DNA of 64,000 nucleotides from Candidatus Pseudothioglobus singularis PS1 (lineage in GTDB: Bacteria; Pseudomonadota; Gammaproteobacteria; PS1; Pseudothioglobaceae). The stretch spans positions 620,001 to 684,000 of the forward strand of contig NZ_CP006911.1 of NCBI RefSeq assembly GCF_001281385.1, written 5' to 3'. The notes beneath the pieces are model-generated. The model made no database searches. It was not told the DNA's origin and saw only the letters and a program-made list of their open reading frames with translations. Position 1 is the stretch's first letter; every line of letters starts with the position of its first letter. Shown in pieces: positions 1 through 64,000 of the stretch. The position numbers were made by a program, and so were the translations under genes.

Positions 1-300
1 GATCCCGGCAAGCTTGATCGCTCTCCATGTGGAACAGGCTGCTCAGCGCGAATGGCAGTGCTTCATGCAAAAGGAGAGTTAATTAAAGGAGACCGCATGA
101 TAGGTCGCTCCATTCTCAATTCAAGGTTTGACTGTCAGATACTAGATGAAGTGCTCATTGGCAATCAAAATGCAATTATCCCATCTATAAGAGGGAGGGC
201 TTGGATTACTGGAACGCATCAACTGACAATTGATCCAGATGACCTTTTTCCAGAGGGTTACCGACTCAGCGATACCTGGCCCAAAAAACAGTCAATATAG
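1..300 (+). CDS. Proline racemase/hydroxyproline epimerase family, C-terminal part
   Basis: The reading frame is open from the first base, so the gene starts upstream and only its last 99 codons are present. The motif DRSPCGTG (Cys codon at 28-30) is the second catalytic cysteine motif of the proline racemase / 4-hydroxyproline 2-epimerase family. Dehydratase members of this family carry Thr at this position, so Cys favours a racemase or epimerase. The first catalytic Cys lies outside the window. Downstream FAD oxidoreductases could oxidise a D-amino acid product, which fits hydroxyproline or proline breakdown; that pathway link is inferred. Confidence 0.85.
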
Positions 301-376
301 ATATTTATTTTTGAAGATTTATCTAAAAACTAGTGTAAAAATAAATTTATAGTTAAAAATTATTTAAGGAGTATAA

Positions 377-1531
377 ATGCCTACAATTCATTGGTTAGGG
401 ACTGGTCTTTCAGCTATCCCAGGACTCAAAAAACTAATTGAGCATGGACATTCTGTCATTGTTTACAATCGAACAGTAGACAAGGCAATAGAAGCCTTGT
501 CAGGAGTGGATGGAGATTACCAGGTTGTTCCATTTTCAATTGAAGCAGTTAAAAAATACGCAAATGCTGGTGATGTAGTTGTTTCAATGCTGCCAGGCAA
601 CTTTCATGTGCCAGTTGCTGAACTCTGCATCTCTTTAGATGCACATTTCGTATCTAGCTCTTATATCTCAGATGAGATGAGAGACTTAAACAGCGCTGCC
701 ATAAAGAAGGGTTTATGCCTTGTAAACGAAGTTGGACTGGATCCAGGTATCGATCATAGTATGTCACACGCCTTAGTTGAAGAGTATAGAAATTCAAGCG
801 TATTTTCTAAAGAAAATAGCCATTCTTTTTTAAGTTATTGTGGCGGTCTGAGTGATGTTCCAAATGACTTTTGCTACAAGTTTAGTTGGTCACCTCTCGG
901 CGTTCTTAAGGCATTAATGTCAACCTCTGTGAGTATCCGAAATAGTGAAGTTTATACTGTAACCAAGCCATGGGAGTCCGTAGAGATTTATCCACTCCCA
1001 ATGCCATGGGGCGAGGATGAATTTGAGGTGTATCCTAATCGTGATTCACGTCCTTTTATAGAGCAATACCAAATGGATGATGACCTCAAAATTGAGCAAT
1101 TCGTCAGAGGAACTCTCAGATATAAGGGTTGGAAGAGTGCATGGAGTAATATTTTTTCAGAGGTAGACTCACTCAATAGTGCAGATTCAGAAGCTAGGCT
1201 TAAAGAGATTAGTGATGATTTATGGAGCAATTACTCTTACAAAGAAGATGAAGTTGATCGGGTCATTTTGACTGTTGAGCTCAAGGTTAAAAATGACTCT
1301 AAGGTTGTTTGGCACAAGCAATTTTTGCTAGACACACTTGGTAACTCAATGGGTAGTGCAATGGCTCAACTCGTCTCATGCTCAGTAGCACTCGCTGTTG
1401 AAGCAGTTATGGGCAATGAAATTTCTGCTGGCGTGAGCGCAGCGCCTCATGATAGTAAACTCGTTGATAGATGGCTTAAACAAGCGGATGACATAAGTGA
1501 TCACTTTGTTTTAGTTGACCACTTGAATTAA
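377..1531 (+). CDS. Saccharopine dehydrogenase-like NAD(P)-binding protein
   Basis: A 384-residue soluble protein preceded by a strong ribosome site (AAGGAG at 366-371). The N-terminus has a Rossmann-type start (IHWLGTGLSAIPG, residues 4-16) followed by a basic NRT segment that could contact NADP. The segment NEVGLDPGIDH near residue 120 is typical of the saccharopine dehydrogenase / carboxynorspermidine synthase superfamily. It lies 76 bp after the racemase-family gene and 7 bp before an FAD oxidoreductase gene, so probably one operon. The exact substrate is not evident; lysine- or imino-acid-related oxidoreduction is the reasonable guess. Confidence 0.7.
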   Translation: MPTIHWLGTGLSAIPGLKKLIEHGHSVIVYNRTVDKAIEALSGVDGDYQVVPFSIEAVKKYANAGDVVVSMLPGNFHVPVAELCISLDAHFVSSSYISDEMRDLNSAAIKKGLCLVNEVGLDPGIDHSMSHALVEEYRNSSVFSKENSHSFLSYCGGLSDVPNDFCYKFSWSPLGVLKALMSTSVSIRNSEVYTVTKPWESVEIYPLPMPWGEDEFEVYPNRDSRPFIEQYQMDDDLKIEQFVRGTLRYKGWKSAWSNIFSEVDSLNSADSEARLKEISDDLWSNYSYKEDEVDRVILTVELKVKNDSKVVWHKQFLLDTLGNSMGSAMAQLVSCSVALAVEAVMGNEISAGVSAAPHDSKLVDRWLKQADDISDHFVLVDHLN

Positions 1532-1538
1532 TCATTGG

Positions 1539-2852
1539 GTGAGCCAGTTGAGCCTTAAATTTGATCATGAAACTAAGGGCTGGGCAGATTTAATACCCCG
1601 GAGAAATCCGCAGTCAAATTTAACCTCAAATATAGATACGAGATGGCTTGTGATTGGTGCAGGTTTCACAGGTCTTTCGTGTGCAAGAAGATTGGCTGAA
1701 CTGAATCCAAGTGATAAGATTATTTTGCTTGAGGCTAGAGAGATTGGCCAAAGCGCATCTGGAAGAAACTCAGGATACGCAGTAGCGCATAGTCATTTTT
1801 CTGGGAGATATCAAAAGGATCAACTTGGACAATATAAAAGGATTGACCGTATCAATCAAGCGGGCCTTGAATCTCTTAGCGCCGTCATAAATGAAAACCA
1901 TATTAATTGTGACTTTAAGGAGTCTGGTATATACCATATGGCTGCTGACGAAAGTTCATTCTTAGAATGCGATTATTTTGTTGATTACCTAGAGAAAAGG
2001 GAGATTAAACATGAGCCACTTTCTCAGGAACAAAGTCATCTAAAGCTGGGAACAAATTGGTATCAAAAGGGTGTTAAGGTCATGAATGGCGCTTTGGTTC
2101 AGCCAGCGCAACTTGTTTTTGGTCTTGCTGACAAGCTTCCCAAAAATGTTGAGCTTTATGAGAATTCACCAGTCATCGATATCAGGAAAGGCAAAATTAA
2201 TACTTTGAGGACGCCAGAGTCAACGATTAGAGCTGAAAATGTAATTATGGCGTGTAATTATGAGCCTTTGGCAAGTGGTCAACAAAAACAAAGAGTCGTC
2301 GGCGTTACCCTCTCAGGAAGTATCACTAGGGTGCTGACTCAGGATGAAATTGAAACACTAGGTACTGAAACGTCATGGGGTGTCTTGTCTCTTCACAGCG
2401 GCGGTGCAACGGTTAGGCTGACTGATGATAAAAGGATTTCAATTAGGAACACTGCTGAATACAATAATCATCGCTTATTAAATAAAGGCCAACTAATGGC
2501 AAGACAAAAAATTCACCGTCAGTCATTTGATAATCGATTTCCAGATCTCAGCCACGTGCCATTTGAGCACTTATATTCGGGTGTTGAAGGAGTCACCGCT
2601 AATAAAACAAATATCTTTAAAAGGCTGTCTTCTAACCTCTATTTTGCTGGTTGCTATAATGGCTCTGGCATTACTAAGGGAACCGCTTTTGGACTAGCTA
2701 TTGCTGAACTTGCAAGTGGTAATGATCTCGAATTAGTGAGTGACTGTTTAGGGACTGAAGAAGCTAAATGGCTCCCTCCAAGACCTCTCTTAGATCTGGG
2801 AGCGTGGTACATCACAAAACAAAGATTTAGTGGGGTTGGAAAAGATCGTTAA
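1539..2852 (+). CDS. FAD-dependent amino acid/amine oxidoreductase (DAO family)
   Basis: A 437-residue protein read from a GTG codon. It has a dinucleotide-binding motif VIGAGFTGLSCARRLAE (about residues 38-54), then ASGRNSGYAV, the DAO/PuuB-like FAD contact. The C-terminal FAD segment GCYNGSGITKGTAFG is also present. The family oxidises free amines or D- and N-methyl amino acids, passing electrons to oxygen or quinones. It follows the saccharopine-dehydrogenase-like gene by 7 bp, and a second DAO-type gene faces it 10 bp downstream. The specific substrate (hydroxyproline, glutamylputrescine or sarcosine type) cannot be read from sequence. Confidence 0.8.
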   Translation: MSQLSLKFDHETKGWADLIPRRNPQSNLTSNIDTRWLVIGAGFTGLSCARRLAELNPSDKIILLEAREIGQSASGRNSGYAVAHSHFSGRYQKDQLGQYKRIDRINQAGLESLSAVINENHINCDFKESGIYHMAADESSFLECDYFVDYLEKREIKHEPLSQEQSHLKLGTNWYQKGVKVMNGALVQPAQLVFGLADKLPKNVELYENSPVIDIRKGKINTLRTPESTIRAENVIMACNYEPLASGQQKQRVVGVTLSGSITRVLTQDEIETLGTETSWGVLSLHSGGATVRLTDDKRISIRNTAEYNNHRLLNKGQLMARQKIHRQSFDNRFPDLSHVPFEHLYSGVEGVTANKTNIFKRLSSNLYFAGCYNGSGITKGTAFGLAIAELASGNDLELVSDCLGTEEAKWLPPRPLLDLGAWYITKQRFSGVGKDR

Positions 2853-2862
2853 AGACGAGGCA

Positions 2863-4116
2863 CTAAGCAAGATGGTTTAGTTTTGCTCCAAACTCAATAA
2901 AATTCCCTTTTAGCTTTCCAAACATCTCATTGTTACTATGAGTTGGTTTAATCGGTAAAGACTCCTCACTACCAGTTAAAAAACTCTCAATGATAGATTT
3001 ACCAAGGTAGGTTCCAGGGCCGATCCCCCTTCCTGAATATCCAAAAATTGAATATGCACCTTGACCAATTTTATAAATTTTTGGAATATGGTCATCTGTC
3101 ATCGCAATTTGACCGCCCCAGAAATAATCTAAGGAAATATTCTTTAGAGAAGGGAAAATAGATTGAGTTTTTCTTTTGGCCCATGATGAGTGAATTTTAG
3201 AAATATTAGGACCAAGGTTTCCAATACCACCAATGATGAAACGATTTTCATCATCTAGTCGGAAAGATGACATCACAGTGGCCGTATCCCAGCATCCTTC
3301 TTTATTCGTCAAAACACCCTCTAAAGAATCTTTGGATAGTGGTTTTGTTGCTGCTTGAAAATAATATACAGGTGTATATTTTGATGGGTCAATGCCTTTT
3401 ATATTTTGCTGGTAGGCGTTCGTTGCAATCAATAACATCTTGGATTGAATTGACCCACTCTCTGTTTGAATCTCCCAGAAATTGTCCTTGCGTTTAATTT
3501 TTGTTGCTAGGGATGCTTCAAAAATATTTGCCCCTTTAGATTGCGCCGCTCTAGCTAAACCCCGACAGTAGCTTAGTGGATTAATTGTGCCAGCTTTTTT
3601 ATTGAGTAGGGCGCCATGAAATTTAGATGAACCAATTCTTTTTTCTGCCTCTTTTTGATCTAAAAGTTCTAATTCTGCACCACGCTCAGTGAGCTGTTGA
3701 TAGCGATCTTGAATATCCTTAAAGCCCTTTTGAGAATGTGCACAGTGAAGGGTTCCATTTCTTTTGGCGCTGCAATTTATCTTATATTTGTCTATAAGTT
3801 CGAATACTAAATCTGGCGCTTTGGATAAAGCCTTGTTGAGTTTAATGCCTGAATCTTTTCCAAGGATACTCTCAACTTTTTTTGGAGGAAGCCATAACCC
3901 CGAGTTCACTAGACCAACATTTCTGCCTGAACCTCCAAACCCAATTTTGTTATCAATAAGCGTTACTGAAAGTCCGTTTTCAGCGGCAGATAAAGCAGCT
4001 GAACAGCCCGTGTAGCCGCCACCCACAATCGTTAAGTCAGAGACAACTGAGTCTTTTAGTTGCTCAAAACCTATATTTTCTTTTGAGCTATTTTCCCAAA
4101 GGTTATTTTGTAGCAT
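2863..4116 (-). CDS. FAD-dependent oxidoreductase (DAO family)
   Basis: A 417-residue protein convergent with the preceding DAO gene. It contains TIVGGGYTGCSAALSAAENG (FAD ADP-binding fold, about residues 29-48), FGGSGRNVGLVNSG, and a C-terminal GYSGRGIGPGTYLGK segment. It resembles gamma-glutamylputrescine oxidase/OrdL-type enzymes. It is distinct in sequence from the 1539-2852 protein, so this is not a recent duplication. A role in catabolism of an amine or D-amino acid is inferred from family and neighbours. Confidence 0.8.
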   Translation of the reverse strand: MLQNNLWENSSKENIGFEQLKDSVVSDLTIVGGGYTGCSAALSAAENGLSVTLIDNKIGFGGSGRNVGLVNSGLWLPPKKVESILGKDSGIKLNKALSKAPDLVFELIDKYKINCSAKRNGTLHCAHSQKGFKDIQDRYQQLTERGAELELLDQKEAEKRIGSSKFHGALLNKKAGTINPLSYCRGLARAAQSKGANIFEASLATKIKRKDNFWEIQTESGSIQSKMLLIATNAYQQNIKGIDPSKYTPVYYFQAATKPLSKDSLEGVLTNKEGCWDTATVMSSFRLDDENRFIIGGIGNLGPNISKIHSSWAKRKTQSIFPSLKNISLDYFWGGQIAMTDDHIPKIYKIGQGAYSIFGYSGRGIGPGTYLGKSIIESFLTGSEESLPIKPTHSNNEMFGKLKGNFIEFGAKLNHLA

Positions 4117-4155
4117 TAATAATTCGTTATCTATTCCTATGAATATAGTAAATAA

Positions 4156-4179
4156 AAAAGACGCCCTAAAGCGCCTTTT
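4156..4179 (-). terminator. Intrinsic terminator after the NTF2-like gene
   Basis: Arms AAAAGACGC (4156-4164) and GCGCCTTTT (4171-4179) pair with one mismatch around loop CCTAAA. On the minus strand the hairpin is followed by a run of T. It lies just downstream of the minus-strand gene ending at 4197. Confidence 0.65.
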
Positions 4180-4196
4180 CTTGAATTTATATCTCT

Positions 4197-4526
4197 TTAA
4201 GGAAGGAGTGTTGCACCTGTTTCCATCCTAATAACTTGCCCATCCTTGATTTGATGAAAGGCTAATACTGCCTCACGCGTTCCATCAGGAAAGCTCATGA
4301 CGCCATGAGTTACCATTGCCTCACTGCTTTCATAAAGGCAGCGTGAATCATGTGTAACAAAATCATCACTGTTCATCATAAATGTAAACATTTCCATGGA
4401 CTCTTCTTTATTCTTTTTTGAGTTATCTAGGTGCATAACAAATTGATAATCATCATGAAGTGTTGCAGCATATGCTTCCATATCATTGGCTTCTCTTGCT
4501 GCTTCTTGTGCTTTGTATACTGACAT
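4197..4526 (-). CDS. NTF2-like/SnoaL-type small protein
   Basis: A 109-residue soluble protein with a clear AAGGAG ribosome site ahead of its ATG. The N-terminal helix (AREANDMEAYAATLHDDYQF) and the pattern of a short helix pair followed by strands ending in a DGQVIRME segment look like the cone-shaped NTF2/SnoaL fold. That fold hosts small isomerases, cyclases or ligand carriers. No catalytic residue can be assigned. It is transcribed with the membrane protein gene just upstream (19 bp gap) and followed by a terminator. Confidence 0.6.
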   Translation of the reverse strand: MSVYKAQEAAREANDMEAYAATLHDDYQFVMHLDNSKKNKEESMEMFTFMMNSDDFVTHDSRCLYESSEAMVTHGVMSFPDGTREAVLAFHQIKDGQVIRMETGATLLP

Positions 4527-4545
4527 AATGTCTCCTTATAATTAA

Positions 4546-4935
4546 TTAAGATGTTACAAAATAAATAATAACTGCTATTAGAGGAATTAGAGGTCTAATC
4601 GCATTTTTTGGTTCATGATCAGCACCATCAAATGTTGACCAAACTTTTAATACAAGTCCCATATTAAAAATAAACGCAGAAAGAGTAAAAATTCCAACAC
4701 CAGCAACAAGTTCTTTTGCAGAGCTAAAGCCTCCAATTTGTAACATTGGCAAAGTTGCAATTAGCATTAAAACAAAGCCAAACATGAGGAACCCTGCTGG
4801 TTTAAATGCAAAGCCTGCTTGAGGCGAGTCCATTCGATTGGATTCTGCAAATTTCTGAGAATTAAATGAAAGCTGAATGGCAAAGAAACCGCCAAACAGA
4901 ATTAAAAAAACATGACAAAGAAGTGGAATACTCAT
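4546..4935 (-). CDS. Small integral membrane protein, unknown
   Basis: About 129 residues with four predicted membrane segments (IPLLCHVFLILFGGFFAIQ near the N-terminus, then AGFLMFGFVLMLIATLPML, LVAGVGIFTLSAFIFNMGLV, and a C-terminal PLIPLIAVIIYFVTS). An alternative ATG four codons earlier (4947) exists, but the GGGGGT it contains sits at ribosome-site distance from the 4935 ATG, so the inner start is preferred. I do not recognise the family. It is probably co-transcribed with the downstream NTF2-like gene. Confidence 0.55.
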   Translation of the reverse strand: MSIPLLCHVFLILFGGFFAIQLSFNSQKFAESNRMDSPQAGFAFKPAGFLMFGFVLMLIATLPMLQIGGFSSAKELVAGVGIFTLSAFIFNMGLVLKVWSTFDGADHEPKNAIRPLIPLIAVIIYFVTS

Positions 4936-5035
4936 AATGACCCCCATTAGTTATTTAAAAACTTGAGTAAAATCAAGCGGGTTAAGTATACTAAATTTTT
5001 TTCATATCGAGTTGAAATAAAACAATTTAAAAATT

Positions 5036-5386
5036 ATGGATATATTTGATATACAAAACCAACTGAAAGAGTTTGCTTCTGAAAGAGACTGGGAGCAGTT
5101 TCATACCCCTAAGAATATAGCTATGGCGCTGAGCGTTGAATCTTCAGAGCTTGTCGAGATTTTTCAATGGCTTAAACCTGAGGAGTCACAGCTACCTAAT
5201 AAAAAGCAGCTTGAATTAATTAATAGTGAGGTCGCTGATATCGCGATGTATTTACTTCGTTTTTGTGATTTATTAGATGTTAACTTAGAAAGGGCAATAG
5301 AGGAAAAATTAGTTAAAAATGCACAGAAGTATCCTGTGACTCTATCGAAGGGAAATGCAAAAAAATATAATCAGAGGGGTGATTAG
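5036..5386 (+). CDS. MazG-like nucleotide pyrophosphohydrolase
   Basis: A 116-residue all-alpha protein of the MazG/dCTP pyrophosphatase (RS21-C6) superfamily. Metal-binding acidic residues are visible in the ESSELVEIFQW helix (about residues 34-44) and in EVADIAMYLLRFCDLLDVNL (about 63-82), the EExxE / ExxD pattern of the family. Members hydrolyse non-canonical or excess NTPs to NMP plus pyrophosphate, a nucleotide-pool cleaning role. It is a stand-alone gene, convergent with the next gene (0 bp gap). Confidence 0.85.
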   Translation: MDIFDIQNQLKEFASERDWEQFHTPKNIAMALSVESSELVEIFQWLKPEESQLPNKKQLELINSEVADIAMYLLRFCDLLDVNLERAIEEKLVKNAQKYPVTLSKGNAKKYNQRGD

Positions 5387-5854
5387 TTAAATCTCAACTT
5401 TAAAGCACTCATAGGGCTTACCTGATGACGGTTGCAAGTTAATGTAGTCATCCGCCAAAACCATGATCTGTTCTGAGTTTCTTTCGTTAAGGGTGAACTG
5501 CTCTTGCATATTAAAGTATTGGTCAAGCCATGGATGATTTCTATTGGTAACTTTAATTGAATCAATCATACTTACTAAATTTTGATCCTCAATCTCCCAG
5601 ACACCAGTCCCAAGAGCACTGTATACAACCTTTACTTTATTTTCTTCGATAGGAAAATCAACAATGAGTTCACCAAAGCTGTTCCATGTCCCATCTTTTT
5701 TATATCTAATCATCTCAAAGGCTGCATAACCTGGATAGAAGTCCTTACAAATCCAGTTACCAAGTATTTCAGTTTCATAGAAACGAGGAGACATAGCGGC
5801 GTTTGAGGCCGATGTAAATAAGAATATAAATAATGTTGTAAATAAAGTTTTCAT
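5387..5854 (-). CDS. Secreted hypothetical protein
   Basis: A 155-residue protein with a typical signal peptide (TLFTTLFIFLFTSASNA, cleavage near residue 19). The mature part contains ILGNWICKDFYPGYAAFEMI and a beta-rich pattern (KKDGTWNSFGELIVDF), reminiscent of small lipocalin-like periplasmic proteins. Two cysteines (in NWICKD and at YECFKVEI) could form a disulfide linking N- and C-terminal ends. The family is not recognised. Confidence 0.55.
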   Translation of the reverse strand: MKTLFTTLFIFLFTSASNAAMSPRFYETEILGNWICKDFYPGYAAFEMIRYKKDGTWNSFGELIVDFPIEENKVKVVYSALGTGVWEIEDQNLVSMIDSIKVTNRNHPWLDQYFNMQEQFTLNERNSEQIMVLADDYINLQPSSGKPYECFKVEI

Positions 5855-5914
5855 AATCAGAGTTTAGTGTAAGTCAAACCGTAATTTGTGAATTATTAAT
5901 GTGTTTTGTGCGAA

Positions 5915-6115
5915 TTATTTCCTCTTTTGTAACTCATCTGCCAACTCTAAAATTTTTTCACTCACAGTTTTTTTAAAGACAAATGGAAAGACTGCATGAA
6001 TAATAGCAATGACAAATAGTCCAAATAAAACGAAGCTGTATTTACAGGCTGCAACAAAGTGTTGAAGGTAGGTCTCGCCAACTTCTTTTGGGTGCTTTGA
6101 AAAAATATTTAGCAT
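5915..6115 (-). CDS. Small membrane protein, DUF6356-like
   Basis: Sixty-six residues with an N-terminal amphipathic stretch (IFSKHPKEVGETYLQHF), one long membrane segment (YSFVLFGLFVIAIIHAVFPFVF) and a short charged C-terminal helix. The start HPxEVGETYxxH and the single TM followed by PFxF resemble the small DUF6356 family, sometimes labelled capsule biosynthesis protein without functional proof. Function unknown. Confidence 0.6.
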   Translation of the reverse strand: MLNIFSKHPKEVGETYLQHFVAACKYSFVLFGLFVIAIIHAVFPFVFKKTVSEKILELADELQKRK

Positions 6116-6250
6116 TTAAAATTCAATCATTAAATTAAGTCTTCAGTATATACACTTACTTCTGCTAAGGATTTTAAATTGTCTTGAGTGATTATACTAT
6201 TTGTAAGTTTTATGAGCTTAAGAAATCTTTTATGTCATTAGGAAATAACT

Positions 6251-6511
6251 ATGAAAAAAATAAAGTCGAATTATTCGTTAAAAGAGAAAGTTTTAATCAG
6301 TTTTTCTTTTTGGCCTACTCTGCTTATAGGAGTGGCATTGGGTATGGCGATTAGCCTTTTGTTGTTCAGCCAGAACTTTTCTATTTTTCAATTGATGCCA
6401 TTAATGAAGAACTCAATTATAGTTTTGGTAATATTGGGAGTCATAACGAGAGTTATCAGTCTTTATATTTGGAAAAAATATAATTGGAGCTTTAAGTCTG
6501 ATTTAAAGTAA
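6251..6511 (+). CDS. Small two-TM membrane protein, unknown
   Basis: Eighty-six residues with a basic N-terminus (MKKIKSNYSLKEK) and two membrane segments (FWPTLLIGVALGMAISLLLF and SIIVLVILGVITRVISLYIW), ending in a short basic tail. No family recognised. It stands alone between divergent promoters, and the AT-rich upstream region (6116-6250) could hold its promoter. Confidence 0.45.
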   Translation: MKKIKSNYSLKEKVLISFSFWPTLLIGVALGMAISLLLFSQNFSIFQLMPLMKNSIIVLVILGVITRVISLYIWKKYNWSFKSDLK

Positions 6512-6617
6512 CGAACAAAATACTTTCCTAAAAGGCTTTTAGTTTAATAATTTAGTGGAAGATTATTAAAATTTGATATGTTCACGTGTATATTATGCAA
6601 CTAGAAACTTCTAACAA

Positions 6618-7049
6618 TTGATTATGAAATTGAACAAAATATCGACTCTTTTTCTTTCTGCATTCCTGCCTTTAATTATGATGGGTTCAGCTCATGCAGA
6701 CTTTAACGATGGATGGGATGCCTATAGAAATGGTGACTTTAAAACAGCCTCTAAGGAATGGAAGCCACTTGCTGAAAAAGGGGATGCTAAGGCACAATCA
6801 AATCTAGGTATTTTGTATTTTAATGGTAAGGGAGTTCTTAAGGACTATTCCCAAGCAGTGAAGTGGCTTAAATTAGCTGCTGAACAAAATGAACCTGAGG
6901 CTCAATATATCTTAGGAAAAATTTATGCTGAGGGTGATGGGGTTATTAAATCATTCAAAAATGCAAAGTATTGGACCAAACTTGCCTATGAAAATAATTT
7001 CAACGGCGCTAAAGTAATTTGGGATGAGTATGAGCTCTGGAAGTACTAG
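6618..7049 (+). CDS. Sel1-repeat secreted protein
   Basis: A 143-residue protein with a signal peptide ending near SAHA|DFND. ATG codons at 6618 and 6624 are both possible. The mature part opens with DGWDAYRNGDFKTASKEWKP, then two Sel1 units (GDAKAQSNLGILYFNGKGV and NEPEAQYILGKIYAEGDGV) with SxxxAxYWxxLA helices. It closes with IWDEYELWKY, a tail shared with two other Sel1 proteins of the window (24706-25122 and 46101-46619). Sel1/TPR-like solenoids mediate protein-protein contacts; the partner is unknown. Confidence 0.8.
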   Translation: MIMKLNKISTLFLSAFLPLIMMGSAHADFNDGWDAYRNGDFKTASKEWKPLAEKGDAKAQSNLGILYFNGKGVLKDYSQAVKWLKLAAEQNEPEAQYILGKIYAEGDGVIKSFKNAKYWTKLAYENNFNGAKVIWDEYELWKY

Positions 7050-7106
7050 TCTCATTTTAAATTAAAGTCTTTTCTTACAAACAACAACTATATTTTTTTT
7101 TGCCTT

Positions 7107-7865
7107 TTATGTGAACAGGGTAAATAAATTAATCCCACTAAAAATTGTAACTAAAAGGCCCAAGGATAGAAATGGAATAAAGGCAGTTTCTATTTCTTTT
7201 TTTGAATATAGGTTATAAATTGCCGGTAACAAGGCTAGAACTGCAGCCAGAAAGATCGCCGTAATGCCTAGCTGAACCCCCAGAAGGCCACCAATAACCC
7301 CAACAATAGGCATGTCACCCTCACCGAGAGCTCTTTGATTTTCTAGTTCCTTGTTTTGAGTAATTTTTGCTTTGATGTTTTGAATGTAGAATGTAATGGC
7401 AAGCTCAAGCAGCACAAAACCACCGGTAAATAATAAGATATTGATGATGTCCCCCACTAGGATGGCCAGAATGACGACGATGATTAGGAGATAGTCTGGA
7501 ACAGCCCTGTACTTTAAGTCTATAAATGACAACACAATCAAGACGTAAAAAAGAGAGATGGTTATGATCATATCCCAGCCTATCCAAAAATTTGAATAGA
7601 GCATTAAGGTCACTGCTGCAGTAATAAGTTCAACAATAGGGTAGCTCTTAGATATTGAATCAGAGCAACTAGAGCATCTACCTTTTAAAAATAAATAAGA
7701 AAAAACAGGAATATTTTCATACCACTTGATTTTGTAGTTGCAATGAGGGCAGGCAGACCCTATGGGTTTAAGAAGCGATATACCTAGAGGAAGTCGATAG
7801 ATCAAAACATTTAAAAATGACCCAAATACCAATCCAACAAGGAAAACTATTAAAGATATTATCAT
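7107..7865 (-). CDS. pilD: Prepilin peptidase/N-methyltransferase (type IV)
   Basis: A 252-residue polytopic membrane enzyme of the A24 peptidase family. It has the cytoplasmic zinc-type tetracysteine loop (CPHC near residue 38 and CSSC near 63) and the two aspartates of the active site in SFIDLKYRAVPDY and GEGDMPIVGVIGG. It cleaves leader peptides of type IV prepilins at the inner membrane and methylates the new N-terminus. It is divergent from pilT with 68-80 bp between them and heads the pilus locus. Four of the six candidate substrates here have Ala rather than Gly before the cut site, so this enzyme probably tolerates Ala at -1. Confidence 0.95.
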   Translation of the reverse strand: MIISLIVFLVGLVFGSFLNVLIYRLPLGISLLKPIGSACPHCNYKIKWYENIPVFSYLFLKGRCSSCSDSISKSYPIVELITAAVTLMLYSNFWIGWDMIITISLFYVLIVLSFIDLKYRAVPDYLLIIVVILAILVGDIINILLFTGGFVLLELAITFYIQNIKAKITQNKELENQRALGEGDMPIVGVIGGLLGVQLGITAIFLAAVLALLPAIYNLYSKKEIETAFIPFLSLGLLVTIFSGINLFTLFT

Positions 7866-7945
7866 CTTTAATATTTTATCTTAGAAAGGTTTTTTTTAGT
7901 CCTATATAATGTTTTAATAAATAAAAAAATAATTTGAGGTGGGTT

Positions 7946-8959
7946 TTGAACGAGATCATAGGCAGATATATCGAAGAATATAAATTTTCTGATATTCATT
8001 TGAAGGAGAATCAGCCTGTCATGTTGCGCGTCAATGGTGAGATGATTACCCCCGAAGAGGATGTTATTTCTTCAGCTCAGCTTAGAGAGTTTGCTCATGA
8101 ATCGCTCACTGAGGATCAGTTAACTCATTTCTCAGAGGTTCGTGATGTGGATCTTGCAATAGAGGTTGGAGATTATCGTTTTCGTGTCAATTTTTTCTAT
8201 ACTTCGGATGGCCTCTCTGCAGTGTTAAGAAAAATTGAAACTAATATTCCTTCAATGGCAGATCTTAATCTTCCTCATGTTATGCAAGAAATTGTTGATA
8301 AACCCAATGGCTTGGTTCTTGTTACAGGGCCAACAGGATCCGGCAAGTCAACCTCTTTGGCCTCAATTATTGATGGAATTAATGCCACAAAGCAGGGTCA
8401 TATTCTTACGATTGAAGATCCCATTGAATATATTCACCATCCGAAGGAGTGCGCTATTTCTCAAAGGGAAGTTGGGAGGGATGCCAAATCTTTTGCGACC
8501 GCCCTTAAGGCATCTCTTCGTGAAGACCCTGATGTCATTCTGGTTGGAGAGCTTAGAGATCTTGAAACAGTTCAGCTTGCTATTACTGCTGCTGAAACTG
8601 GACACCTTGTCTTTGGCACGCTTCATACATCCGGAGCCCCTAATACCATTAACCGTCTTATTGATGTCTTTCCAGCGGCGCAGCAGGGCCAAGTCAGATC
8701 TCAGCTTGCGGAATCCCTAAGACTCGTTGTGACTCAGCAGCTTGTTAAGACTGCAGATGGGCAGGGACGCGTTGCCGCTTTTGAGATTATGGTCTGTAAT
8801 CATGCGGTCAGGAACTTGATACGAGAGGGTAAGATTTTCCAAATAAGTGGCATTATGCAAACTGCAAGAGGTGAAGGCATGGTCACTATGAATCACTCAG
8901 TTGAAGGCCTAGTTGCTTCTGGAAAAATTAACTACGAAGACGTTGAGTTAAGAGATTAA
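7946..8959 (+). CDS. pilT: Type IV pilus retraction ATPase
   Basis: About 337 residues. Two TTG codons can start it. The one at 7946 is preferred because GAGG (7936-7939) lies 6 nt upstream and the protein then begins MNEIIGRYIEEYKFSDIHL, matching PilT starts. A longer frame opens at TTG 7934. Walker A (GPTGSGKST), the Asp box (TIEDPIEYIH), Walker B (DVILVGELRD) and the His box (TAAETGHLVFGTLHT) are all intact. The C-terminal AVRNLIREGKIFQISGIM favours PilT over PilU. It powers pilus retraction and twitching. fimT follows after 3 bp. Confidence 0.93.
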   Translation: MNEIIGRYIEEYKFSDIHLKENQPVMLRVNGEMITPEEDVISSAQLREFAHESLTEDQLTHFSEVRDVDLAIEVGDYRFRVNFFYTSDGLSAVLRKIETNIPSMADLNLPHVMQEIVDKPNGLVLVTGPTGSGKSTSLASIIDGINATKQGHILTIEDPIEYIHHPKECAISQREVGRDAKSFATALKASLREDPDVILVGELRDLETVQLAITAAETGHLVFGTLHTSGAPNTINRLIDVFPAAQQGQVRSQLAESLRLVVTQQLVKTADGQGRVAAFEIMVCNHAVRNLIREGKIFQISGIMQTARGEGMVTMNHSVEGLVASGKINYEDVELRD

Positions 8960-8962
8960 TTA

Positions 8963-9484
8963 GTGAAGCCTGCAATTACACTAATTGAACTATTGGTAGT
9001 GATTGCTTTAGTCGGCATTATCGCAGGCACTGGATGGCCCGCATTGACAGGATGGAATTGCAAACAAGAGCATCGTAATGATTTCGAATCATTAAATCAG
9101 TTATTTGAAAAAGCGCGAGCTGAAGCCTTAAATAGAAGTCAAACAGTTCTTGTGAGAGCGAATCGAAGCTTGCCAGCAAATGGAGCCACTTATACGGCTT
9201 ATCTTCTCACCAATAAAACTTGCACTTTATCAGGCTCAGCGCAATCTTTAGATCCAAATATTCCAAAACTTGTTATCAGCGATAAATCAAGACTTTTAGG
9301 CGTTGCCAACCAATGCTTTAATTCTGATGGAACGGCAACAGCATCTAATTCAATTCAGCTTCATCAAGTCCAAAGGGATTGCGGCAAAGGCAACCAAACA
9401 TTGCAAACACTTATTTTTGGAGCGACAGGTCTCTTTGAAAAGAAAGTAAAGCGTCCTGGCGATTCATCTTTTTCAGATTTGTAG
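8963..9484 (+). CDS. fimT: Minor pseudopilin, FimT/GspH type
   Basis: A 173-residue protein from a GTG start, with a very short leader (MKPA) and mature N-terminus ITLIELLVVIALVGIIAG carrying the conserved Glu5. Residue -1 is Ala rather than the usual Gly. The globular part contains RAEALNRSQTVLVRA, typical of FimT/GspH. It belongs to the pilus-priming minor pilins and may bind DNA, as other FimT proteins do. It sits between pilT (3 bp) and pilV (7 bp). Three Cys in the mature part may form a disulfide. Confidence 0.85.
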   Translation: MKPAITLIELLVVIALVGIIAGTGWPALTGWNCKQEHRNDFESLNQLFEKARAEALNRSQTVLVRANRSLPANGATYTAYLLTNKTCTLSGSAQSLDPNIPKLVISDKSRLLGVANQCFNSDGTATASNSIQLHQVQRDCGKGNQTLQTLIFGATGLFEKKVKRPGDSSFSDL

Positions 9485-9491
9485 GTTAATT

Positions 9492-9953
9492 GTGATGATG
9501 ATAAAAAATAAAAAAGCATTTACCCTTATTGAAGCGCTCGTTTCTGTTGCTATTACTGCAATTGGTTTTGCTGGTGTTTATGCCTTAGTTACTGTATCTA
9601 ATGGAGTTATGAGCGATACTATCGATAAAGAAAAATTAAAGTATCAGAACACTGAAATTATTGAATCATTGAATGCTGACCAAACTAATATTATGGAATA
9701 CAACGGCAAGGATCTGAGCAACTGCTCCTCTATTACGACTGGAACAGGGAAGGATGACCAGCTTAAGCGATTGCAAAACTGGTGCAACAAAATAAAAGGC
9801 GAGGTTGGTGATAAGAGAACTTCAGATAAGCGAATTATTCGAGTTGAAAAAAAACAAGTTGGTCAAAATAATGTCTATATAGTCTCACTTGAGTTAAATG
9901 CGAAGAGTAACAAAAAGTCTGTCTTTATGAAGAGGATCTTCTATGCGCCATAA
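9492..9953 (+). CDS. pilV: Minor pilin PilV-like
   Basis: A 153-residue prepilin. GTG 9492 and ATG codons at 9495 and 9498 can all serve as start, giving a leader such as MIKNKKA before FTLIEALVSVAITAIGFAG. Residue -1 is Ala, and Glu5 is present. The segment TAIGFAGVYALVTVSNG fits PilV. It overlaps pilW by 11 bp, indicating translational coupling. It is expected to form the priming complex with PilW, PilX, FimT and PilY1. Confidence 0.82.
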   Translation: MMMIKNKKAFTLIEALVSVAITAIGFAGVYALVTVSNGVMSDTIDKEKLKYQNTEIIESLNADQTNIMEYNGKDLSNCSSITTGTGKDDQLKRLQNWCNKIKGEVGDKRTSDKRIIRVEKKQVGQNNVYIVSLELNAKSNKKSVFMKRIFYAP

Positions 9954-11442
9954 TATAAAAGCCTTTACTCTTGTTGAAATGCTGGTCGCGCTAGCAGTCA
10001 GTTCGATCATTGTTGCAGCAACTTATGCTTCATTTGAGCTTATTCAGAAGCAATACAAAAAGAATATAGATGTTGCAGAGCTTCATACTTCGGGAAGAGC
10101 AGTAATGAGTATCCTTGAGCGTGAAATTAGAATGGCTGGTTTCGAATATCGAGATGGAAATGGATTAATGACATATGGAACCATTGCTGCACCTCTTGTC
10201 ACAACTGATAGTGGAAATAAATGCTGCGACGAGGTAACAATTATTTATGACGAAGTCTTTGACACGCTTAATGCCTCAGGTGTGGTTACATCGAGCACAG
10301 TTGAGCGAGTCAAAACAAGATTCTGGACAGAGCCTTATACTAGTTCAAAGCATGGAACTAGAAATCGATTATTTAAACGAAGAACGATTCTTGGAACAAA
10401 TAATGCACTCCTTGCAGCACCCAGAGTTGGAGCTAAGGATGTGATGGCTGACTATATTGAAGATTTACAATTTGTTGATATTCTTACGAGTACATTTTTA
10501 GCTTCTGGTTCTGACTATAATGATAATATTGAGTTATTTGATATCTCTACCAAATCAAGAGCTCAGCCTGATGGATGGATTATTGGGACATCTAAGAATG
10601 GAGCTTTAGCTTCTGGGAATGGTGGAAAATTATATTCTGGCTCTGAAATGAAAGAAGGAATAACGATTTATGAGCCATTTAAAAACAAATCAGGACGAAA
10701 GAGTTTTTTTCAAACAGATAAAGCAATTAGTGCTTTGGCCGTAGATTCGAGTGGTTTAATTTATGCTGGGTTTAATAGAGCAACTGGAATAAGAATTTAT
10801 AATCCAGAAACAGGATCAAAGATTGGTGAGATTCCTACAAGTATTAACATTTCTTCAATTGCTATTGGCCCTGATGGAATTTTATACGCAGGAAATAAAA
10901 GCTTTACTACGGTTTATATGTATAGCACATCTAAAGGCACCAAGATTGGAGAGGTTCAATCAGGAAGAGATGTGTATGACAAAATATCTGCAGGGCATAT
11001 TGCATTTTCAAAAAGTAATGGTTATATTTCTGCTAATAATAAATATGTGGTAAAGATCTTCAGAGTAAGTGATTCTGTGATTACTGGTTTTATTTCTGCG
11101 AACCCTGTTCCTGGTCCAATTGCATTTGGTTCAGATGGTTATTTATATGTTGGCACACTAAATAATCCAGGAATTAGGATATTCAATCCAAATACTGGAG
11201 CTTTGGTTGGAAGTATTCCAACAAAAAATCGAACTGATGCCTTAACCTTTATTAGTGAAAGTTCTGGCAGCAAGTGGTTAGTTTCAATTTCTTTATCATT
11301 AAGATCAAAAGGAAAGTATGGAAAAAATAGGAAATTTTCAAAGAAAGACTACCATCCTGGAAATTATATTATTAATAAAAATGATGATTTTTTTAGAGAT
11401 GTTTTTACATCAACTGTTTTAGTTAGAAATATGAAACAATGA
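9943..11442 (+). CDS. pilW: Minor pilin PilW with inserted beta-propeller-like repeats
   Basis: The protein is 499 residues, noticeably longer than the usual PilW. Residues 1-177 are PilW: leader MRHNIKA, FTLVEMLVALAVSSIIVA with Glu5, SILEREIRMAGFEYR, and DYIEDLQF at 170-177. Residues from 445 return to PilW (WLVSISLSLRS, then a closing TVLVRN). In between, about 200-440, lie propeller-like repeats of about 45 residues such as LAVDSSGLIYAGF, IAIGPDGILYAGN and IAFGSDGYLYVGT. The insert's DNA looks more A/T-rich than its neighbours. The gene overlaps pilX by 4 bp. Confidence 0.85.
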   Translation: MRHNIKAFTLVEMLVALAVSSIIVAATYASFELIQKQYKKNIDVAELHTSGRAVMSILEREIRMAGFEYRDGNGLMTYGTIAAPLVTTDSGNKCCDEVTIIYDEVFDTLNASGVVTSSTVERVKTRFWTEPYTSSKHGTRNRLFKRRTILGTNNALLAAPRVGAKDVMADYIEDLQFVDILTSTFLASGSDYNDNIELFDISTKSRAQPDGWIIGTSKNGALASGNGGKLYSGSEMKEGITIYEPFKNKSGRKSFFQTDKAISALAVDSSGLIYAGFNRATGIRIYNPETGSKIGEIPTSINISSIAIGPDGILYAGNKSFTTVYMYSTSKGTKIGEVQSGRDVYDKISAGHIAFSKSNGYISANNKYVVKIFRVSDSVITGFISANPVPGPIAFGSDGYLYVGTLNNPGIRIFNPNTGALVGSIPTKNRTDALTFISESSGSKWLVSISLSLRSKGKYGKNRKFSKKDYHPGNYIINKNDDFFRDVFTSTVLVRNMKQ

Positions 11443-11987
11443 ATAAATATATGAAAAAAAAACGTCATGGCTTCATTATTGTTGTCTCATTAACTTTAAT
11501 GCTGGTCATGATGACTATGGGGATTGGTCTTTATTACTCAACAAAACAATCCTCTGAGATGGTTGGCAAAAGTATTACCAAATCAGACTCCTTTTACTCT
11601 GCAGAGAGCTGCATTGCAGAGGCTAGGATTTGGTTAAAGACGCAATCAGCATCCGGTGCACCCTGTAAAAATACTGCCTCTGGCTCTTTATGTCATTCAG
11701 TGTCGAGCGCCAGGATGAGTAAATGGCAACTCAACTCTGAAAACCAGATTCTAAAAAATAGAGCTCAAAATCAGAAATATGAATGTACTATTGCTTTATT
11801 AGGTCAGGTTGCCTATGAGGGCGGTGAAGGTGTTGGGTTTGATGTTGGCGAGGGGAGCGGATATGGGGCTGCTGCAACTAATACCAAGTATATGTATAGA
11901 ATTAGATCTCAAGGTAGTTTAAACTCTGCGTCAGGGGTGGATAGTTTTTTGAGTCAGGTCGAAGTGATTGATTCAATGATTTTTTAA
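11439..11987 (+). CDS. pilX: Minor pilin PilX-like
   Basis: A 182-residue prepilin. The ATG at 11439 overlaps the pilW stop; an in-frame ATG at 11451 gives the shorter leader MKKKRHG. The mature N-terminus FIIVVSLTLMLVMMTMG lacks Glu5, as in other PilX proteins, and is followed by the PilX-type stretch SDSFYSAESCIAEARIWL. The other Cys (in APCKN, SLCHS and YECTI) offer disulfides. It is part of the minor-pilin operon feeding the PilY1 tip complex. Confidence 0.85.
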   Translation: MNKYMKKKRHGFIIVVSLTLMLVMMTMGIGLYYSTKQSSEMVGKSITKSDSFYSAESCIAEARIWLKTQSASGAPCKNTASGSLCHSVSSARMSKWQLNSENQILKNRAQNQKYECTIALLGQVAYEGGEGVGFDVGEGSGYGAAATNTKYMYRIRSQGSLNSASGVDSFLSQVEVIDSMIF

Positions 11988-12000
11988 ATAGAAATTAAAT

Positions 12001-12534
12001 ATGTCAAAAAACAAGATACTCATTTTTACTTTATTATTGCAGCTTCTATTTGTCGGAAGTGTTCAGGCTAAGTGTGATTTCAAATCTTTCAAGTTTGGTG
12101 ACTCATACAAATCAACAGTAAGCAAATTAAAAATTGATTCTGAATTTGTGGAGCCCGAAATAAAAGGCGCCTCTCAGCAGTTTTTATTTGCTCCTGGAGA
12201 AGAGGTTTGTAAGAGTGAAAAAGCATTTCAAGGTGTCCCTATACATTTTGTCTTTTTATATAATAAGCTCGTTCAAATTGAGCTTATGAGGGTATCAGAA
12301 TCTCCTTCCCTTATAACTTGGGCTGAGTCCATTTATGGCGTTAAAGAAAACAAACCTAACAGCTTTTATGATGAATTTCCAATTGCCAGGTGGTCTTGGG
12401 AAAATTCTAAAGCAGTCATAGCCTACTCAGTTGAAAGCGTTGCCAGTGATGTAGTTGAGTCAGTGATTATTCAATCTCTTAATCACCAGCAGAGTTATGA
12501 AAAATTTGCAATCGAGCAAGAGGGCGGCAACTAA
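12001..12534 (+). CDS. Secreted protein of the pilus operon, unknown
   Basis: A 177-residue protein with a signal peptide (ILIFTLLLQLLFVGSVQAK). It lies 13 bp after pilX and its stop directly abuts the pilY1 ATG. The mature part starts CDFKSFKFGDSYKSTVSKLK and contains SIYGVKENKPNSFYDEFPIARWSW, with paired Cys that could form one disulfide. It lacks a prepilin leader, so it is periplasmic or surface-exposed rather than a pilin. I do not recognise a family. Its position between pilX and pilY1 implies a role in tip assembly or PilY1 export; that is inferred. Confidence 0.7.
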   Translation: MSKNKILIFTLLLQLLFVGSVQAKCDFKSFKFGDSYKSTVSKLKIDSEFVEPEIKGASQQFLFAPGEEVCKSEKAFQGVPIHFVFLYNKLVQIELMRVSESPSLITWAESIYGVKENKPNSFYDEFPIARWSWENSKAVIAYSVESVASDVVESVIIQSLNHQQSYEKFAIEQEGGN

Positions 12535-15500
12535 ATGAGAAAACTTCAGGCACTAGTTGGTTCTCTGTTATTGATATGCGCCTTTGGTATAGATGCAAAG
12601 TCACCACCTCCTGGAACTGGAAAGGCCGATGTTCCAGCTAATATATACATCATGCTTGATACATCCGGATCTATGGGCGCAACTGTTAATTCTGTTGGTA
12701 GAATGTACTACCCAAGAGATGTAGCAGTTGACTCCAATGGAAATATTTATGTAGTTGAATACTATTATCACCGAATTAAAAAATATGACTCTGCTGGAAA
12801 CTTTGTTAAGTCATTTGGTAGCTACGGAAGTGGCGCTGGACGTTTCTACTATCCAACAAAAATGGATATAGACTCAAATGATAATCTTTATATAGCGGAT
12901 CGAAACGGCGTCTCAAAATATGATTCTAATGGCAGCTATATAACAAGTTATTCTGGTGCTTCAAATATCATCGATGTAGCTGTAGACGATTCAACTGGTG
13001 ATGTTTATGGCGTAACTTCAAGGTCGGTTTATAAATGGAGAGGGAGTGGCGGTTCTTATATCACATCTGGCTCTGGATACTTTAACGGCTTAGACTTTTA
13101 TAATGGCTCTCTATATACGGCCGGAAGGGGCACTCAAAATATTACGAAATATTCAAGTGCACTTGGAGTTCAAAATACCTGGTCTCTTTCAAGTAATACT
13201 AGTGCTGGAGACGTTGAGGTTACCTCGAATGGAATCTATGTAGCCTGCACAGGGTACTGCTCTAAAATTCAAAAATACTCACTCAGTGGTGTTTATGAAA
13301 GGCAGTTTGGTAGTTTTTCGTCATCTAGCCCAAGTGGATTTTATTATCTTTATGGTATTGCTTCAGATAGTTCCGGGAATATATATGGAGCTAGTTTTTA
13401 TAGACATGCAATTAAAAAATTTGATTCTGATGGAACATACTTAAGCACTGCAGGCCCATCTAGTGAAACGCGAATGTCAGAGGTTTTAAAGGTTATTGAA
13501 AAGCTGACCTCAAGCTCAGATCTAACACGAGGTGCAAATTTTGGATTACAGGATTGGGCTAGCTCTGCCACTCAAAGAATAAAAATAAGTTCTAATGGTG
13601 CTGCAGAAATTAATAAGAGTGTTTCCCCACAAATTACGAAAAATGGAGTACTGATCACCAATCCAGATTACAAGGGCTCGTCATGGTATCGCCCAAGTGG
13701 TGGAACGAATTTGGACAGTGCTATGTCTGAAGCGCAGTCATACTTTACCGGGAGCAACTCGCCAATAGATTCTAACGCAGGTTGTCAAAAAAACTTTTTA
13801 ATTGTTATCAGTGATGGCCAATGGTTTGGAAGCCGAGCAGAGAATATTGCTAAAAGCCTTCTAGCGACCAAGGGGATTCAGACCTTGGTTGTTGGCTTTC
13901 ACTCAGGGGGAAATCAAACTAATTATATAAAGTTAGCTAAAGCTGGCGGCACTCACCCTGACTCCCCTTTATTTTCAAATAACTGGCAGCAGCTATATGA
14001 GACGATGTCTGCCTTTATTCGCCAGGCTATTTCCTCTCGTCTTACTTTTTCTGCGCCTGTAGTAATGCCTAATATCAGTAGTGGTGATCATATCTTCCAG
14101 TCAACCTTTACTTTTAAAAGTAATCACCAATGGGAGGGTCAGCTTTCAAAATATAAGCTTACATCAAATAATGCAGGTTCATTTAAAGCTGGCGTTGGCG
14201 CAATTCAGTGGGATGCTGGTGCAGTACTCGATGCAAGGAGTGAGTCTTCAAGAAATATTTGGACTGTTGCTAACCCTTTTGGAGTTTCCACATCACTCAA
14301 TAACTTTACAGCCTCCAATGTGGTTAACTTAAAGCGAGCACTCTGGGAGAACAGTGGAACAAATCCAACAGATGCCCAAGCTACAAAATTAATAAATTTT
14401 GTTCGTGGTGTCGACTCTTATGATGAGAACAAAGACAATAGCACCACTGACAAGCGTTGGAAGCTTGGAGATATATTTAACTCCAGGTTGGTCGTAGTTG
14501 GCCCTCCTAAGGGTAAGACCACCTCTAGTGCATCAAAAGACCATACTGAGGCATACTATCGTCATATAAATGGCTACAAGGCCTTTAAAACTGGAGCAAG
14601 CTGTGGGGTAAATTGCGCAGTCCGTGACGAAGTGGTTTATGTTGGCGCTAATGACGGAATGCTCCACGCCTTTGATTCTAGTTCTGGTAAAGAATTGTGG
14701 GCCTTTATTCCACCAATGATGCTTCCATCTTTAAAATCAATGATTTCAGTAAAGGCAAATAGCTCTAATGCCATTTATGGTGTTGATGGCTCGCCAATTG
14801 TTAAGGATATTTTTTATAATAATAAGTGGCGAACTGTTTTAATTTCTGGAATGGGTAGGGGAGGTTTTGGATATTTTGCTTTAGATGTGACCAATTCAGC
14901 TAGCCCATCATTTCTATTCGCTTTTGAAAATAAGCCAAGCTTGAATCTGGTTTCGCATTGGGATGCAAATGGAACCAGGACCGACTTGGGTTACGCCAGT
15001 AATATTCCTGCTGAATTTGATTACTCAAAAATAGGCGAGACCTTATCCACTCCAGTGATCGTGGCATTACCAGTTGGAACTGGAAATAATCGTAAGTGGG
15101 TCGCTGTTTTTGGCGGCGGCTATAATTCGGGTATCAATACGAACTTCGGTTCTAGTGTTTATGTTGTTGATTTAGAGGACGCTGGTAAAGTAGTAAAGAG
15201 ATTTGATCTTAATGATCTTGCAGGGGATCCTGCTAACTCTATGCCGTCATCTCTGGTATCAATTACTCCAGATACAACGAGCAAAGCAAAATACAAGGGA
15301 GCGCTGGTTTATGGCGCAGATCTTGAGAGTAAGTTATGGCAACTAAATCTGACTGATCAAGGCACTCTTTATGACTTTACTGCTCACTTTGACGCAGAAG
15401 CAACAACGGATAATGATCGATTGTCTTTTTTCCAAATTACACCTTCCATAGGAAGTGATGACAACTTATGGACTTTCTATGGAACTGGAAATCAGCAGAG

Positions 15501-16038
15501 ACTGCAAAGAATGTCTAATGATATCGATAACAGGATCTTTGGCATAAAAGATAAAAATTTTCCAACCTATACGAACATTTCAGGCGCTACGCCAAAAGCC
15601 TCCTCGATGAAAAATATGTCTACTGCAGGTTCTTCATGTCCTGTTAGTTCAGATCTAGGTTGGTATATTAATATGGGCTCTAATGAGAGAATTACCGGTA
15701 AACTTGCCGTTTTTAACGAAGTTGTATACGCCTCTCGTTATCTCCCTAATCAGGGACAAATTTGCTCTCCAGGTAAGGCTTATTTGTCTGAACATAACAT
15801 GACATGTGGAAGTGAATCCCGCAAAACAGAGTTAGGCGAGGGAATTGCAACGGGCGCAGTTATTCACAAAAATATAGTTTATATTGGTATTAGTGGTGGC
15901 GGATCTGGAGAGATTAAGGATAGTAAAGGCAATGTAATAGGTAAGAAAGAGGATAATATAATTCTTCTGTCGCCATCAGGTAGCGGGGTAATAGGGGATG
16001 GAAAAATTTCACAAGAGTCATGGCGTGAAATTTATTAA
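12535..16038 (+). CDS. pilY1: PilY1 pilus-tip adhesin with NHL propeller inside the VWA domain
   Basis: A 1167-residue secreted protein (signal peptide 1-22). The VWA domain begins at NIYIMLDTSGSMG, with metal-site DxSxS at residues 42-46. It is interrupted at about 50-310 by NHL-like repeats (YYPRDVAVDSNGNIYVVEYY, FYYPTKMDIDSNDNLYIADR, YYLYGIASDSSGNIYGASFY). It then resumes at RMSEVLKVIEKL and carries the remaining metal-site residues in GGTNLDSAM and VISDGQW. The C-terminal half is the PilY1 propeller (VVYVGANDGMLHAFDSSSG, VDGSPIVKDIF, ISGMGRGGFGYFALDV). PilY1 caps and primes the pilus and binds surfaces or metals. The usual Ca-loop before the late LVYGADLESKLWQL strand is not recognisable. 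Confidence 0.92.
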   Translation: MRKLQALVGSLLLICAFGIDAKSPPPGTGKADVPANIYIMLDTSGSMGATVNSVGRMYYPRDVAVDSNGNIYVVEYYYHRIKKYDSAGNFVKSFGSYGSGAGRFYYPTKMDIDSNDNLYIADRNGVSKYDSNGSYITSYSGASNIIDVAVDDSTGDVYGVTSRSVYKWRGSGGSYITSGSGYFNGLDFYNGSLYTAGRGTQNITKYSSALGVQNTWSLSSNTSAGDVEVTSNGIYVACTGYCSKIQKYSLSGVYERQFGSFSSSSPSGFYYLYGIASDSSGNIYGASFYRHAIKKFDSDGTYLSTAGPSSETRMSEVLKVIEKLTSSSDLTRGANFGLQDWASSATQRIKISSNGAAEINKSVSPQITKNGVLITNPDYKGSSWYRPSGGTNLDSAMSEAQSYFTGSNSPIDSNAGCQKNFLIVISDGQWFGSRAENIAKSLLATKGIQTLVVGFHSGGNQTNYIKLAKAGGTHPDSPLFSNNWQQLYETMSAFIRQAISSRLTFSAPVVMPNISSGDHIFQSTFTFKSNHQWEGQLSKYKLTSNNAGSFKAGVGAIQWDAGAVLDARSESSRNIWTVANPFGVSTSLNNFTASNVVNLKRALWENSGTNPTDAQATKLINFVRGVDSYDENKDNSTTDKRWKLGDIFNSRLVVVGPPKGKTTSSASKDHTEAYYRHINGYKAFKTGASCGVNCAVRDEVVYVGANDGMLHAFDSSSGKELWAFIPPMMLPSLKSMISVKANSSNAIYGVDGSPIVKDIFYNNKWRTVLISGMGRGGFGYFALDVTNSASPSFLFAFENKPSLNLVSHWDANGTRTDLGYASNIPAEFDYSKIGETLSTPVIVALPVGTGNNRKWVAVFGGGYNSGINTNFGSSVYVVDLEDAGKVVKRFDLNDLAGDPANSMPSSLVSITPDTTSKAKYKGALVYGADLESKLWQLNLTDQGTLYDFTAHFDAEATTDNDRLSFFQITPSIGSDDNLWTFYGTGNQQRLQRMSNDIDNRIFGIKDKNFPTYTNISGATPKASSMKNMSTAGSSCPVSSDLGWYINMGSNERITGKLAVFNEVVYASRYLPNQGQICSPGKAYLSEHNMTCGSESRKTELGEGIATGAVIHKNIVYIGISGGGSGEIKDSKGNVIGKKEDNIILLSPSGSGVIGDGKISQESWREIY

Positions 16039-16116
16039 TTTTTTAACATTCAAGATGCTCTATAAATTCAGCCTTTATAGATCATCCTGATATATATACT
16101 TTAAAAGTAATTTCTA

Positions 16117-16122
16117 TATAAT
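16117..16122 (+). promoter_or_regulatory. Possible -10 box close to the pilM-pilN start
   Basis: TATAAT lies only 6 nt before the ATG at 16129, the spacing expected of a leaderless transcript. No good -35 is visible 17 bp upstream. The 90-bp pilY1-pilM gap is the largest within the plus-strand pilus block, so an internal promoter here is plausible. Confidence 0.35.
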
Positions 16123-16128
16123 ATCACT

Positions 16129-17781
16129 ATGCTAAAGAAAGTTCTTAAAGGGGTTGTTGGTTACCTCAGTAAACTTACCGTTGAACAGGAAGATGTTGTT
16201 GGCGTTGATATTACGCCCAACTGTATTAGGGTCTCTCAGCTATCATCAAGCAAAAAAAAGTGGACACTAACCAAACTCGGTTATAAATATATCGATGGAA
16301 GTTCGAACTACTCTCTGATCGAAAGTCCTGAGAACTATGTTAACAAACTTGCTCAGCTGATTACTGCCTCAAAAATTAAAACGAAAAGTGCCGCTGTCTC
16401 TATACCAGTTAGTAGTGCAATCATTAAAGTAGTGCAGCTCCCTCTGATGACAGATGAGGAGCTTAAAGTTGCTGTAGCTTCTGATTCGCTATGGGAAAAC
16501 ACGGTTCAGTTGGCTGATAATCTTGAAGACTACTCTATTTTTTGGCAGGTCTTAAAAAGGGATACCGCTGAAAACTTAATGCATATCTTGTTTGTTGCAT
16601 CAAAATTAGATGACATTGATAACTATCTCGATATTGTTAGGCAGGCAGGTTTGAATCCAGTTGTGGTTGATGTTCGATGCTTTGCAACTCGAAATGCACT
16701 AGCCCTTCGTGAAGACTTAACTAAATCCGATGCCCCTGTAGCTATTGTTGAGTTTGGCGCTTTTGAAAATTATATTTTGATCCTTTACAAGGACTCACCA
16801 TTTATATCTGATATTTATTTGTCAGAAAAAGATCGTAATACGCTCATGGATCAGGGCTCGACTGATGAGCAAATTAAGGGAATTAGCAATCGTTTTTCTA
16901 TGCAGGTTTCACAGATGATTTCATCTTATACTGCCAAATATAAAACGCAGGCGATTAATAACTTGTTGATTTCATCATCTTTGCCGAATCTTGAAAGAAC
17001 CATTGGTAATTTTAATGAAGCCCTACCTAATATCGAAGTCGAAGTTTTCGATTCACTGATGAATGTTGAAGTGCCTGAAAATTTGAAGGAGAAATCTACT
17101 GCTGAGCTCAATAGTTCAATTTTCTCATCGTCATTAGGATTAGCTACGAGAAAGTTAGATGTGTTTGGTTACTACGAGTATGTCACTGGAACTAATAATA
17201 TTAACTTACTTCCAAACAGGGAGAGTGTTAAGAGTCAAGAGAAGATGAAGTTTGTGTCACGATGGGGAGTTGTGATATTTTCAATTTTAGCGATTGGTTT
17301 GGGTGCCTGGAATTTTCTCTCTAGCGGTAAAGAGGTCGATAGGGTCGATGAGCTCATGGTTGAGTACAACATGCTCGAACCAGTTAGAGACGAAAAGCAA
17401 ACGATACTTTCTGATCTTATTGCAAAAAAAGATTCCTTGGAAACCTCGCTGGAAGCAACAAATGACTTGACCTCGAACCAGGGCTTTATGTACTCAGTCC
17501 TTCTGGGCATTAATTCTGCAATTCCAGGGCAATCCTTAAAGCTAGTCAAGGTAGACTACAAAGGAGATAGTGAAATTCAAATTGAAGGCATGTCAACAAA
17601 TGATGGCAATATTCTTACCTTTATTGAAAATTTGACGGTAATTGATGTTATAGATAAAGCCTCATTGGGAACAATGTCTGTAAAAACAATTTCAAATCAA
17701 ACAGTAAAAACTTTTGTTGTCAAAGTTATTCTAGCTCCGCAACAATCCATAGATTCCAGGGAGTCAAACGATGGCAGTTGA
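16129..17781 (+). CDS. pilM-pilN: PilM-PilN fusion protein
   Basis: One 550-residue frame. Residues 1-345 are PilM, an actin-like ATPase (VVGVDITPNCIRVSQL near 24-39, AAVSIPVSSAIIKVVQLPLM, VAIVEFGAFENYIL). The PilN part starts with its hallmark INLLPNRES at residues 358-366, then a membrane segment (WGVVIFSILAIGLGAWNFL), a coiled coil and a periplasmic ferredoxin-like domain (LKLVKVDYKGDSEIQIEGMS). In known systems the N-terminal INLLP peptide of PilN binds PilM; here the partners are covalently joined. The gene overlaps pilO by 11 bp. MSHA-type MshI proteins are a possible parallel. Confidence 0.9.
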   Translation: MLKKVLKGVVGYLSKLTVEQEDVVGVDITPNCIRVSQLSSSKKKWTLTKLGYKYIDGSSNYSLIESPENYVNKLAQLITASKIKTKSAAVSIPVSSAIIKVVQLPLMTDEELKVAVASDSLWENTVQLADNLEDYSIFWQVLKRDTAENLMHILFVASKLDDIDNYLDIVRQAGLNPVVVDVRCFATRNALALREDLTKSDAPVAIVEFGAFENYILILYKDSPFISDIYLSEKDRNTLMDQGSTDEQIKGISNRFSMQVSQMISSYTAKYKTQAINNLLISSSLPNLERTIGNFNEALPNIEVEVFDSLMNVEVPENLKEKSTAELNSSIFSSSLGLATRKLDVFGYYEYVTGTNNINLLPNRESVKSQEKMKFVSRWGVVIFSILAIGLGAWNFLSSGKEVDRVDELMVEYNMLEPVRDEKQTILSDLIAKKDSLETSLEATNDLTSNQGFMYSVLLGINSAIPGQSLKLVKVDYKGDSEIQIEGMSTNDGNILTFIENLTVIDVIDKASLGTMSVKTISNQTVKTFVVKVILAPQQSIDSRESNDGS

Positions 17782-18553
17782 TATGAATGTTGATGTAGGC
17801 CAACTCATTAAAGGCCTTTTTTCAAAAAAAGAAAAGGCAGAAGGTGGCGCCAAAAACCCTCCAAACCCTCACGCGAAGACTGCAATAGGGGTTGTTGGGG
17901 TTATAGTTATTATTGCTGCTTATATTTATTTTATATATCTACCAACACAAGCAGATTTAAAAGTTAAAAATGAGAAAATTTCTCAAATTGAGATGCTTAA
18001 ATATGAGATAGAAGACCTTACAACGAACATTGTGGAAGCCGAAAAAGTATTAGCGGTTGCTCAAAAAGAATACGAAAGAAGAACAACTCTCTTTCATACA
18101 GATAAAGAGCTAGAAGATTTGTACGGTCAAATTAGTTTACTGGCTATGCAAAATAAGTTAATGATAACAAAAATTCAAAAAGGCATTGAAAGGCCAGTTT
18201 TTACTGGTGAGTCTTGTTCAAATGGGATGACTGATGAAAATGAATTTGAAGAAGATGAGCAGTTTTCAGATGATGAAATGTCAGTAGAACTTCAAAAAGT
18301 TGGGTATTATGAATTTGTAGTGAACCTTGAGTTAAGCGGAAACTATAACCAGTTTACAAGGTTTAGAAGTGGTTTAGCTGAACTTAAAAAGATTATTAAC
18401 ATTAATAACGAGACAATCACAGTCCCAGAGAGTGGCTCTGGTGGAGATGTCAAGGTAAGAAGTTCAATTGCTACGTATCGATTGCCAAAAAATGAGTCTG
18501 AAGAATGTTCAGATCCAGATCAGGAGTTAGGAGAGGAAGAATATGACAGTTAA
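17771..18553 (+). CDS. pilO: Type IV pilus alignment protein PilO
   Basis: A 260-residue bitopic inner-membrane protein: cytoplasmic N-terminus, one membrane helix (IGVVGVIVIIAAYIYFIYLP, about 38-57), a coiled coil (KVKNEKISQIEMLKYEIEDL) and a C-terminal periplasmic domain ending YEFVVNLELSGNYNQFTRFRS. It contains an acidic insertion (ENEFEEDEQFSDDEMS). It overlaps pilM-pilN by 11 bp and pilP by 11 bp. With PilN and PilP it links the motor platform to the secretin. Confidence 0.9.
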   Translation: MAVDMNVDVGQLIKGLFSKKEKAEGGAKNPPNPHAKTAIGVVGVIVIIAAYIYFIYLPTQADLKVKNEKISQIEMLKYEIEDLTTNIVEAEKVLAVAQKEYERRTTLFHTDKELEDLYGQISLLAMQNKLMITKIQKGIERPVFTGESCSNGMTDENEFEEDEQFSDDEMSVELQKVGYYEFVVNLELSGNYNQFTRFRSGLAELKKIININNETITVPESGSGGDVKVRSSIATYRLPKNESEECSDPDQELGEEEYDS

Positions 18554-18959
18554 ATTTTCAAGGATCTTTATATTTATAATTATTCCTATTTTATTTTCTA
18601 GTAGTTCAATTGCTGCAGATAATGCGTTTGGGTCTCTTATTTCAACTAATACTGGCTCCGCAGCATCTGATTTTGTTCCTTCTTCAATAGAGGCAGTCGA
18701 TAAAACTCTTCATCCTTTGGTTCGAAGACCTGTTGATTCGAATACAATAATTGGTGTTATGATTTCACCTGCTCAAAAAATTGCTTATATAAGAACTTAT
18801 GATGGTGAAGAATATTTTATTGGAGTTGGAGATATGCTGGGGAATGCTGATGGATCTGTAACAAATATCAATTCTTTTGGCATTGAAGTTACTCAGGCAG
18901 ATGACGTTATATCATTACCTGTTAGAAATAGGAGTGTAGCAAATGAAAATGAAGAATAA
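18543..18959 (+). CDS. pilP: Type IV pilus assembly protein PilP
   Basis: A 138-residue exported protein with signal MTVKFSRIFIFIIIPILFSS and a mature HR-type domain. The segment LHPLVRRPVDSNTIIGVMIS leads into YIRTYDGEEYFIGVGDMLGN, the PilP beta-sandwich that contacts the N0 domain of PilQ. PilP is normally a lipoprotein, but no Cys is present at the cleavage region here. The gene overlaps pilQ by 17 bp. Assignment rests on position and fold pattern. Confidence 0.82.
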   Translation: MTVKFSRIFIFIIIPILFSSSSIAADNAFGSLISTNTGSAASDFVPSSIEAVDKTLHPLVRRPVDSNTIIGVMISPAQKIAYIRTYDGEEYFIGVGDMLGNADGSVTNINSFGIEVTQADDVISLPVRNRSVANENEE

Positions 18960-20502
18960 TTTTCTCTTAGCACTTCTTGTTGTTTTTATATCCTCGTGTG
19001 AGCCAAATGAGTATCGATCTCCATTTCCAGTCGAGTTGCAAGAGAGTAATACAGAGTTATTGGAAGTTAGTAAAAGCTCTTTAATTATTGAGCCTGAAAG
19101 CTTTATTGCAGATAATCAAGACCGCGTTATTGCAACAGCTTTAAGTGGACCCATAATTGATGTAGAGTCCTCTGAAGCTGAGATTGCAAAAAGCACTATT
19201 AGAAAACAAATCAACAAAGAGGAAGTTAAAAATAACATAGACGTGAGCTCTGGCTCTAATAAAGAAGAAATCTTTCCAATTTCAGTAAATTTTGAAAATA
19301 TGCCGATCGAATATATGTCGGTCATGTTTGCTGAGGTCTCAGGAAGAAATATTATGATTGGAGATGAGGTTTCTGGTCTTGTATCCGCTAAGCTGACTGA
19401 TGTTCCATGGGATAAAGCGCTTGACTCAATTCTTAAGGTTAAGCAGTTAGCAAAGTACGTCGATGAAGAAGCCAATATTATTCGCATACATAGCCAAGAA
19501 GTGCTTGCAGCTCAGGAAAAATATGATCTTGAGATTATGCAAGCTATGGAAAAGACACGCAATGCTCAGGACGCTGTGCAGCCTCTTTATACTGAAATTT
19601 TTAAGTTGTATTACACTGAAGCTAAAAATGTTAGTACAGAAATTCAAAGCATTATTAATGGGCCAGAATCGGGTGAAGGTGAAGAAGTTTCTTCTGCTAT
19701 AGAAATTACAATAGATGAAAGGCTGAATTATTTAATTGTAAAAGCGACTGAATCTGATCTTAATTTTATTCAGCGTATTATTTCTGAACTAGACGTTAGG
19801 ACCAAACAAATATTAATTGAGGCTTTCATTGTTGAAGCTTCTGAAAGTCTTGGTCGCTCTCTTGGAGCAGATTTTGCAATAAATTCCCCGGATACTAATA
19901 TCTTGGGATTTCGTGATAACTTTAGGGGTGATAATGCTCTAGGCATAACAGGTTCGACCTTAGGTGCACCAGCTGCCGGTACCAGTGCTATTTCATTTAT
20001 CCTTGGCACTACTACCAAGAACTTATCTGCAGCGCTAGCTGCCTCTGAAGATGAAGGAATTACTAAAGTATTATCAAATCCAAGAGTGTTTACTCTGGAT
20101 GGTCAGGCAGCTGAAATTAAGCAAGTTGATCAAGTTCCTTATACTAAAGTGGAAGACGGAGTCACTTCAATTGAGCTAAAAGATGCAGGAATTACATTAA
20201 AGGTAACCCCTGTTATAGTGGGTGATGGAAATATCATTCTTAGCGTAGATGTTGAAAAGTCAACCGTAGATACCACTATAGCTAACCCACCGATTGCAAA
20301 AAGGACGATTTCAACCAAGCTATTAATCAAAGATGAGACCATTGTGGTCATTGGTGGTGTCTTTACTGAGTCTACTAAATCCTCTAAAACTCAAACGCCA
20401 TTCCTTGCTGACCTTCCATTGGTTGGAGATCTATTTAAAGGTGAAGAGAAGACGAATGTTCGAAAAGAGCTCTTAGTTTTCTTGGCGCCTCGTATCATTT
20501 AA
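18943..20502 (+). CDS. pilQ: Type IV pilus secretin PilQ (short, lipoprotein-like)
   Basis: A 519-residue secretin, shorter than most PilQ because no AMIN domains are visible. The N-terminus ends in a lipobox (VVFISSC, Cys19). N0 is at about 105-180 (FPISVNFENMPIEYMSVMFA, VPWDKALDSILKVKQLA), an N1/KH domain follows (IDERLNYLIVKATESDLNFI), then the secretin barrel (VLSNPRVFTLDGQAAEIKQV, GITLKVTPVI, LADLPLVGDLF, LLVFLAPRI). It forms the outer-membrane gate for the pilus. The lipoprotein signal recalls MshL-type secretins, but PilT, PilX and PilY1 in the locus argue for a type IVa system. Confidence 0.9.
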   Translation: MKMKNNFLLALLVVFISSCEPNEYRSPFPVELQESNTELLEVSKSSLIIEPESFIADNQDRVIATALSGPIIDVESSEAEIAKSTIRKQINKEEVKNNIDVSSGSNKEEIFPISVNFENMPIEYMSVMFAEVSGRNIMIGDEVSGLVSAKLTDVPWDKALDSILKVKQLAKYVDEEANIIRIHSQEVLAAQEKYDLEIMQAMEKTRNAQDAVQPLYTEIFKLYYTEAKNVSTEIQSIINGPESGEGEEVSSAIEITIDERLNYLIVKATESDLNFIQRIISELDVRTKQILIEAFIVEASESLGRSLGADFAINSPDTNILGFRDNFRGDNALGITGSTLGAPAAGTSAISFILGTTTKNLSAALAASEDEGITKVLSNPRVFTLDGQAAEIKQVDQVPYTKVEDGVTSIELKDAGITLKVTPVIVGDGNIILSVDVEKSTVDTTIANPPIAKRTISTKLLIKDETIVVIGGVFTESTKSSKTQTPFLADLPLVGDLFKGEEKTNVRKELLVFLAPRII

Positions 20503-20514
20503 TTAAAAAAGTTT

Positions 20515-22362
20515 ATGGCAAGTTTAGGAGTTCCACCAGAGTCAGCTGAACAAATTGCAAGTTTGTTACATAGTAACGGTCTAATCAGTGAAGTTGACTT
20601 AAAGAGTGCTATGGTTTCAAGTGATGAGGGAGATAAGTGCCTTATCGAAACCCTTATTGACTATAGGTTTACAGATGAGAAATCAATAGCTTCAGCGATT
20701 TCAGGCAGCTATGATATAGAATTTTTACCTGAACTCAGTGCAGACAATATTGACTTCACTTCATCTGATATTCTGTCAAAAAAATACATTGCTGAAAACA
20801 GAATTATCCCAATCAGTGTTCACGGCCATACTCTCGATGTTGCGATTTCAGAGCCTTCAGCTCTAAATCAAATGCAAAGCATTGCTTTGTTAACTGATAA
20901 GAAAGTAAATCCATACCTAGTTACAATCAGTCAAATTAGTGAAATTTTAGATAGCTTTAATTCTATTGATCCGTCTTCAGCTTCAGCGCCAAGAACACCT
21001 AAAATTAATACAAAATCTAACTCTTCTGCTAAAGCTAATGGAAGAGCGAATGCTTTAGATGCAAAAATAAAGACTGAAACAAAAATTGATCCTGCAATTG
21101 CTAAAAAAGCGAGGCAAGATAAATTAAATCAAGAAAAGGCTAAAGCTGAGGTTACTAAAGATGACGAAGATGGTGAGCAGTATTCTGCAGTTGTCGTTCA
21201 GTTTATTGATACAAATCTTAAAAAAGCAATTAGAGAGGGTGTGAGTGATATCCACTTTGAAGTCTTTAAGCACTCTGCTAGGATGAGGTTTAGACTGGAT
21301 GGTGTTTTGATGGAGGAGCCTGGCACTAACAAAGTGCTATTTGAAAACTATTCAAAGATTATTACGCGTATCAAGATTATGTCAAGGCTTGACATTGCTG
21401 AGAGAAGAAAGGCTCAAGATGGCGCAATCACTCTTAAGGTGGATGACAAAGAAGTCGACTTTCGAGTCTCCTGCATGCCAACAAGCTTTGGAGAAAGGGT
21501 TGTAATGCGTATTCTTGATACGGATGGTATAGATTTATCAATTGAAAAACTTGGCTTTCATGAGGATGATGAAAAAGCCTTTATTGACTCAATTACCTCG
21601 CCTCAAGGTATGGTTCTGGTAACCGGTCCAACTGGATCGGGTAAGTCAACAACGCTTTACGCTGCTCTAAATAAAATTAACAAAGAAGATATTAATATCT
21701 TAACTGCTGAAGATCCGGTCGAATTTACCCTTGATGGCGTTGGACAGGTTCATGTTAAGCCAGACCATGGAATGACTTTTGCTTCGGCGCTAAGGTCATT
21801 TTTAAGACAGGACCCTGAAGTGGTGATGGTTGGTGAGATTCGTGATCAAGAGACAGTTGAAATTGCTATCAAAGCTGCATTAACAGGCCATTTAGTGCTT
21901 TCTACCCTCCACACGAATGATGCTGTGAGCACGATTACTCGTATTCTAAATATGGGCGTCCAGCCCTATTTAATTACATCCGCCTTAACTTTGATTATTG
22001 CTCAGCGTCTAGCCAGAAAAAATTGTAATGACTGTCTGGTTGAGGATGAGAGCGTTAACGAGAGTCAACTCAGATCTGTTGGTTTTTCAGCTGAAGAAGC
22101 TACAAGGGTTTCAGTATTCAAAGGTACTGGGTGTGATATTTGTAACGGAACTGGCTACAAAGGTCGAAAAGGTGTCTATGAAGTCCTAAGGATTTCAGAT
22201 AATTTAATTGAAGGTATTCTGCAAGAAAAAACGACTCCTGAGCTTAAAAAAATAGCACTAGAAAAAGATAACTTCCTGAACATGCAAGAGATTGGCAGAA
22301 CTTTTCTGAAAGATGGATCAATCTCTATTGAAGAATATAAGCGAATTTTAATTTTAGATTAA
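20515..22362 (+). CDS. pilB: Type IV pilus extension ATPase
   Basis: A 615-residue ATPase. The N-terminal T2SSE_N-like region (about 5-150; IASLLHSNGLISEVDLKSAM) is followed by a charged Ala/Lys linker (about 160-220), then the motor domain with Walker A GPTGSGKST, Asp box TAEDPVEFTLDG, Walker B EVVMVGEIRD and His box ALTGHLVLSTLHTNDA. The zinc-type tetracysteine is present (CNDC and CDIC). It drives pilin polymerisation at the PilC platform. It sits 12 bp after pilQ and 13 bp before pilC. Confidence 0.95.
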   Translation: MASLGVPPESAEQIASLLHSNGLISEVDLKSAMVSSDEGDKCLIETLIDYRFTDEKSIASAISGSYDIEFLPELSADNIDFTSSDILSKKYIAENRIIPISVHGHTLDVAISEPSALNQMQSIALLTDKKVNPYLVTISQISEILDSFNSIDPSSASAPRTPKINTKSNSSAKANGRANALDAKIKTETKIDPAIAKKARQDKLNQEKAKAEVTKDDEDGEQYSAVVVQFIDTNLKKAIREGVSDIHFEVFKHSARMRFRLDGVLMEEPGTNKVLFENYSKIITRIKIMSRLDIAERRKAQDGAITLKVDDKEVDFRVSCMPTSFGERVVMRILDTDGIDLSIEKLGFHEDDEKAFIDSITSPQGMVLVTGPTGSGKSTTLYAALNKINKEDINILTAEDPVEFTLDGVGQVHVKPDHGMTFASALRSFLRQDPEVVMVGEIRDQETVEIAIKAALTGHLVLSTLHTNDAVSTITRILNMGVQPYLITSALTLIIAQRLARKNCNDCLVEDESVNESQLRSVGFSAEEATRVSVFKGTGCDICNGTGYKGRKGVYEVLRISDNLIEGILQEKTTPELKKIALEKDNFLNMQEIGRTFLKDGSISIEEYKRILILD

Positions 22363-22375
22363 ACATAGGGTTTTA

Positions 22376-23626
22376 ATGGCCGTCACATACGCATATAAAG
22401 GCATTCTGGCAAATAAGTATACCGAAGGTAAGGTTATTGCTATTAATAAGGATGAGGCTGCTTTTAAACTCAAAGAAGATAAAATTATTATTACTTCCTT
22501 GGAAAAAGTGTCTGGAAAGGAAGAAGTTATTAAGGCAAAAAAGGAAGTCAAAGAATCTAAGAAAAAAACAAAGATCCCCAAAAAAGTCCCAATCGAAGAG
22601 GTCATCACCTTTACTAAAAAATTTGAGACAATGGTTAGGGCTGGCTTACCTATTCTTGAGACTATAAAAATGATTGAGAATCAAACTGAGCACAAAGGTT
22701 TTAAATTAATTGTTGCTGATATTCACCAGTCTGTTGAGACTGGTAATACACTATCAGACTCATTTGAAAAGTTTCCAGGGGCCTTTGATAATATTTATAT
22801 TAATCTTCTTAGGGCTGGAGAATCGAGTGGAAAGGTACAATTATTCTTATCCAAATTAGTGATTAATATGGAGAAGCAAGAAAAGATTAAAAAAAGCATT
22901 AAAGGAGCCATGACCTATCCAACAATACTCTTGATTGTTGCGGGTGCTGTTGTAACATTGATGCTCGTTTTTGTGGTTCCAGTTTTTGAAGAGATGTTTG
23001 CTGGAAAGGCAGGTGGACTTCCAGCAGCGACGCAGTTTGTGGTTAATGCGAGCAATTTTCTTAGAGATCCTCTTAAGGGCGGTGTCGTTGCATTTTTATT
23101 AGTTGCTTCGTTTATGGGATTGTCTTTCGCCATCCGAAAAAACTATAAGGTCAAAACTGCCTGGCACAAACTTGTACTTAAGCTCCCTCTCTTTGGTGGT
23201 TTAGTTAGTATGTCATCACTGTCAAAGATTGCGATGATTCAAGGAAACCTCAGGGCAGCAGGTGTTCCCGAAATGGAGGCATTAGATATTGCTGCTAGTG
23301 CAAGCAATAACGTTATTATAAAAGAGGCAATGGTTGAAGTCAGAAGAGGTGTATTTTCTGGTGAACCATTATCTAAATTATTCGAAAAAACGCCCGCTAT
23401 ATTTCCTCCCTCATTTGTTGCTCTGGTCTCTGTTGGAGAGAGGACCGGTAATATGGAAGAGATGTATGGATCTATTGCAAGCTATTACGAGAGTGAAATG
23501 GATGTTGTGATTGAGAAGCTAACGGCGATGCTTGAGCCAATAATGATGGTTTTTATGGGCGTTACTGTTGGCGGTATACTGGTTGCAATGTACACGCCAA
23601 TGTTTGCTATGGGAGATACTTTCTAG
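22376..23626 (+). CDS. pilC: Type IV pilus inner-membrane platform protein
   Basis: A 416-residue polytopic protein with two tandem T2SSF domains. The first has FTKKFETMVRAGLPILETIK and the second LSKIAMIQGNLRAAGVPEME. Three membrane helices are visible (TILLIVAGAVVTLMLVFVVP, GVVAFLLVASFMGLSFAI, and C-terminal PIMMVFMGVTVGGILVAMY). The Lys-rich linker (residues 55-75) follows a small N-terminal domain. It is the last plus-strand gene of the pilus block, convergent with the pilins. Confidence 0.95.
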   Translation: MAVTYAYKGILANKYTEGKVIAINKDEAAFKLKEDKIIITSLEKVSGKEEVIKAKKEVKESKKKTKIPKKVPIEEVITFTKKFETMVRAGLPILETIKMIENQTEHKGFKLIVADIHQSVETGNTLSDSFEKFPGAFDNIYINLLRAGESSGKVQLFLSKLVINMEKQEKIKKSIKGAMTYPTILLIVAGAVVTLMLVFVVPVFEEMFAGKAGGLPAATQFVVNASNFLRDPLKGGVVAFLLVASFMGLSFAIRKNYKVKTAWHKLVLKLPLFGGLVSMSSLSKIAMIQGNLRAAGVPEMEALDIAASASNNVIIKEAMVEVRRGVFSGEPLSKLFEKTPAIFPPSFVALVSVGERTGNMEEMYGSIASYYESEMDVVIEKLTAMLEPIMMVFMGVTVGGILVAMYTPMFAMGDTF

Positions 23627-23630
23627 TTGG

Positions 23631-23652
23631 AAGAATCTAAATAATTCTTTTT
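23631..23652 (+). terminator. Weak terminator after pilC
   Basis: AAGAAT (23631-23636) and ATTCTT (23644-23649) can pair around a 7-nt loop, followed by TTT. The stem is AT-only, so this is a weak call supported mainly by its position between convergent pilC and the pilin gene. Confidence 0.35.
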
Positions 23653-23661
23653 ATCATTGAA

Positions 23662-24102
23662 CTAAGGGCACTGACCAGCACTTCTTAGATCATTACTCTG
23701 AGTAAGACAATACTTAGTTACACCCTTTCCAGACTTAGGTGTTGCAACTGCTTGAAAGCCAGAGGCATGAGAAACTGTCCTGTAGTCGTAGTCACCTGAT
23801 GTATCTAAAGTGCTTTTACCAAACAGATTCGTATTAATTGAGTTAGTGTTACTGGCTAAATAATAGCTATTATTGTCCGAGAAATAGCTGGACTGCATCA
23901 TTGCAATAGACCTAAGATTATTCTTTGCTGTCTCCTCTTTCGAGTCTGTGATATAGCCATTATAAGCGGGAATACCAACGCCTGCTAAGATCCCAATGAT
24001 GGCAACAACTATTAAGAGCTCAATAAGTGTAAAACCCGCGATAAAGCGGGTTTTAATATTTTCTCTAAAAATGATAATCTTACTCTTTTGTAATATAATC
24101 AT
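23662..24102 (-). CDS. Type IV pilin (second of two), PilA/PilE-like
   Basis: The mature pilin begins at FTLIELLIVVAIIGILAGVG, with Gly at -1 and Glu5, giving about 123 mature residues. It ends with the D-region disulfide pattern YCLTQSND...GQC. The start is uncertain. The nearest ATG (24102) lies inside the upstream pilin gene and gives a 23-residue leader. An ATT at 24057-24055 after an AGAGAA would give a normal leader (KTRFIAG after the initiator). A perfect 9-bp hairpin (24031-24054) spans this leader region. It may be a major pilin, a translationally controlled one, or a copy that has lost its start. Confidence 0.75.
   Translation of the reverse strand: MIILQKSKIIIFRENIKTRFIAGFTLIELLIVVAIIGILAGVGIPAYNGYITDSKEETAKNNLRSIAMMQSSYFSDNNSYYLASNTNSINTNLFGKSTLDTSGDYDYRTVSHASGFQAVATPKSGKGVTKYCLTQSNDLRSAGQCP
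24031..24054 (-). terminator. Terminator-like hairpin inside the second pilin's leader
   Basis: AAAACCCGC (24031-24039) and GCGGGTTTT (24046-24054) form a perfect 9-bp stem with a 6-nt loop. On the minus strand the stem ends in four T. It lies 26 nt beyond the stop of the first pilin, so it may terminate most transcripts there, yet it also encodes the second pilin's signal residues just before FTLIE. Confidence 0.6.
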
Positions 24103-24574
24103 AGCCAGAAGATGGAGAGTAGGCATTTCCACCAGATTCATTGCCAATATTAGTTCTTAAAACAATGCGATTACCAGAATAACTAATCATAGTTCCACCT
24201 AATATAGGACTTGAAGTAGTTGTAGTAACGTACGATCCACCATATGGGTTCTTGTTAATAGAGTTAAAGTATGTTCTGAAATAACTAGCCCACGTGTTCG
24301 CATTTTGATTGCAATATCGGTTACTACTTCCCAGCGTAACATATTGAGAACCTGTAGAGCATTTAGTAAGCGTTGCTGCTACAAAAGATTTTACGTTTTT
24401 GTGGTTTGTTGTGGCACTTTGCACTTTGGCAGTAGCCATATAGCCGTTATACATTGGAACACCAACTCCGGCTAGAATTCCAATAATTGCTACAACAATC
24501 AAAAGCTCAATTAAAGTAAAAGCTTTCTTTTTCATTTCGACAACTTTTGTTTTGATCATTTTTATAGGTTTCAT
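24080..24574 (-). CDS. pilA: Type IV pilin (first of two), PilA-like
   Basis: A 164-residue prepilin. ATG 24574 has an AAGGA ribosome site 5 nt upstream and gives an 18-residue leader. An inner ATG (24535) would give MKKKA. The mature N-terminus is FTLIELLIVVAIIGILAGVG with Glu5, and residue -1 is Ala. The globular part has a central Cys pair (TKCSTG and RYCNQN) but no C-terminal disulfide loop, unlike the second pilin. Either it or its neighbour is the major subunit. Confidence 0.85.
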   Translation of the reverse strand: MKPIKMIKTKVVEMKKKAFTLIELLIVVAIIGILAGVGVPMYNGYMATAKVQSATTNHKNVKSFVAATLTKCSTGSQYVTLGSSNRYCNQNANTWASYFRTYFNSINKNPYGGSYVTTTTSSPILGGTMISYSGNRIVLRTNIGNESGGNAYSPSSGYDYITKE

Positions 24575-24705
24575 ATCATCCTTTCTTAATTACAAATTCG
24601 ATTAATTATCAGTATACCTTAATAATTTTCAAAAGATTTAAATTAATATTGAATACAATTTTTTTGTTATTTTGACTAAATTGCAGGCTCTAGAGTTGAA
24701 AATAA

Positions 24706-25122
24706 TCAGTAGTTCCAGAGCTCATATTTATTCCATACTGCCTCTGATGCTTCTATCCCATTTTCATAAGAGAGTTGCAGCCAATGTTTTGCCTTTTCAT
24801 AGGACTGCGTGGCCCCAGTTCCCATTAAATACATTAAGGCTAAATTATGTTGTGCTTTAGGGTATCCCTGTTCAGCTGATTTTTTATACCAATAAACAGC
24901 CCTTTCATCATCCACAACAACCCCATACCCCTTAGCAAACATGCCTGCTAAGTTATACTGCGCCTCAGATAAGCCCTTCTCTGCGAGTGGTTGCCACTCC
25001 ATTAAGGCAGTTTTATAGTCACCTTTCTTATAGGCATTTAAACCAGTTGCATAATCGGCAGAACTGAGAGTAACTATTCCAAAACTAAGTACAATAAATA
25101 TTAGTGTAAATTTTGAATTCAT
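24706..25122 (-). CDS. Sel1-repeat secreted protein
   Basis: A 138-residue protein with a signal peptide (KFTLIFIVLSFGIVTLSSA). Sel1 units are visible as LSEAQYNLAGMFAKGYGV and YPKAQHNLALMYLMGTGA, with a YWYKKSAEQG helix between them. It opens with DYATGLNAYKKGDYKTALME and closes with VWNKYELWNY, matching the architecture of the 6618-7049 and 46101-46619 proteins. It is not obviously part of the pilus operon although it lies just upstream of the pilin genes on the same strand. Confidence 0.8.
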   Translation of the reverse strand: MNSKFTLIFIVLSFGIVTLSSADYATGLNAYKKGDYKTALMEWQPLAEKGLSEAQYNLAGMFAKGYGVVVDDERAVYWYKKSAEQGYPKAQHNLALMYLMGTGATQSYEKAKHWLQLSYENGIEASEAVWNKYELWNY

Positions 25123-25194
25123 AAAGATATAAAGTGGAAAATAAATTAAAGATATTTATAATAGATATCAATATTTTGATTGTTAGTATTTTAT

Positions 25195-25701
25195 ATGAAA
25201 GGTGATGAATACGCAGGTTTTTGGATAAGAGTAGGCGCTAATCTGATAGATTTAATTATCTTTGTAGTTGTCTATGGAGTTCTATCTATTTTGTCCATGT
25301 ACTTATTTAGTGACCTTTATTTGCAAAATGTAAATTATCAAAATAGCTATAGCTCATTTGATTTTTTTGAATTATTTTTTCAATACCTCCTCCCATTTAT
25401 TGTTACTATTTGGTTTTGGATTAAATTCCAAGCAACACCAGGAAAGATGGCAACACAATTAAGGCTTGTTGATGAAAAAACTGGCCTTTCAATATCCACT
25501 GGACAGGCAGTTGGTCGATACTTTGCAACAATTCTATCTATGGTTATTTTTGGTCTTGGATATCTATGGATTGTATTCGATCGTCGAAACCAAAGCTGGC
25601 ATGACAAACTAGCTGGAACCGTTGTCATTAGAAATCGACATACGGAGAGGGTCATCTTTAATGTATCAAAAGACAATGATGAAGAAGAGGAGAAATCCTA
25701 G
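25195..25701 (+). CDS. RDD-family membrane protein
   Basis: About 168 residues. ATG 25195 is preferred because the RDD signature starts straight after (YAGFWIRVGANLIDLIIFVV, with Arg and Asp). Membrane segments follow (LIIFVVVYGVLSILSMYLF, FFQYLLPFIVTIWFWI, and YFATILSMVIFGLGYLWIVF), then FDRRNQSWHDKLAGTVV. RDD proteins are small membrane proteins implicated in ion or compatible-solute stress in some bacteria; function here is unknown. Its stop overlaps the GTG of the next gene. Confidence 0.85.
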   Translation: MKGDEYAGFWIRVGANLIDLIIFVVVYGVLSILSMYLFSDLYLQNVNYQNSYSSFDFFELFFQYLLPFIVTIWFWIKFQATPGKMATQLRLVDEKTGLSISTGQAVGRYFATILSMVIFGLGYLWIVFDRRNQSWHDKLAGTVVIRNRHTERVIFNVSKDNDEEEEKS

Positions 25702-26534
25702 TGCCTAAAGTTTTAACAAGTGAACAAATTGAGCGATACCATGATGAAGGTTTTATATCTCCAGTAAGGGTTATGTCTGTAGATGAAGCGCTATCAATAA
25801 AAAAAGAATTAGAGCATGTTGAGGCTGAATTTCCAGAAGAAATGAATTCAGAAAGTAGAAACAACTTACACCTTTCATTCACTTGTCTAGATGCACTTGC
25901 ACATAATAAAATTATTGTGGATGCTATTGAAGATCTGATTGGTCCTGATATTTCTCTTTGGGCGTCTGTCATGTTTATAAAGGAGCCTTCTTCTAAGCAC
26001 TATGTGAGTTGGCATCAGGATGCAACCTATATGGGCCTAGATAGCATGGATTTTCCAACGCCATGGATTGCATTAAGCCCGAGCAATAAAGACACTGGAT
26101 GTGTGACCATGATTTCAGGAAGTCACAAACTCAGACTCCAAAAGCATGAAGATACATACGCTGAGGACAATATTTTAACTCGAGGTCAGGTGGTTCAAAA
26201 TGTAGATGAAACTAAAGCGGTCGACTTAATTTTAGAGCCCGGTGAAATGTCAATTCATCATGGCACTATTATTCATGGCTCTCAGCCAAATAATAGTAAT
26301 CAAAGAAGAATTGGCTTTTCATTACAATCCTATATGTCTCCAAAGATCAAACAAGTTGTGGGTCAAAACATATGGACGCATGTGCGTGGTCAAAAGAGGC
26401 AAGATGATGATGGGATGTTGCTAGAACGTCCAAAGCATAATATGGATCCAGTTACCGTTGCTCAAAGAAAAATTGCTAATGAAAACTTATCCAATATTCT
26501 CTATAAAGGTGCTGCGACAAAACGCAGCTATTAA
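25701..26534 (+). CDS. Phytanoyl-CoA dioxygenase (PhyH) family protein
   Basis: A 277-residue Fe(II)/2-oxoglutarate dioxygenase read from GTG overlapping the previous stop. The metal triad is visible as HQD in VSWHQDATYMGL (about 104-106) and the distal His in IHHGTIIHGSQPN, with Arg of RRIGFSLQ for 2-oxoglutarate. Family members hydroxylate varied substrates (fatty acyl-CoA, ectoine, phosphonates), and no specific one can be named. It overlaps the convergent hydrolase gene by 4 bp. Confidence 0.85.
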   Translation: MPKVLTSEQIERYHDEGFISPVRVMSVDEALSIKKELEHVEAEFPEEMNSESRNNLHLSFTCLDALAHNKIIVDAIEDLIGPDISLWASVMFIKEPSSKHYVSWHQDATYMGLDSMDFPTPWIALSPSNKDTGCVTMISGSHKLRLQKHEDTYAEDNILTRGQVVQNVDETKAVDLILEPGEMSIHHGTIIHGSQPNNSNQRRIGFSLQSYMSPKIKQVVGQNIWTHVRGQKRQDDDGMLLERPKHNMDPVTVAQRKIANENLSNILYKGAATKRSY

Positions 26535-27388
26535 ATATTCTTTCTAATCCATTCGAGAATTTTATTAACCCCTTGCTCAGTTTTAGTTGGACTCAAAATG
26601 TCACCAAGAACACCATGCTTAGAGGGGTCATCCTCTAATGAGAGTATAGGGTTAAAAATCTCAACATTATTACCCATTTTAGAAATGATTTTTCGCGTTG
26701 CTTTTGGGGATACAACCTTGTCATTATCTGAAAACCAAAAGAGAATCGGCAGTTGTATTTTGCTGTGATTTGCTAAAGAGGCAGCAACCACAGAGTCCTT
26801 TACTGGAAAAAGTGCTTTTGTTGGGTAGCGAGTTGTCCAGCAGCGAGCATGCTCAGAATTTTTTGGAGTAAAGGAGTGTTCATTTCCCAAAATCAGAGGA
26901 ATAAACCACTTTGCACCCGGCAACCTAAGAAAGTGGCCCTTATAGGAGCTTGGCCCAAAATTGGGTGAGACATAGATTACAGATTTAACTTTTTTCTGAA
27001 CTTCTAGAATACAATGGATAAGTGAGCAACCGGTAGATGAGCCAATAAGAATAACCTCATCACCAATCATTTCACCGATACGAATTGCCTCATTGGTATC
27101 TGAAATCCAGTCATCAAAGGTGGCATCACTTAAAGCAATACCATCTTGACCATGGCCAGTAAGCCTCGTGAAGAAAACATTTGCTCCTATACGTTTTGCA
27201 ACTTCTTCAATCACTGGACTCAGTTCAACTCGGGTCGCAGAAAACCCATGAATAAAAACGATACTTAAAGAGGTTTTTTGAGATGACTTTCCAGCCCACA
27301 AAATTTTCTTTCCAATATTTTGACGAAGTTTAGGGGCTTCGTCTTCATCACTTTTGATTTGTTTTTCGACATTACTAAGATCAATCAT
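26531..27388 (-). CDS. Alpha/beta hydrolase
   Basis: A 285-residue cytoplasmic enzyme of the alpha/beta hydrolase fold. It has FIHGFSATRVEL (oxyanion region), the nucleophile elbow IGSSTGCSL, the Asp in WFSDNDKVVSP and the His in SKHGVLGD, so the triad is complete. The FTRLTGHGQDG loop resembles monoacylglycerol lipase or carboxylesterase types. Substrate unknown. It is divergent from the small RHH-like operon. Confidence 0.8.
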   Translation of the reverse strand: MIDLSNVEKQIKSDEDEAPKLRQNIGKKILWAGKSSQKTSLSIVFIHGFSATRVELSPVIEEVAKRIGANVFFTRLTGHGQDGIALSDATFDDWISDTNEAIRIGEMIGDEVILIGSSTGCSLIHCILEVQKKVKSVIYVSPNFGPSSYKGHFLRLPGAKWFIPLILGNEHSFTPKNSEHARCWTTRYPTKALFPVKDSVVAASLANHSKIQLPILFWFSDNDKVVSPKATRKIISKMGNNVEIFNPILSLEDDPSKHGVLGDILSPTKTEQGVNKILEWIRKNI

Positions 27389-27462
27389 TCTGAGCTAATT
27401 TTTTTGATACATATTTTTGATTTTAATTATAGCTTTAACTTCTTAAAAAAATTATTAATTTT

Positions 27463-27516
27463 GTATACAAAAAGTAATAAAATAAAATTACAAAAAGTAT
27501 ACAATAAGTGTATACT
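27463..27516 (+). promoter_or_regulatory. Three GTATAC palindromes over the RHH operon promoter
   Basis: GTATAC occurs at 27463-27468, 27497-27502 and 27510-27515; the first two sit next to similar AAAAAGTA sequence. The third overlaps a TATACT -10 candidate (27511-27516) with TTACAA (27488-27493) 17 bp upstream. This layout suits autoregulation by the ribbon-helix-helix-like product of the next gene. Confidence 0.5.
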
Positions 27517-27548
27517 AACTTTTAACATAGATTTTGATTGATCTTTAG

Positions 27549-27851
27549 ATGGGCAAATACGTTACAAAAAAAAATCAAGAAGAAGATGAGAAAAGAGTGG
27601 TCAGCGTAAGAATTCGCAGGCCCGTTTTTGATGCATTTAGGGGCGCTTCAATGGCTGCTAAAGATTTTGGTTATAGCATGTCTCTCTCTGGTGTTTTTGA
27701 GACTGCAATGGAAGATGCAATATCTGAGTTTAAGGATATCAGTGGAATTGACTATAAAGATGTTGCAAAAACGGAGCTTGATAAGAAGTGGGAGAGTAAA
27801 TACAAAGCTTCTAAAAAAGTCTCAAAAGGGAAATCTCAAAAAAGAGATTAA
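27549..27851 (+). CDS. Small ribbon-helix-helix-like protein
   Basis: One hundred residues, strongly basic at both ends. RVVSVRIRRPVFDAFRG is a candidate DNA-contacting strand followed by helix A, and SMSLSGVFETAMEDAISEF suits helix B, together the ribbon-helix-helix pattern of ParG/CopG/antitoxin-type repressors. The C-terminal tail (KASKKVSKGKSQKR) is lysine-rich. Repeated GTATAC sites precede it and the 74-residue gene follows 30 bp later. The fold is inferred from pattern; the regulated target is unknown. Confidence 0.55.
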   Translation: MGKYVTKKNQEEDEKRVVSVRIRRPVFDAFRGASMAAKDFGYSMSLSGVFETAMEDAISEFKDISGIDYKDVAKTELDKKWESKYKASKKVSKGKSQKRD

Positions 27852-27881
27852 AAGTTTAAAAATTATTAGGAGAGAAGATTA

Positions 27882-28106
27882 ATGTCAGATAGCAGTGTCA
27901 TAAGTAAGATAAAGGACTTAAGAAAGGATTTAGATAAAGAAACTGATTATTTACAAGAGCAGATGGAACTTCCTTTAGCTGGTAAATTAGCAAAGAATAT
28001 ACAATCAGAAAACAATTCGCTCCAGCTGAGTAAAGGGATTGCAATTTCAAAATGGATAAGAAAGATAACCTCTCAATTTGAGTCAGTTGATCCATTTTAT
28101 AAGTAA
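27882..28106 (+). CDS. Small helical protein, partner of the RHH-like gene
   Basis: Seventy-four residues with a strong ribosome site (AGGAGAG). The first half is coiled-coil-like (SKIKDLRKDLDKETDYLQEQ) and the second holds a helical segment (GIAISKWIRKITSQFESVDP). No toxin, recombinase or partition motif is recognisable. It appears co-transcribed with the preceding gene, so a partner or modulator role is inferred. Confidence 0.5.
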   Translation: MSDSSVISKIKDLRKDLDKETDYLQEQMELPLAGKLAKNIQSENNSLQLSKGIAISKWIRKITSQFESVDPFYK

Positions 28107-28115
28107 CTATTAATT

Positions 28116-28988
28116 CTAAGGTAAGTTGATTTGTTTTTTGGGCCAGCGCCAATTAATGAGAGTGCTGGCAACACCCGTCATGATCATTAGTCCTCCAATA
28201 ATCATTGACAGAGTGAGTTTTTCATCAAGAAGTACCATTCCAGCAATAATTGAGGAGATTGGAAGAAGCATTAGAAAAGGAGAAACCTGACTTACATCGA
28301 CACTACTCAATAAGTGATACCATACGCTATAGCCTACAACTGTCATAATAAAGGCTAAATAAAAAATAATTGACCAGTCAACAAGGCTTGCTGAAGTAAT
28401 TGCTTGCCACTGGCCATCCTCTATAATTAAAGATGCTATTAACATTTGAGGGGTAGCCATAATCGCAACCCACGCGAGAATTGTAATGCCAGATAGGCCC
28501 TTCAATCGACTAATCATTATTTGCGCCACAGCCCATACTGTTGAGCCTGCTACTAATAATATAACACTATCAATATGCCCATCCAGTCTTGGTTCACCAG
28601 CAATAATAAAGACGCCTAAAAATGCAAATCCCATTCCTAAAGCACGAGTTAATCCCAGCTTTTCTTTTAATAAGACTGTTCCCATAAGAGCTAGTATGGG
28701 TCCTTCGAGTTGAACCAAAATAGCTGCTGTTGATGCATCTATTCCTTTGAGTCCATTGTAGGTTAAAGCGTACTGAATTGTTGAGCCAATTAGGGCAACA
28801 ACAAATATTTCTCTCATATGGCCCCATGGTGGTTTTGTAAACCAAACCAAGACAAGTCCAGCAATTCCAAAACGAATTGACATAATGAGGAGTGCAGAGA
28901 ATTGCTCCATGCCAATTTTGGCTAGGGTGAATCCTAGCCCCCAGGTTATCGGGACAATAAGTGCTAAAAGAATTTGTTTAGAATTCAA
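28116..28988 (-). CDS. EamA/DMT-family transporter
   Basis: A 290-residue protein with ten membrane segments in two EamA repeats. The first repeat has ITWGLGFTLAKIGMEQFSAL and LVQLEGPILALMGTVLLKEK, the second VSPFLMLLPISSIIAGMVLL. The family exports or imports amino acids, metabolites and drugs across the inner membrane; substrate not predictable. A terminator of the upstream gene sits just before its start. Confidence 0.85.
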   Translation of the reverse strand: MNSKQILLALIVPITWGLGFTLAKIGMEQFSALLIMSIRFGIAGLVLVWFTKPPWGHMREIFVVALIGSTIQYALTYNGLKGIDASTAAILVQLEGPILALMGTVLLKEKLGLTRALGMGFAFLGVFIIAGEPRLDGHIDSVILLVAGSTVWAVAQIMISRLKGLSGITILAWVAIMATPQMLIASLIIEDGQWQAITSASLVDWSIIFYLAFIMTVVGYSVWYHLLSSVDVSQVSPFLMLLPISSIIAGMVLLDEKLTLSMIIGGLMIMTGVASTLINWRWPKKQINLP

Positions 28989-29003
28989 TATTATTTTTTC
29001 ACA

Positions 29004-29033
29004 ATAAAAAAGGAGGTCAATTATGACCTCCTT
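29004..29033 (-). terminator. Strong intrinsic terminator
   Basis: AAGGAGGTCA (29010-29019) and TGACCTCCTT (29024-29033) form a perfect 10-bp stem with an ATTA loop. On the minus strand it is followed by six T (29009-29004), placing it after the gene ending at 29076. Confidence 0.9.
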
Positions 29034-29075
29034 CTGAATATTAAAATAGATTAAATTAATATATTATGATTGTTT

Positions 29076-29444
29076 TTAACGTGATTTCCAATAAAAAAGG
29101 ATGATGAAGACAAGGCTAAGGACTATTCCACTTATTGGCATACCTCCTGAAGGAATAGCGCCTGAGGTTAAATGATAAACCTGCATCACAACCGCCAGCA
29201 TTTGAACTAGTATGAGTGTTTTGGTGGCTTTTTTTAGCTGCTCTTCAGATGTCCAATTTGGTAGCATAATAAAAAATACAGCAATAAAAAAGAATGACAT
29301 GGCTAAAAACTGCGCCATTGTTACCATAGGGGCAGTCACCTCCCAGCCATAAGAGGCAGCCATCATATCAGTTCCAAACAGCATGGATGCAGCCCATATA
29401 AGACCGATTAATCCATTAAGTCGATACACTAAAGTTAAAGTCAT
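29076..29444 (-). CDS. Small four-TM membrane protein, unknown
   Basis: A 122-residue protein with four predicted membrane helices (LNGLIGLIWAASMLFG, MAQFLAMSFFFIAVFFIMLP, TLILVQMLAVVMQVYHL, ISGIVLSLVFIILFYW). Family unknown to me; its length and topology resemble the 4546-4935 protein, but no clear sequence similarity is seen by eye. It has its own terminator. Confidence 0.6.
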   Translation of the reverse strand: MTLTLVYRLNGLIGLIWAASMLFGTDMMAASYGWEVTAPMVTMAQFLAMSFFFIAVFFIMLPNWTSEEQLKKATKTLILVQMLAVVMQVYHLTSGAIPSGGMPISGIVLSLVFIILFYWKSR

Positions 29445-29585
29445 AATATTTCTCCTATAATATTGAATTAACTAGTTTTTTTTAATATAAATTTTTTATT
29501 TTTAGAGTTTTATAGCCTCAAATCTTACCATAAACTCATCATATTTTTTTTTAGACTTTTGATTTTTTCCAAGTACAATTGCGTG

Positions 29586-30680
29586 ATGAAAAATTCTCAA
29601 AATCTAAAAAATAACTACGTTCCTCAGCCTGAATCAGAGGGTGGATGACGTTTTTCTGATCAAAATAATTCGAGCTCTATCCCTGATGTAGATTTTGATT
29701 TACTCAATGATGCGATCGAGGAGTACAAACATTTTTTTGATAATTTGGCTTCTGGAATAGTCATTATCAAAAATGGATATATCATTAAGGAGCACTACAG
29801 CTTTATGACCCTTCCTGGAAGTAGGTTTGATGTTTGGTCTTGTACAAAATCATTTACAGGGATTGCTTGGGGCCTTCTTTTAGAAGAGAGCAAAAATGGA
29901 TTATTGCCCAATAATGCAGAAGTTAAATTAGATAGTTTGGCATACTCATTTCTTCCTGAATCTTTTAAAGTGACTGACAAGCTTAAAGAAAAGATAACGA
30001 TTGGTCACTTGCTTAGCATGACTTCTGGAATTCCAGGAGAAGGCCAATTGACCTTTGGCATACCTCCAAAAATCAATAGCGGGCCTTTCGAGCATGCTCT
30101 AGGTTATCAAGAAAATCGTTATGGTAAAAAAACTGATAAGCTTATAGGAGATCCAGGTTCAGTTTGGGATTATAGTGATCCCGCAATAGCGCATTTATCG
30201 GTTTTATTTAAAGAGATTATGCAACAAGAAATGCATGAATATATGCAGGAGAAAGTGTTTAAGAAGATAGGTGTTGAGAATGCTAGTTGGGATGTTCATG
30301 GCGGTGGTGAGTTCATTGGGCCGCACACTAGCGCACATGTCGGCATGCATATTTCAGCAAGAGAGCTTGCAAGAGTTGGATACTTACTGATAAATAATGG
30401 TTATTGGAGTGGTCAGCAGATTATTCCAAGTTGGTGGGTTGATATGGCCACCAAGTCCTCTCAGAATTTAAATCTAGAGTATGGTTATACATTTTGGGTT
30501 AATACCCAGGGCTCTCGCTGGCCAGGTCTTCCAAAAGATATGTACTCATTGGAGGGTTATAACTCAAATAGATGTTACGTGATTCCATCCAAGGAGGCGG
30601 TAGTTGTTAGGGTTGGAGCTGGTCCTAATCAATGGAATGAGCAGGCGTTAATTGGTCGAATTTTAGATGCTATTGGTTAA
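29586..30680 (+). pseudogene. Beta-lactamase-type serine hydrolase interrupted by TGA
   Basis: The frame opens at ATG 29586 and encodes PQPESEGG, then TGA at 29646-29648 where the family normally has Trp (EGGWR), then continues in the same frame to 30680. Everything after is intact: the SxxK motif SCTKSFTGI, YSDPAIAHLS, and HISARELARVGYLL. Downstream re-initiation would have to use TTG 29745 or similar. It could be a fresh nonsense mutation, a sequencing error or a shortened working protein. The substrate (ester or peptide) is unknown. It ends 11 bp inside the convergent M81 gene. Confidence 0.6.
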
Positions 30681-32073
30681 TTAAATGCTCACCATTGCTG
30701 ACAACTGGAGAATAATCATTAAAGTCTTGGAAAGGATAAATCTTCTGCATCCGGTTATTATTTTCAATTCCCTTGATGTCCTGATTTACAGCACCACTGG
30801 TGAGCGCCATAAATGTTTGCGCAGAAAGTGATTGTAGCTCAGGAGAGAGGTAACCCGACTTAACAATAAGAGTTTTAAAATCTTTAAGGTCTAAATTCAG
30901 ATCAGTAAAGTCTTTTAGATTGTGAAAAGGTCGCCTTAATTTAGTGATTATGACAACTGTGTTTGATACAGAAGTAACGGCGCAATCATTTTTAAAGAAG
31001 ACATGGTCTGCTTTAAGTTTGAGTGATGGGCCTCCTCCTCCATACGTTCCCCCTAGGGTAAATTCATTGCCATCTTTGAGCGCTTCGTAGGCTGATTTTG
31101 AAGCGATTCCAGCAAATAGTGTGTATCTGATCTTTTGCTTTAAAACCTCTTTTAGTATGTCTGCTCTGTCTCCCACACCCCCTGCAGTTGGGTTATCACC
31201 GCTATCAGCGATGATTGAAAAGTCCTTACTCATCCAAGCCAAAGCATCTTTTATGCTCCCAGTGGGCATGTCTGATTCTAAAAGATATCGATTACTCCAG
31301 TAGGATTTAGCAATTGCTTTACATACCTCACTGCCAGTTATTTGATTAGTGCAGGTGACTATTGATGATGCTGATGCCCTAGGGGTGTCTGCCCAGACAT
31401 AGCCAACCATGAGGTTGCAATCAATAATATCGTTCTGCTGGTTATAAAGCTCAAGCTCTTTATAAATTGATTTACAGGGCTCAACAAAGGTAGAGGACAT
31501 TTCACCTGAAACGAGTACTGGAATTTGAGACCAAACAACTTGTGGCCTAATATTTTTATTAATTGCATCTGCAAGCATTGATGCAGATCGCCTGTAAGTT
31601 TCTATAACGTCAATATGGGGCGCTGTTTTAAAGGCTGCAAACGCATCAATATTGCTTATAATTTTATCAGTCATTTGACCATGAAGATCATAGCTAACGG
31701 AAATAATGCATTCATTTCCAACAGCCCTTCGAACTGAGGCAATCCATTTTCCTTCAGGATCATCAATTCCGTCAACATACATCGCTCCATGCATCAAAAG
31801 TAGAATACCATCTAGCCTTCCAAGAGTCTTTATTTCACTAATAAACTCTTCCATAACATCCTTAAAATATTGCTTTTCAATGGGGCCACCAGGGACTGAC
31901 TTTTTGAAAAATAAAGGATGTGTCTTTATGTTAAATTCGTTGAAAGGGTAGTCAACTAGATCAAGCAGAGCCTGGCCTTGAATCGTTTCAAAATCAGTTT
32001 TATTTTGGTAGAGAGGGGAGTAACTACTGCACTCTGTACTGATTCCGCCAATAGCTATTTGTTTAATAGCCAT
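30670..32073 (-). CDS. M81-family metallopeptidase (MlrC-like)
   Basis: A 467-residue protein with the MlrC/DUF1485 start IAIGGISTECSSYSP, central LLLMHGAMYVDGIDDPEG, metal-ligand candidates in SVSYDLHGQMTDKI and FKTAPHIDVIETYRR, and ADSGDNPTAGGVGD. The family includes microcystinase C and putative D-aminopeptidases. It is followed in the same direction by no close gene, and lies 20 bp downstream of the aldehyde dehydrogenase on the same strand, so the two are probably co-transcribed. Confidence 0.88.
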   Translation of the reverse strand: MAIKQIAIGGISTECSSYSPLYQNKTDFETIQGQALLDLVDYPFNEFNIKTHPLFFKKSVPGGPIEKQYFKDVMEEFISEIKTLGRLDGILLLMHGAMYVDGIDDPEGKWIASVRRAVGNECIISVSYDLHGQMTDKIISNIDAFAAFKTAPHIDVIETYRRSASMLADAINKNIRPQVVWSQIPVLVSGEMSSTFVEPCKSIYKELELYNQQNDIIDCNLMVGYVWADTPRASASSIVTCTNQITGSEVCKAIAKSYWSNRYLLESDMPTGSIKDALAWMSKDFSIIADSGDNPTAGGVGDRADILKEVLKQKIRYTLFAGIASKSAYEALKDGNEFTLGGTYGGGGPSLKLKADHVFFKNDCAVTSVSNTVVIITKLRRPFHNLKDFTDLNLDLKDFKTLIVKSGYLSPELQSLSAQTFMALTSGAVNQDIKGIENNNRMQKIYPFQDFNDYSPVVSNGEHLINQ

Positions 32074-32093
32074 GGCGGATTAGTTTAAATAAT

Positions 32094-33521
32094 TTAATTC
32101 CAGCCTGTAACAACCTTGACTTCGATATATTCATTAAAGCCATGTTCGCCACCTTCCCTACCAATACCAGAGTGCTTAAATCCTCCGAATGGAGCGCCAC
32201 TAGCAGCACCTTTGCCATTCAGTTCAACGGTTCCAGAGAGAAGTTTTTTGGACATTCTTTTGGCTCTTGCAGGGTCTTGAGTCTGAACATAATTAGTTAG
32301 ACCATAAGGCGTATCGTTTGCAATCTCGATTGCCTCTTCCTCGCTATCAAAAGGAATCATTGCAAGAACAGGTCCAAAAATTTCAGTGCGAGCAACAGTC
32401 ATTTGATTGTTAACGTCTGCAAAAATAGTTGGTTTAATAAAGTAGCCAGTTTCAAGTCCATCAGGCTTGCCCACACCTCCTGTTACAAGTGTTGCGTTCT
32501 CATCTATACCAGCCTGAATTAAGGCTTGAATTTTATCAAACTGTAGCTGTGAAACAACGGGTCCGAGATGTTTACCTTCTTTTGATGCTAAATCAGTCTT
32601 CGTTGAAAGAGCTGTCTCTTTAGCTATCTCTACAGCTTTATCATAGAACGATCTTTCAACAAGCATTCTTGTCGGCGCATTGCAGGATTGACCTGTATTA
32701 TTAAAGCAGTGTCTAACGCCTCTTTTAACGGCCTTTTCATCTGCATCTGCAAAGATTATATTGGCTCCTTTCCCGCCAAGCTCTAATCCAACTCTTTTAA
32801 AATCATCAGCAGCATTGTGAGAGATTAACGCGCCAGCTCTAGTTGAGCCAGTAAAAGAAACCATGTCTATGTCTGAGTGAGAGGTAAGCTGACTTCCAAC
32901 GCCAGCACCATCACCATTCACAAGGTTAAATACCCCTGCTGGGCAGCCAGCCTCCTCTAACATTTCTGCAAAGATCATAGAGTCTAAAGGGGCAATTTCA
33001 GAGGGCTTCAAAACCATCGTGCAGCCTGCAGCTATGGCTGGAATAACTTTTAGGGCAACCTGACTTATTGGCCAGTTCCATGGCGTAATAAGGGCGCAAA
33101 CCCCTTTTGGTTCATATATAAGCTGGTTATCTGAGTCATCAAGCTGCTCTTCAAACTCAAACTTTCTGAGTTGGTTGAGAAAGTCTTCAATGGCACTAGT
33201 TCCAGAAGGTGCCTGTGATGCTTTCGCAAAATCAATTGGAGCGCCCATCTCAATGGAAATGACTTCAGCCATTTCATCCATCCTTCTTTCATAAATAGAA
33301 TAAAGTCTCTCTAATAGGGCAACTCTATCTTCTTTTGATGAGCTTGACCAAGATGGTAGTGCTTCTCTTGCAGCAGTAACAGCGGCATTAGTATCTTCTT
33401 GTGAACCAAGCGAGATAACTGCACAAACAGTTTCATCAGAAGGGTTGATGACATCGAAGTCATTCTTTTTAGAAGGCTCAACCCACTGACCATTAATATA
33501 GAATTTTCTTTTATCAAGCAT
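32094..33521 (-). CDS. NAD(P)-dependent aldehyde dehydrogenase
   Basis: A 475-residue class enzyme with ITPWNWPISQVALKVIPAIA (cofactor-binding Asn region), FTGSTRAG, general base Glu in LELGGKGAN and the nucleophile Cys in NNTGQSCNAPTRM. The C-terminal PFGGFKHSGIGREGG is canonical. It oxidises an aldehyde to an acid; the specific aldehyde is not predictable. It lies between the aminotransferase and M81 genes, suggesting a catabolic group. Confidence 0.93.
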   Translation of the reverse strand: MLDKRKFYINGQWVEPSKKNDFDVINPSDETVCAVISLGSQEDTNAAVTAAREALPSWSSSSKEDRVALLERLYSIYERRMDEMAEVISIEMGAPIDFAKASQAPSGTSAIEDFLNQLRKFEFEEQLDDSDNQLIYEPKGVCALITPWNWPISQVALKVIPAIAAGCTMVLKPSEIAPLDSMIFAEMLEEAGCPAGVFNLVNGDGAGVGSQLTSHSDIDMVSFTGSTRAGALISHNAADDFKRVGLELGGKGANIIFADADEKAVKRGVRHCFNNTGQSCNAPTRMLVERSFYDKAVEIAKETALSTKTDLASKEGKHLGPVVSQLQFDKIQALIQAGIDENATLVTGGVGKPDGLETGYFIKPTIFADVNNQMTVARTEIFGPVLAMIPFDSEEEAIEIANDTPYGLTNYVQTQDPARAKRMSKKLLSGTVELNGKGAASGAPFGGFKHSGIGREGGEHGFNEYIEVKVVTGWN

Positions 33522-33600
33522 GATTTAATCTCCTTACAAAAAAATAGAGGTTATATTAAGAAATTTTAGATGTCAAGCTAAAACATAAACAAATCAATGT

Positions 33601-34776
33601 TTAGATACTCGCTAATTTATCAACTGAAAGTTTAATATTGTCCATGCTCGTAGCAAAAGATAATCTGACATAGCCTGGAGCACCAAATGCTGATCCAGGA
33701 ACAACAGCTAAGCTCAGTTTTTCAAGGCAGAAAGTTGAAAATTCAACGTCATCTTTAAGTCCAAGCCTTTCGATAAGGCCTTGAACTTTAGGGAATGAGT
33801 AGAATGCTCCGCCGGACCTTGGACATTCGATGCCATCAATTTCATTTAAGCTAGTGACTAAAAACTCATGGCGACGCTCAAAAGCTTCAACCATCATTGA
33901 TATAAATGACTGATCACCAGTGATTGCCTCAAGAGCAGCAGCCTGAGAAATAGAGCTTGGATTTGAGGTCGACTGACCTTGTATTTTTTTCATAGCTTTG
34001 ATGACTGCCTCGGGACCAGCAGCGTATCCAATTCTCCATCCAGTCATTGCATAGGCTTTAGAGACGCCATTTAAAATAACAACGCGCTCTTTTAGATTTG
34101 GACAGGCCATAGCAATGTTGACAAAATCATCTTCGCCCCATCGTATATGCTCATAAATATCATCACTGATTGTAAGCACATGAGGGTGCCTTTCAAGGAC
34201 TTCACCAAGGGCTACAATTTCTGATTTAGAGTAGACTGATCCAGTTGGGTTGGAAGGGCTATTAAGGACAAATAGTTTTGATTTAGGAGTAATGCTCGCT
34301 TCAAGCTGGTCAGGTGTTATTTTAAAATCTTGATCAAGCCCAGCCTCTATAAAAACAGGGGTTGCATCAGCCAGAATAGCCATGTCAGGATAGGACACCC
34401 AGTACGGAGTTGGGATAATAACTTCATCACCTTCATTTAAAATTGCTTGACATAGGTTATAAAAAACCTGTTTACCTCCACAAGAGACCATAACTTCAGT
34501 ACCAGAATAATCAAGACCATTCTCTCTTTTAAATTTTTCACAGATCGCTTTTTTTAGTTCAGGAGTTCCATCAGCAGGCGTGTATCTGGTCTCACCGGCT
34601 CCAATTGCCTTAACGGCTGCCTTCTGAATATTAGCTGGTGTATCAAAGTCAGGCTCTCCTGAGCCCATAGATACAATTTGTATTCCCTGAGATTTTAATT
34701 CTTTGGCTTTATCACTGACCGCCATTGTGGCAGAAGGTTTAACTTTTTGGACACGATTCGATAAGATTGATGACAT
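33601..34776 (-). CDS. Class I aspartate/aromatic aminotransferase (PLP)
   Basis: A 391-residue enzyme of the AAT I-gamma type. N-terminal SNRVQKVKPSATMAVSDKAK, GEPDFDTPANIQ and TRYTPADGTPELK match that group. The PLP lysine is in NGVSKAYAMTGWRIGYAAGP and the C-terminal carboxylate-binding Arg in GYVRLSFATS. It transfers amino groups between aspartate (or related) and 2-oxoglutarate. It is divergent from uvrB with about 60 bp between. Confidence 0.93.
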   Translation of the reverse strand: MSSILSNRVQKVKPSATMAVSDKAKELKSQGIQIVSMGSGEPDFDTPANIQKAAVKAIGAGETRYTPADGTPELKKAICEKFKRENGLDYSGTEVMVSCGGKQVFYNLCQAILNEGDEVIIPTPYWVSYPDMAILADATPVFIEAGLDQDFKITPDQLEASITPKSKLFVLNSPSNPTGSVYSKSEIVALGEVLERHPHVLTISDDIYEHIRWGEDDFVNIAMACPNLKERVVILNGVSKAYAMTGWRIGYAAGPEAVIKAMKKIQGQSTSNPSSISQAAALEAITGDQSFISMMVEAFERRHEFLVTSLNEIDGIECPRSGGAFYSFPKVQGLIERLGLKDDVEFSTFCLEKLSLAVVPGSAFGAPGYVRLSFATSMDNIKLSVDKLASI

Positions 34777-34837
34777 TTACTGTACTCTTTAAATGGTTTA
34801 AAATTAAGGGTTTTATTTTAATCATAAACTGCCAATA

Positions 34838-36823
34838 ATGGCTAGAAAATTTCAACTCAAATCAAACTTTTCACCGAAGGGTGATCAGCCAACTGCAATT
34901 CAAAAGTTACTTGATGGAATTAAGTCTGGAGAGAAGTATCAAACGCTCGTTGGAGTGACAGGATCTGGAAAAACATTCACTCTGGCAAATGTCATTGAAA
35001 AAAGTCAAAAGCCAAGCCTCATTATGGCTCCTAATAAAACACTGGCGGCCCAGCTTTATAGTGAAATGAAGGAGTTTTTCCCCAATAATGCTGTTGAATA
35101 TTTTGTCTCTTATTATGACTACTATCAGCCAGAAGCGTATGTGCCTGCATCAGATACCTACATTGAAAAAGATGCTTCAATCAATGAGCAAATTGAGCAA
35201 ATGAGGCTCTCTGCTACAAAATCACTTCTTGAGAGGAAAGATGTCATTATTATTGCGAGCGTTTCAGCCATTTATGGTCTTGGAGACCCTGAAAGTTATA
35301 TGAAGATGCTGCTCCATCTAACGGTCGGTGAAATTACAAATCAGAGAGAAATTCTTGCCACACTTTCAAAGATGCAGTATACCCGCAACGACGTGACTCT
35401 AATTCGTGGACATTTTAGAGTTAAGGGTGAGGTTATTGACATATTCCCAGCCGACTCTGAAGAGAGGGCAATTAGAATTGAAATGTTTGATGATGAAGTG
35501 GAGAGTCTTTCTTGGTTTGATCCACTCACCGGTGAAAAGCTTAAATCACTTAAACGAATAACAATTTATCCAAAAACACACTACGTTACTCCTGAATCTA
35601 CGATTCAAAATATACTGGATGACATTAAAATTGAGCTTGGAGTTAGAAAAAAAGAGCTTCTTTCTCAAAACAAGTTGGTTGAGGATCAAAGACTTTCGCA
35701 GAGGGTTGTTCAAGATATGGAGATGATGAGAGAGCTTGGTTATTGTTCAGGCATTGAAAACTACTCTCGATATCTCTCAGGGCGGAAACCGGGTGAGGCT
35801 CCACCGACGCTTTTTGATTATTTGCCGGATGATGCTCTTGTTATATTAGATGAATCTCATGTCACAGTGAGTCAAATTGGGGCGATGTATAACGGTGATA
35901 GGGCTCGTAAAACGACACTCGTTGACTTTGGGTTTCGTCTTCCTTCAGCGCTTGATAATAGACCATTAAAATTTGAAGAATTTTCAGAAAGATTAAACCA
36001 ATGCATTTTAGTTTCTGCAACCCCAGCAAATTATGAGCTTGAGGTTTCAACCGTTATTGCTGAACAAGTTGTAAGGCCAACCGGACTCTTAGATCCTGAA
36101 ATAGAGGTGAGGTCTGTAGAGACCCAAGTGGATGATTTATTATCTGAAATTAATAAAAGGGTTGCTATTAAAGAAAGGGTTCTGGTGACAACCCTCACTA
36201 AAAGAATGTCAGAACAGCTTAGTGAATATTTAAATGACCATAATGTCAAGGTTCGATATCTTCACTCAGATATTGATACAGTTGAAAGGGTTGAAATTAT
36301 TCGTGATTTACGTCTAGGTGTGTTTGATGTTTTGGTTGGAATTAACCTTCTAAGAGAGGGGCTCGATATCCCTGAAGTTTCACTTGTAGCAATTTTGGAT
36401 GCTGATAAAGAAGGTTTTTTAAGGTCTGAGCGCTCCCTGATTCAAACAATGGGAAGGGCTGCTAGAAATATCAATGGCAGTGTTATTCTTTATGCTGACA
36501 GAATAACCAATTCAATGCAAAGGGCTATGGATGTCACATCATCCAGGAGAGATAAGCAGAAAGTCTTTAATGAGGAAAATGGAATAATACCAAAAGGTGT
36601 TATAAAGCCAATTATTGACATACTCGATACTGATCTCTCTGCGGCTGATATTGAGGAAGCAGTTTCAGAAAATGTTCAAGTCAGACTCTCACCTGTGCAG
36701 CTTTCTAAAGAGTTGAAGCGACTCGAGAAAGAAATGTATCAGTATGCAGAAGAGTTAAAGTTTGAACAAGCGGCAGATATTAGAAATCAAATCAAATTTT
36801 TAAGAGATGGACAATTCAAGTAA
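34838..36823 (+). CDS. uvrB: Excinuclease ABC subunit B
   Basis: A 661-residue nucleotide-excision-repair helicase of normal length. The Walker [11 protein letters not shown], the beta-hairpin [12 protein letters not shown] that clamps damaged DNA, the DESH box, helicase motifs ([34 protein letters not shown]) and the C-terminal UVR domain ([20 protein letters not shown]) are all intact. Acts with UvrA and UvrC. Confidence 0.98.
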
Positions 36824-36864
36824 TATTATGATAATATTGTATTAATTTTAAGTAATTGATAAAC

Positions 36865-37533
36865 ATGCAAATAAATATAATTTCAAAGCTTATAACTCCT
36901 GTTTTATTGATTGTATTTTTAACTTCATGTTCACCTAGTAATGTTGAAGTGTCTATTTATACTACTGATATTGATGTTGCTCAAGAGGGAGAAGTTTTAG
37001 AGGTTCCAGTTATGGCTTCTTTTTCACTTTATAGTGATGATGATGGTGAGTTAGAGAGTGCTAGTCAAATTGCTGAAAAGTATCTTGCTCCAGATTCTAT
37101 TTTTTCTCAATCATCAGGTGACTGGGGAGAGACACTTGTTATTGAAACAACAATCCCGATGGGAACTTTAGATAGTTTACAAAATTATTTAGCTAGCAAT
37201 AATAGAGTTGCCGTTCTTTTGGTTCAAGGCGTTGATGAGATCGAAATTAGCCTAAGTTCTACTGACTATGCAGACGCGCTAAACAGTGAATTGACTGATA
37301 TCAATTTTATGTTAGGATTTGAATTGCCAGGAGATTCAACAAACTTTAGAGTTATAAGTGATAGTAGGAATGAAGTTCAAGTTGATGCCACTGCTGTATT
37401 TGTTTCTGAAAAACCATACCTTTACTATTCTAAAGTCCTTAAAAGAAGAGATGAGGCAGAAATAGTCTTCAAAGGCACAACTGATAGTGTTTATAGTGAA
37501 ATAAATCCTTTAATTTATATAAATTATCCATAA
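36865..37533 (+). CDS. Lipoprotein, unknown
   Basis: About 222 residues. ATG 36865 is chosen over an in-frame TTG at 36856. The signal ends in lipobox IVFLTSC. The mature protein is acidic and beta-rich (VEVSIYTTDIDVAQEGEVLE, VAVLLVQGVDEIEISLS) with no recognisable domain. It stands 41 bp after uvrB, apparently an independent gene or a tail gene of its transcript. Confidence 0.65.
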   Translation: MQINIISKLITPVLLIVFLTSCSPSNVEVSIYTTDIDVAQEGEVLEVPVMASFSLYSDDDGELESASQIAEKYLAPDSIFSQSSGDWGETLVIETTIPMGTLDSLQNYLASNNRVAVLLVQGVDEIEISLSSTDYADALNSELTDINFMLGFELPGDSTNFRVISDSRNEVQVDATAVFVSEKPYLYYSKVLKRRDEAEIVFKGTTDSVYSEINPLIYINYP

Positions 37534-37559
37534 CAAGTAAAGCATTTACAAAAAGATAA

Positions 37560-39101
37560 CTATAGATTACCTTCCATTCTATCTTTTGCTTTGTCAATTG
37601 CAACGTGATACTGAGGATCCTCAAGAACATTAACCTCTACCAATTGCTTAGCTGTTTTTAACAGAAGCCTGCACTCTTCACTAAGATGCATTAAATGAAG
37701 TGTCTTACCCACTTTTTGATAACGTTCAGCAAGTTTATCAATTGCTTGAATTGCAGAGTGATCAATTACTCTTGAATCTTTAAAGTCAATATAAACATTT
37801 CCTGGATCCTCTTTCGGATTAAAGATTGAGTGAAAGGTATTAATGGAAGCAAAAAATAGAGCACCATGAAGTCTATAGGTTTTCTTTCCATCTGATTCAT
37901 ATTCTTCCATTGAGTGAATCTTCCCTGCAGATTCCCATGCATATGATAAAGCTGACATAATAACGCCAGCTATAACTGCAAGCGCCAGATTATCAGTTAA
38001 TACAGTAATGACTGCAACTGCAATTCCCACAATAATATCTGGTAAAGGAACTTTGCCAAATAGACGAAATGAGCCCCACTCAAATGTTCCAATGACAACC
38101 ATCATCATCACACCTATAAGCACTGCAACTGGAATCATTTCAATATACTTGGCGAGATAAAGAATAAAAAATAGAAGAACGAGAGAGGCAACAATGCCTG
38201 ATAACCTTCCCCTTCCTCCAGATTTAATATTGATTAAACTTTGTCCAACCATCGCACAGCCGCCCATTCCGCCAAAAAAACCAGTAACCGTATTTGCAAC
38301 TCCTTGCCCAATGCATTCCCGATTTGGTTGACCTGTAGTTTCGGTTAAATCATCAATTAAATTAAGTGTCAATAAGCTCTCAATGAGGCCAACTAGTGCC
38401 ATCACTATGGCGTATGGAAAAACAATTTTGAGCATGTCAATGCTCAGTGGAACATCAGGGAGATGAAAAGGAGGAAAAACGCCGCCTATAGGGGCAATAT
38501 CACCAACCGTTCGGGTGTCTAAACCTAAAAATAATACCGCTAGAGTTCCAATTACTATTGCAACTAAAGTTGAGGGTACAGCTCGAGTTAATTTAGGTAA
38601 AAAATGAATAATCATCATAGTGATTGCAACGATCACTAACATAAGTGCTAGTGGAGTTCCTGTGATCCATTCACCACCCACTTTAAATTGTTTAACCTGA
38701 GAGAGGAAAATGACAATGGCTAAGCCATTTACAAAGCCTAGAAAAACTGGGTGTGGAACGAGTCGTATAAATTTACCCATTCTCAAGAGTCCAAATACAA
38801 TTTGGATAATTCCAGTTAAGACTACAGCTGCAAATAAATACTCAACACCATGAAGGGCAACCAAAGTACCAATAACAACAGCAATGGCTCCAGTAGCTCC
38901 TGAAATCATTCCAGGCCTTCCACCCAAGATTGATGTAACAATTCCTATTGTAAACGCCGCATAAAGCCCAACAAGTGGATTAAGTCCAGCTAAAAGAGCG
39001 AATGCAACTGCTTCTGGGACAAGAGCAAGTGCAACGGTGAGACCTGACAAAACATCATTTTTCGCGTTACTAGGAACGCGCTTATGGATAAGCTTAAACA
39101 T
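37560..39101 (-). CDS. SulP-family anion transporter with STAS domain
   Basis: A 513-residue transporter. It opens with VLSGLTVALALVPEAVAFAL and has the SulP segments GLYAAFTIGIVTSILGGRPG and GVANTVTGFFGGMGGCAMVG. The C-terminal STAS domain (about 405-495) contains VYIDFKDSRVIDHSAIQAID. Family members carry sulfate, bicarbonate or other anions, and marine homologues are often proposed bicarbonate transporters. Ion specificity is not predictable. The gap to aroC is 25 bp, same strand, possibly co-transcribed. Confidence 0.9.
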   Translation of the reverse strand: MFKLIHKRVPSNAKNDVLSGLTVALALVPEAVAFALLAGLNPLVGLYAAFTIGIVTSILGGRPGMISGATGAIAVVIGTLVALHGVEYLFAAVVLTGIIQIVFGLLRMGKFIRLVPHPVFLGFVNGLAIVIFLSQVKQFKVGGEWITGTPLALMLVIVAITMMIIHFLPKLTRAVPSTLVAIVIGTLAVLFLGLDTRTVGDIAPIGGVFPPFHLPDVPLSIDMLKIVFPYAIVMALVGLIESLLTLNLIDDLTETTGQPNRECIGQGVANTVTGFFGGMGGCAMVGQSLINIKSGGRGRLSGIVASLVLLFFILYLAKYIEMIPVAVLIGVMMMVVIGTFEWGSFRLFGKVPLPDIIVGIAVAVITVLTDNLALAVIAGVIMSALSYAWESAGKIHSMEEYESDGKKTYRLHGALFFASINTFHSIFNPKEDPGNVYIDFKDSRVIDHSAIQAIDKLAERYQKVGKTLHLMHLSEECRLLLKTAKQLVEVNVLEDPQYHVAIDKAKDRMEGNL

Positions 39102-39126
39102 TATTTCCTTTTAAATTGAAGTCTAA

Positions 39127-40227
39127 TTACTGCTTGGATGCAGGAATGGATGGCGTTTCTGATTTAACATCAGCATTTTGAGCGCGATGCCTTAGAGCGT
39201 GATCCATAAGTGTAATTGCAAGCATTGCTTCTGCAATAGGAGTCGCTCTAATACCAACACAAGGATCATGCCTACCTGTTGTACTAATTTCCGTTGAGTG
39301 GCCTTTTTTATCAATACTATCAGTAGGGAGACGAATACTAGAGGTCGGTTTTAAAGCAATTGAAACCAAAAGGTCTTGTCCTGAACTTATACCACCAAGT
39401 ATTCCGCCAGAGTTATTAGAGGTAAAGCCTTCAGGAGTAATTGGATCTCTATGGTCTGAACCTTTTTGATTGACAACTTCAAAACCTGATCCTATCTCTA
39501 TGCCTTTGACTGCATTAATACTCATCATTGCATGAGCTATATCTGCATCTAACCTGTCAAAGATAGGCTCTCCGAGTCCAGTAATCATATTACTGGCAAC
39601 AATATTTATTCTTGCACCAATGGAATCTCCTGATTTCCTTAGATTGTCCATATACTTTTCGAGTTCAGGTACCTTTGATGAGTCTGGACAAAAGAATGGA
39701 TTATTGTGCACCTCGGCCCAGTCAAAGTTATCAAAAGTGATTGGACCCAATTGAGACAGATAACCATGAATCTCAATACCATATTTTTCATTTAAATACT
39801 TTTTAGCAATTCCACCAGCAGCAACTCTTATGGCTGTCTCTCTGGCAGAAGAGCGGCCACCACCACGATAATCCCTTAACCCATATTTTTGTTGGTATGT
39901 GAAGTCAGCATGGCCAGGTCTAAAAGAGTTTGCAATGTTGGTATAATCTCTCGGCCTTTGATCAGTATTTTCTATTAAAAGACCTATAGGAGTTCCAGTG
40001 GTCACCCCTTCAAAAGTTCCAGAAACAATCTTGATTGCATCTGACTCTCTCCTTTGGGTTGTGTGTCTTGAGCTTCCAGGCTTTCTTAAATCTAAATCAC
40101 CCTGAAGGTCTTCTTCAGTGAGCTTCATCCCAGGAGGGCAGCCATCAACAATGCCTAATAACGCCTCACCATGACTTTCACCAGCGGACGTTAAAGTAAA
40201 TAATTTTCCAAATGAGTTGCCTGACAT
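39127..40227 (-). CDS. aroC: Chorismate synthase
   Basis: A 366-residue enzyme of usual length, with all three family signatures: [18 protein letters not shown] near the start, [20 protein letters not shown] in the middle, and [19 protein letters not shown] near the C-terminus. It makes chorismate from EPSP using reduced FMN, the last step of the shikimate pathway. aroE also lies in this window (57932-58747) but far away. Confidence 0.98.
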
Positions 40228-40339
40228 TGTCTAATGATATGCTTTGCTATGATGGCAGACATTATACCAGTGACAAAATTTAGGTCTAATAATATTCACT
40301 CAAACTGAATGAACTCAAGATTAATAGAGTACAGGAAGT

Positions 40340-40984
40340 TTAGGGCTTTATGAAGTCTTCGTAATAATAATAATGAACTCCTGGCTTACTTTTCAATGTG
40401 GAAACCATTTTTTTTGCTAAAACTTTAGCATTGATGCTTCTGTACTTACTTGTAGAGCCAATAAGAACAAGGTCAAGAAATTTTGCAAGCTTCATGAATA
40501 TTTTTTCAGATGTAGCCCTTTTTCTTCCACCAGATCCTGTTAAAAAACCAGGTCTGAAAATGTTTACACTCTCAAATCCAATATCAATAATAGAGTCCTC
40601 GAGTTCACCTTTAACTCTAAGATAAAAGTTTTTTGAAGAACTATCCGCTCCACCAGAAGAAATCAGTGTTAATTTTTTTGCGCCTGACTCAAACGCTTTT
40701 TTAGCAATATCAATAGAATAGTCAAAATCAACTCTTCGAAAATTATTTTTATTTCCTGCAATCTTCATAGTGGTTCCAAGACAAAGAAACACATGGTCAC
40801 AAGCTGGTAAAGATCCTTCGATTAGAAAGGACTCAAAGTCAATGATGAGCTCTGAAGCATTAGGGGGAAGACTTGAAATAGGTTTTCTAGTGATTGCAAT
40901 AACCTTATGATTCTTCTCGCAAAGCTGATTTAAGATATTGTTACCAACCAGTCCAGAAGATCCCGCAATGATTGAGGTAGTCAT
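40340..40984 (-). CDS. NAD(P)-binding epimerase-like protein
   Basis: A 214-residue Rossmann protein: IIAGSSGLVGNNILNQL at the N-terminus, VFLCLGTTMKIAGNKNNFRR, and FRPGFLTGSGGRK. The pattern resembles the YwnB/HTATIP2-type atypical SDR (NAD-dependent epimerase-like) family, which act as redox sensors or unknown oxidoreductases. No substrate can be named. It is in line with the DUF2141 gene upstream (28 bp gap) on the same strand. Confidence 0.75.
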   Translation of the reverse strand: MTTSIIAGSSGLVGNNILNQLCEKNHKVIAITRKPISSLPPNASELIIDFESFLIEGSLPACDHVFLCLGTTMKIAGNKNNFRRVDFDYSIDIAKKAFESGAKKLTLISSGGADSSSKNFYLRVKGELEDSIIDIGFESVNIFRPGFLTGSGGRKRATSEKIFMKLAKFLDLVLIGSTSKYRSINAKVLAKKMVSTLKSKPGVHYYYYEDFIKP

Positions 40985-41012
40985 TTAATGATTTACTGAG
41001 TTATGAGGTATT

Positions 41013-41447
41013 TTAAGGTAGAACAATTTCAATATTATCTATGTCAGAATTGACATCAACCTTCATCTTATCAAACTTGGGCGCACCCATCCCGCTAAAC
41101 TGATAAAAGCCTGCTGGCTCTTTTGGGATAAAGAAAAAGAAGTCCAATTCTCCGTTACCATTCTTATCTTCAAAAGAAGCTAGGGCGTAAGGTCCCGATG
41201 GTACCTGCATACTGAAAGAAATATTACAGTCTGAGCCTTTCTCAGGATTATAAATACTCTCTTGGCTATGGTTCATGCCTTTGAATCCAGACTCTTCATA
41301 AACTAAAACATGAACAGCGTGTTTTGACGAGCAGCCAGTCACTGAACCACTAACAGTATGAAGGTGATCATCGGCCTTAGCAATACTGAAGAAACTTAAA
41401 AGAAATAAAGATAGGAATATAGTTAGTAATATTGATTTTAATTTCAT
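41013..41447 (-). CDS. DUF2141-like secreted protein
   Basis: A 144-residue exported protein (signal ending SIAKA|DD). The mature part shows the DUF2141 layout: a beta-sandwich with VSGSVTGCSSKHAVHVLVYE, YALASFEDKNGNGELDFFFF (an EF-hand-like DKNGNGELD) and IPKEPAGFYQFSGMGAPKFD. A Cys pair is present. Periplasmic; function unknown for the family. Confidence 0.78.
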   Translation of the reverse strand: MKLKSILLTIFLSLFLLSFFSIAKADDHLHTVSGSVTGCSSKHAVHVLVYEESGFKGMNHSQESIYNPEKGSDCNISFSMQVPSGPYALASFEDKNGNGELDFFFFIPKEPAGFYQFSGMGAPKFDKMKVDVNSDIDNIEIVLP

Positions 41448-41567
41448 AATAAACCGAGATGAATTTTAAGGATTATATTCTATTTTATAGATAAGAAAAC
41501 TTAATGAATTATTTATGGTTTTTAAATGAACTACTTTCAATGTTAATCAAGATTTGTATTATTAAGA

Positions 41568-42392
41568 TTAGGATTCTTCAAAAAAATCAATTAAACTTCT
41601 AAGGCTTCCAAAGTTTATATGAATACTGCAATACTGCTTGAGTATAGGTTTAGCATGATATGCAACAGATAGCCCTGCAATTTTCATCATTTCTATGTCG
41701 TTGGCACCATCTCCTATTGCAATAACTTGGTTTTCCTTTAATTTGTATTGATCACATAACTCGCCAATATATTTGGCTTTCTCTTTAGCATCAATCACAT
41801 TTCCTATTATGTTGCCAGTGATTGTTTGATTGATTGTCTCAACATCATTAGCGCGGAAGTTTTCAACACCAAGCTGACTTTTAATTTTTTCAGCAAAAAA
41901 TTTAAGACCTCCTGAAACGACTGCTGTCTTTATTTGATTTGATTTGAAGTAGTTGATTAATTCCTCTGCACCCGGGCTGAATTTAACTTTATCTCTATAA
42001 ACTGACTCAAAGATTGAGTTATTTGTGCCTTTAAGAATTGATAATCGTTTTTTGAAGGACTCTGTGAAGTCTAAATGTCCCTGCATTGCCGCTTCAGTGA
42101 TTAAAGATATCTCGTCCTTTAATCCAACCACTTTGGCAACTTCATCGATCGTCTCGACAGTAATTAAAGTGGAGTCCATATCGCTAACCATGAGTCTGAT
42201 ATCTTGATAATCAAAATTGTTGTCAAAAATGTTAAGGTCTATGTCACTAGAGAGCCTGTAACTTTCTATATCAAAATCCTTTTTAGTATGAATTCTATAG
42301 TGATTTTTTCTAAGTTCAACCTCACCACCAAGGTCTAATGCAAGTTTTTTTGCTGATAAAGTTTCAAGGCTATGAAATATAAGCGTCTTCAT
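41568..42392 (-). CDS. serB: Phosphoserine phosphatase
   Basis: A 274-residue HAD-family enzyme. The nucleophile motif is MVSDMDSTLI (about residue 68), motif II is AVVSGG, motif III is KAKYIG, and motif IV is IGDGANDIEMM, with VAYHAKPILK following. An N-terminal regulatory-like region precedes it. It removes phosphate from phosphoserine, the last step of serine synthesis, and is divergent from serC-serA, so the three genes complete the pathway at one locus. Confidence 0.96.
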   Translation of the reverse strand: MKTLIFHSLETLSAKKLALDLGGEVELRKNHYRIHTKKDFDIESYRLSSDIDLNIFDNNFDYQDIRLMVSDMDSTLITVETIDEVAKVVGLKDEISLITEAAMQGHLDFTESFKKRLSILKGTNNSIFESVYRDKVKFSPGAEELINYFKSNQIKTAVVSGGLKFFAEKIKSQLGVENFRANDVETINQTITGNIIGNVIDAKEKAKYIGELCDQYKLKENQVIAIGDGANDIEMMKIAGLSVAYHAKPILKQYCSIHINFGSLRSLIDFFEES

Positions 42393-42504
42393 TGAAAGAT
42401 TAGAAAAGTGTAATTAAGTATTAAGAAAAACTATTTTACAATAGTGGAGTATTTGTATGATTCTCAAAACATTATGATTTTACAATAAAGACAAAAAAAT
42501 AACG

Positions 42505-42523
42505 TTGTGACATTTTGTCACAA
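42505..42523. promoter_or_regulatory. Perfect palindrome in the serB/serC divergent region
   Basis: TTGTGACA and TGTCACAA are perfect 8-bp arms separated by TTT. The centre is about 52 bp upstream of the likely serC start site, a position usual for activators or repressors. It resembles a CRP half-site pair but has N7 instead of N6 spacing, so the binding factor is unknown. Confidence 0.6.
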
Positions 42524-42550
42524 AGCCAATGATAAGTTTTCTTTGGAGGT

Positions 42551-42559
42551 TGGTATAAT
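42551..42559 (+). promoter_or_regulatory. Extended -10 promoter for serC-serA
   Basis: TGGTATAAT (42551-42559) is a full extended -10 sequence; no good -35 lies 17 bp upstream, as expected for extended -10 promoters. Transcription would begin near 42566 and give a leader of about 107 nt. Confidence 0.6.
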
Positions 42560-42570
42560 AATGTTTCTTT

Positions 42571-42651
42571 ATAACCAAAGGTGGTTATTTAAAAAAACAA
42601 TGACGTTTAGATGGGCTTAGTTAACTGGGCGCACCTGAGCGTTTTTTTTTT
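42571..42651 (+). ncRNA. Structured serC leader with terminator-like attenuator
   Basis: The leader holds ATAACC-AAAGGT-GGTTAT (42571-42588, 6-bp hairpin), then GCTTAG (42615-42620) that can pair with CTGAGC (42635-42640, one G-U pair), followed by ten T (42642-42651). The terminator is about 21 nt before the serC ATG and no other gene is upstream on this strand, so it likely acts as an attenuator or riboswitch-type control. Identity with the serC leader motif known from Alphaproteobacteria was not established. Confidence 0.5.
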
Positions 42652-42672
42652 AAATAATTTATATATTCTAAT

Positions 42673-43752
42673 ATGACTCAAGCATACAATTTTAGTGCTG
42701 GACCAGCAATGCTGCCTCAAGAAGTTCTTCTGAGAATTCAAGAAGAGCTTATTGAATATGAGAATTCTAAAGCATCTGTAATGGAGATATCCCATCGAGG
42801 GGTTGATTTTATGGAGGCTGCTCAGAAGGCTGAAAAAGATTTGAGAGAGCTATTAAAAATTCCTGATCATTACAAGGTGCTTTTTCTTCAGGGCGGGGCA
42901 TCAGCTCAGTTTTCGATGGTACCAATCAATTTATTAAGGGGTGGATCTAAAGCAAATTATGCAAACACTGGCCACTGGTCCGTTAAGGCAATTGCAGAGG
43001 CAAAGAGATACTGTGACGTTAATATTTGTACTGATAGTTCAGGTAACAACTTCACAGATATCGAAGATTTTCATGATTGGAAAGTTGATGAAGATGCTGC
43101 TTATTTTCATTACACGCCAAACGAAACGATTGCAGGCCTAGAGTTTGATTACATTCCCGATGTCTCCATGCCGATCGCTGCAGATATGTCTTCAACAATC
43201 TTATCTCGAGAGATTGATGTTTCAAAATACGGCGTCATATATGCAGGTGCACAAAAAAATATTGGGCCATCTGGACTTACCATTGTGATTGTCAGAGATG
43301 ACTTGATAGGTCATCCCGTTAATGGACAACCAAAGCTGTTTGATTATGCCACTCAAGCCAATAATGATTCTATGTTTAATACACCTGCAACGTTTCCATG
43401 GTATGTAGCTGGAAGGGTTTTTGAATGGTTAAAAGAACAAGGTGGGCTAAGCGCAATGCAAAAAATTAATAAGGCTAAAGCGGAGACACTTTATAGTGCA
43501 ATTGATAATTCAGATTTTTATTCTAACCCAGTCTCAATCAAATATCGCTCATGGATGAATATTCCTTTTTTACTGGCAGATGAGAAGTTGAAAAGTAAGT
43601 TCTTAGAGCGTTCTAAAGATTCAGGCTTGCTTGCACTTAAAGGGCATCGCAGTGTTGGCGGTATGAGGGCTAGTATTTATAATGCGATGCCTCAAGAAGG
43701 AGTGGATGCACTTGTGAGTTTTATGAATGATTTTGAAAAGGATTTTGGGTAA
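42673..43752 (+). CDS. serC: Phosphoserine aminotransferase
   Basis: A 359-residue PLP enzyme of usual length. It begins YNFSAGPAMLPQEVL, has LLFLQGG-type GGASAQFSMVP, PLP lysine in YAGAQKNIGPSG, and GHRSVGGMRASIYNAMP near the C-terminus. It converts 3-phosphohydroxypyruvate to phosphoserine with glutamate. The stop overlaps the next ATG by one base (TAATG), so serC and serA are translationally coupled. Confidence 0.98.
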   Translation: MTQAYNFSAGPAMLPQEVLLRIQEELIEYENSKASVMEISHRGVDFMEAAQKAEKDLRELLKIPDHYKVLFLQGGASAQFSMVPINLLRGGSKANYANTGHWSVKAIAEAKRYCDVNICTDSSGNNFTDIEDFHDWKVDEDAAYFHYTPNETIAGLEFDYIPDVSMPIAADMSSTILSREIDVSKYGVIYAGAQKNIGPSGLTIVIVRDDLIGHPVNGQPKLFDYATQANNDSMFNTPATFPWYVAGRVFEWLKEQGGLSAMQKINKAKAETLYSAIDNSDFYSNPVSIKYRSWMNIPFLLADEKLKSKFLERSKDSGLLALKGHRSVGGMRASIYNAMPQEGVDALVSFMNDFEKDFG

Positions 43753-44909
43753 TGCAAAACATACAGGTACTTAATAATATTTCACCCCTTGGTTTAGAAA
43801 AGTTTCCTAAAGATACTTATAAGATCTCAACCTCTAATGATAATCCAGATGCTATTTTAGTTCGAAGTGCAAAAATGCATGATATGGAAATTCAAAATAG
43901 CCTTAAGGCTGTTGGGAGGGCTGGTGCAGGTGTCAACAATATTCCTCTTCAAAAGATGAGTGATAATGGCGTGGTTGTATTTAATACGCCAGGTGCGAAT
44001 GCCAATGCAGTTAAGGAGCTAGTTATTTCTTCAATGCTTTTGGCAAGTCGAAATATATGTCAAGGATGGAGATATGTTAATGATCTGCCACTTGATAATC
44101 TTAAGGCTACTGTTGAGGATGGAAAAAAGCAATATTCTGGATCTGAACTTCCAGGCAAAACACTTGGTATTGTTGGTCTTGGTGCTATTGGTGTTGAAAT
44201 TGCGAATGCTGCAAGCACACTTGGAATGGATGTTATTGGCTACGATCCATCTATCTCAAAGAAGAACGCTTGGAAGATCTCTTCAGATGTTGAGGAGGCT
44301 CTTTCCTTAGAGGAGCTGTTTTCCAAAAGTGATTTCGTTTCGTTTCATGTACCTTTAGTTGATGCTACAAAAAACTTATTAAATGCCAAAAGAATTGCAC
44401 TTCTCCCAGATGGATGCGTTGTAATCAACATGTCAAGAGATGGTATAGTTGATGAGGATGAATTAATAAAAGCTCTTGATAGTGGAAGCGTAAAGTATTA
44501 TGTTACAGACTTTCCAATTGATGAGAAAAAAAATCATGACAGAGTCATTGCACTTCCTCATCTTGGAGCATCTACTTCAGAGGCAGAAGAGAATTGTGCA
44601 ATGATGATAGCAAAGCAAATTAAAGACTATCTAGAAAATGGAAATATACTTAATTCAGTAAATTTTCCAGATGCAAAGATGCCTAGAGCAGGTAGTGAAC
44701 GCCTTGCAATTACTCATCGAAATATTCCTAATATGGTCCGACAAATCACAAAGGCAATTGCAGAAGAAGAAGCTAATATTGTCGATATGTTAAATAAATC
44801 TAGAGGAGATTTTGCATATACCTTGATTGATGTTGAGGAAGAGATTTCTAGCTCAATAATTGACAATATAAAGCTAGTAGAAGGAATTTTAAAAGTAAGG
44901 GCGCTCTAA
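43752..44909 (+). CDS. serA: D-3-phosphoglycerate dehydrogenase
   Basis: A 385-residue enzyme of the short type with one C-terminal ACT-like domain (about 325-385; YTLIDVEEEISSS). NAD-binding motif GIVGLGAIGVEIANAAS (about 139-155), VINMSRDGIVDEDELIKAL for the catalytic Arg/Glu region and LPHLGASTSEAEENCA with the catalytic His are intact. It catalyses the first step of serine synthesis. The mobile element begins 10 bp after its stop. Confidence 0.96.
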   Translation: MQNIQVLNNISPLGLEKFPKDTYKISTSNDNPDAILVRSAKMHDMEIQNSLKAVGRAGAGVNNIPLQKMSDNGVVVFNTPGANANAVKELVISSMLLASRNICQGWRYVNDLPLDNLKATVEDGKKQYSGSELPGKTLGIVGLGAIGVEIANAASTLGMDVIGYDPSISKKNAWKISSDVEEALSLEELFSKSDFVSFHVPLVDATKNLLNAKRIALLPDGCVVINMSRDGIVDEDELIKALDSGSVKYYVTDFPIDEKKNHDRVIALPHLGASTSEAEENCAMMIAKQIKDYLENGNILNSVNFPDAKMPRAGSERLAITHRNIPNMVRQITKAIAEEEANIVDMLNKSRGDFAYTLIDVEEEISSSIIDNIKLVEGILKVRAL

Positions 44910-44918
44910 ATATAGTTT

Positions 44919-44942
44919 GGCGCCCTGGGCAGGCTTTGAACT
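44919..44942. repeat. Distal attachment site repeat
   Basis: TGGCGCCCTGGGCAGG (44919-44934), a mismatch at 44935, then TTTGAAC (44936-44942). It copies the last 24 bp of tRNA-Arg including CCA. What follows is unlike tRNA, so this is an attachment site remnant and not a tRNA gene. Confidence 0.88.
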
Positions 44943-44993
44943 AAAGTATATATCCCCCTATAATAAAGCATTTACAATTTATTATATAAAATT

Positions 44994-45017
44994 ATATACA
45001 CAAATATATACACAAAT
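44994..45017 (+). repeat. Tandem 12-mer, left end arm sites
   Basis: Two abutting copies of TATATACACAAA (44994-45005 and 45006-45017), 52 bp inside the distal attachment repeat. Near-identical tandem copies lie at the other end of the element, which suits integrase arm-type binding sites. Confidence 0.6.
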
Positions 45018-45190
45018 GAAATTGGTAGATAATTAATTAGATAATAACTAATTAATATCTAACTTGTTGATTTAACTATATATATTACCACTATCCCTCG
45101 CATATATATACAGACTTCAACCCTATGGGGTAGGAGCCTATTCTTATAATCTATACAAATATAAACTCTCCCTCTCAGATGAAACGAAAT

Positions 45191-45219
45191 TTGGACTTTA
45201 GTCCAAGTTGACTTATAAT
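45191..45219 (+). promoter_or_regulatory. Promoter of the Cys-repeat cargo gene
   Basis: TTGGAC (45191-45196), a 17-bp spacer and TATAAT (45214-45219). The ATG at 45226 is only 6 nt after the -10 box, implying a leaderless mRNA. Upstream, 44943-45190 holds the arm sites and otherwise AT-rich sequence without a gene. Confidence 0.65.
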
Positions 45220-45225
45220 CCTAGT

Positions 45226-46059
45226 ATGAAAAAAATACTACTACTGCTCTTCTCTCTCCTGCTCTCATTTAATTCTTATGCTGAGGTGCCTAAAATTATT
45301 AGTGGAAAGACTGTAGAAGATATTTGTAAAATTGCAGATTGTGATGAATCATTGGATATTTACTACAGGCAGTTTTATCTTTCTAAGCCAGTTAATAAAG
45401 TCTTTGTAATCGATGTTTTAAATAATGGAAAAGCTATTGGCGGAAGCTATATGGGTTGGAGTTATCCAAGTTGGCTTCTAGCAAAACAAGATATTCTGGC
45501 TAAATGTAAAAAAGAATTTGGCTCTTCAAATTGCCAAGTCCTATTTGTAAACAATAAAATTGCTGATATTGAATTGTATAAAAAACTAACTACTATATCG
45601 ATACCTATAAATGCCTATAAATCTGGAAATAGCTGGAAGTGTAAATCTGGTTATAAAAAAAGTAGAGATAGATGTATAAAAGAAACTGTAATTCCCACAA
45701 ATGCTCATTCTTCTGGCTCTAGTTGGGCATGTAACACTGGCTATAAAAAAGTTGGCAGTAAATGTAATAAGATATATATACCAAAAAATGCATCCTTATC
45801 TGGTTCAAGTTGGAAGTGTAACTACGGCTATACAAAAATTGGCACTAGTTGTCAAGTCGTCCCTGCGAATGCTACTGCAACTAGCTCAGGATGGAAATGC
45901 AACACTGGCTTCACAAAAGATGGCAATAGTTGTAATATAGTTGAAGAGTCGATGGATTATATTGAAGAACTTAAAAAGATAAAAGAACTTCTAGATTCAG
46001 GGATTATTAATGAGGAAGAGTTCAAAAAAATGAAGCAAAAGGTAATCGACAATATGTAA
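45226..46059 (+). CDS. Secreted Cys-repeat protein with SHOCT tail
   Basis: About 277 residues (the ATG at 45226 is preferred; the frame is open from 45208). The signal peptide (KILLLLFSLLLSFNSYA) nearly matches that of the 46636-47025 protein. After an N-terminal domain (about 20-120, with CKKEFGSSNCQVLFV), four units of about 25-30 residues follow the pattern NAxxSGxSWxCxxGYxKxGxxC (two Cys each). The C-terminus (LKKIKELLDSGIINEEEF) is a SHOCT-type helix-turn-helix. Likely periplasmic or surface; function unknown. Confidence 0.7.
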   Translation: MKKILLLLFSLLLSFNSYAEVPKIISGKTVEDICKIADCDESLDIYYRQFYLSKPVNKVFVIDVLNNGKAIGGSYMGWSYPSWLLAKQDILAKCKKEFGSSNCQVLFVNNKIADIELYKKLTTISIPINAYKSGNSWKCKSGYKKSRDRCIKETVIPTNAHSSGSSWACNTGYKKVGSKCNKIYIPKNASLSGSSWKCNYGYTKIGTSCQVVPANATATSSGWKCNTGFTKDGNSCNIVEESMDYIEELKKIKELLDSGIINEEEFKKMKQKVIDNM

Positions 46060-46100
46060 TATTAAAAAACTATTCCTAATCAACTGAACATGACTCTATT

Positions 46101-46619
46101 ATGAAAAGACTCTTTCTACTCTTATTACTCTCTATTGGCTTTATAAGTTCTGTTTATGCAGACTTTAATGATGGAAATACAGCCTTTAATAATGGAGATT
46201 ATATTACCGCCTATAAAGAATGGTTACCACTTGCTGAGCAAGGACATGATGGTGCTCAAACTAGTTTAGGTTGGATGTATGAACACGGCAAAGGTGTAGT
46301 TAAGAATGATAAGAAAGCGGTAGATTGGTACACTAAAGCAGCTGAACAAGGACATATTGGTGCTCAAAATAATTTAGGTGTAATATATTTCAATGGAGAT
46401 ACCGCTCCCCTAGATTATAAAAAAGCTTTTAGTTGGTTTAATAAAGCTGCGGAACAAGGATATGCCGAGGCTCAGTACTTTTTAGGACTTATGTATGCCG
46501 AAGGTTTAGGTACACTAAAATCTTTAAAAAAAGCCGCATATTGGACTAAATTAGCTTATGACAACAACGACCCATATGCTGAAGATGTTTGGAATCATTT
46601 TGAACTTTGGAAGTATTAA
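46101..46619 (+). CDS. Sel1-repeat secreted protein (island cargo)
   Basis: A 172-residue protein with signal peptide (LFLLLLLSIGFISSVYA). Three Sel1 units: HDGAQTSLGWMYEHGKGV, HIGAQNNLGVIYFNGDTA and YAEAQYFLGLMYAEGLGT. It starts DFNDGNTAFNNGDYITAYKE and ends VWNHFELWKY, so it is the same family as the chromosomal proteins at 6618 and 24706 and may have been exchanged between the element and the host. Confidence 0.82.
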   Translation: MKRLFLLLLLSIGFISSVYADFNDGNTAFNNGDYITAYKEWLPLAEQGHDGAQTSLGWMYEHGKGVVKNDKKAVDWYTKAAEQGHIGAQNNLGVIYFNGDTAPLDYKKAFSWFNKAAEQGYAEAQYFLGLMYAEGLGTLKSLKKAAYWTKLAYDNNDPYAEDVWNHFELWKY

Positions 46620-46635
46620 TCACTAAAATCTTACG

Positions 46636-47025
46636 ATGAAAAAACTACTAGTACTGCTCTTCTCTTTATTGCTCTCATTTAATTCTCACGCTGAGTGGTT
46701 TAGGGTTGGAGAAAGCACTGCAGGGTATGTCGCTTATTATGAAATAGATACAGTTAAGGAACATGGTGGTTATGTTTATTACTGGGTAATGCTTGACTAT
46801 CTTATACCTACAGAAGATGGTGACATGAGTGCATCAAGATATTTGCAAGGGGAATGTGAAGTAGGTAGAGTAAAAACTTTATCTATGATTTTTTATAAAC
46901 AACCTATGGGTAAGGGAGAGAGCGAAACATATAATCCGCCGCCTGAGTGGGATTATCCTGCTCCTGGGTCTCTTCTTGGAGTCACCACAAATTATGTATG
47001 TAATTATCTGAATCAAGATGGGTGA
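46636..47025 (+). CDS. Adhesin-E-like secreted protein (island cargo)
   Basis: A 129-residue protein with a signal peptide (KLLVLLFSLLLSFNSHA). The pattern WFRVGESTAGYVAYYEIDT, YYWVMLDYLIP, SASRYLQGECEVGR, PMGKGE, PAPGSLLGV and a final YVC resembles the surface-adhesin protein E family. Two Cys could pair. It lies 16 bp after the Sel1 gene. Surface or periplasmic; role unknown. Confidence 0.62.
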   Translation: MKKLLVLLFSLLLSFNSHAEWFRVGESTAGYVAYYEIDTVKEHGGYVYYWVMLDYLIPTEDGDMSASRYLQGECEVGRVKTLSMIFYKQPMGKGESETYNPPPEWDYPAPGSLLGVTTNYVCNYLNQDG

Positions 47026-47381
47026 GTAAGAACATTTAAGAACTCAATAGAAAGAGCAGTTTATAAAGCCTCGCCACTCCCATCTGCACCTGATGAATCA
47101 GTTTTTGATAAAGAGTTAATTTTTATATTTAGTGTGAATTTATTAGTCCTTACTAGACACATCTACTTATTTATATTCTATATTAGATGTTAAAATATTA
47201 GCATAGAAAGGGATACCTCTAGTCAGCCCCAATCTTGTGAGTAAAGTTCTTTTACTTGCCCCAAAATGTCCTAGCCTACTTAAATTGGCAACATGGATAA
47301 CATTTATCGCAAACGCAAACCATAGCGTAAATCCTTTTCGTCTGTAATTCAGACATTCAATCCTATTCTAGGAGATGATAA
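47026..47381. other. Non-coding control region before alpA
   Basis: A 356-bp stretch with no supported gene. It holds the inverted repeat ACATCTA (47159-47165) / TAGATGT (47184-47190) and the nonamer TAGATGTTA (47184-47192), which recurs twice near the integrase end. A short hairpin GTCTG-TAATT-CAGAC (within 47340-47356) lies ahead of the alpA ribosome site. It is probably the element's main regulatory region. Confidence 0.45.
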
Positions 47382-47579
47382 ATGAAAATATTAAAGTTAA
47401 ATGAAGTCGCTGAACTTCTCAATGTATGTAAGTCGCAAGTCTACAATTTAGTCAAGCAAGGTTACCTACCTAAACCTATCAAAATAGGCAAGCGTGGTTC
47501 TGGTTGGTTACAGTCAGATATCGATTCTTGGTTCAAATCCAAGATTGAAGAAAGAGAGATGGAGGTTAATCATGGCTAG
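47382..47579 (+). CDS. AlpA-family excisionase/regulator
   Basis: A 65-residue MerR-like winged helix protein: KILKLNEVAELLNVCKSQVY (HTH), NLVKQGYLPKPIKIGKRGSG (wing), WLQSDIDSWF. AlpA proteins activate excision of P4-like integrative elements or regulate the integrase. The ribosome site AGGAG precedes the ATG. It overlaps the next gene (47572) by 8 bp, hence coupled expression. Confidence 0.85.
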   Translation: MKILKLNEVAELLNVCKSQVYNLVKQGYLPKPIKIGKRGSGWLQSDIDSWFKSKIEEREMEVNHG

Positions 47580-47862
47580 TTATATTGATGATAAATTCTC
47601 TATCGATTCTGATAAACATAACTGGATATTAAGAGAAAAGAATGTAGGCAAAAAAGAGATACTTCATTACTTTCCAAACCTAAAACTATTGGCTAACTTC
47701 ATAGTGGGTTACAAGCTAAGAATGTTTCTAGTTAAAGGTGATGTTGACTTGTTGAAGAACTCGTCTGCTACCCCCTCGTATTCCTCTCTAATCGAGGATT
47801 CTGCGAGGAAACTAGCACACTATATAGAGAAGGTTGTTAGCAAAGATGACTCTACAAGATAA
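47572..47862 (+). CDS. Element protein, unknown
   Basis: Ninety-six residues from the ATG overlapping alpA; an upstream frame from 47494 is open but overlaps alpA more. The sequence (MASYIDDKFSIDSDKHNWIL, ending HYIEKVVSKDDSTR) is mostly helical and basic-acidic mixed with no motif I recognise. Position between alpA and the Gp2-like gene suggests an accessory replication or regulation role; this is inference. Confidence 0.5.
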   Translation: MASYIDDKFSIDSDKHNWILREKNVGKKEILHYFPNLKLLANFIVGYKLRMFLVKGDVDLLKNSSATPSYSSLIEDSARKLAHYIEKVVSKDDSTR

Positions 47863-47989
47863 ACGGTTTCCACACACTTAATCTTGACTAAATACAAACC
47901 CCTAAGTCTATTGAATTAGTTAAAAAAAGTAGTGCTTGGGGGTGAGTGTTAGTTAACGGTATTTCATATTATCTTATAGAGGAATTACT

Positions 47990-48574
47990 ATGCTAACTAA
48001 AAGCAGAATGAAGGAGCATAATTACTGCTTCTACAACTACAAGGAGGAGGAGCTATTTATTAACTCATCGGAAACCAAAGGCGTTTACCCAAACATTATT
48101 GAAAAGATAGTTGAACAGTTAGATACTTGTCTAGCGATTCACAAAAGAGTCTTGGTGGTAAGGTTTGATTTAAGTCTGAATGAATACTCTGGCGATAATC
48201 ATGCTATCTCAACCTTTATCAATCGTCAAAAGCAAAGGATGTTTAAAACATATGGCGTTAAAAACATTGGTCATGCTTGGAAGAGAGAACGAGAAACATC
48301 TAAAGCACAACATTACCATGTAGCTTTATTTATTGATGGGAATAAGATTCAATACCCTTCAAAATTACTAAGACAAATCAAAGCTAAATGGTTTAAGCAT
48401 GGGCGTTGTTGGATTCCAGATGATTGTTTCTACTATCTTGATAAAAGTAAAAGTAACTTTAAACAAACGAGAGGTGAAGCAATTTATAGATTGTCTTATC
48501 TTGGCAAAACTAGAGGCACAGGTTACAAGGATATTCAAGCTAAGAACTATTCTGTCAGTAGATTATCTAGGTAA
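47990..48574 (+). CDS. Inovirus-Gp2/YagK-YfjJ-type protein
   Basis: A 194-residue protein. RVLVVRFDLSLNEYS, the aromatic GHAWKRERETSKAQHYHVAL and the closing YRLSYLGKTRGTG match the inovirus Gp2 / YagK-YfjJ C-terminal family, which is associated with filamentous phage or satellite replication. The HYHVAL motif resembles the HUH/relaxase-type pattern, though catalytic Tyr cannot be fixed. It overlaps the integrase gene tail to tail by 28 bp. Confidence 0.75.
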   Translation: MLTKSRMKEHNYCFYNYKEEELFINSSETKGVYPNIIEKIVEQLDTCLAIHKRVLVVRFDLSLNEYSGDNHAISTFINRQKQRMFKTYGVKNIGHAWKRERETSKAQHYHVALFIDGNKIQYPSKLLRQIKAKWFKHGRCWIPDDCFYYLDKSKSNFKQTRGEAIYRLSYLGKTRGTGYKDIQAKNYSVSRLSR

Positions 48575-49743
48575 TTGCTCCAATCTTCCATCATTGGTTT
48601 TCTTTCTTCTAAATACTTTGCATGGTTGTAAACACCTCTGACACCTCTAATTTGATGAGCTACCTGTAACTCAATAGCATCTGCGTTATAACCTTTTTCA
48701 TTAAGGCTGGTAACCGCCATATGCCTGAATCCATGCACAGTAGTTAAATCTTTATCAACTCCAACTTGTCTCATAGCTTTGAGGATGGAGTTGGTGCTTA
48801 TTGGTCGACCATTTTTTAATGGTGATGGAAAGCATAGTGTGGAATCGATATTTGAATCTTTTAGCTTAGTTAATACTTTTATAACATGTTTGCTCATTGG
48901 CACAATATGAGGCTTGTTATCAATCTTCATTCTTTCAGCAGGTATTCTTATCAATTCATCATCCCAATCGATTTCTGACCATCTTAGCCCAACTAATTCT
49001 CCAGGTCTAAGAAAAACATGAGGTGCTAAATTTAGTGCAGTTATTACTTGAGTTGAGCCAACCACTTGTTTGAGCATAGTCAATACAAGTTTTATGTCTT
49101 TCGGACTAGAAACATGACTGAAGTTCTGTTGGTCTTTTCTCTTTGTAAAGATATCTGATGATATTTCTCTAGCAGGGTTTGTTCTAGTAAGTTGAAGACC
49201 AACTGCATGGCTTATTATTCTTGTGACTATGCTTTGAACCTTCTCCCTTGTTTCAAATTTACCTTCCTCATCTATTATTAACAACAAATCTATAAGCATT
49301 TTGGTTTCAATAGAGTCAATAGGTAGATTAGAAAGAGGAGGCAATAGATATTTTTCAGCTTTTTGCTGAACACCTATGGCATGAGATTCTTTCCAGCCAT
49401 TCCTCTGCTTATTAAGCCACATCTCATATACCTCTTTGAAGGTAATGACATCATCATTAACTTGGTTAATAGCATCGTATTTCTTTGGAGGAAGGGTACC
49501 TTTAGCCTTGAAATCATTATTTCTATCCCTCCAATCTCTGGCTTCTTTTAGAGAGTGACCAGGAAATGAGCCAAGAGTTCTAACTACTTCTTTCCATTTG
49601 CCATTTAATTTCCATCTAATCCTGTGTTGGAATACCTTGGAGCCAGTTGGGTTAATGGCTAGGCGCAAACCTTCACCATCTATAAGGAAGTATTGCTTAT
49701 CCCGTTTCTTGGCATTCTCGATTGCTTTAGTGGTTAGTAACAT
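48547..49743 (-). CDS. Tyrosine integrase, P4 type
   Basis: A 398-residue recombinase of P4-integrase length. The N-terminal arm-binding DUF4102-like region (LTTKAIENAKKRDKQYFLID and GLRLAINPTGSKVF) precedes a core-binding domain and the catalytic domain: Arg246 in LRPGELVGLRW, His337 and Arg340 in HGFRH, His363 in VAHQ, and nucleophile Tyr372. It sits 185 bp from the tRNA target. Its start codon overlaps an inverted copy of the end 12-mer (49743-49753), suggesting the enzyme controls its own synthesis. Confidence 0.95.
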   Translation of the reverse strand: MLLTTKAIENAKKRDKQYFLIDGEGLRLAINPTGSKVFQHRIRWKLNGKWKEVVRTLGSFPGHSLKEARDWRDRNNDFKAKGTLPPKKYDAINQVNDDVITFKEVYEMWLNKQRNGWKESHAIGVQQKAEKYLLPPLSNLPIDSIETKMLIDLLLIIDEEGKFETREKVQSIVTRIISHAVGLQLTRTNPAREISSDIFTKRKDQQNFSHVSSPKDIKLVLTMLKQVVGSTQVITALNLAPHVFLRPGELVGLRWSEIDWDDELIRIPAERMKIDNKPHIVPMSKHVIKVLTKLKDSNIDSTLCFPSPLKNGRPISTNSILKAMRQVGVDKDLTTVHGFRHMAVTSLNEKGYNADAIELQVAHQIRGVRGVYNHAKYLEERKPMMEDWSNYLDNLLTE

Positions 49744-49753
49744 TGTGTATATA
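49743..49753 (-). repeat. Inverted copy of the end 12-mer at the integrase start
   Basis: TTGTGTATATA on the plus strand is the reverse complement of TATATACACAA, the core of the tandem 12-mers. It overlaps the integrase ATG. Confidence 0.55.
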
Positions 49754-49781
49754 AAAAGTAATAATATTACAAATTTAAGTA

Positions 49782-49805
49782 TATATACACAATTATATAC
49801 ACAAA
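49782..49805 (+). repeat. Tandem 12-mer, right end arm sites
   Basis: TATATACACAAT (49782-49793) and TATATACACAAA (49794-49805), in the same orientation and 12-bp period as at the left end. They lie between the integrase start and the tRNA. Confidence 0.6.
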
Positions 49806-49810
49806 TAATC

Positions 49811-49829
49811 TAGATGTTAGTAGATGTTA
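49811..49829 (+). repeat. Paired TAGATGTTA nonamers near the integrase
   Basis: TAGATGTTA at 49811-49819 and 49821-49829, one base apart. A third copy is upstream of alpA at 47184-47192. They may bind an element-encoded regulator such as the AlpA-type protein. Confidence 0.4.
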
Positions 49830-49928
49830 TTAGATTTAAGTAGATAGTATTGAAATAGCATAAACCCTTACAATAAAGCACTTAAATTAATTAAAGGTTA
49901 TTGTATAAGGATTACTATTAAAAATGTA

Positions 49929-50005
49929 TGGCGCCCTGGGCAGGATTTGAACCTACGACCCCTCGCTTAGGAGGCGAGTGCTCTATCCAGCTGAGCTACC
50001 AAGGC
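49929..50005 (-). tRNA. tRNA-Arg (CCT)
   Basis: On the minus strand, 77 nt with encoded CCA. The acceptor GCCTTGG pairs with CCAGGGC (one G-U), discriminator G. The anticodon stem CTCGC/GCGAG holds loop CTCCTAA, anticodon CCT. The 3' end is the target of the integrative element, and 49929-49952 is the proximal attachment repeat. Confidence 0.95.
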
Positions 50006-50039
50006 AGGATGTATATTATTGCTAGTTATCTTTATTAAT

Positions 50040-50660
50040 TCAAGCAATAATTTGATTAATATTAAAATTAGCATTTATGTAGTTAATTCTAATTTGAGTG
50101 AGAGTGTCATTTTTTGATAGTACCAATGATGGGAATCCATTTATTGGCATCGTCATTGAAAACTCAATTTCTTTTTTTAAGTAATTATTTACTCTTGGAG
50201 AATTAAGGTCTTTTTTGAATGCTTGAACATTGAGACCAACATTATCTGCAAGGTCAAATAAAACCATCTCTTCTGATGGATTCTGAGCCTTTAAATAATA
50301 GGCATATTGAATTTCTTCAATCATAGCTCTTTCAAATTTAGGATTTTGTATTCGTGCACTTATAACTGCTCTGCATGAAATGTAGGTAGATCTTTTTGGT
50401 GTATTCAAGCGCCAAAAATCATAATTAAATTCTGTTGTAGGCACTGTATCTTGAACTCTTCTCCAATTATCCATTACAAGTTTTCGTGTCTCTAAAGACA
50501 TTGGGATATCATTATCTGGAGCTAAACCACCTAGTAAATACTCAACAATTAAATTTTGTGGCAGGTTAGTTAAAATTTTTTGCCATGTCGGTTTAAAAGC
50601 CCAACACCATGAACACATTGGGTCATGAATATAATAAAGAGTGTTTTTAGCGAATTTCAA
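50040..50660 (-). CDS. DsbA-family thioredoxin-like protein
   Basis: A 206-residue protein with no signal peptide. YYIHDPMCSWCWAFKPTW carries a CxxC active site (CSWC), and cis-Pro is present in INGFPSLVLS. The helical insertion (PTTEFNYDFWRLNTPKRSTY) fits the DsbA/FrnE type. Without a signal peptide, it probably acts in the cytoplasm as a thiol-disulfide or isomerase-like enzyme. Confidence 0.85.
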   Translation of the reverse strand: MKFAKNTLYYIHDPMCSWCWAFKPTWQKILTNLPQNLIVEYLLGGLAPDNDIPMSLETRKLVMDNWRRVQDTVPTTEFNYDFWRLNTPKRSTYISCRAVISARIQNPKFERAMIEEIQYAYYLKAQNPSEEMVLFDLADNVGLNVQAFKKDLNSPRVNNYLKKEIEFSMTMPINGFPSLVLSKNDTLTQIRINYINANFNINQIIA

Positions 50661-50800
50661 AGTAGGAAATTAAAAAAGTATATAATTATAGTGTTGGGTT
50701 TGAAGGTTTTATTTTACTATTTCAATCTTCACTTATTAAACACAATTGAATATCAAGAAATCTGTAGAATTATTAAATAAATACTCATAGGAGCATTATT

Positions 50801-51313
50801 ATGAAAATTTTAAAAAGTTTATTAGTTGTTTTCTTTGCATCATTAACACAAATGTCATTTGCTGGATCCTTTATTGATTCTGCCTCTGTTGTATCAGTTG
50901 ACAAGGTTTATAAACAGGTTAGAGTTGAGGAGCCTTACCAAGAATGCTACATAAAAGAGACGGTTCAGAATAATGGTGATGGAAGTGCTACTAACGAGAT
51001 TATTGGTGGTGTAATTGGTGGGGCAATTGGAAATAAACTTGGTAAAGGTGATGGCAACGACATCATGACACTTGCAGGAATATTAATGGGTGCCTCTATC
51101 GCAAATGATGCTGAAAAAGCTGCAGGAAACGGTAAACAAACTATCGTCAGCCAAGAAGTCTGTGAGAAAAAAGTCAGACAGAAAATTGAAAAAAGATTAA
51201 GTCACTATAAAGTTACTGTTGATTACAATGGCTCTGAAGTTTCATTCTCTAGTAAAAGAAGACCTTATGATGACGTAATCAAGGTCGAAGTTACAGTCGA
51301 TGGATTAGATTAA
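50801..51313 (+). CDS. Glycine-zipper 2TM-domain envelope protein
   Basis: A 170-residue protein with a signal peptide (SLLVVFFASLTQMSFA). The glycine-zipper segment IIGGVIGGAIGNKLGKGDGN (about 67-86), with a second half IMTLAGILMGASIAND, matches the Rick_17kDa_Anti/2TM zipper type of envelope proteins. Two cysteines flank the zipper (EECY-type YQECYIKE and VSQEVCEKK). Function unknown, probably envelope integrity. Confidence 0.8.
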   Translation: MKILKSLLVVFFASLTQMSFAGSFIDSASVVSVDKVYKQVRVEEPYQECYIKETVQNNGDGSATNEIIGGVIGGAIGNKLGKGDGNDIMTLAGILMGASIANDAEKAAGNGKQTIVSQEVCEKKVRQKIEKRLSHYKVTVDYNGSEVSFSSKRRPYDDVIKVEVTVDGLD

Positions 51314-51332
51314 AATATAGAAACATATTTTA

Positions 51333-52181
51333 ATGGCTATTCCTATCCTAATAGTCATCATAGCTGCTGCAACTCTTGTTGTGGCAGTTTTTTTTTATGT
51401 CTCTAGAATTATTTCCTTGCCTCCCCAAGGAAGAGCTATTGACTATTTAAAAAATAAATCAGAAAAAAATCAAAGAATTGTTGCATGCATTGGTGATTCA
51501 TTAACTCACGGAAATATAGGGGTTAGCTGGGTTGATAAATTAAGAAAAGAATTTCCCTTAGACATATTTTTAAATGAAGGAATTAATGGTGATGTTGTTT
51601 GGCAGGTGCACCAAAGACTTGAGCCAATATTAAAGAGCAATCCAGATGTTATCATTTTGATGATTGGAAGTAACGATGCTATGGCCTCTTTTAATTCTAA
51701 TTCTGGAAAGCGTTATAAAAGAAATAATAACCTTCTAGATATTCCTTCATTTCAGAGTTATCAAAAACTATTCCTGGAACTTCTGGATAAACTCATTAGT
51801 GTCGATAAAGTTTTTTTGTGCACTCTTCCTCCTATAGGAGAAATAAAAGACTCGCAAGTTAACCAGCATGTTAATAAGTTTAATGACTTTATTAGAAAAA
51901 CTGCTCAAGAGAGATATTTATCTATATTGCCAGTCTCTGAAAGTCTTTGGAGTGATTTAGCCCTTAGAGAGTTTTCATGCATCAATGACTATAATCCAAA
52001 TTCAATTCCATTGATGAGAAGAATCTATGGGGGTGTAATGCATCATTATATTTTTAAACAGCCTTGGGATAAGATTGCAAGATCAAAGAGACAGTGGTTA
52101 CTTTTTGACCAAATTCATTTGGGCGAGCGTGCTGCAAATATTGTATTTAAGGTTATTAAAAATGCAATCTCAAAGAAATAA
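51333..52181 (+). CDS. SGNH/GDSL hydrolase, membrane-anchored
   Basis: A 282-residue protein with one N-terminal membrane helix (IPILIVIIAAATLVVAVFFY). SGNH blocks are visible: CIGDSLTHGN (block I Ser), NEGINGDV (block II Gly), LMIGSNDAM (block III Asn) and FDQIHLGERA (block V Asp-His). It is a lipase/esterase-like enzyme in the periplasm or cell surface; substrate unknown. The gap after the zipper gene is only 19 bp. Confidence 0.88.
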   Translation: MAIPILIVIIAAATLVVAVFFYVSRIISLPPQGRAIDYLKNKSEKNQRIVACIGDSLTHGNIGVSWVDKLRKEFPLDIFLNEGINGDVVWQVHQRLEPILKSNPDVIILMIGSNDAMASFNSNSGKRYKRNNNLLDIPSFQSYQKLFLELLDKLISVDKVFLCTLPPIGEIKDSQVNQHVNKFNDFIRKTAQERYLSILPVSESLWSDLALREFSCINDYNPNSIPLMRRIYGGVMHHYIFKQPWDKIARSKRQWLLFDQIHLGERAANIVFKVIKNAISKK

Positions 52182-52226
52182 TTTTTTTAACGTATAATTA
52201 ATTACCTTTTTATACCCTTTATTGAC

Positions 52227-52931
52227 GTGAAAGATATTAAGCTTGAAGATCGTTTAATTTTTGCTCTTGATGTTCCAGAAGTGTCTGAAGCTAAGGATAT
52301 TGTCTCTGAGCTTGATGATAGTGTCAATTTTTATAAAATTGGTATGGAAATGTTGATGACTGGAAAGTATTTTGAGTTGCTAGACTGGTTAATAAAGAAA
52401 GATAAAAAAGTTTTTGTAGATTTAAAGTTTTTTGATGTTCCTGAGACAGTTGGAAGGACAATTGCAAGATTAAGTGACTATGGGGCAACCTTTGCAACAA
52501 TTCATGGTAATCAAACTTTAATGGAAAAAGCATCTGAGAACAAAAATAACTTGAAAATTCTTGCTGTTACTGCTTTAACGAGTTTAGATCGTGGAGATTT
52601 AGATGATTTAGGGTTCTCTTGTGATGTTCAAGATTTAGTGATCTCTAGAGCCAAAAGAGCATTTGAAGCAGGCTGTGATGGGATAGTTTCTTCTGGCTTA
52701 GAAGTTCCATTTATTAGAGAATTTGTTGATAACAAATTGATTTGTGTCACACCTGGCATTAGACCAGTAGCAAATAATGATGATCAAAAACGAGTTGTGG
52801 ATGTTGCTACAGCATTTGATAGTGGTTCAGACTATATTGTAGTTGGAAGGCCAATCAAGAACGCTAAAAATCGGTATGAAGCAGCAAGTAATATTCAAAA
52901 GATTATCAAAAGAACATTTGAATCAGTATAA
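52227..52931 (+). CDS. pyrF: Orotidine 5'-phosphate decarboxylase
   Basis: A 234-residue enzyme from a GTG start. IFALDVPEVSEAKDIV, the catalytic FVDLKFFDVPETVGRT (Lys and Asp of DxKxxD), and the closing VTPGIRPVANNDDQKR and IVVGRPIKNA are standard for the short bacterial form. It makes UMP in pyrimidine synthesis. tRNA-Val follows 12 bp later on the same strand. Confidence 0.97.
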   Translation: MKDIKLEDRLIFALDVPEVSEAKDIVSELDDSVNFYKIGMEMLMTGKYFELLDWLIKKDKKVFVDLKFFDVPETVGRTIARLSDYGATFATIHGNQTLMEKASENKNNLKILAVTALTSLDRGDLDDLGFSCDVQDLVISRAKRAFEAGCDGIVSSGLEVPFIREFVDNKLICVTPGIRPVANNDDQKRVVDVATAFDSGSDYIVVGRPIKNAKNRYEAASNIQKIIKRTFESV

Positions 52932-52943
52932 TTTCGATTTCTT

Positions 52944-53020
52944 AGTCGCGTAACTCAGTTGGTTAGAGTGTCACCTTGACATGGTGGAAGTCGGCAGTTC
53001 GAATCTGCCCGCGACTACCA
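52944..53020 (+). tRNA. tRNA-Val (GAC)
   Basis: 77 nt with encoded CCA. Acceptor AGTCGCG pairs with CGCGACT; the anticodon stem TCACC/GGTGG holds loop TTGACAT, anticodon GAC. T loop TTCGAAT is present. No integrated element or terminator follows; 53021-53126 is AT-rich with a TATAAT near 53094. Confidence 0.95.
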
Positions 53021-53126
53021 TCTACTTATTAATATAATCACTTGTTAATGTTTTAATTTATTACTGACAGATTTAATTGAAGTTTTATCAGATATAATCC
53101 ATTTATTAAATAATATAGTTGTAATT

Positions 53127-53846
53127 ATGAAAAAACGTCTCCTAATATTACTTTTCTCCTTGGCAGTTTTTGGTTGCTCATCCCTAGAGTTAGAAGCTGT
53201 TTCAACTTCTACAGAAGAAACTCAACGAATTCTATCTATGGGTTTGTCTCACGAAGAAAATCTAAAAGAGGCAAATAAACTTCCTAGTAAGCATATGATT
53301 TCAGTGGTTACCCTTCAATTAACTAACGCTCGAGATGAAAAAATTCAGGAACAGGTTGATATAGTTCAATCAGCCAAATATGCAGAAATGGTCTCAATTT
53401 CTGGAAATAATTCAAGTTTTGTAGGGCCTAAAGAAATAAATTTAGTCAAGAAAGGGGTTCTTGAGAGTGATGTGGAAATTCAAACTCACTTCTTAACTAG
53501 CTCTAGAAATGAAAATGGATTATTGCAACACAAACTTAATATAAGCATAGAGCATAATTCGTTAAATAAAAGAGCTTATCTTTCAGCAAATTTATGTGAT
53601 GAATGGATGCGATGTGAGGGTGCAACGTCTCTTGCTCAAGAACTTATAGTAACTTCATCAAAAGGAACAAATTGTATAGCCTCGGGTTGTGAATTCACAG
53701 AAGAAATGACTTTAAAATTAACAGATAACTTCTTAAAAGAAAGTATCAATAAAGGTTTTACAATACGTCTTAATGCAAAACGGAAATCTAATAAAATTAA
53801 AGTTTCAAAAGCCTACCTTATGGGCTATCTTCAAGTAGCTAAATAG
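53127..53846 (+). CDS. Lipoprotein, unknown
   Basis: A 239-residue protein with a lipobox (FSLAVFGC, Cys17). The mature part is polar, with Cys pairs (NLCDEWMRCEG and TNCIASGCEF) that could form disulfides. No domain recognised. It has its own AT-rich promoter region and a terminator-like hairpin 34 bp after the stop. Confidence 0.7.
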   Translation: MKKRLLILLFSLAVFGCSSLELEAVSTSTEETQRILSMGLSHEENLKEANKLPSKHMISVVTLQLTNARDEKIQEQVDIVQSAKYAEMVSISGNNSSFVGPKEINLVKKGVLESDVEIQTHFLTSSRNENGLLQHKLNISIEHNSLNKRAYLSANLCDEWMRCEGATSLAQELIVTSSKGTNCIASGCEFTEEMTLKLTDNFLKESINKGFTIRLNAKRKSNKIKVSKAYLMGYLQVAK

Positions 53847-53879
53847 GTTTTTTTGAAATACCTTTTTCATTTTTTTTGA

Positions 53880-53911
53880 TAGCTAAAGTCTTGTTTGACT
53901 TGGCTATTTTT
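53880..53911 (+). terminator. Terminator after the lipoprotein gene
   Basis: TAGCTAAAGTC (53880-53890) can pair with GACTTGGCTA (53897-53906) with a small bulge, followed by TTTTT. The rest of 53847-54106 is AT-rich with no supported gene. Confidence 0.55.
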
Positions 53912-54106
53912 AACAATCTTTTTTTTAAAGCCTAGTTCAAAATAGCAATAAGGTTTGAGAAGCTTAAACTAATAATGCATTCACTCAAGCAATTGGTAAT
54001 TTGGTAATATAAGATCTTTTTAGGGTGTTTATTCTTCATCTATTCAACACAAAAAATTCATAAGTAGGGTGTACAATAATTTTTTTGATTTGATTTTGGA
54101 TTTGAT

Positions 54107-55366
54107 GTGATTTTAGAAATTTTCTTTGCAGCTGGTTGTTTTTGGGGGGTTGAAAAAAACTTTGAAAGTATTGAGGGGGTAATTGATGTTGTTTCGGGTT
54201 ATTCTGGGGGTAGTTATGAAGATCCCACTTATGAAGATGTCCTCAAAAATAGAAGGATTCAAAGTGAAGGTTTTTTGTCTGTATTAAAAAACATTGGCCT
54301 ATCTGATGAAGAAAAAGTTAAAGAAAAAGATACTTTAATTAATCATACTGAAACTGTTAAAGTTGTCTATGACTCTAGTCAAGTTTCCACAGAAGATTTG
54401 GTAAAGAATTTTTGGGAAATTCATGATCCTACTCAATTTAATAGGCAAGGCAATGATGTGGGCAATAATTATCGATCTGCAATCTATTGGACCAATGAAG
54501 ATCAAAAAAACATTGCTTTAGATACAGGCAAAGCATACCAAAAATTATTGAATGCCAAAGGTTATGGTGATATTGTTACTGAAATGGCTTTATTAGAGAA
54601 GTTTTGGCCTGCAGAAAATTATCATCAGGATTACCTCTTACGAAACCCAAATGGTTATTGCCCTGATCATTCTACTGGTGTTAAGTTTATCGAACTTGCT
54701 TCAAATGAAGATTTTGGACAAGAAATAATGCCACTTGGAGGTAATGAAATAATTGTTATTGGCCCAGAGGTAGAGGGTACGTGTCTTTTTTGCTTAGAGT
54801 TTGAAAGAAAAGTGACCTCCAGCTATCAAGGAACTATTCCGCTTAGGTCAACTCCTGCATCAGCTCTCAAGGGATTTGATATTGATATCCCGACTTGGGC
54901 TACACCAACAATTATTTTTGTTGAAGATGGAAAAGAAGTATGGTCCCATCAAGGAATAATGTCGTCTGAGGAATTTTACAAAGCCTTAGGTGATTTTAAG
55001 TTAGGTGTAGGTTCTCCTGCTCACAAGGTAGCTTTTAATGAAGGAACCGATAAGAGGTTCTGTGTGCAATATGAAATATTTAAAGATACTCCCGAAGGTA
55101 TTTTTGTAGATAAGCTCTCAGGCAGACCTTTATTTGATACCGCGTTCCGTTTTGATTCGAAATCAGGCTGGCTTTCTTTTACCCAGCCAGTTAATAACGA
55201 AGTATATGAAGTAGTTGATAATAGTTATGGAATGACGCGAACTGAGATTCGCTCAGTCAGTTCAGATATTCACCTTGGACATGTCTTTAATGATGGTCCC
55301 AATGGCTTGCCAAGGTATTGTATTAATGCAACTGTGCTAGAGTTTATTCCACGTGATGACGCATAA
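54107..55366 (+). CDS. msrAB: MsrA-thioredoxin-like-MsrB fusion, methionine sulfoxide reductase
   Basis: A 419-residue protein from a GTG start. MsrA domain about 1-195: GCFWGVE (Cys11), NYRSAIYW, AENYHQDYL. A thioredoxin-like middle domain (about 205-300) has CLFC (Cys226, Cys229) and cis-Pro in WATPTIIFV. The MsrB domain (about 315-415) has GRPLFDTAFRFDS, SDIHLGHVFNDGP and catalytic Cys405 in RYCINA; the zinc-type CxxC pairs are absent. The order MsrA-Trx-MsrB differs from the Neisseria fusion (Trx-MsrA-MsrB). No signal peptide. It would repair oxidised Met with its own electron donor. Confidence 0.88.
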   Translation: MILEIFFAAGCFWGVEKNFESIEGVIDVVSGYSGGSYEDPTYEDVLKNRRIQSEGFLSVLKNIGLSDEEKVKEKDTLINHTETVKVVYDSSQVSTEDLVKNFWEIHDPTQFNRQGNDVGNNYRSAIYWTNEDQKNIALDTGKAYQKLLNAKGYGDIVTEMALLEKFWPAENYHQDYLLRNPNGYCPDHSTGVKFIELASNEDFGQEIMPLGGNEIIVIGPEVEGTCLFCLEFERKVTSSYQGTIPLRSTPASALKGFDIDIPTWATPTIIFVEDGKEVWSHQGIMSSEEFYKALGDFKLGVGSPAHKVAFNEGTDKRFCVQYEIFKDTPEGIFVDKLSGRPLFDTAFRFDSKSGWLSFTQPVNNEVYEVVDNSYGMTRTEIRSVSSDIHLGHVFNDGPNGLPRYCINATVLEFIPRDDA

Positions 55367-55429
55367 GATCTAAAAAAATGTAAAATATTCATTTAAAGTT
55401 TTTCCTTGTCAATTATTATTTGCTATCCA

Positions 55430-56059
55430 ATGGATAATACAGCTACTTCATTTAAATTTATTCTTCTAAAGTTATTATTTTTATTAACTTTTTCTTTATT
55501 TTTTCATACATCTGTCTATGCTGAAGACAGTCTATATGAAAGAGGCAAACAGTTGGTTGAGCTGAAAGAATATGAAAAGGCTTTAAAAGCTTTTGAATTA
55601 GCCTCCAAAGCAGGAAATCTAGATGCATTGACAGCCCTTGGGGTGATGTATATTGGTGGCATCGGTGTTGAACAAGATAATACTAAAGGGTATAAGTATA
55701 TAAAAACTGCTGCAGATCAATCAGACTCCAAGGCACAATATACTTTAGGCGCACTGTATTATTTAGGTGCTGGTGTCACAAAAGATTTAAACAAAGCTTT
55801 CTATTGGTTAAATTTAGCTTCTGAGCAAGGTTATTTAGATGCTAAATATAACTTAGGCGTCATGTATGAGTTTGGAGAGGGTGTTGAGCAAAGCTATAAA
55901 ATGGCATATGAAAACTATATATATGCTGCAAGGCAAGACAACTTAGAATCTCAAATCAAAGTTGCTGAAATGTATAAAACAGGAAGTGGAACAGATCAAG
56001 ATCTTGAAAAAAGTTCGTATTGGTTAAAGAAAATTGAAGCCTCAAAAGCAAAACAATAA
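55430..56059 (+). CDS. Sel1-repeat protein with membrane or signal segment
   Basis: About 209 residues; ATG 55430 is preferred over an upstream TTG. It has a hydrophobic N-terminus (FILLKLLFLLTFSLFF) ending at VYA|ED. Sel1 units follow: NLDALTALGVMYIGGIGV, DSKAQYTLGALYYLGAGV and YLDAKYNLGVMYEFGEGV. It lacks the ELWxY tail of the three other Sel1 proteins. Partner unknown. Confidence 0.82.
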   Translation: MDNTATSFKFILLKLLFLLTFSLFFHTSVYAEDSLYERGKQLVELKEYEKALKAFELASKAGNLDALTALGVMYIGGIGVEQDNTKGYKYIKTAADQSDSKAQYTLGALYYLGAGVTKDLNKAFYWLNLASEQGYLDAKYNLGVMYEFGEGVEQSYKMAYENYIYAARQDNLESQIKVAEMYKTGSGTDQDLEKSSYWLKKIEASKAKQ

Positions 56060-56087
56060 TCCTTTTATTAATATATATTTGATTTAG

Positions 56088-57302
56088 ATGAGTCAATTAA
56101 GTACAAAAAAAAATTATGATTTAATAATTGTTGGAGCTGGTCCAGCCGGACTTAGCTTTGCTTGTTCACTTATTGATCTAAATTTGAAAGTATTAGTTGT
56201 CGATAAGTCAGATAAGGAGTCTATTTCAAATCCTAAGCCTGATGGAAGAGAGACTGCTCTGACTCATAACTCATTAAAAATTTTACAAAAGTTAGGTGTA
56301 TGGGATCTAATTGACCAAACTAGTGTCAGCCCTTTGAAGCAGGCAAAGGTTTTTGATGGTGATTCTGATTCATTATTAAATTTTGCTGCAAAAAAATCTT
56401 CAATTGATGCCCTCGGTTATCTTGTTCCCAATCATTTAATTAGACTGGCTTTGTTCAAAAAAGCATCATCTTCAGATAATTTAACTATCATTAATGAAAT
56501 TTCTGTTGAATCAGTTAAAACTAATGTTTCAGATACTAAAGTTACTCTGTCAAATGGAGAAGTTATTCACTCTAAACTGGTTGTAGCTGCTGATAGTCGA
56601 TTCTCAGAACTTAGGCGTAAGATGGGCATTTCTTCTACGATGAAAGATTTCTCCAAAGTCATGATAATTACAAGAGTTTCTCATGAAAAAGACCATGATC
56701 AAACTGCACTTGAGTGTTTTAACTATGGGCATACACTAGCTCTGTTGCCACTGAATGGTAATATTTCGTCTGTAGTTTTAACTGTCCCTACTGATGAAGC
56801 AGATGAAATGCTTAATATGGATAAAGAAAAATTTTGTAAGCTTGCAAGTAATGGTTTTAATGGTAGCTTAGGAGTAATGAAACAAATTGGTGAGAGGTAC
56901 TCATACCCATTAGTGGGTGTTTATGCTCAGAAGTTCAGATCTACTCGCTTTGCTCTTATTGGAGATGCTGCGGTTGGAATGCACCCTGTTACAGCGCATG
57001 GTTTTAATTTAGGACTTAGGGGTCAAGATATTCTAGCTAGTGCAATAGCTAAAGCTTTAAAATCTGGAGTAGATATTGGATCTGATGCGGTTTTAAGGGA
57101 ATTTGAGAATAAACAAATCCACCTATCAAGGCTAATGTATTTTGGGACTAATGGAGTAGTTTCATTGTTTACAAATGACGACGTAAAAGCGAAGCAAATT
57201 CGTAAATTAGTTCTAAAGTTTGCAGATCGATTCCCACCGGTGAAATCATTAATTACAAAACATTTAACTGAGTCAAAAAAAAGCAATTTAATTCCTTTTT
57301 AA
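56088..57302 (+). CDS. FAD-dependent monooxygenase, ubiquinone hydroxylase type
   Basis: A 404-residue enzyme of the UbiH/UbiF/COQ6 group. GxGxx[20 protein letters not shown] (about 12-30), [10 protein letters not shown], and the C-terminal [25 protein letters not shown] (GD and His motif). The closest recognisable kin are UbiM-like hydroxylases. It adds oxygen to the ubiquinone ring. pdxH follows in line 10 bp later. Confidence 0.85.
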
Positions 57303-57312
57303 AAATCTTATT

Positions 57313-57954
57313 ATGGCAAAAACAGGTGATTTAAGTAGTCTTAGAAAAGAGTACCTTCAAAGTGGTATTGTAAGAGAAGATCTCAAAAGTAGTCCAGTTG
57401 AGCAGTTTTCATTGTGGTTCTCACAAGCAATGGATGCTGAAATCATTGAGCCAACTGCAATGAGTCTTGCAACGTCGGATGATTCTATTGGAATCAGAAC
57501 TGTACTTCTTAAGTACTTTGATGAAAATGGTTTTGTTTTTTTTACAAATTACGAATCTAAAAAATCAAAACAAATTCAAAAAAATCCACAGGCTGCTGTT
57601 CTTTTTCCATGGCTTGCTTTAGAGAGACAAGTCAAAATTATTGGTAAAGTTGAAAAAATCTCAAATCTAGAATCCTTTAAGTACTTCTCTTCAAGGCCTA
57701 AAGACTCTCAGATAGGCGCATGGGCTTCTGAGCAATCTTCAAGAATTTCGTCAAGGTCAGTGCTCATTGAACAGTTTGCTTCAATGAAAAAGAAATTTTC
57801 AAAGGGTGAGATTCCTTTGCCTGAGTTTTGGGGAGGGTATAGGATTGTGCCTCAAAGTATTGAATTTTGGCAGGGTAGGGCAAATCGACTTCATGATCGA
57901 TTTATTTATGAACGTCAAGAGAATGAATGGACTATAAGTCGACTCTCTCCCTAA
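57313..57954 (+). CDS. pdxH: Pyridoxine/pyridoxamine 5'-phosphate oxidase
   Basis: A 213-residue FMN enzyme of standard size: [66 protein letters not shown] and the C-terminal [17 protein letters not shown]. It makes pyridoxal phosphate, the cofactor of the aminotransferases elsewhere in the window. Its tail overlaps aroE (convergent) by 23 bp. Confidence 0.96.
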
Positions 57955-58747
57955 TTAGATTGATTACAGGCCTAGTTGAAGGTTTCTTACCAAGCCAAAA
58001 TTCAAATGAAAGTGCAGCCTGCTCAACCAACATTCCTAATCCATCACTAATGATGAGAGCTGAATCTTTTAAAGCCCATTTCATGAAAGGCGTCTCAGAT
58101 CCATACATTAAGTCATAGCACAAAGCACCCTCACAAAGACCTTTTGGTAAATTAAGCATAGTTCCATCTATGGAAGAACTTGTTGCATTAATAACTATAT
58201 TAACAGGCTTGGATTTAATTTGATCAATACCAAATCCACAAACCTTTCCATACTCAGAAAATTCATTTGCCAATCTCAATGATTTTTCTTTAGTTCGATT
58301 AGCTAATAAAATTTTCTCAGGATTTTTATCTAGTATTGGTTTGAGAATGCCCCGAGTTGCACCACCAGCTCCAATAATTAAAATTTCTTTATCTCGAAGG
58401 GTTTGTTCTAAATTTCTTTCAAGATCATTAACAAGACCCTTGCCATCAGTATTTTCCCCAAAAATGATGTTGTTATCGATCTTAATGGTATTTACCGCCC
58501 CTGCAGCTTTTGCTTCATCAGTTAAGTCATCTGCAAAGTTATAGGCATTAATTTTAAAAGGAAGCGTAATATTGAATCCAGAGCTGCCAGAACTCATAAA
58601 TTTTTCTGCTGTCAAATTGAACGCATCAACTGGCGATAGAATTTTTTCATAAGACAGTTCAATATCAAATTCTTTTGCAAATTCATGATGAATCATAGGT
58701 GATAAGCTATGATCTACAGGGTTTCCAATGACACCAAATTTACGCAT
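57932..58747 (-). CDS. aroE: Shikimate dehydrogenase
   Basis: A 271-residue enzyme. [18 protein letters not shown] (substrate site), FNITLPFK with the catalytic Lys, [13 protein letters not shown] with the Asp, and the NADP-binding [17 protein letters not shown] are intact. It reduces 3-dehydroshikimate to shikimate. The gap to rne upstream is 6 bp, so co-transcription with rne is likely. Confidence 0.96.
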
Positions 58748-58753
58748 AAAATC

Positions 58754-60952
58754 TTATGAAGGTTCTTCGTCTGGTTTTATTGTTGAATTCTTATTATTCT
58801 CTAATGACTTTACAGCAATATCTGCATTTTTAGGTTTGGCTTTAGAAGCTACCTTTTTTGCTGGTTTACGAGTTGTTTTCTTTGGAGTCTTAGGATCTTT
58901 ACTCTTGTCTGTTTTAGTGGTGACCTCAACAGGCTTCGTAGCAACCTCAACAGGCTTCGTAGCAACCTCAACAGGCTTCGTAGCAACCTCAACAGGCTTC
59001 GTAGCGACCTCAACAGGTCTGTTTACTGTATCACTTGGCTTTTGGTTAGAATTTGTAGTATTTTTCTGATTTCTATTTCTATTTCTGTTTCTATTTTGAT
59101 TATTTTTATTATTTTTATTTTTTTGACCCTCATCCTTTGATTCATTAGCAGTAGGTTTTGGATTTTGGGTGTTGTTCTGATTTTCCTGTGAACTCTTATT
59201 CTGGCTCCTATTCTGGTTCCTATTCTGGTTCCTATTCTGATTTCTACTTCTATTTCGACTTGGAGCTCTTGTATTTTTAGATTTAGGAGCAGGTTTTTTA
59301 TCTGAAGAGAATATTTCAGTGAGCTTGCTCATAAATGAGACTTTCTTTTCAGGCATTTTCGTTGATGGCTGATTAGTTGATATTGCTGGAATATCAGGTT
59401 TATCGACATAATTAATCACATTGGGATTTTCCTGAGGCTTGGATACGCCTTGGAAGCTCTTATGGTGCGATCTTTTATCTCCCTTCTGCTTGTTCACTGT
59501 ATAGTGAGGAAAGTGCATATATTGATTTGGAAGTAGCGTAATTTTAATGCCATGCTTCTCTTCCATTTCAATGATGTTATGCCGCTTTTCATTTAATAAG
59601 TAGGTAATGACTTCGACGCTTGACTGGATTGTTATATCGCCACCATTTTTGTTCGAGTTAAGATTGTCTTCAAGTTGGCGAATAATTCTTAATGACAATG
59701 ATGGTATGGTTGGGTTGGTTCCACTTCCGTTACATACTGAACAGGTTTTCCCAGTTGATTCTGCAACCGAGTTCATGAGTCTTTGACGCGATAATTCAAG
59801 TAAACCAAATCTTGAAATGTTTCCAATCTGAACGCGAGCCCTATCATTCGCTGTTGCTTTTTCCATTAACTTTTCGATAGCTGTTCTATGAGACTCAGAT
59901 GCCATATCAATAAAGTCAATAACTACAAGGCCACCAATATCCCTTAATTGAAGCTGTAATGCGATTTCCTCGGCAGCATCTAGGTTAGCCTTGTAAGCAG
60001 TGTCTTCAATGCTAGTGCCTTTAGTTGCCCTTGCAGAGTTAATATCAATTGCTGTAAGTGCCTCTGTTGCATCAAAAACAATAGTTGCACCTGACCTTAA
60101 AGCGACTTCCCTGTTAAAGACATTTTTAACTTGTGACTCCACGCTCATGTGAGCAAAAAGTGAGTGGTCAGTTACATCGAAGAACTTTATTTTATCAAGA
60201 TAGTGAGGCATTACAAAATTTGTAAAGTCACGCGCTTTTTGGTAGGTTTCTAAGTCATCAATAATGACACTATCAGTATCTTCTCTCAAATAGTCACGAA
60301 GAGCTCTAATTGTAATATCACTCTCTTGATAGATTAAAAAAGGACCATCCTGATTTTTAGTTTCTGTTTTAATAGATTTCCAGAGCTGAGTTAAATGGTC
60401 AACTTCCCACTGAAGTTCACTCACCCCTCTTCCGGCGCCTTCAGTTCTGATAATCAATCCAGAATGTTTTGGGACATTAAGGCTCGGTAGTAAATTTTTT
60501 AAGTCTTGGCGATCTGAGGCATTAATTTGCCTTGAGATGCCTGAGCTTTTTGGGTTATTTGGCGTCAAAATCATATAAGCACCCGCCAAGTTGATGAAGG
60601 TACTAAGGGCAGCACCTTTATTACCTCGCTCTTCTTTTTCAACCTGGACGATAATTTCCTGTCCTTCTTTAAGGACATCACTTATGGTGAGTTTGTCACC
60701 CTTTGGTTTAATGCCTTCAGCAAAAAAAGGAGACACCTCTTTGAAGGGGAGAAAGCCATGCTTGTCTTTACCATAGTCAACGAAAGCAGCCTCTAAGGAT
60801 TGCTCTACGCGTGAAATTTTGGCTTTGTAGATATTGCCTTTAGTTTTCCTGTTAAGGCTTGTTTCTATATTAAGGTCAGTAAGCTTTTGGTTCCTGACGA
60901 TTGCAACCCGGATCTCTTCCTTGTGGGTAGCATTTATGAGAATGTGATTCAT
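58754..60952 (-). CDS. rne: Ribonuclease E
   Basis: A 732-residue protein. The N-terminal S1 domain (about 35-120; GNIYKAKISRVEQSLEAAFV, DYGKDKHGFLPFKE) precedes the catalytic core with ATIVFDATEALTAIDINSAR and GGLVVIDFIDM (the two metal Asp regions), and CSVC of the zinc link. The C-terminal third is disordered, with Arg/Asn/Gln repeats (RNQNRNQ) and five copies of [K/R]PVEVAT, as expected of degradosome scaffolds that bind RNA and partners. It lies 6 bp upstream of aroE on the same strand. Confidence 0.96.
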   Translation of the reverse strand: MNHILINATHKEEIRVAIVRNQKLTDLNIETSLNRKTKGNIYKAKISRVEQSLEAAFVDYGKDKHGFLPFKEVSPFFAEGIKPKGDKLTISDVLKEGQEIIVQVEKEERGNKGAALSTFINLAGAYMILTPNNPKSSGISRQINASDRQDLKNLLPSLNVPKHSGLIIRTEGAGRGVSELQWEVDHLTQLWKSIKTETKNQDGPFLIYQESDITIRALRDYLREDTDSVIIDDLETYQKARDFTNFVMPHYLDKIKFFDVTDHSLFAHMSVESQVKNVFNREVALRSGATIVFDATEALTAIDINSARATKGTSIEDTAYKANLDAAEEIALQLQLRDIGGLVVIDFIDMASESHRTAIEKLMEKATANDRARVQIGNISRFGLLELSRQRLMNSVAESTGKTCSVCNGSGTNPTIPSLSLRIIRQLEDNLNSNKNGGDITIQSSVEVITYLLNEKRHNIIEMEEKHGIKITLLPNQYMHFPHYTVNKQKGDKRSHHKSFQGVSKPQENPNVINYVDKPDIPAISTNQPSTKMPEKKVSFMSKLTEIFSSDKKPAPKSKNTRAPSRNRSRNQNRNQNRNQNRSQNKSSQENQNNTQNPKPTANESKDEGQKNKNNKNNQNRNRNRNRNQKNTTNSNQKPSDTVNRPVEVATKPVEVATKPVEVATKPVEVATKPVEVTTKTDKSKDPKTPKKTTRKPAKKVASKAKPKNADIAVKSLENNKNSTIKPDEEPS
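58923..59020 (-). repeat. 21-bp tandem repeat in rne
   Basis: Four near-perfect copies of a 21-bp unit (beginning ACCTCAACAGGCTTCG on the plus strand) and a partial fifth, encoding KPVEVAT heptads. One copy carries a single A to G change. Confidence 0.9.
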
Positions 60953-61181
60953 TATGAAGTCCTGTTATATCTGGACTATTGAGTGCGTACATATCCCCAA
61001 TACTTATGTATTGAATAGGAATTAAGGTTTGATTAAAAAGATTCATCAATTGCTAAATAAGTTATGTATGTGGCATCAATAAGCCCATAAAAAAATAGTT
61101 CGTTACAATATCTCGATTTTATTAATTTTTTGAAATATTATAAAAAAATTCTTGTTGGTCAAAAAAATGTTTGACAATATA

Positions 61182-61190
61182 ATTATACCA
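61182..61190 (-). promoter_or_regulatory. Extended -10 promoter of rne
   Basis: On the minus strand TGGTATAAT (61190 to 61182) is an extended -10 element, the same sequence found before serC. A transcript from near 61175 has a 5' leader of about 220 nt (60953-61175), where RNase E genes are commonly autoregulated. The leader is AT-rich with no gene. Confidence 0.55.
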
Positions 61191-61212
61191 CATATTGACC
61201 TACACATCCTAT

Positions 61213-61932
61213 TTACTGGTTTAGGGTGCGACCCCCATCAATATTGATTATTTGCCCCGTAATATAGTTTGAGTTTGCTAAAAATAATACTGTGTCTGCA
61301 ATATCCTGAGGAGAGCCTTGCCTATGAAGTGCTATTCTTTCAAGCATAAGGTTTTTATCATCTTCAGAGATCTCAGCACTGTCCTGAGGCCAAAGAATTG
61401 AACCCGGGGAAACACCATTCACTCTAATTCTGGGAGCAAGCTCTTTGGCCAAGGTTTGAGTCAGCATTTTTAAGCCTGCCTTGGAGATGTTGTAAATAGC
61501 ATGTTTTTTTAATGGCCTTTCAGAATGAATATCAATAATATTAATAATTGAGCCATCATTTTTGGATAGTGTTTTACTTAGTCCCTTGGATAAGAAAAAA
61601 GGTGCTTTTAGATTGATATTTATCACATCATCCCAATCTTTCATTTCACTATCCTCGACTGATTTTGGATAAAAAACAGAAGCATTATTGACTAATAAAT
61701 CGATTGACTTAATTGAGCTAACTAAAGAGTCGAGTTCATCTATATTGTTTAAATTCCCTAAGACAATCTCTACAGAATTAGCCCGAATTGAGTTAAGTTC
61801 ATCACATAGCAACTGAGCTTTATCTTTTGATTGATTGCAGTGAATAATAATGTTAAATTGATTGTGATGAAGGGTTTTGACAATCTGAGCGCCAATTCTT
61901 GCTGCACCGCCGGTAATTAATGCTGTTTTCAT
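61213..61932 (-). CDS. Pteridine-reductase-like SDR
   Basis: A 239-residue short-chain dehydrogenase. ALITGGAARIGAQIVKTLH (the GGxxRIG form of pteridine reductases), LLVNNASVFYPKS, IIDIHSERPLKKHAIYNISK (Tyr and Lys of YxxxK, with an Asp in place of the usual Ser region), and SPGSILWPQDSAE. It may reduce dihydrobiopterin or folate; a fatty-acid-type role is less likely. Confidence 0.8.
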   Translation of the reverse strand: MKTALITGGAARIGAQIVKTLHHNQFNIIIHCNQSKDKAQLLCDELNSIRANSVEIVLGNLNNIDELDSLVSSIKSIDLLVNNASVFYPKSVEDSEMKDWDDVININLKAPFFLSKGLSKTLSKNDGSIINIIDIHSERPLKKHAIYNISKAGLKMLTQTLAKELAPRIRVNGVSPGSILWPQDSAEISEDDKNLMLERIALHRQGSPQDIADTVLFLANSNYITGQIINIDGGRTLNQ

Positions 61933-62006
61933 TGAATTCTCTTAAAAAATGTATTTGTTGTTTTATAAAATTTATCTAGCGATCACAGTATAAAATATTT
62001 CCACAT

Positions 62007-63098
62007 ATGAGCCTCGAAGATATTATATCTAAAACCATTAAGGACAATAACAATCCAATTGGTTTTGATGTTTTTATGAATCTTGCTTTGTATCATCATC
62101 AGTTTGGCTATTATCGATCAAATAAAACGATATTTGGCCATAAAGGTGACTTCATTACAGCGCCAGAAACGTCCGATCTTTTTGGCTTTTGTCTCGCCAG
62201 GCAATGTAAACAGGTCTTAAATAATGGTAATATTCTAGAGTTTGGTGCTGGAAGTGGAATACTTGCCGCCCAAATTCTATTTGAATTGGGAAGGCAAAAC
62301 TCACTTCCTGAAAAATACTTTATTATTGAATTAAGTGCCCAACTTAAAAAAACACAGCAAAAGACTCTTAAAAAGGCTTTACCTGAAATTTATAATCGTG
62401 TTGAATGGTTAACTGAGCTTCCCAGTAACTTTAAGGGAGTGGTGGTTGCTAATGAGGTTCTAGATGCGTTTCCTGTCAAAAGAATCACACTTTCAAACAA
62501 TCAGTTTTATGAATTGGGAGTTGACTATATTGATAATTGCTTTCAATGGAAAAGGTTTGAGCAGCCTTACTTAAAATCTGAAACTACCTATGGAGGTAAT
62601 TTGCCTGAGGGTTACACCACTGAAGTAAGTCTTCAATCCGATGGCTGGATTAAATCTCTATATGATCTTATGAGCGAAGGCGTTGTTCTATTAATTGATT
62701 ATGGGATGAGTCAATCTGAATATTTACATCCCCAGCGAACTGATGGCACCCTGAAGTGTTTTTATAGACACAAATCAAACAATAATCCCTTTATTCAAAT
62801 AGGGGATCAAGACATAACAGCTTCAGTTAACTTTACAGATATTTATAAAAGCTCGATTGATTCTGGCTTTAAGGTCGGTGGATATTCGACTCAGTCCATG
62901 TTTTTAATTTCAATGGGTATTGAGAGCTTCCTTGCTAATGAAGAGAATGAGGAAAACAAAATCAAGCTTGCTCAAGAAATAAAACAACTAGTGATGCCTG
63001 GGGCGATGGGTGAGGTTTTTAAAGTTATGGCTCTTACAAAGAAACAATCAGTAAAATTAGATGGCTTCAAAGAGCAGAACTTAACTGAAAGGCTATAA
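62007..63098 (+). CDS. MidA/NDUFAF7-family SAM methyltransferase
   Basis: A 363-residue protein. GYYRSNKTIFGHKGDFITAP and LEFGAGSGILAAQILFEL (SAM-binding), VVANEVLDAFPVKRI and LIDYGMSQSEYLHPQR match the DUF185/MidA family, whose eukaryotic member methylates an Arg of a complex I subunit. The bacterial target is uncertain. TATAAA near 61990 may serve as its -10 box. Confidence 0.88.
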   Translation: MSLEDIISKTIKDNNNPIGFDVFMNLALYHHQFGYYRSNKTIFGHKGDFITAPETSDLFGFCLARQCKQVLNNGNILEFGAGSGILAAQILFELGRQNSLPEKYFIIELSAQLKKTQQKTLKKALPEIYNRVEWLTELPSNFKGVVVANEVLDAFPVKRITLSNNQFYELGVDYIDNCFQWKRFEQPYLKSETTYGGNLPEGYTTEVSLQSDGWIKSLYDLMSEGVVLLIDYGMSQSEYLHPQRTDGTLKCFYRHKSNNNPFIQIGDQDITASVNFTDIYKSSIDSGFKVGGYSTQSMFLISMGIESFLANEENEENKIKLAQEIKQLVMPGAMGEVFKVMALTKKQSVKLDGFKEQNLTERL

Positions 63099-63106
63099 AA
63101 ATTAAT

Positions 63107-63901
63107 ATGGATATTGTTCAAGCAATTACTTTAGCTTTCATTCAAGGTTTTACCGAATTTTTACCTATTTCATCTTCTGCGCATCTAATTGTCCTGCCAA
63201 AATTTTTAGATTGGCCTGATCAAGGCCTTGCTTTCGATGTCATTCTTCATTTTGCTACACTATGCGCTGTAGTTTTATACTATAGGTCGACTCTAGTTAT
63301 GCTTGGAGCTGATTTTTTCTCTTCAGTTGCAAATAGAAGGATGCAAGGAGATTCATTGCTTGCTTGGGGCATTCTTCTAGGGACAATTCCAGTTGGAATA
63401 ACTGGCCTTCTTTTTAATGACGCTATTGAGACACACCTTCGCAGTTTTGAGGTTGTTGCCTATGCAACCATTTTTTTTGGAATTATGCTTGGACTCTCTG
63501 ATTGGGTTAACAGGTCTCTAGGCAAAAGTCGCGAAATGATTCAAGGTATGGATATTTTAGTTATAGGGTGCTTTCAGGCATTGGCATTAATACCAGGCAC
63601 CTCACGCTCAGGCATTACAATTACTGCAGCTCTTTTCATAGGTCTTTCCAGAGGCTTGTCAATCAAATTTGCATTCCTTTTATCAATTCCAGTGATTATT
63701 CTTGCAACAATATTAAAAACAATTGATTTGTTCCAAGAGCCAAATCAAATTGACTGGCTCATTCTTTTAATTAGTTTTGTTGTTGCATTTCTAACTTCAT
63801 ATCTTACAATTGTTTTTTTTATTAGACTGGTAGAGAGAATTGGCTTTCTTCCATTTGTTGTTTATCGAATTCTTTTAGGAGCACTATTATTTCTAATCTA
63901 A
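63107..63901 (+). CDS. uppP: Undecaprenyl-diphosphatase
   Basis: A 264-residue polytopic membrane enzyme. FIQGFTEFLPISSSAHL and ALIPGTSRSGITITAALFIG are the two signature loops of the UppP/BacA family. It recycles undecaprenyl pyrophosphate for peptidoglycan synthesis. The TAA shares its A with the next ATG (TAATG). Confidence 0.97.
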   Translation: MDIVQAITLAFIQGFTEFLPISSSAHLIVLPKFLDWPDQGLAFDVILHFATLCAVVLYYRSTLVMLGADFFSSVANRRMQGDSLLAWGILLGTIPVGITGLLFNDAIETHLRSFEVVAYATIFFGIMLGLSDWVNRSLGKSREMIQGMDILVIGCFQALALIPGTSRSGITITAALFIGLSRGLSIKFAFLLSIPVIILATILKTIDLFQEPNQIDWLILLISFVVAFLTSYLTIVFFIRLVERIGFLPFVVYRILLGALLFLI

Positions 63902-64000
63902 TGCCAGAGCCTATTTTTAGGAAAGATTATCGTCCCAGCAGTCACCTCATACTAACAACCGAGCTTGACTTTAATCTTGGAGACAAGGAGACGATCGTCT
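63901..64000 (+). CDS. pepN: Aminopeptidase N, N-terminal part
   Basis: The frame starting at ATG 63901 runs off the window after 33 codons. FRKDYRPSSHLILTTELDFN matches the start of PepN (RxDYxxP, then a beta-strand into DFxLG). It would be an M1 zinc aminopeptidase; the HExxH active site lies beyond the window. The overlap with uppP indicates co-translation. Confidence 0.72.
   Translation, partial: MPEPIFRKDYRPSSHLILTTELDFNLGDKETIV

Follow-up and report, generated by a model that had tools for sequence, protein, structure and literature searches.

A predicted six-bladed NHL propeller inserted in the VWA domain of PilY1 in a marine bacterial clade

The PilY1 protein encoded in a type IVa pilus locus of Candidatus Pseudothioglobus singularis PS1 is predicted to hold a closed six-bladed NHL propeller within its VWA domain, immediately after the first metal-binding motif. 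The locus lies in the window, by which we mean the whole stretch of 64,000 nucleotides that was analysed. Starting from a domain layout, a fold, a site and a conservation pattern that were computed, we infer a tip position, ligand binding and closeness to the MIDAS, and we put at roughly 60% the probability that the protein is a tip adhesin in which the propeller serves as a ligand-binding arm next to an intact MIDAS, one that evolves fast, is exchangeable and tunes specificity.

The gene is part of the minor-pilin operon of a type IVa pilus (T4aP), with FimT, PilV, PilW and PilX encoded upstream and PilM-Q, PilB and PilC downstream:

7107-7865, minus strand: pilD, prepilin peptidase (PF06750/PF01478)
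7934-8959, plus strand: pilT, retraction ATPase (PF00437)
8963..9484, plus strand: fimT/gspH-like minor pilin (PF12019)
9492..9953, plus strand: pilV-like minor pilin (family searches)
9943..11442, plus strand: pilW-like minor pilin, 499 aa (N_methyl, E 1.8e-7), with a propeller-like insert
11439..11987, plus strand: pilX-like minor pilin (weak PilX_N match; operon position)
12001..12534, plus strand: 177-aa secreted-looking protein between pilX and pilY1, with no Pfam or NCBIfam match
16129..23626, plus strand: assembly genes pilM(N), pilO, pilP, pilQ, pilB and pilC, named partly by their order
23662..24574, minus strand: two prepilins, probably the major pilins (N_methyl; PF16732 in one)

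Judged by its gene content, the segment 7107-24574 is a complete type IVa pilus locus, and a retractable one given pilT. The order PilT-FimT-PilV-PilW-PilX-177-aa protein-PilY1 is common to the window and SAR11, homologues of the 177-aa protein occupying the same slot in SAR11 loci. One of the two adjoining prepilins matches the ComP DNA-receptor family (PF16732), although the genome is without ComEC.

PilY1 itself is organized as follows:

12535..16038, plus strand: pilY1, an ORF of 1167 aa with a signal peptide, a VWA domain with inserted propeller and a C-terminal PilY1 propeller
12637..12675, plus strand: VWA strand 1 and MIDAS motif ANIYIMLDTSGSM, residues 35-47 (the strand is model residues 16-23)
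12676..13467, plus strand: inserted domain, residues 48-311, 264 aa, with limits set by the insert-less relative L221
12712-13452, plus strand: propeller core in the insert, residues 60-306, predicted as six blades of four strands
13468..13989, plus strand: rest of the VWA domain, residues 312-485 (Pfam VWA and secondary structure order in the model)
13705-13707 and 13813-13815, plus strand: MIDAS residues T391 and D427, both after the insert
14464..15351, plus strand: PilY1 C-terminal beta-propeller (PF05567), residues 644-939 (Pfam and PDB 3hx6)

The identity of the C-terminal domain is supported by a PF05567 match over its curated cut-off (residues 644-939, E 2.3e-20, Pfam) and by PDB entry 3hx6 (PilY1), which matches at E 1.6e-23 in a phmmer search against the PDB. 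For the insert, Pfam reports NHL at E 4.3e-13 (49 bits against a cut-off of 20; best stretch residues 58-84), and by phmmer the NHL domain of Drosophila Thin matches in four stretches at E 5.2e-31, far beyond chance, while Pfam matches VWA only C-terminal of the insert (residues 385-483, profile 73-164, E 8.7e-6). The genome has no NHL match outside PilY1, and a derivation of the propeller from another NHL gene of the same genome was therefore ruled out.

An AlphaFold model of residues 20-660, computed from 33 aligned sequences (mean pLDDT 78.8, pTM 0.61; the alignment is shallow over the insert), has VWA strand 1 at residues 35-42 and then exactly 24 strands in six groups of four at residues 60-306. 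VWA helix 1 (313-326) comes next, and the remaining strands and helices of the domain keep their usual order. With VIA-align, model residues 34-277 superpose on the TRIM71 NHL domain (8j72) at 1.5 A over 241 residues (Z 33.7) and other six-bladed NHL domains reach Z 28-33, with which Foldseek is concordant; the match list from the structure library is filled by propellers, and the lack of VWA entries there carries no weight. The five MIDAS residues flank the insert, D42, S44 and S46 before it and T391 and D427 after it. None of the 29 relatives departs from this set except at S44, which is kept in 28 and replaced by T in the other. The model confirms the prediction of a closed six-bladed NHL propeller looped out of a VWA domain whose core is complete on both sides of the insert and which keeps all five MIDAS residues, the binding of metal being a prediction.

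These results bear out most of the first-pass annotation, which had described DTSGSMG at residues 42-48 of this ORF, then about 260 residues of NHL-like repeats splitting the VWA domain between its first strand and first helix with every metal-site motif kept, and had called for a structure prediction to see whether a six-bladed propeller loops out from an otherwise complete VWA domain, as it does in the model. Motif and ORF are both correct, the repeats correspond to the 264-aa insert matched by NHL and Thin, the split follows from the order in the model, and the coordinates 12690-13465 proved right to within a few codons of the limits given by relatives. In the established topology of VWA domains, the loop after strand 1 sits at the MIDAS face and contributes the first metal ligands. 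Inserted in this loop, the propeller should therefore share the MIDAS face and lie close to the metal.

When genome contigs were scanned, a full-length relative at 43% identity came up in an alphaproteobacterium (UBA6187), along with a series of Pelagibacteraceae relatives. Of 197 Pelagibacteraceae (SAR11) genomes sampled, 41 have PilY1 homologues, the best matching over its full length (43%, E 1.5e-234). An insert of 263-404 residues directly follows DxSxSM in 28 of the 29 aligned proteins, and Pfam detects NHL in 16 of them. By hhalign the inserts are homologous across the three main groups (probabilities of 99.8% for A-B, 98.0% for A-C and 99.8% for B-C), and a fourth small group, the L216 pair, is tied to them more weakly by its insert profile (68-93%). 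No further propeller-bearing PilY1 was present among the matches listed for 369 gammaproteobacterial genomes, searched with the whole protein, or in 398 Pseudomonadota genomes, searched with residues 1-500. Nine loci elsewhere in the phylum, with large ORFs and NHL-like or VWA matches, were considered and rejected, none of them combining DxSxS, NHL and PilY1 motifs. A family-profile search of viral contigs found no relatives, and PHROGs gave no match. As far as these comparisons go, the NHL propeller appears to be the normal filling within one marine clade made up of SAR11, UBA6187 and this genome. Some SAR11 contigs have two adjoining pilY1-like genes with propeller-type inserts (L102:6465-10646 and 15186-17579; L166:3-4190 and 4238-8962; L216:5928-10361 and 10426-14811).

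In a tree of the C-terminal part, made by a quick method and unrooted, the window, UBA6187 and SAR11 proteins share one long, fully supported branch with some betaproteobacterial PilY1s. The PilY1s of Polynucleobacter and other betaproteobacteria (L097:5630-9124, L098:5981-9283, L100:5804-9118) are related and have a different N-terminal module without VWA. Closer to home, PilY1 and PilM of the window had no match in any of the 28 other genomes of the genus, ten of which are at least 90% complete, and the pilus locus therefore seems to be a species- or strain-level possession; together with the gene order common to SAR11, this suggests that it was horizontally transferred.

One member of the SAR11 family provides a natural insert-less PilY1 (L221:2533-5142, 870 aa). 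It reads LDVSGSMRGSRLKTMQNAVNRI and has the same domain order with an uninterrupted VWA domain, its residues 36-203 covering profile positions 1-163. In the relatives with a propeller, by contrast, the VWA match starts at profile position 12-17 and lies after the insert. In the same quick, unrooted tree it groups with the propeller-bearing L205 at 95% support, which suggests secondary loss of the insert. Its VWA domain is, however, more divergent (25% vs 39-46%), and exchange of the complete N-terminal module is therefore just as possible.

Conservation is lowest in the insert, whichever group is considered, with a mean identity of 28-38% vs 46-63% for the domains that follow it in three separate groups, and the strand leading into it (residues 35-47) averages 79-85% in each relative group. 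Net charge ranges among inserts from -18 to +18, that of the window being about +1, and cysteines number from 0 to 8. Fast divergence with an invariant MIDAS is in keeping with a specificity module on which ligands, phages or grazers exert changing selection, and escape from phages or grazers fits as well. The latter possibility could be taken further, such that the propeller would be a variable shield or decoy with no dedicated ligand, its turnover driven by tip-recognising phages and grazers. The divergence in all three groups, the spread of charge and cysteines, and the loss or replacement of the propeller in L221 would all be accommodated, but the closed NHL fold is retained without a break in homology between the main groups, the adjacent MIDAS is invariant, as expected if this face is used, and the diversification could be explained by ligand choice alone; we regard such a shield as unlikely.

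In M. xanthus, PilY1 and minor pilins assemble into a complex that primes the pilus (PMC7541494), and this complex is also located at the pilus tip (PMC8833165). Taken together with the intact MIDAS and the presence of pilT, this makes a two-site tip adhesin the most likely reading. The pilY1 product would be the tip adhesin of a complete, retractable type IVa pilus, in which a six-bladed NHL propeller takes the place of the loop directly after DxSxS of the VWA domain. That domain remains whole around the propeller with its MIDAS intact, and the C-terminal PilY1 propeller would dock on the minor pilins in the usual way. The extra propeller would be a ligand-binding arm held beside the MIDAS, the two adjacent sites reading surfaces or partners, and this module would evolve quickly and be exchanged or lost, tuning specificity, with the VWA core and the docking propeller kept. 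A bolder version, which we hold to be doubtful, treats propeller and MIDAS as one composite binding head, an analogue of the integrin head arrived at by the reverse insertion and mounted on a retractable pilus, which SAR11-type plankton would use for a selective attachment not yet seen in them.

The VWA domain of P. aeruginosa PilY1 is a force-sensing element (PMC8806160), and with the insert sitting inside the VWA domain of a protein encoded alongside pilT, the propeller might be imagined as a mechanical spacer that adjusts how the VWA domain responds to force when the pilus retracts, and not as a binding module. A rigid propeller with adjacent termini would add little length, however, and the same place in ordinary PilY1s is filled by unrelated sequence, which leaves this improbable in our judgement.

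We consider it highly improbable that the propeller binds nucleic acid in the manner of TRIM/Brat NHL domains, as part of a pilus for DNA uptake. RNA-binding NHL domains are indeed the closest solved folds, and the locus includes the ComP-like pilin mentioned above, but PF16732 fits ordinary pilins as well, and the window insert is close to neutral in net charge. ComEC (PF03772) is absent from the complete genome and present in 10 of 14 control genomes, which disfavours a role in DNA uptake; ComEA is unconvincing, being represented by a sub-cut-off HHH_3 match that contains a stop.

Ordinary PilY1s also carry sequence at this place. In 19 proteins, a variable stretch of 154-436 residues (median 198) extends from DxSGSM to the helix NFANWYxYYR; YFNP...YxPW-type motifs recur in these inserts ahead of 'NFANWYTYYR', inspection revealed no NHL-like repeats in them, and they can be aligned to the propeller only with gaps. 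Since ordinary PilY1s thus hold long, unrelated stretches at the same point, the position is an insertion hotspot of the family, of which the NHL propeller would be one new filling. The caveat, raised at the outset, that the repeats could belong to a normal PilY1 N-terminus is hence half right: the position after DxSGSM is a normal hotspot, but the NHL filling is not normal outside the marine clade. That an ordinary N-terminal insert was misread as NHL repeats has next to no chance of being true and is already refuted, for although a long insert occupies this point in all the ordinary gammaproteobacterial PilY1s that were inspected, those inserts have their own motifs, and the NHL statistics and the model are unambiguous (Thin E 5.2e-31; Z 33.7).

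A further propeller, not noticed in the first-pass annotation, seems to be present in the minor pilin PilW, encoded three genes upstream of pilY1, which starts as a normal prepilin and ends with the pilin-like FTSTVLVRN, with WD40-type propeller profiles matching at about residues 216-450 (about 10588-11292; E 1e-6). In a low-confidence model (pLDDT 56), the top Foldseek match of this insert is the YVTN propeller 1l0q (E 1.8e-10), and the propeller appears to lie within the C-terminal sheet of the pilin. SAR11 PilWs have 240-340 aa and are without a propeller-like insert, vs 499 aa in the window, and neither 274 gammaproteobacterial genomes nor the SAR11 loci yielded another PilW with an insert of this kind. 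Being WD40/YVTN-like rather than NHL, the predicted PilW propeller was probably acquired separately from that of PilY1. The first-pass annotation had proposed a second binding module on the pilus tip, noting that NHL propellers often bind sugars, RNA or proteins; an extra putative binding module is present, but the count was too low, as the PilY1 C-terminal propeller and the PilW propeller come on top of it.

The choice of what a type IV pilus touches lies with PilY1, and sticking is not, to our knowledge, a behaviour attributed to free-living streamlined plankton. Here, an adhesion domain has gained a whole second putative binding fold at its most sensitive place, by the metal, in part of the SAR11 genomes and in one cultured bacterium of the SUP05 clade. 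The extra propeller probably helps to decide what the pilus sticks to. In Pelagibacteraceae, surface adhesion had not been observed as of PMC12636525, and a conserved, fast-evolving putative tip adhesin offers a concrete gene for asking about attachment in plankton, with a second, separately acquired propeller (PilW) at the same locus and the insert-less L221 as a ready comparison. PMC8179133 counted 68 architectures of the modular PilC/PilY1 proteins in 2021, and PMC13190605 describes VWA and DUF4114 N-termini; our literature searches on PilY1 with NHL repeat, NHL with VWA and pilus, and SAR11 with PilY1 found nothing, and the NHL variant could be among those 68.

Compared with known systems, the protein resembles PilY1 of Pseudomonas aeruginosa and Legionella in its signal peptide, its VWA domain with MIDAS, its PF05567 propeller and its minor-pilin operon, but DxSGSM is followed here by an NHL propeller and there by the usual unrelated insert, and the window group stands apart from them on a long, supported tree branch. 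The NHL domains of TRIM71/Lin41, Thin, Brat and PknD have the same six-bladed fold (Z 28-34); the likeness is one of fold only, since their partner domains are different and none is inserted in a VWA domain. The integrin head has its I domain within a seven-bladed propeller. There too, a propeller adjoins a MIDAS domain by insertion, although this is an analogy only and the arrangement is the reverse of that in the window PilY1, where the propeller sits in the VWA domain. A pilin VWA domain with MIDAS is a proven adhesin whose protruding arms flank the metal site (PMC8179133). In the VWA adhesins Streptococcus sanguinis PilB and S. pneumoniae RrgA, modules are inserted in a pilus VWA domain beside that site; their arms are small, whereas the window PilY1 would carry a whole six-bladed propeller. 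Set against the modular pilins of PMC8179133, PilW of the window is likewise a minor pilin with a grafted module, in this case a predicted propeller, but the module follows the pilin sheet in those proteins and apparently lies inside the C-terminal sheet in PilW.
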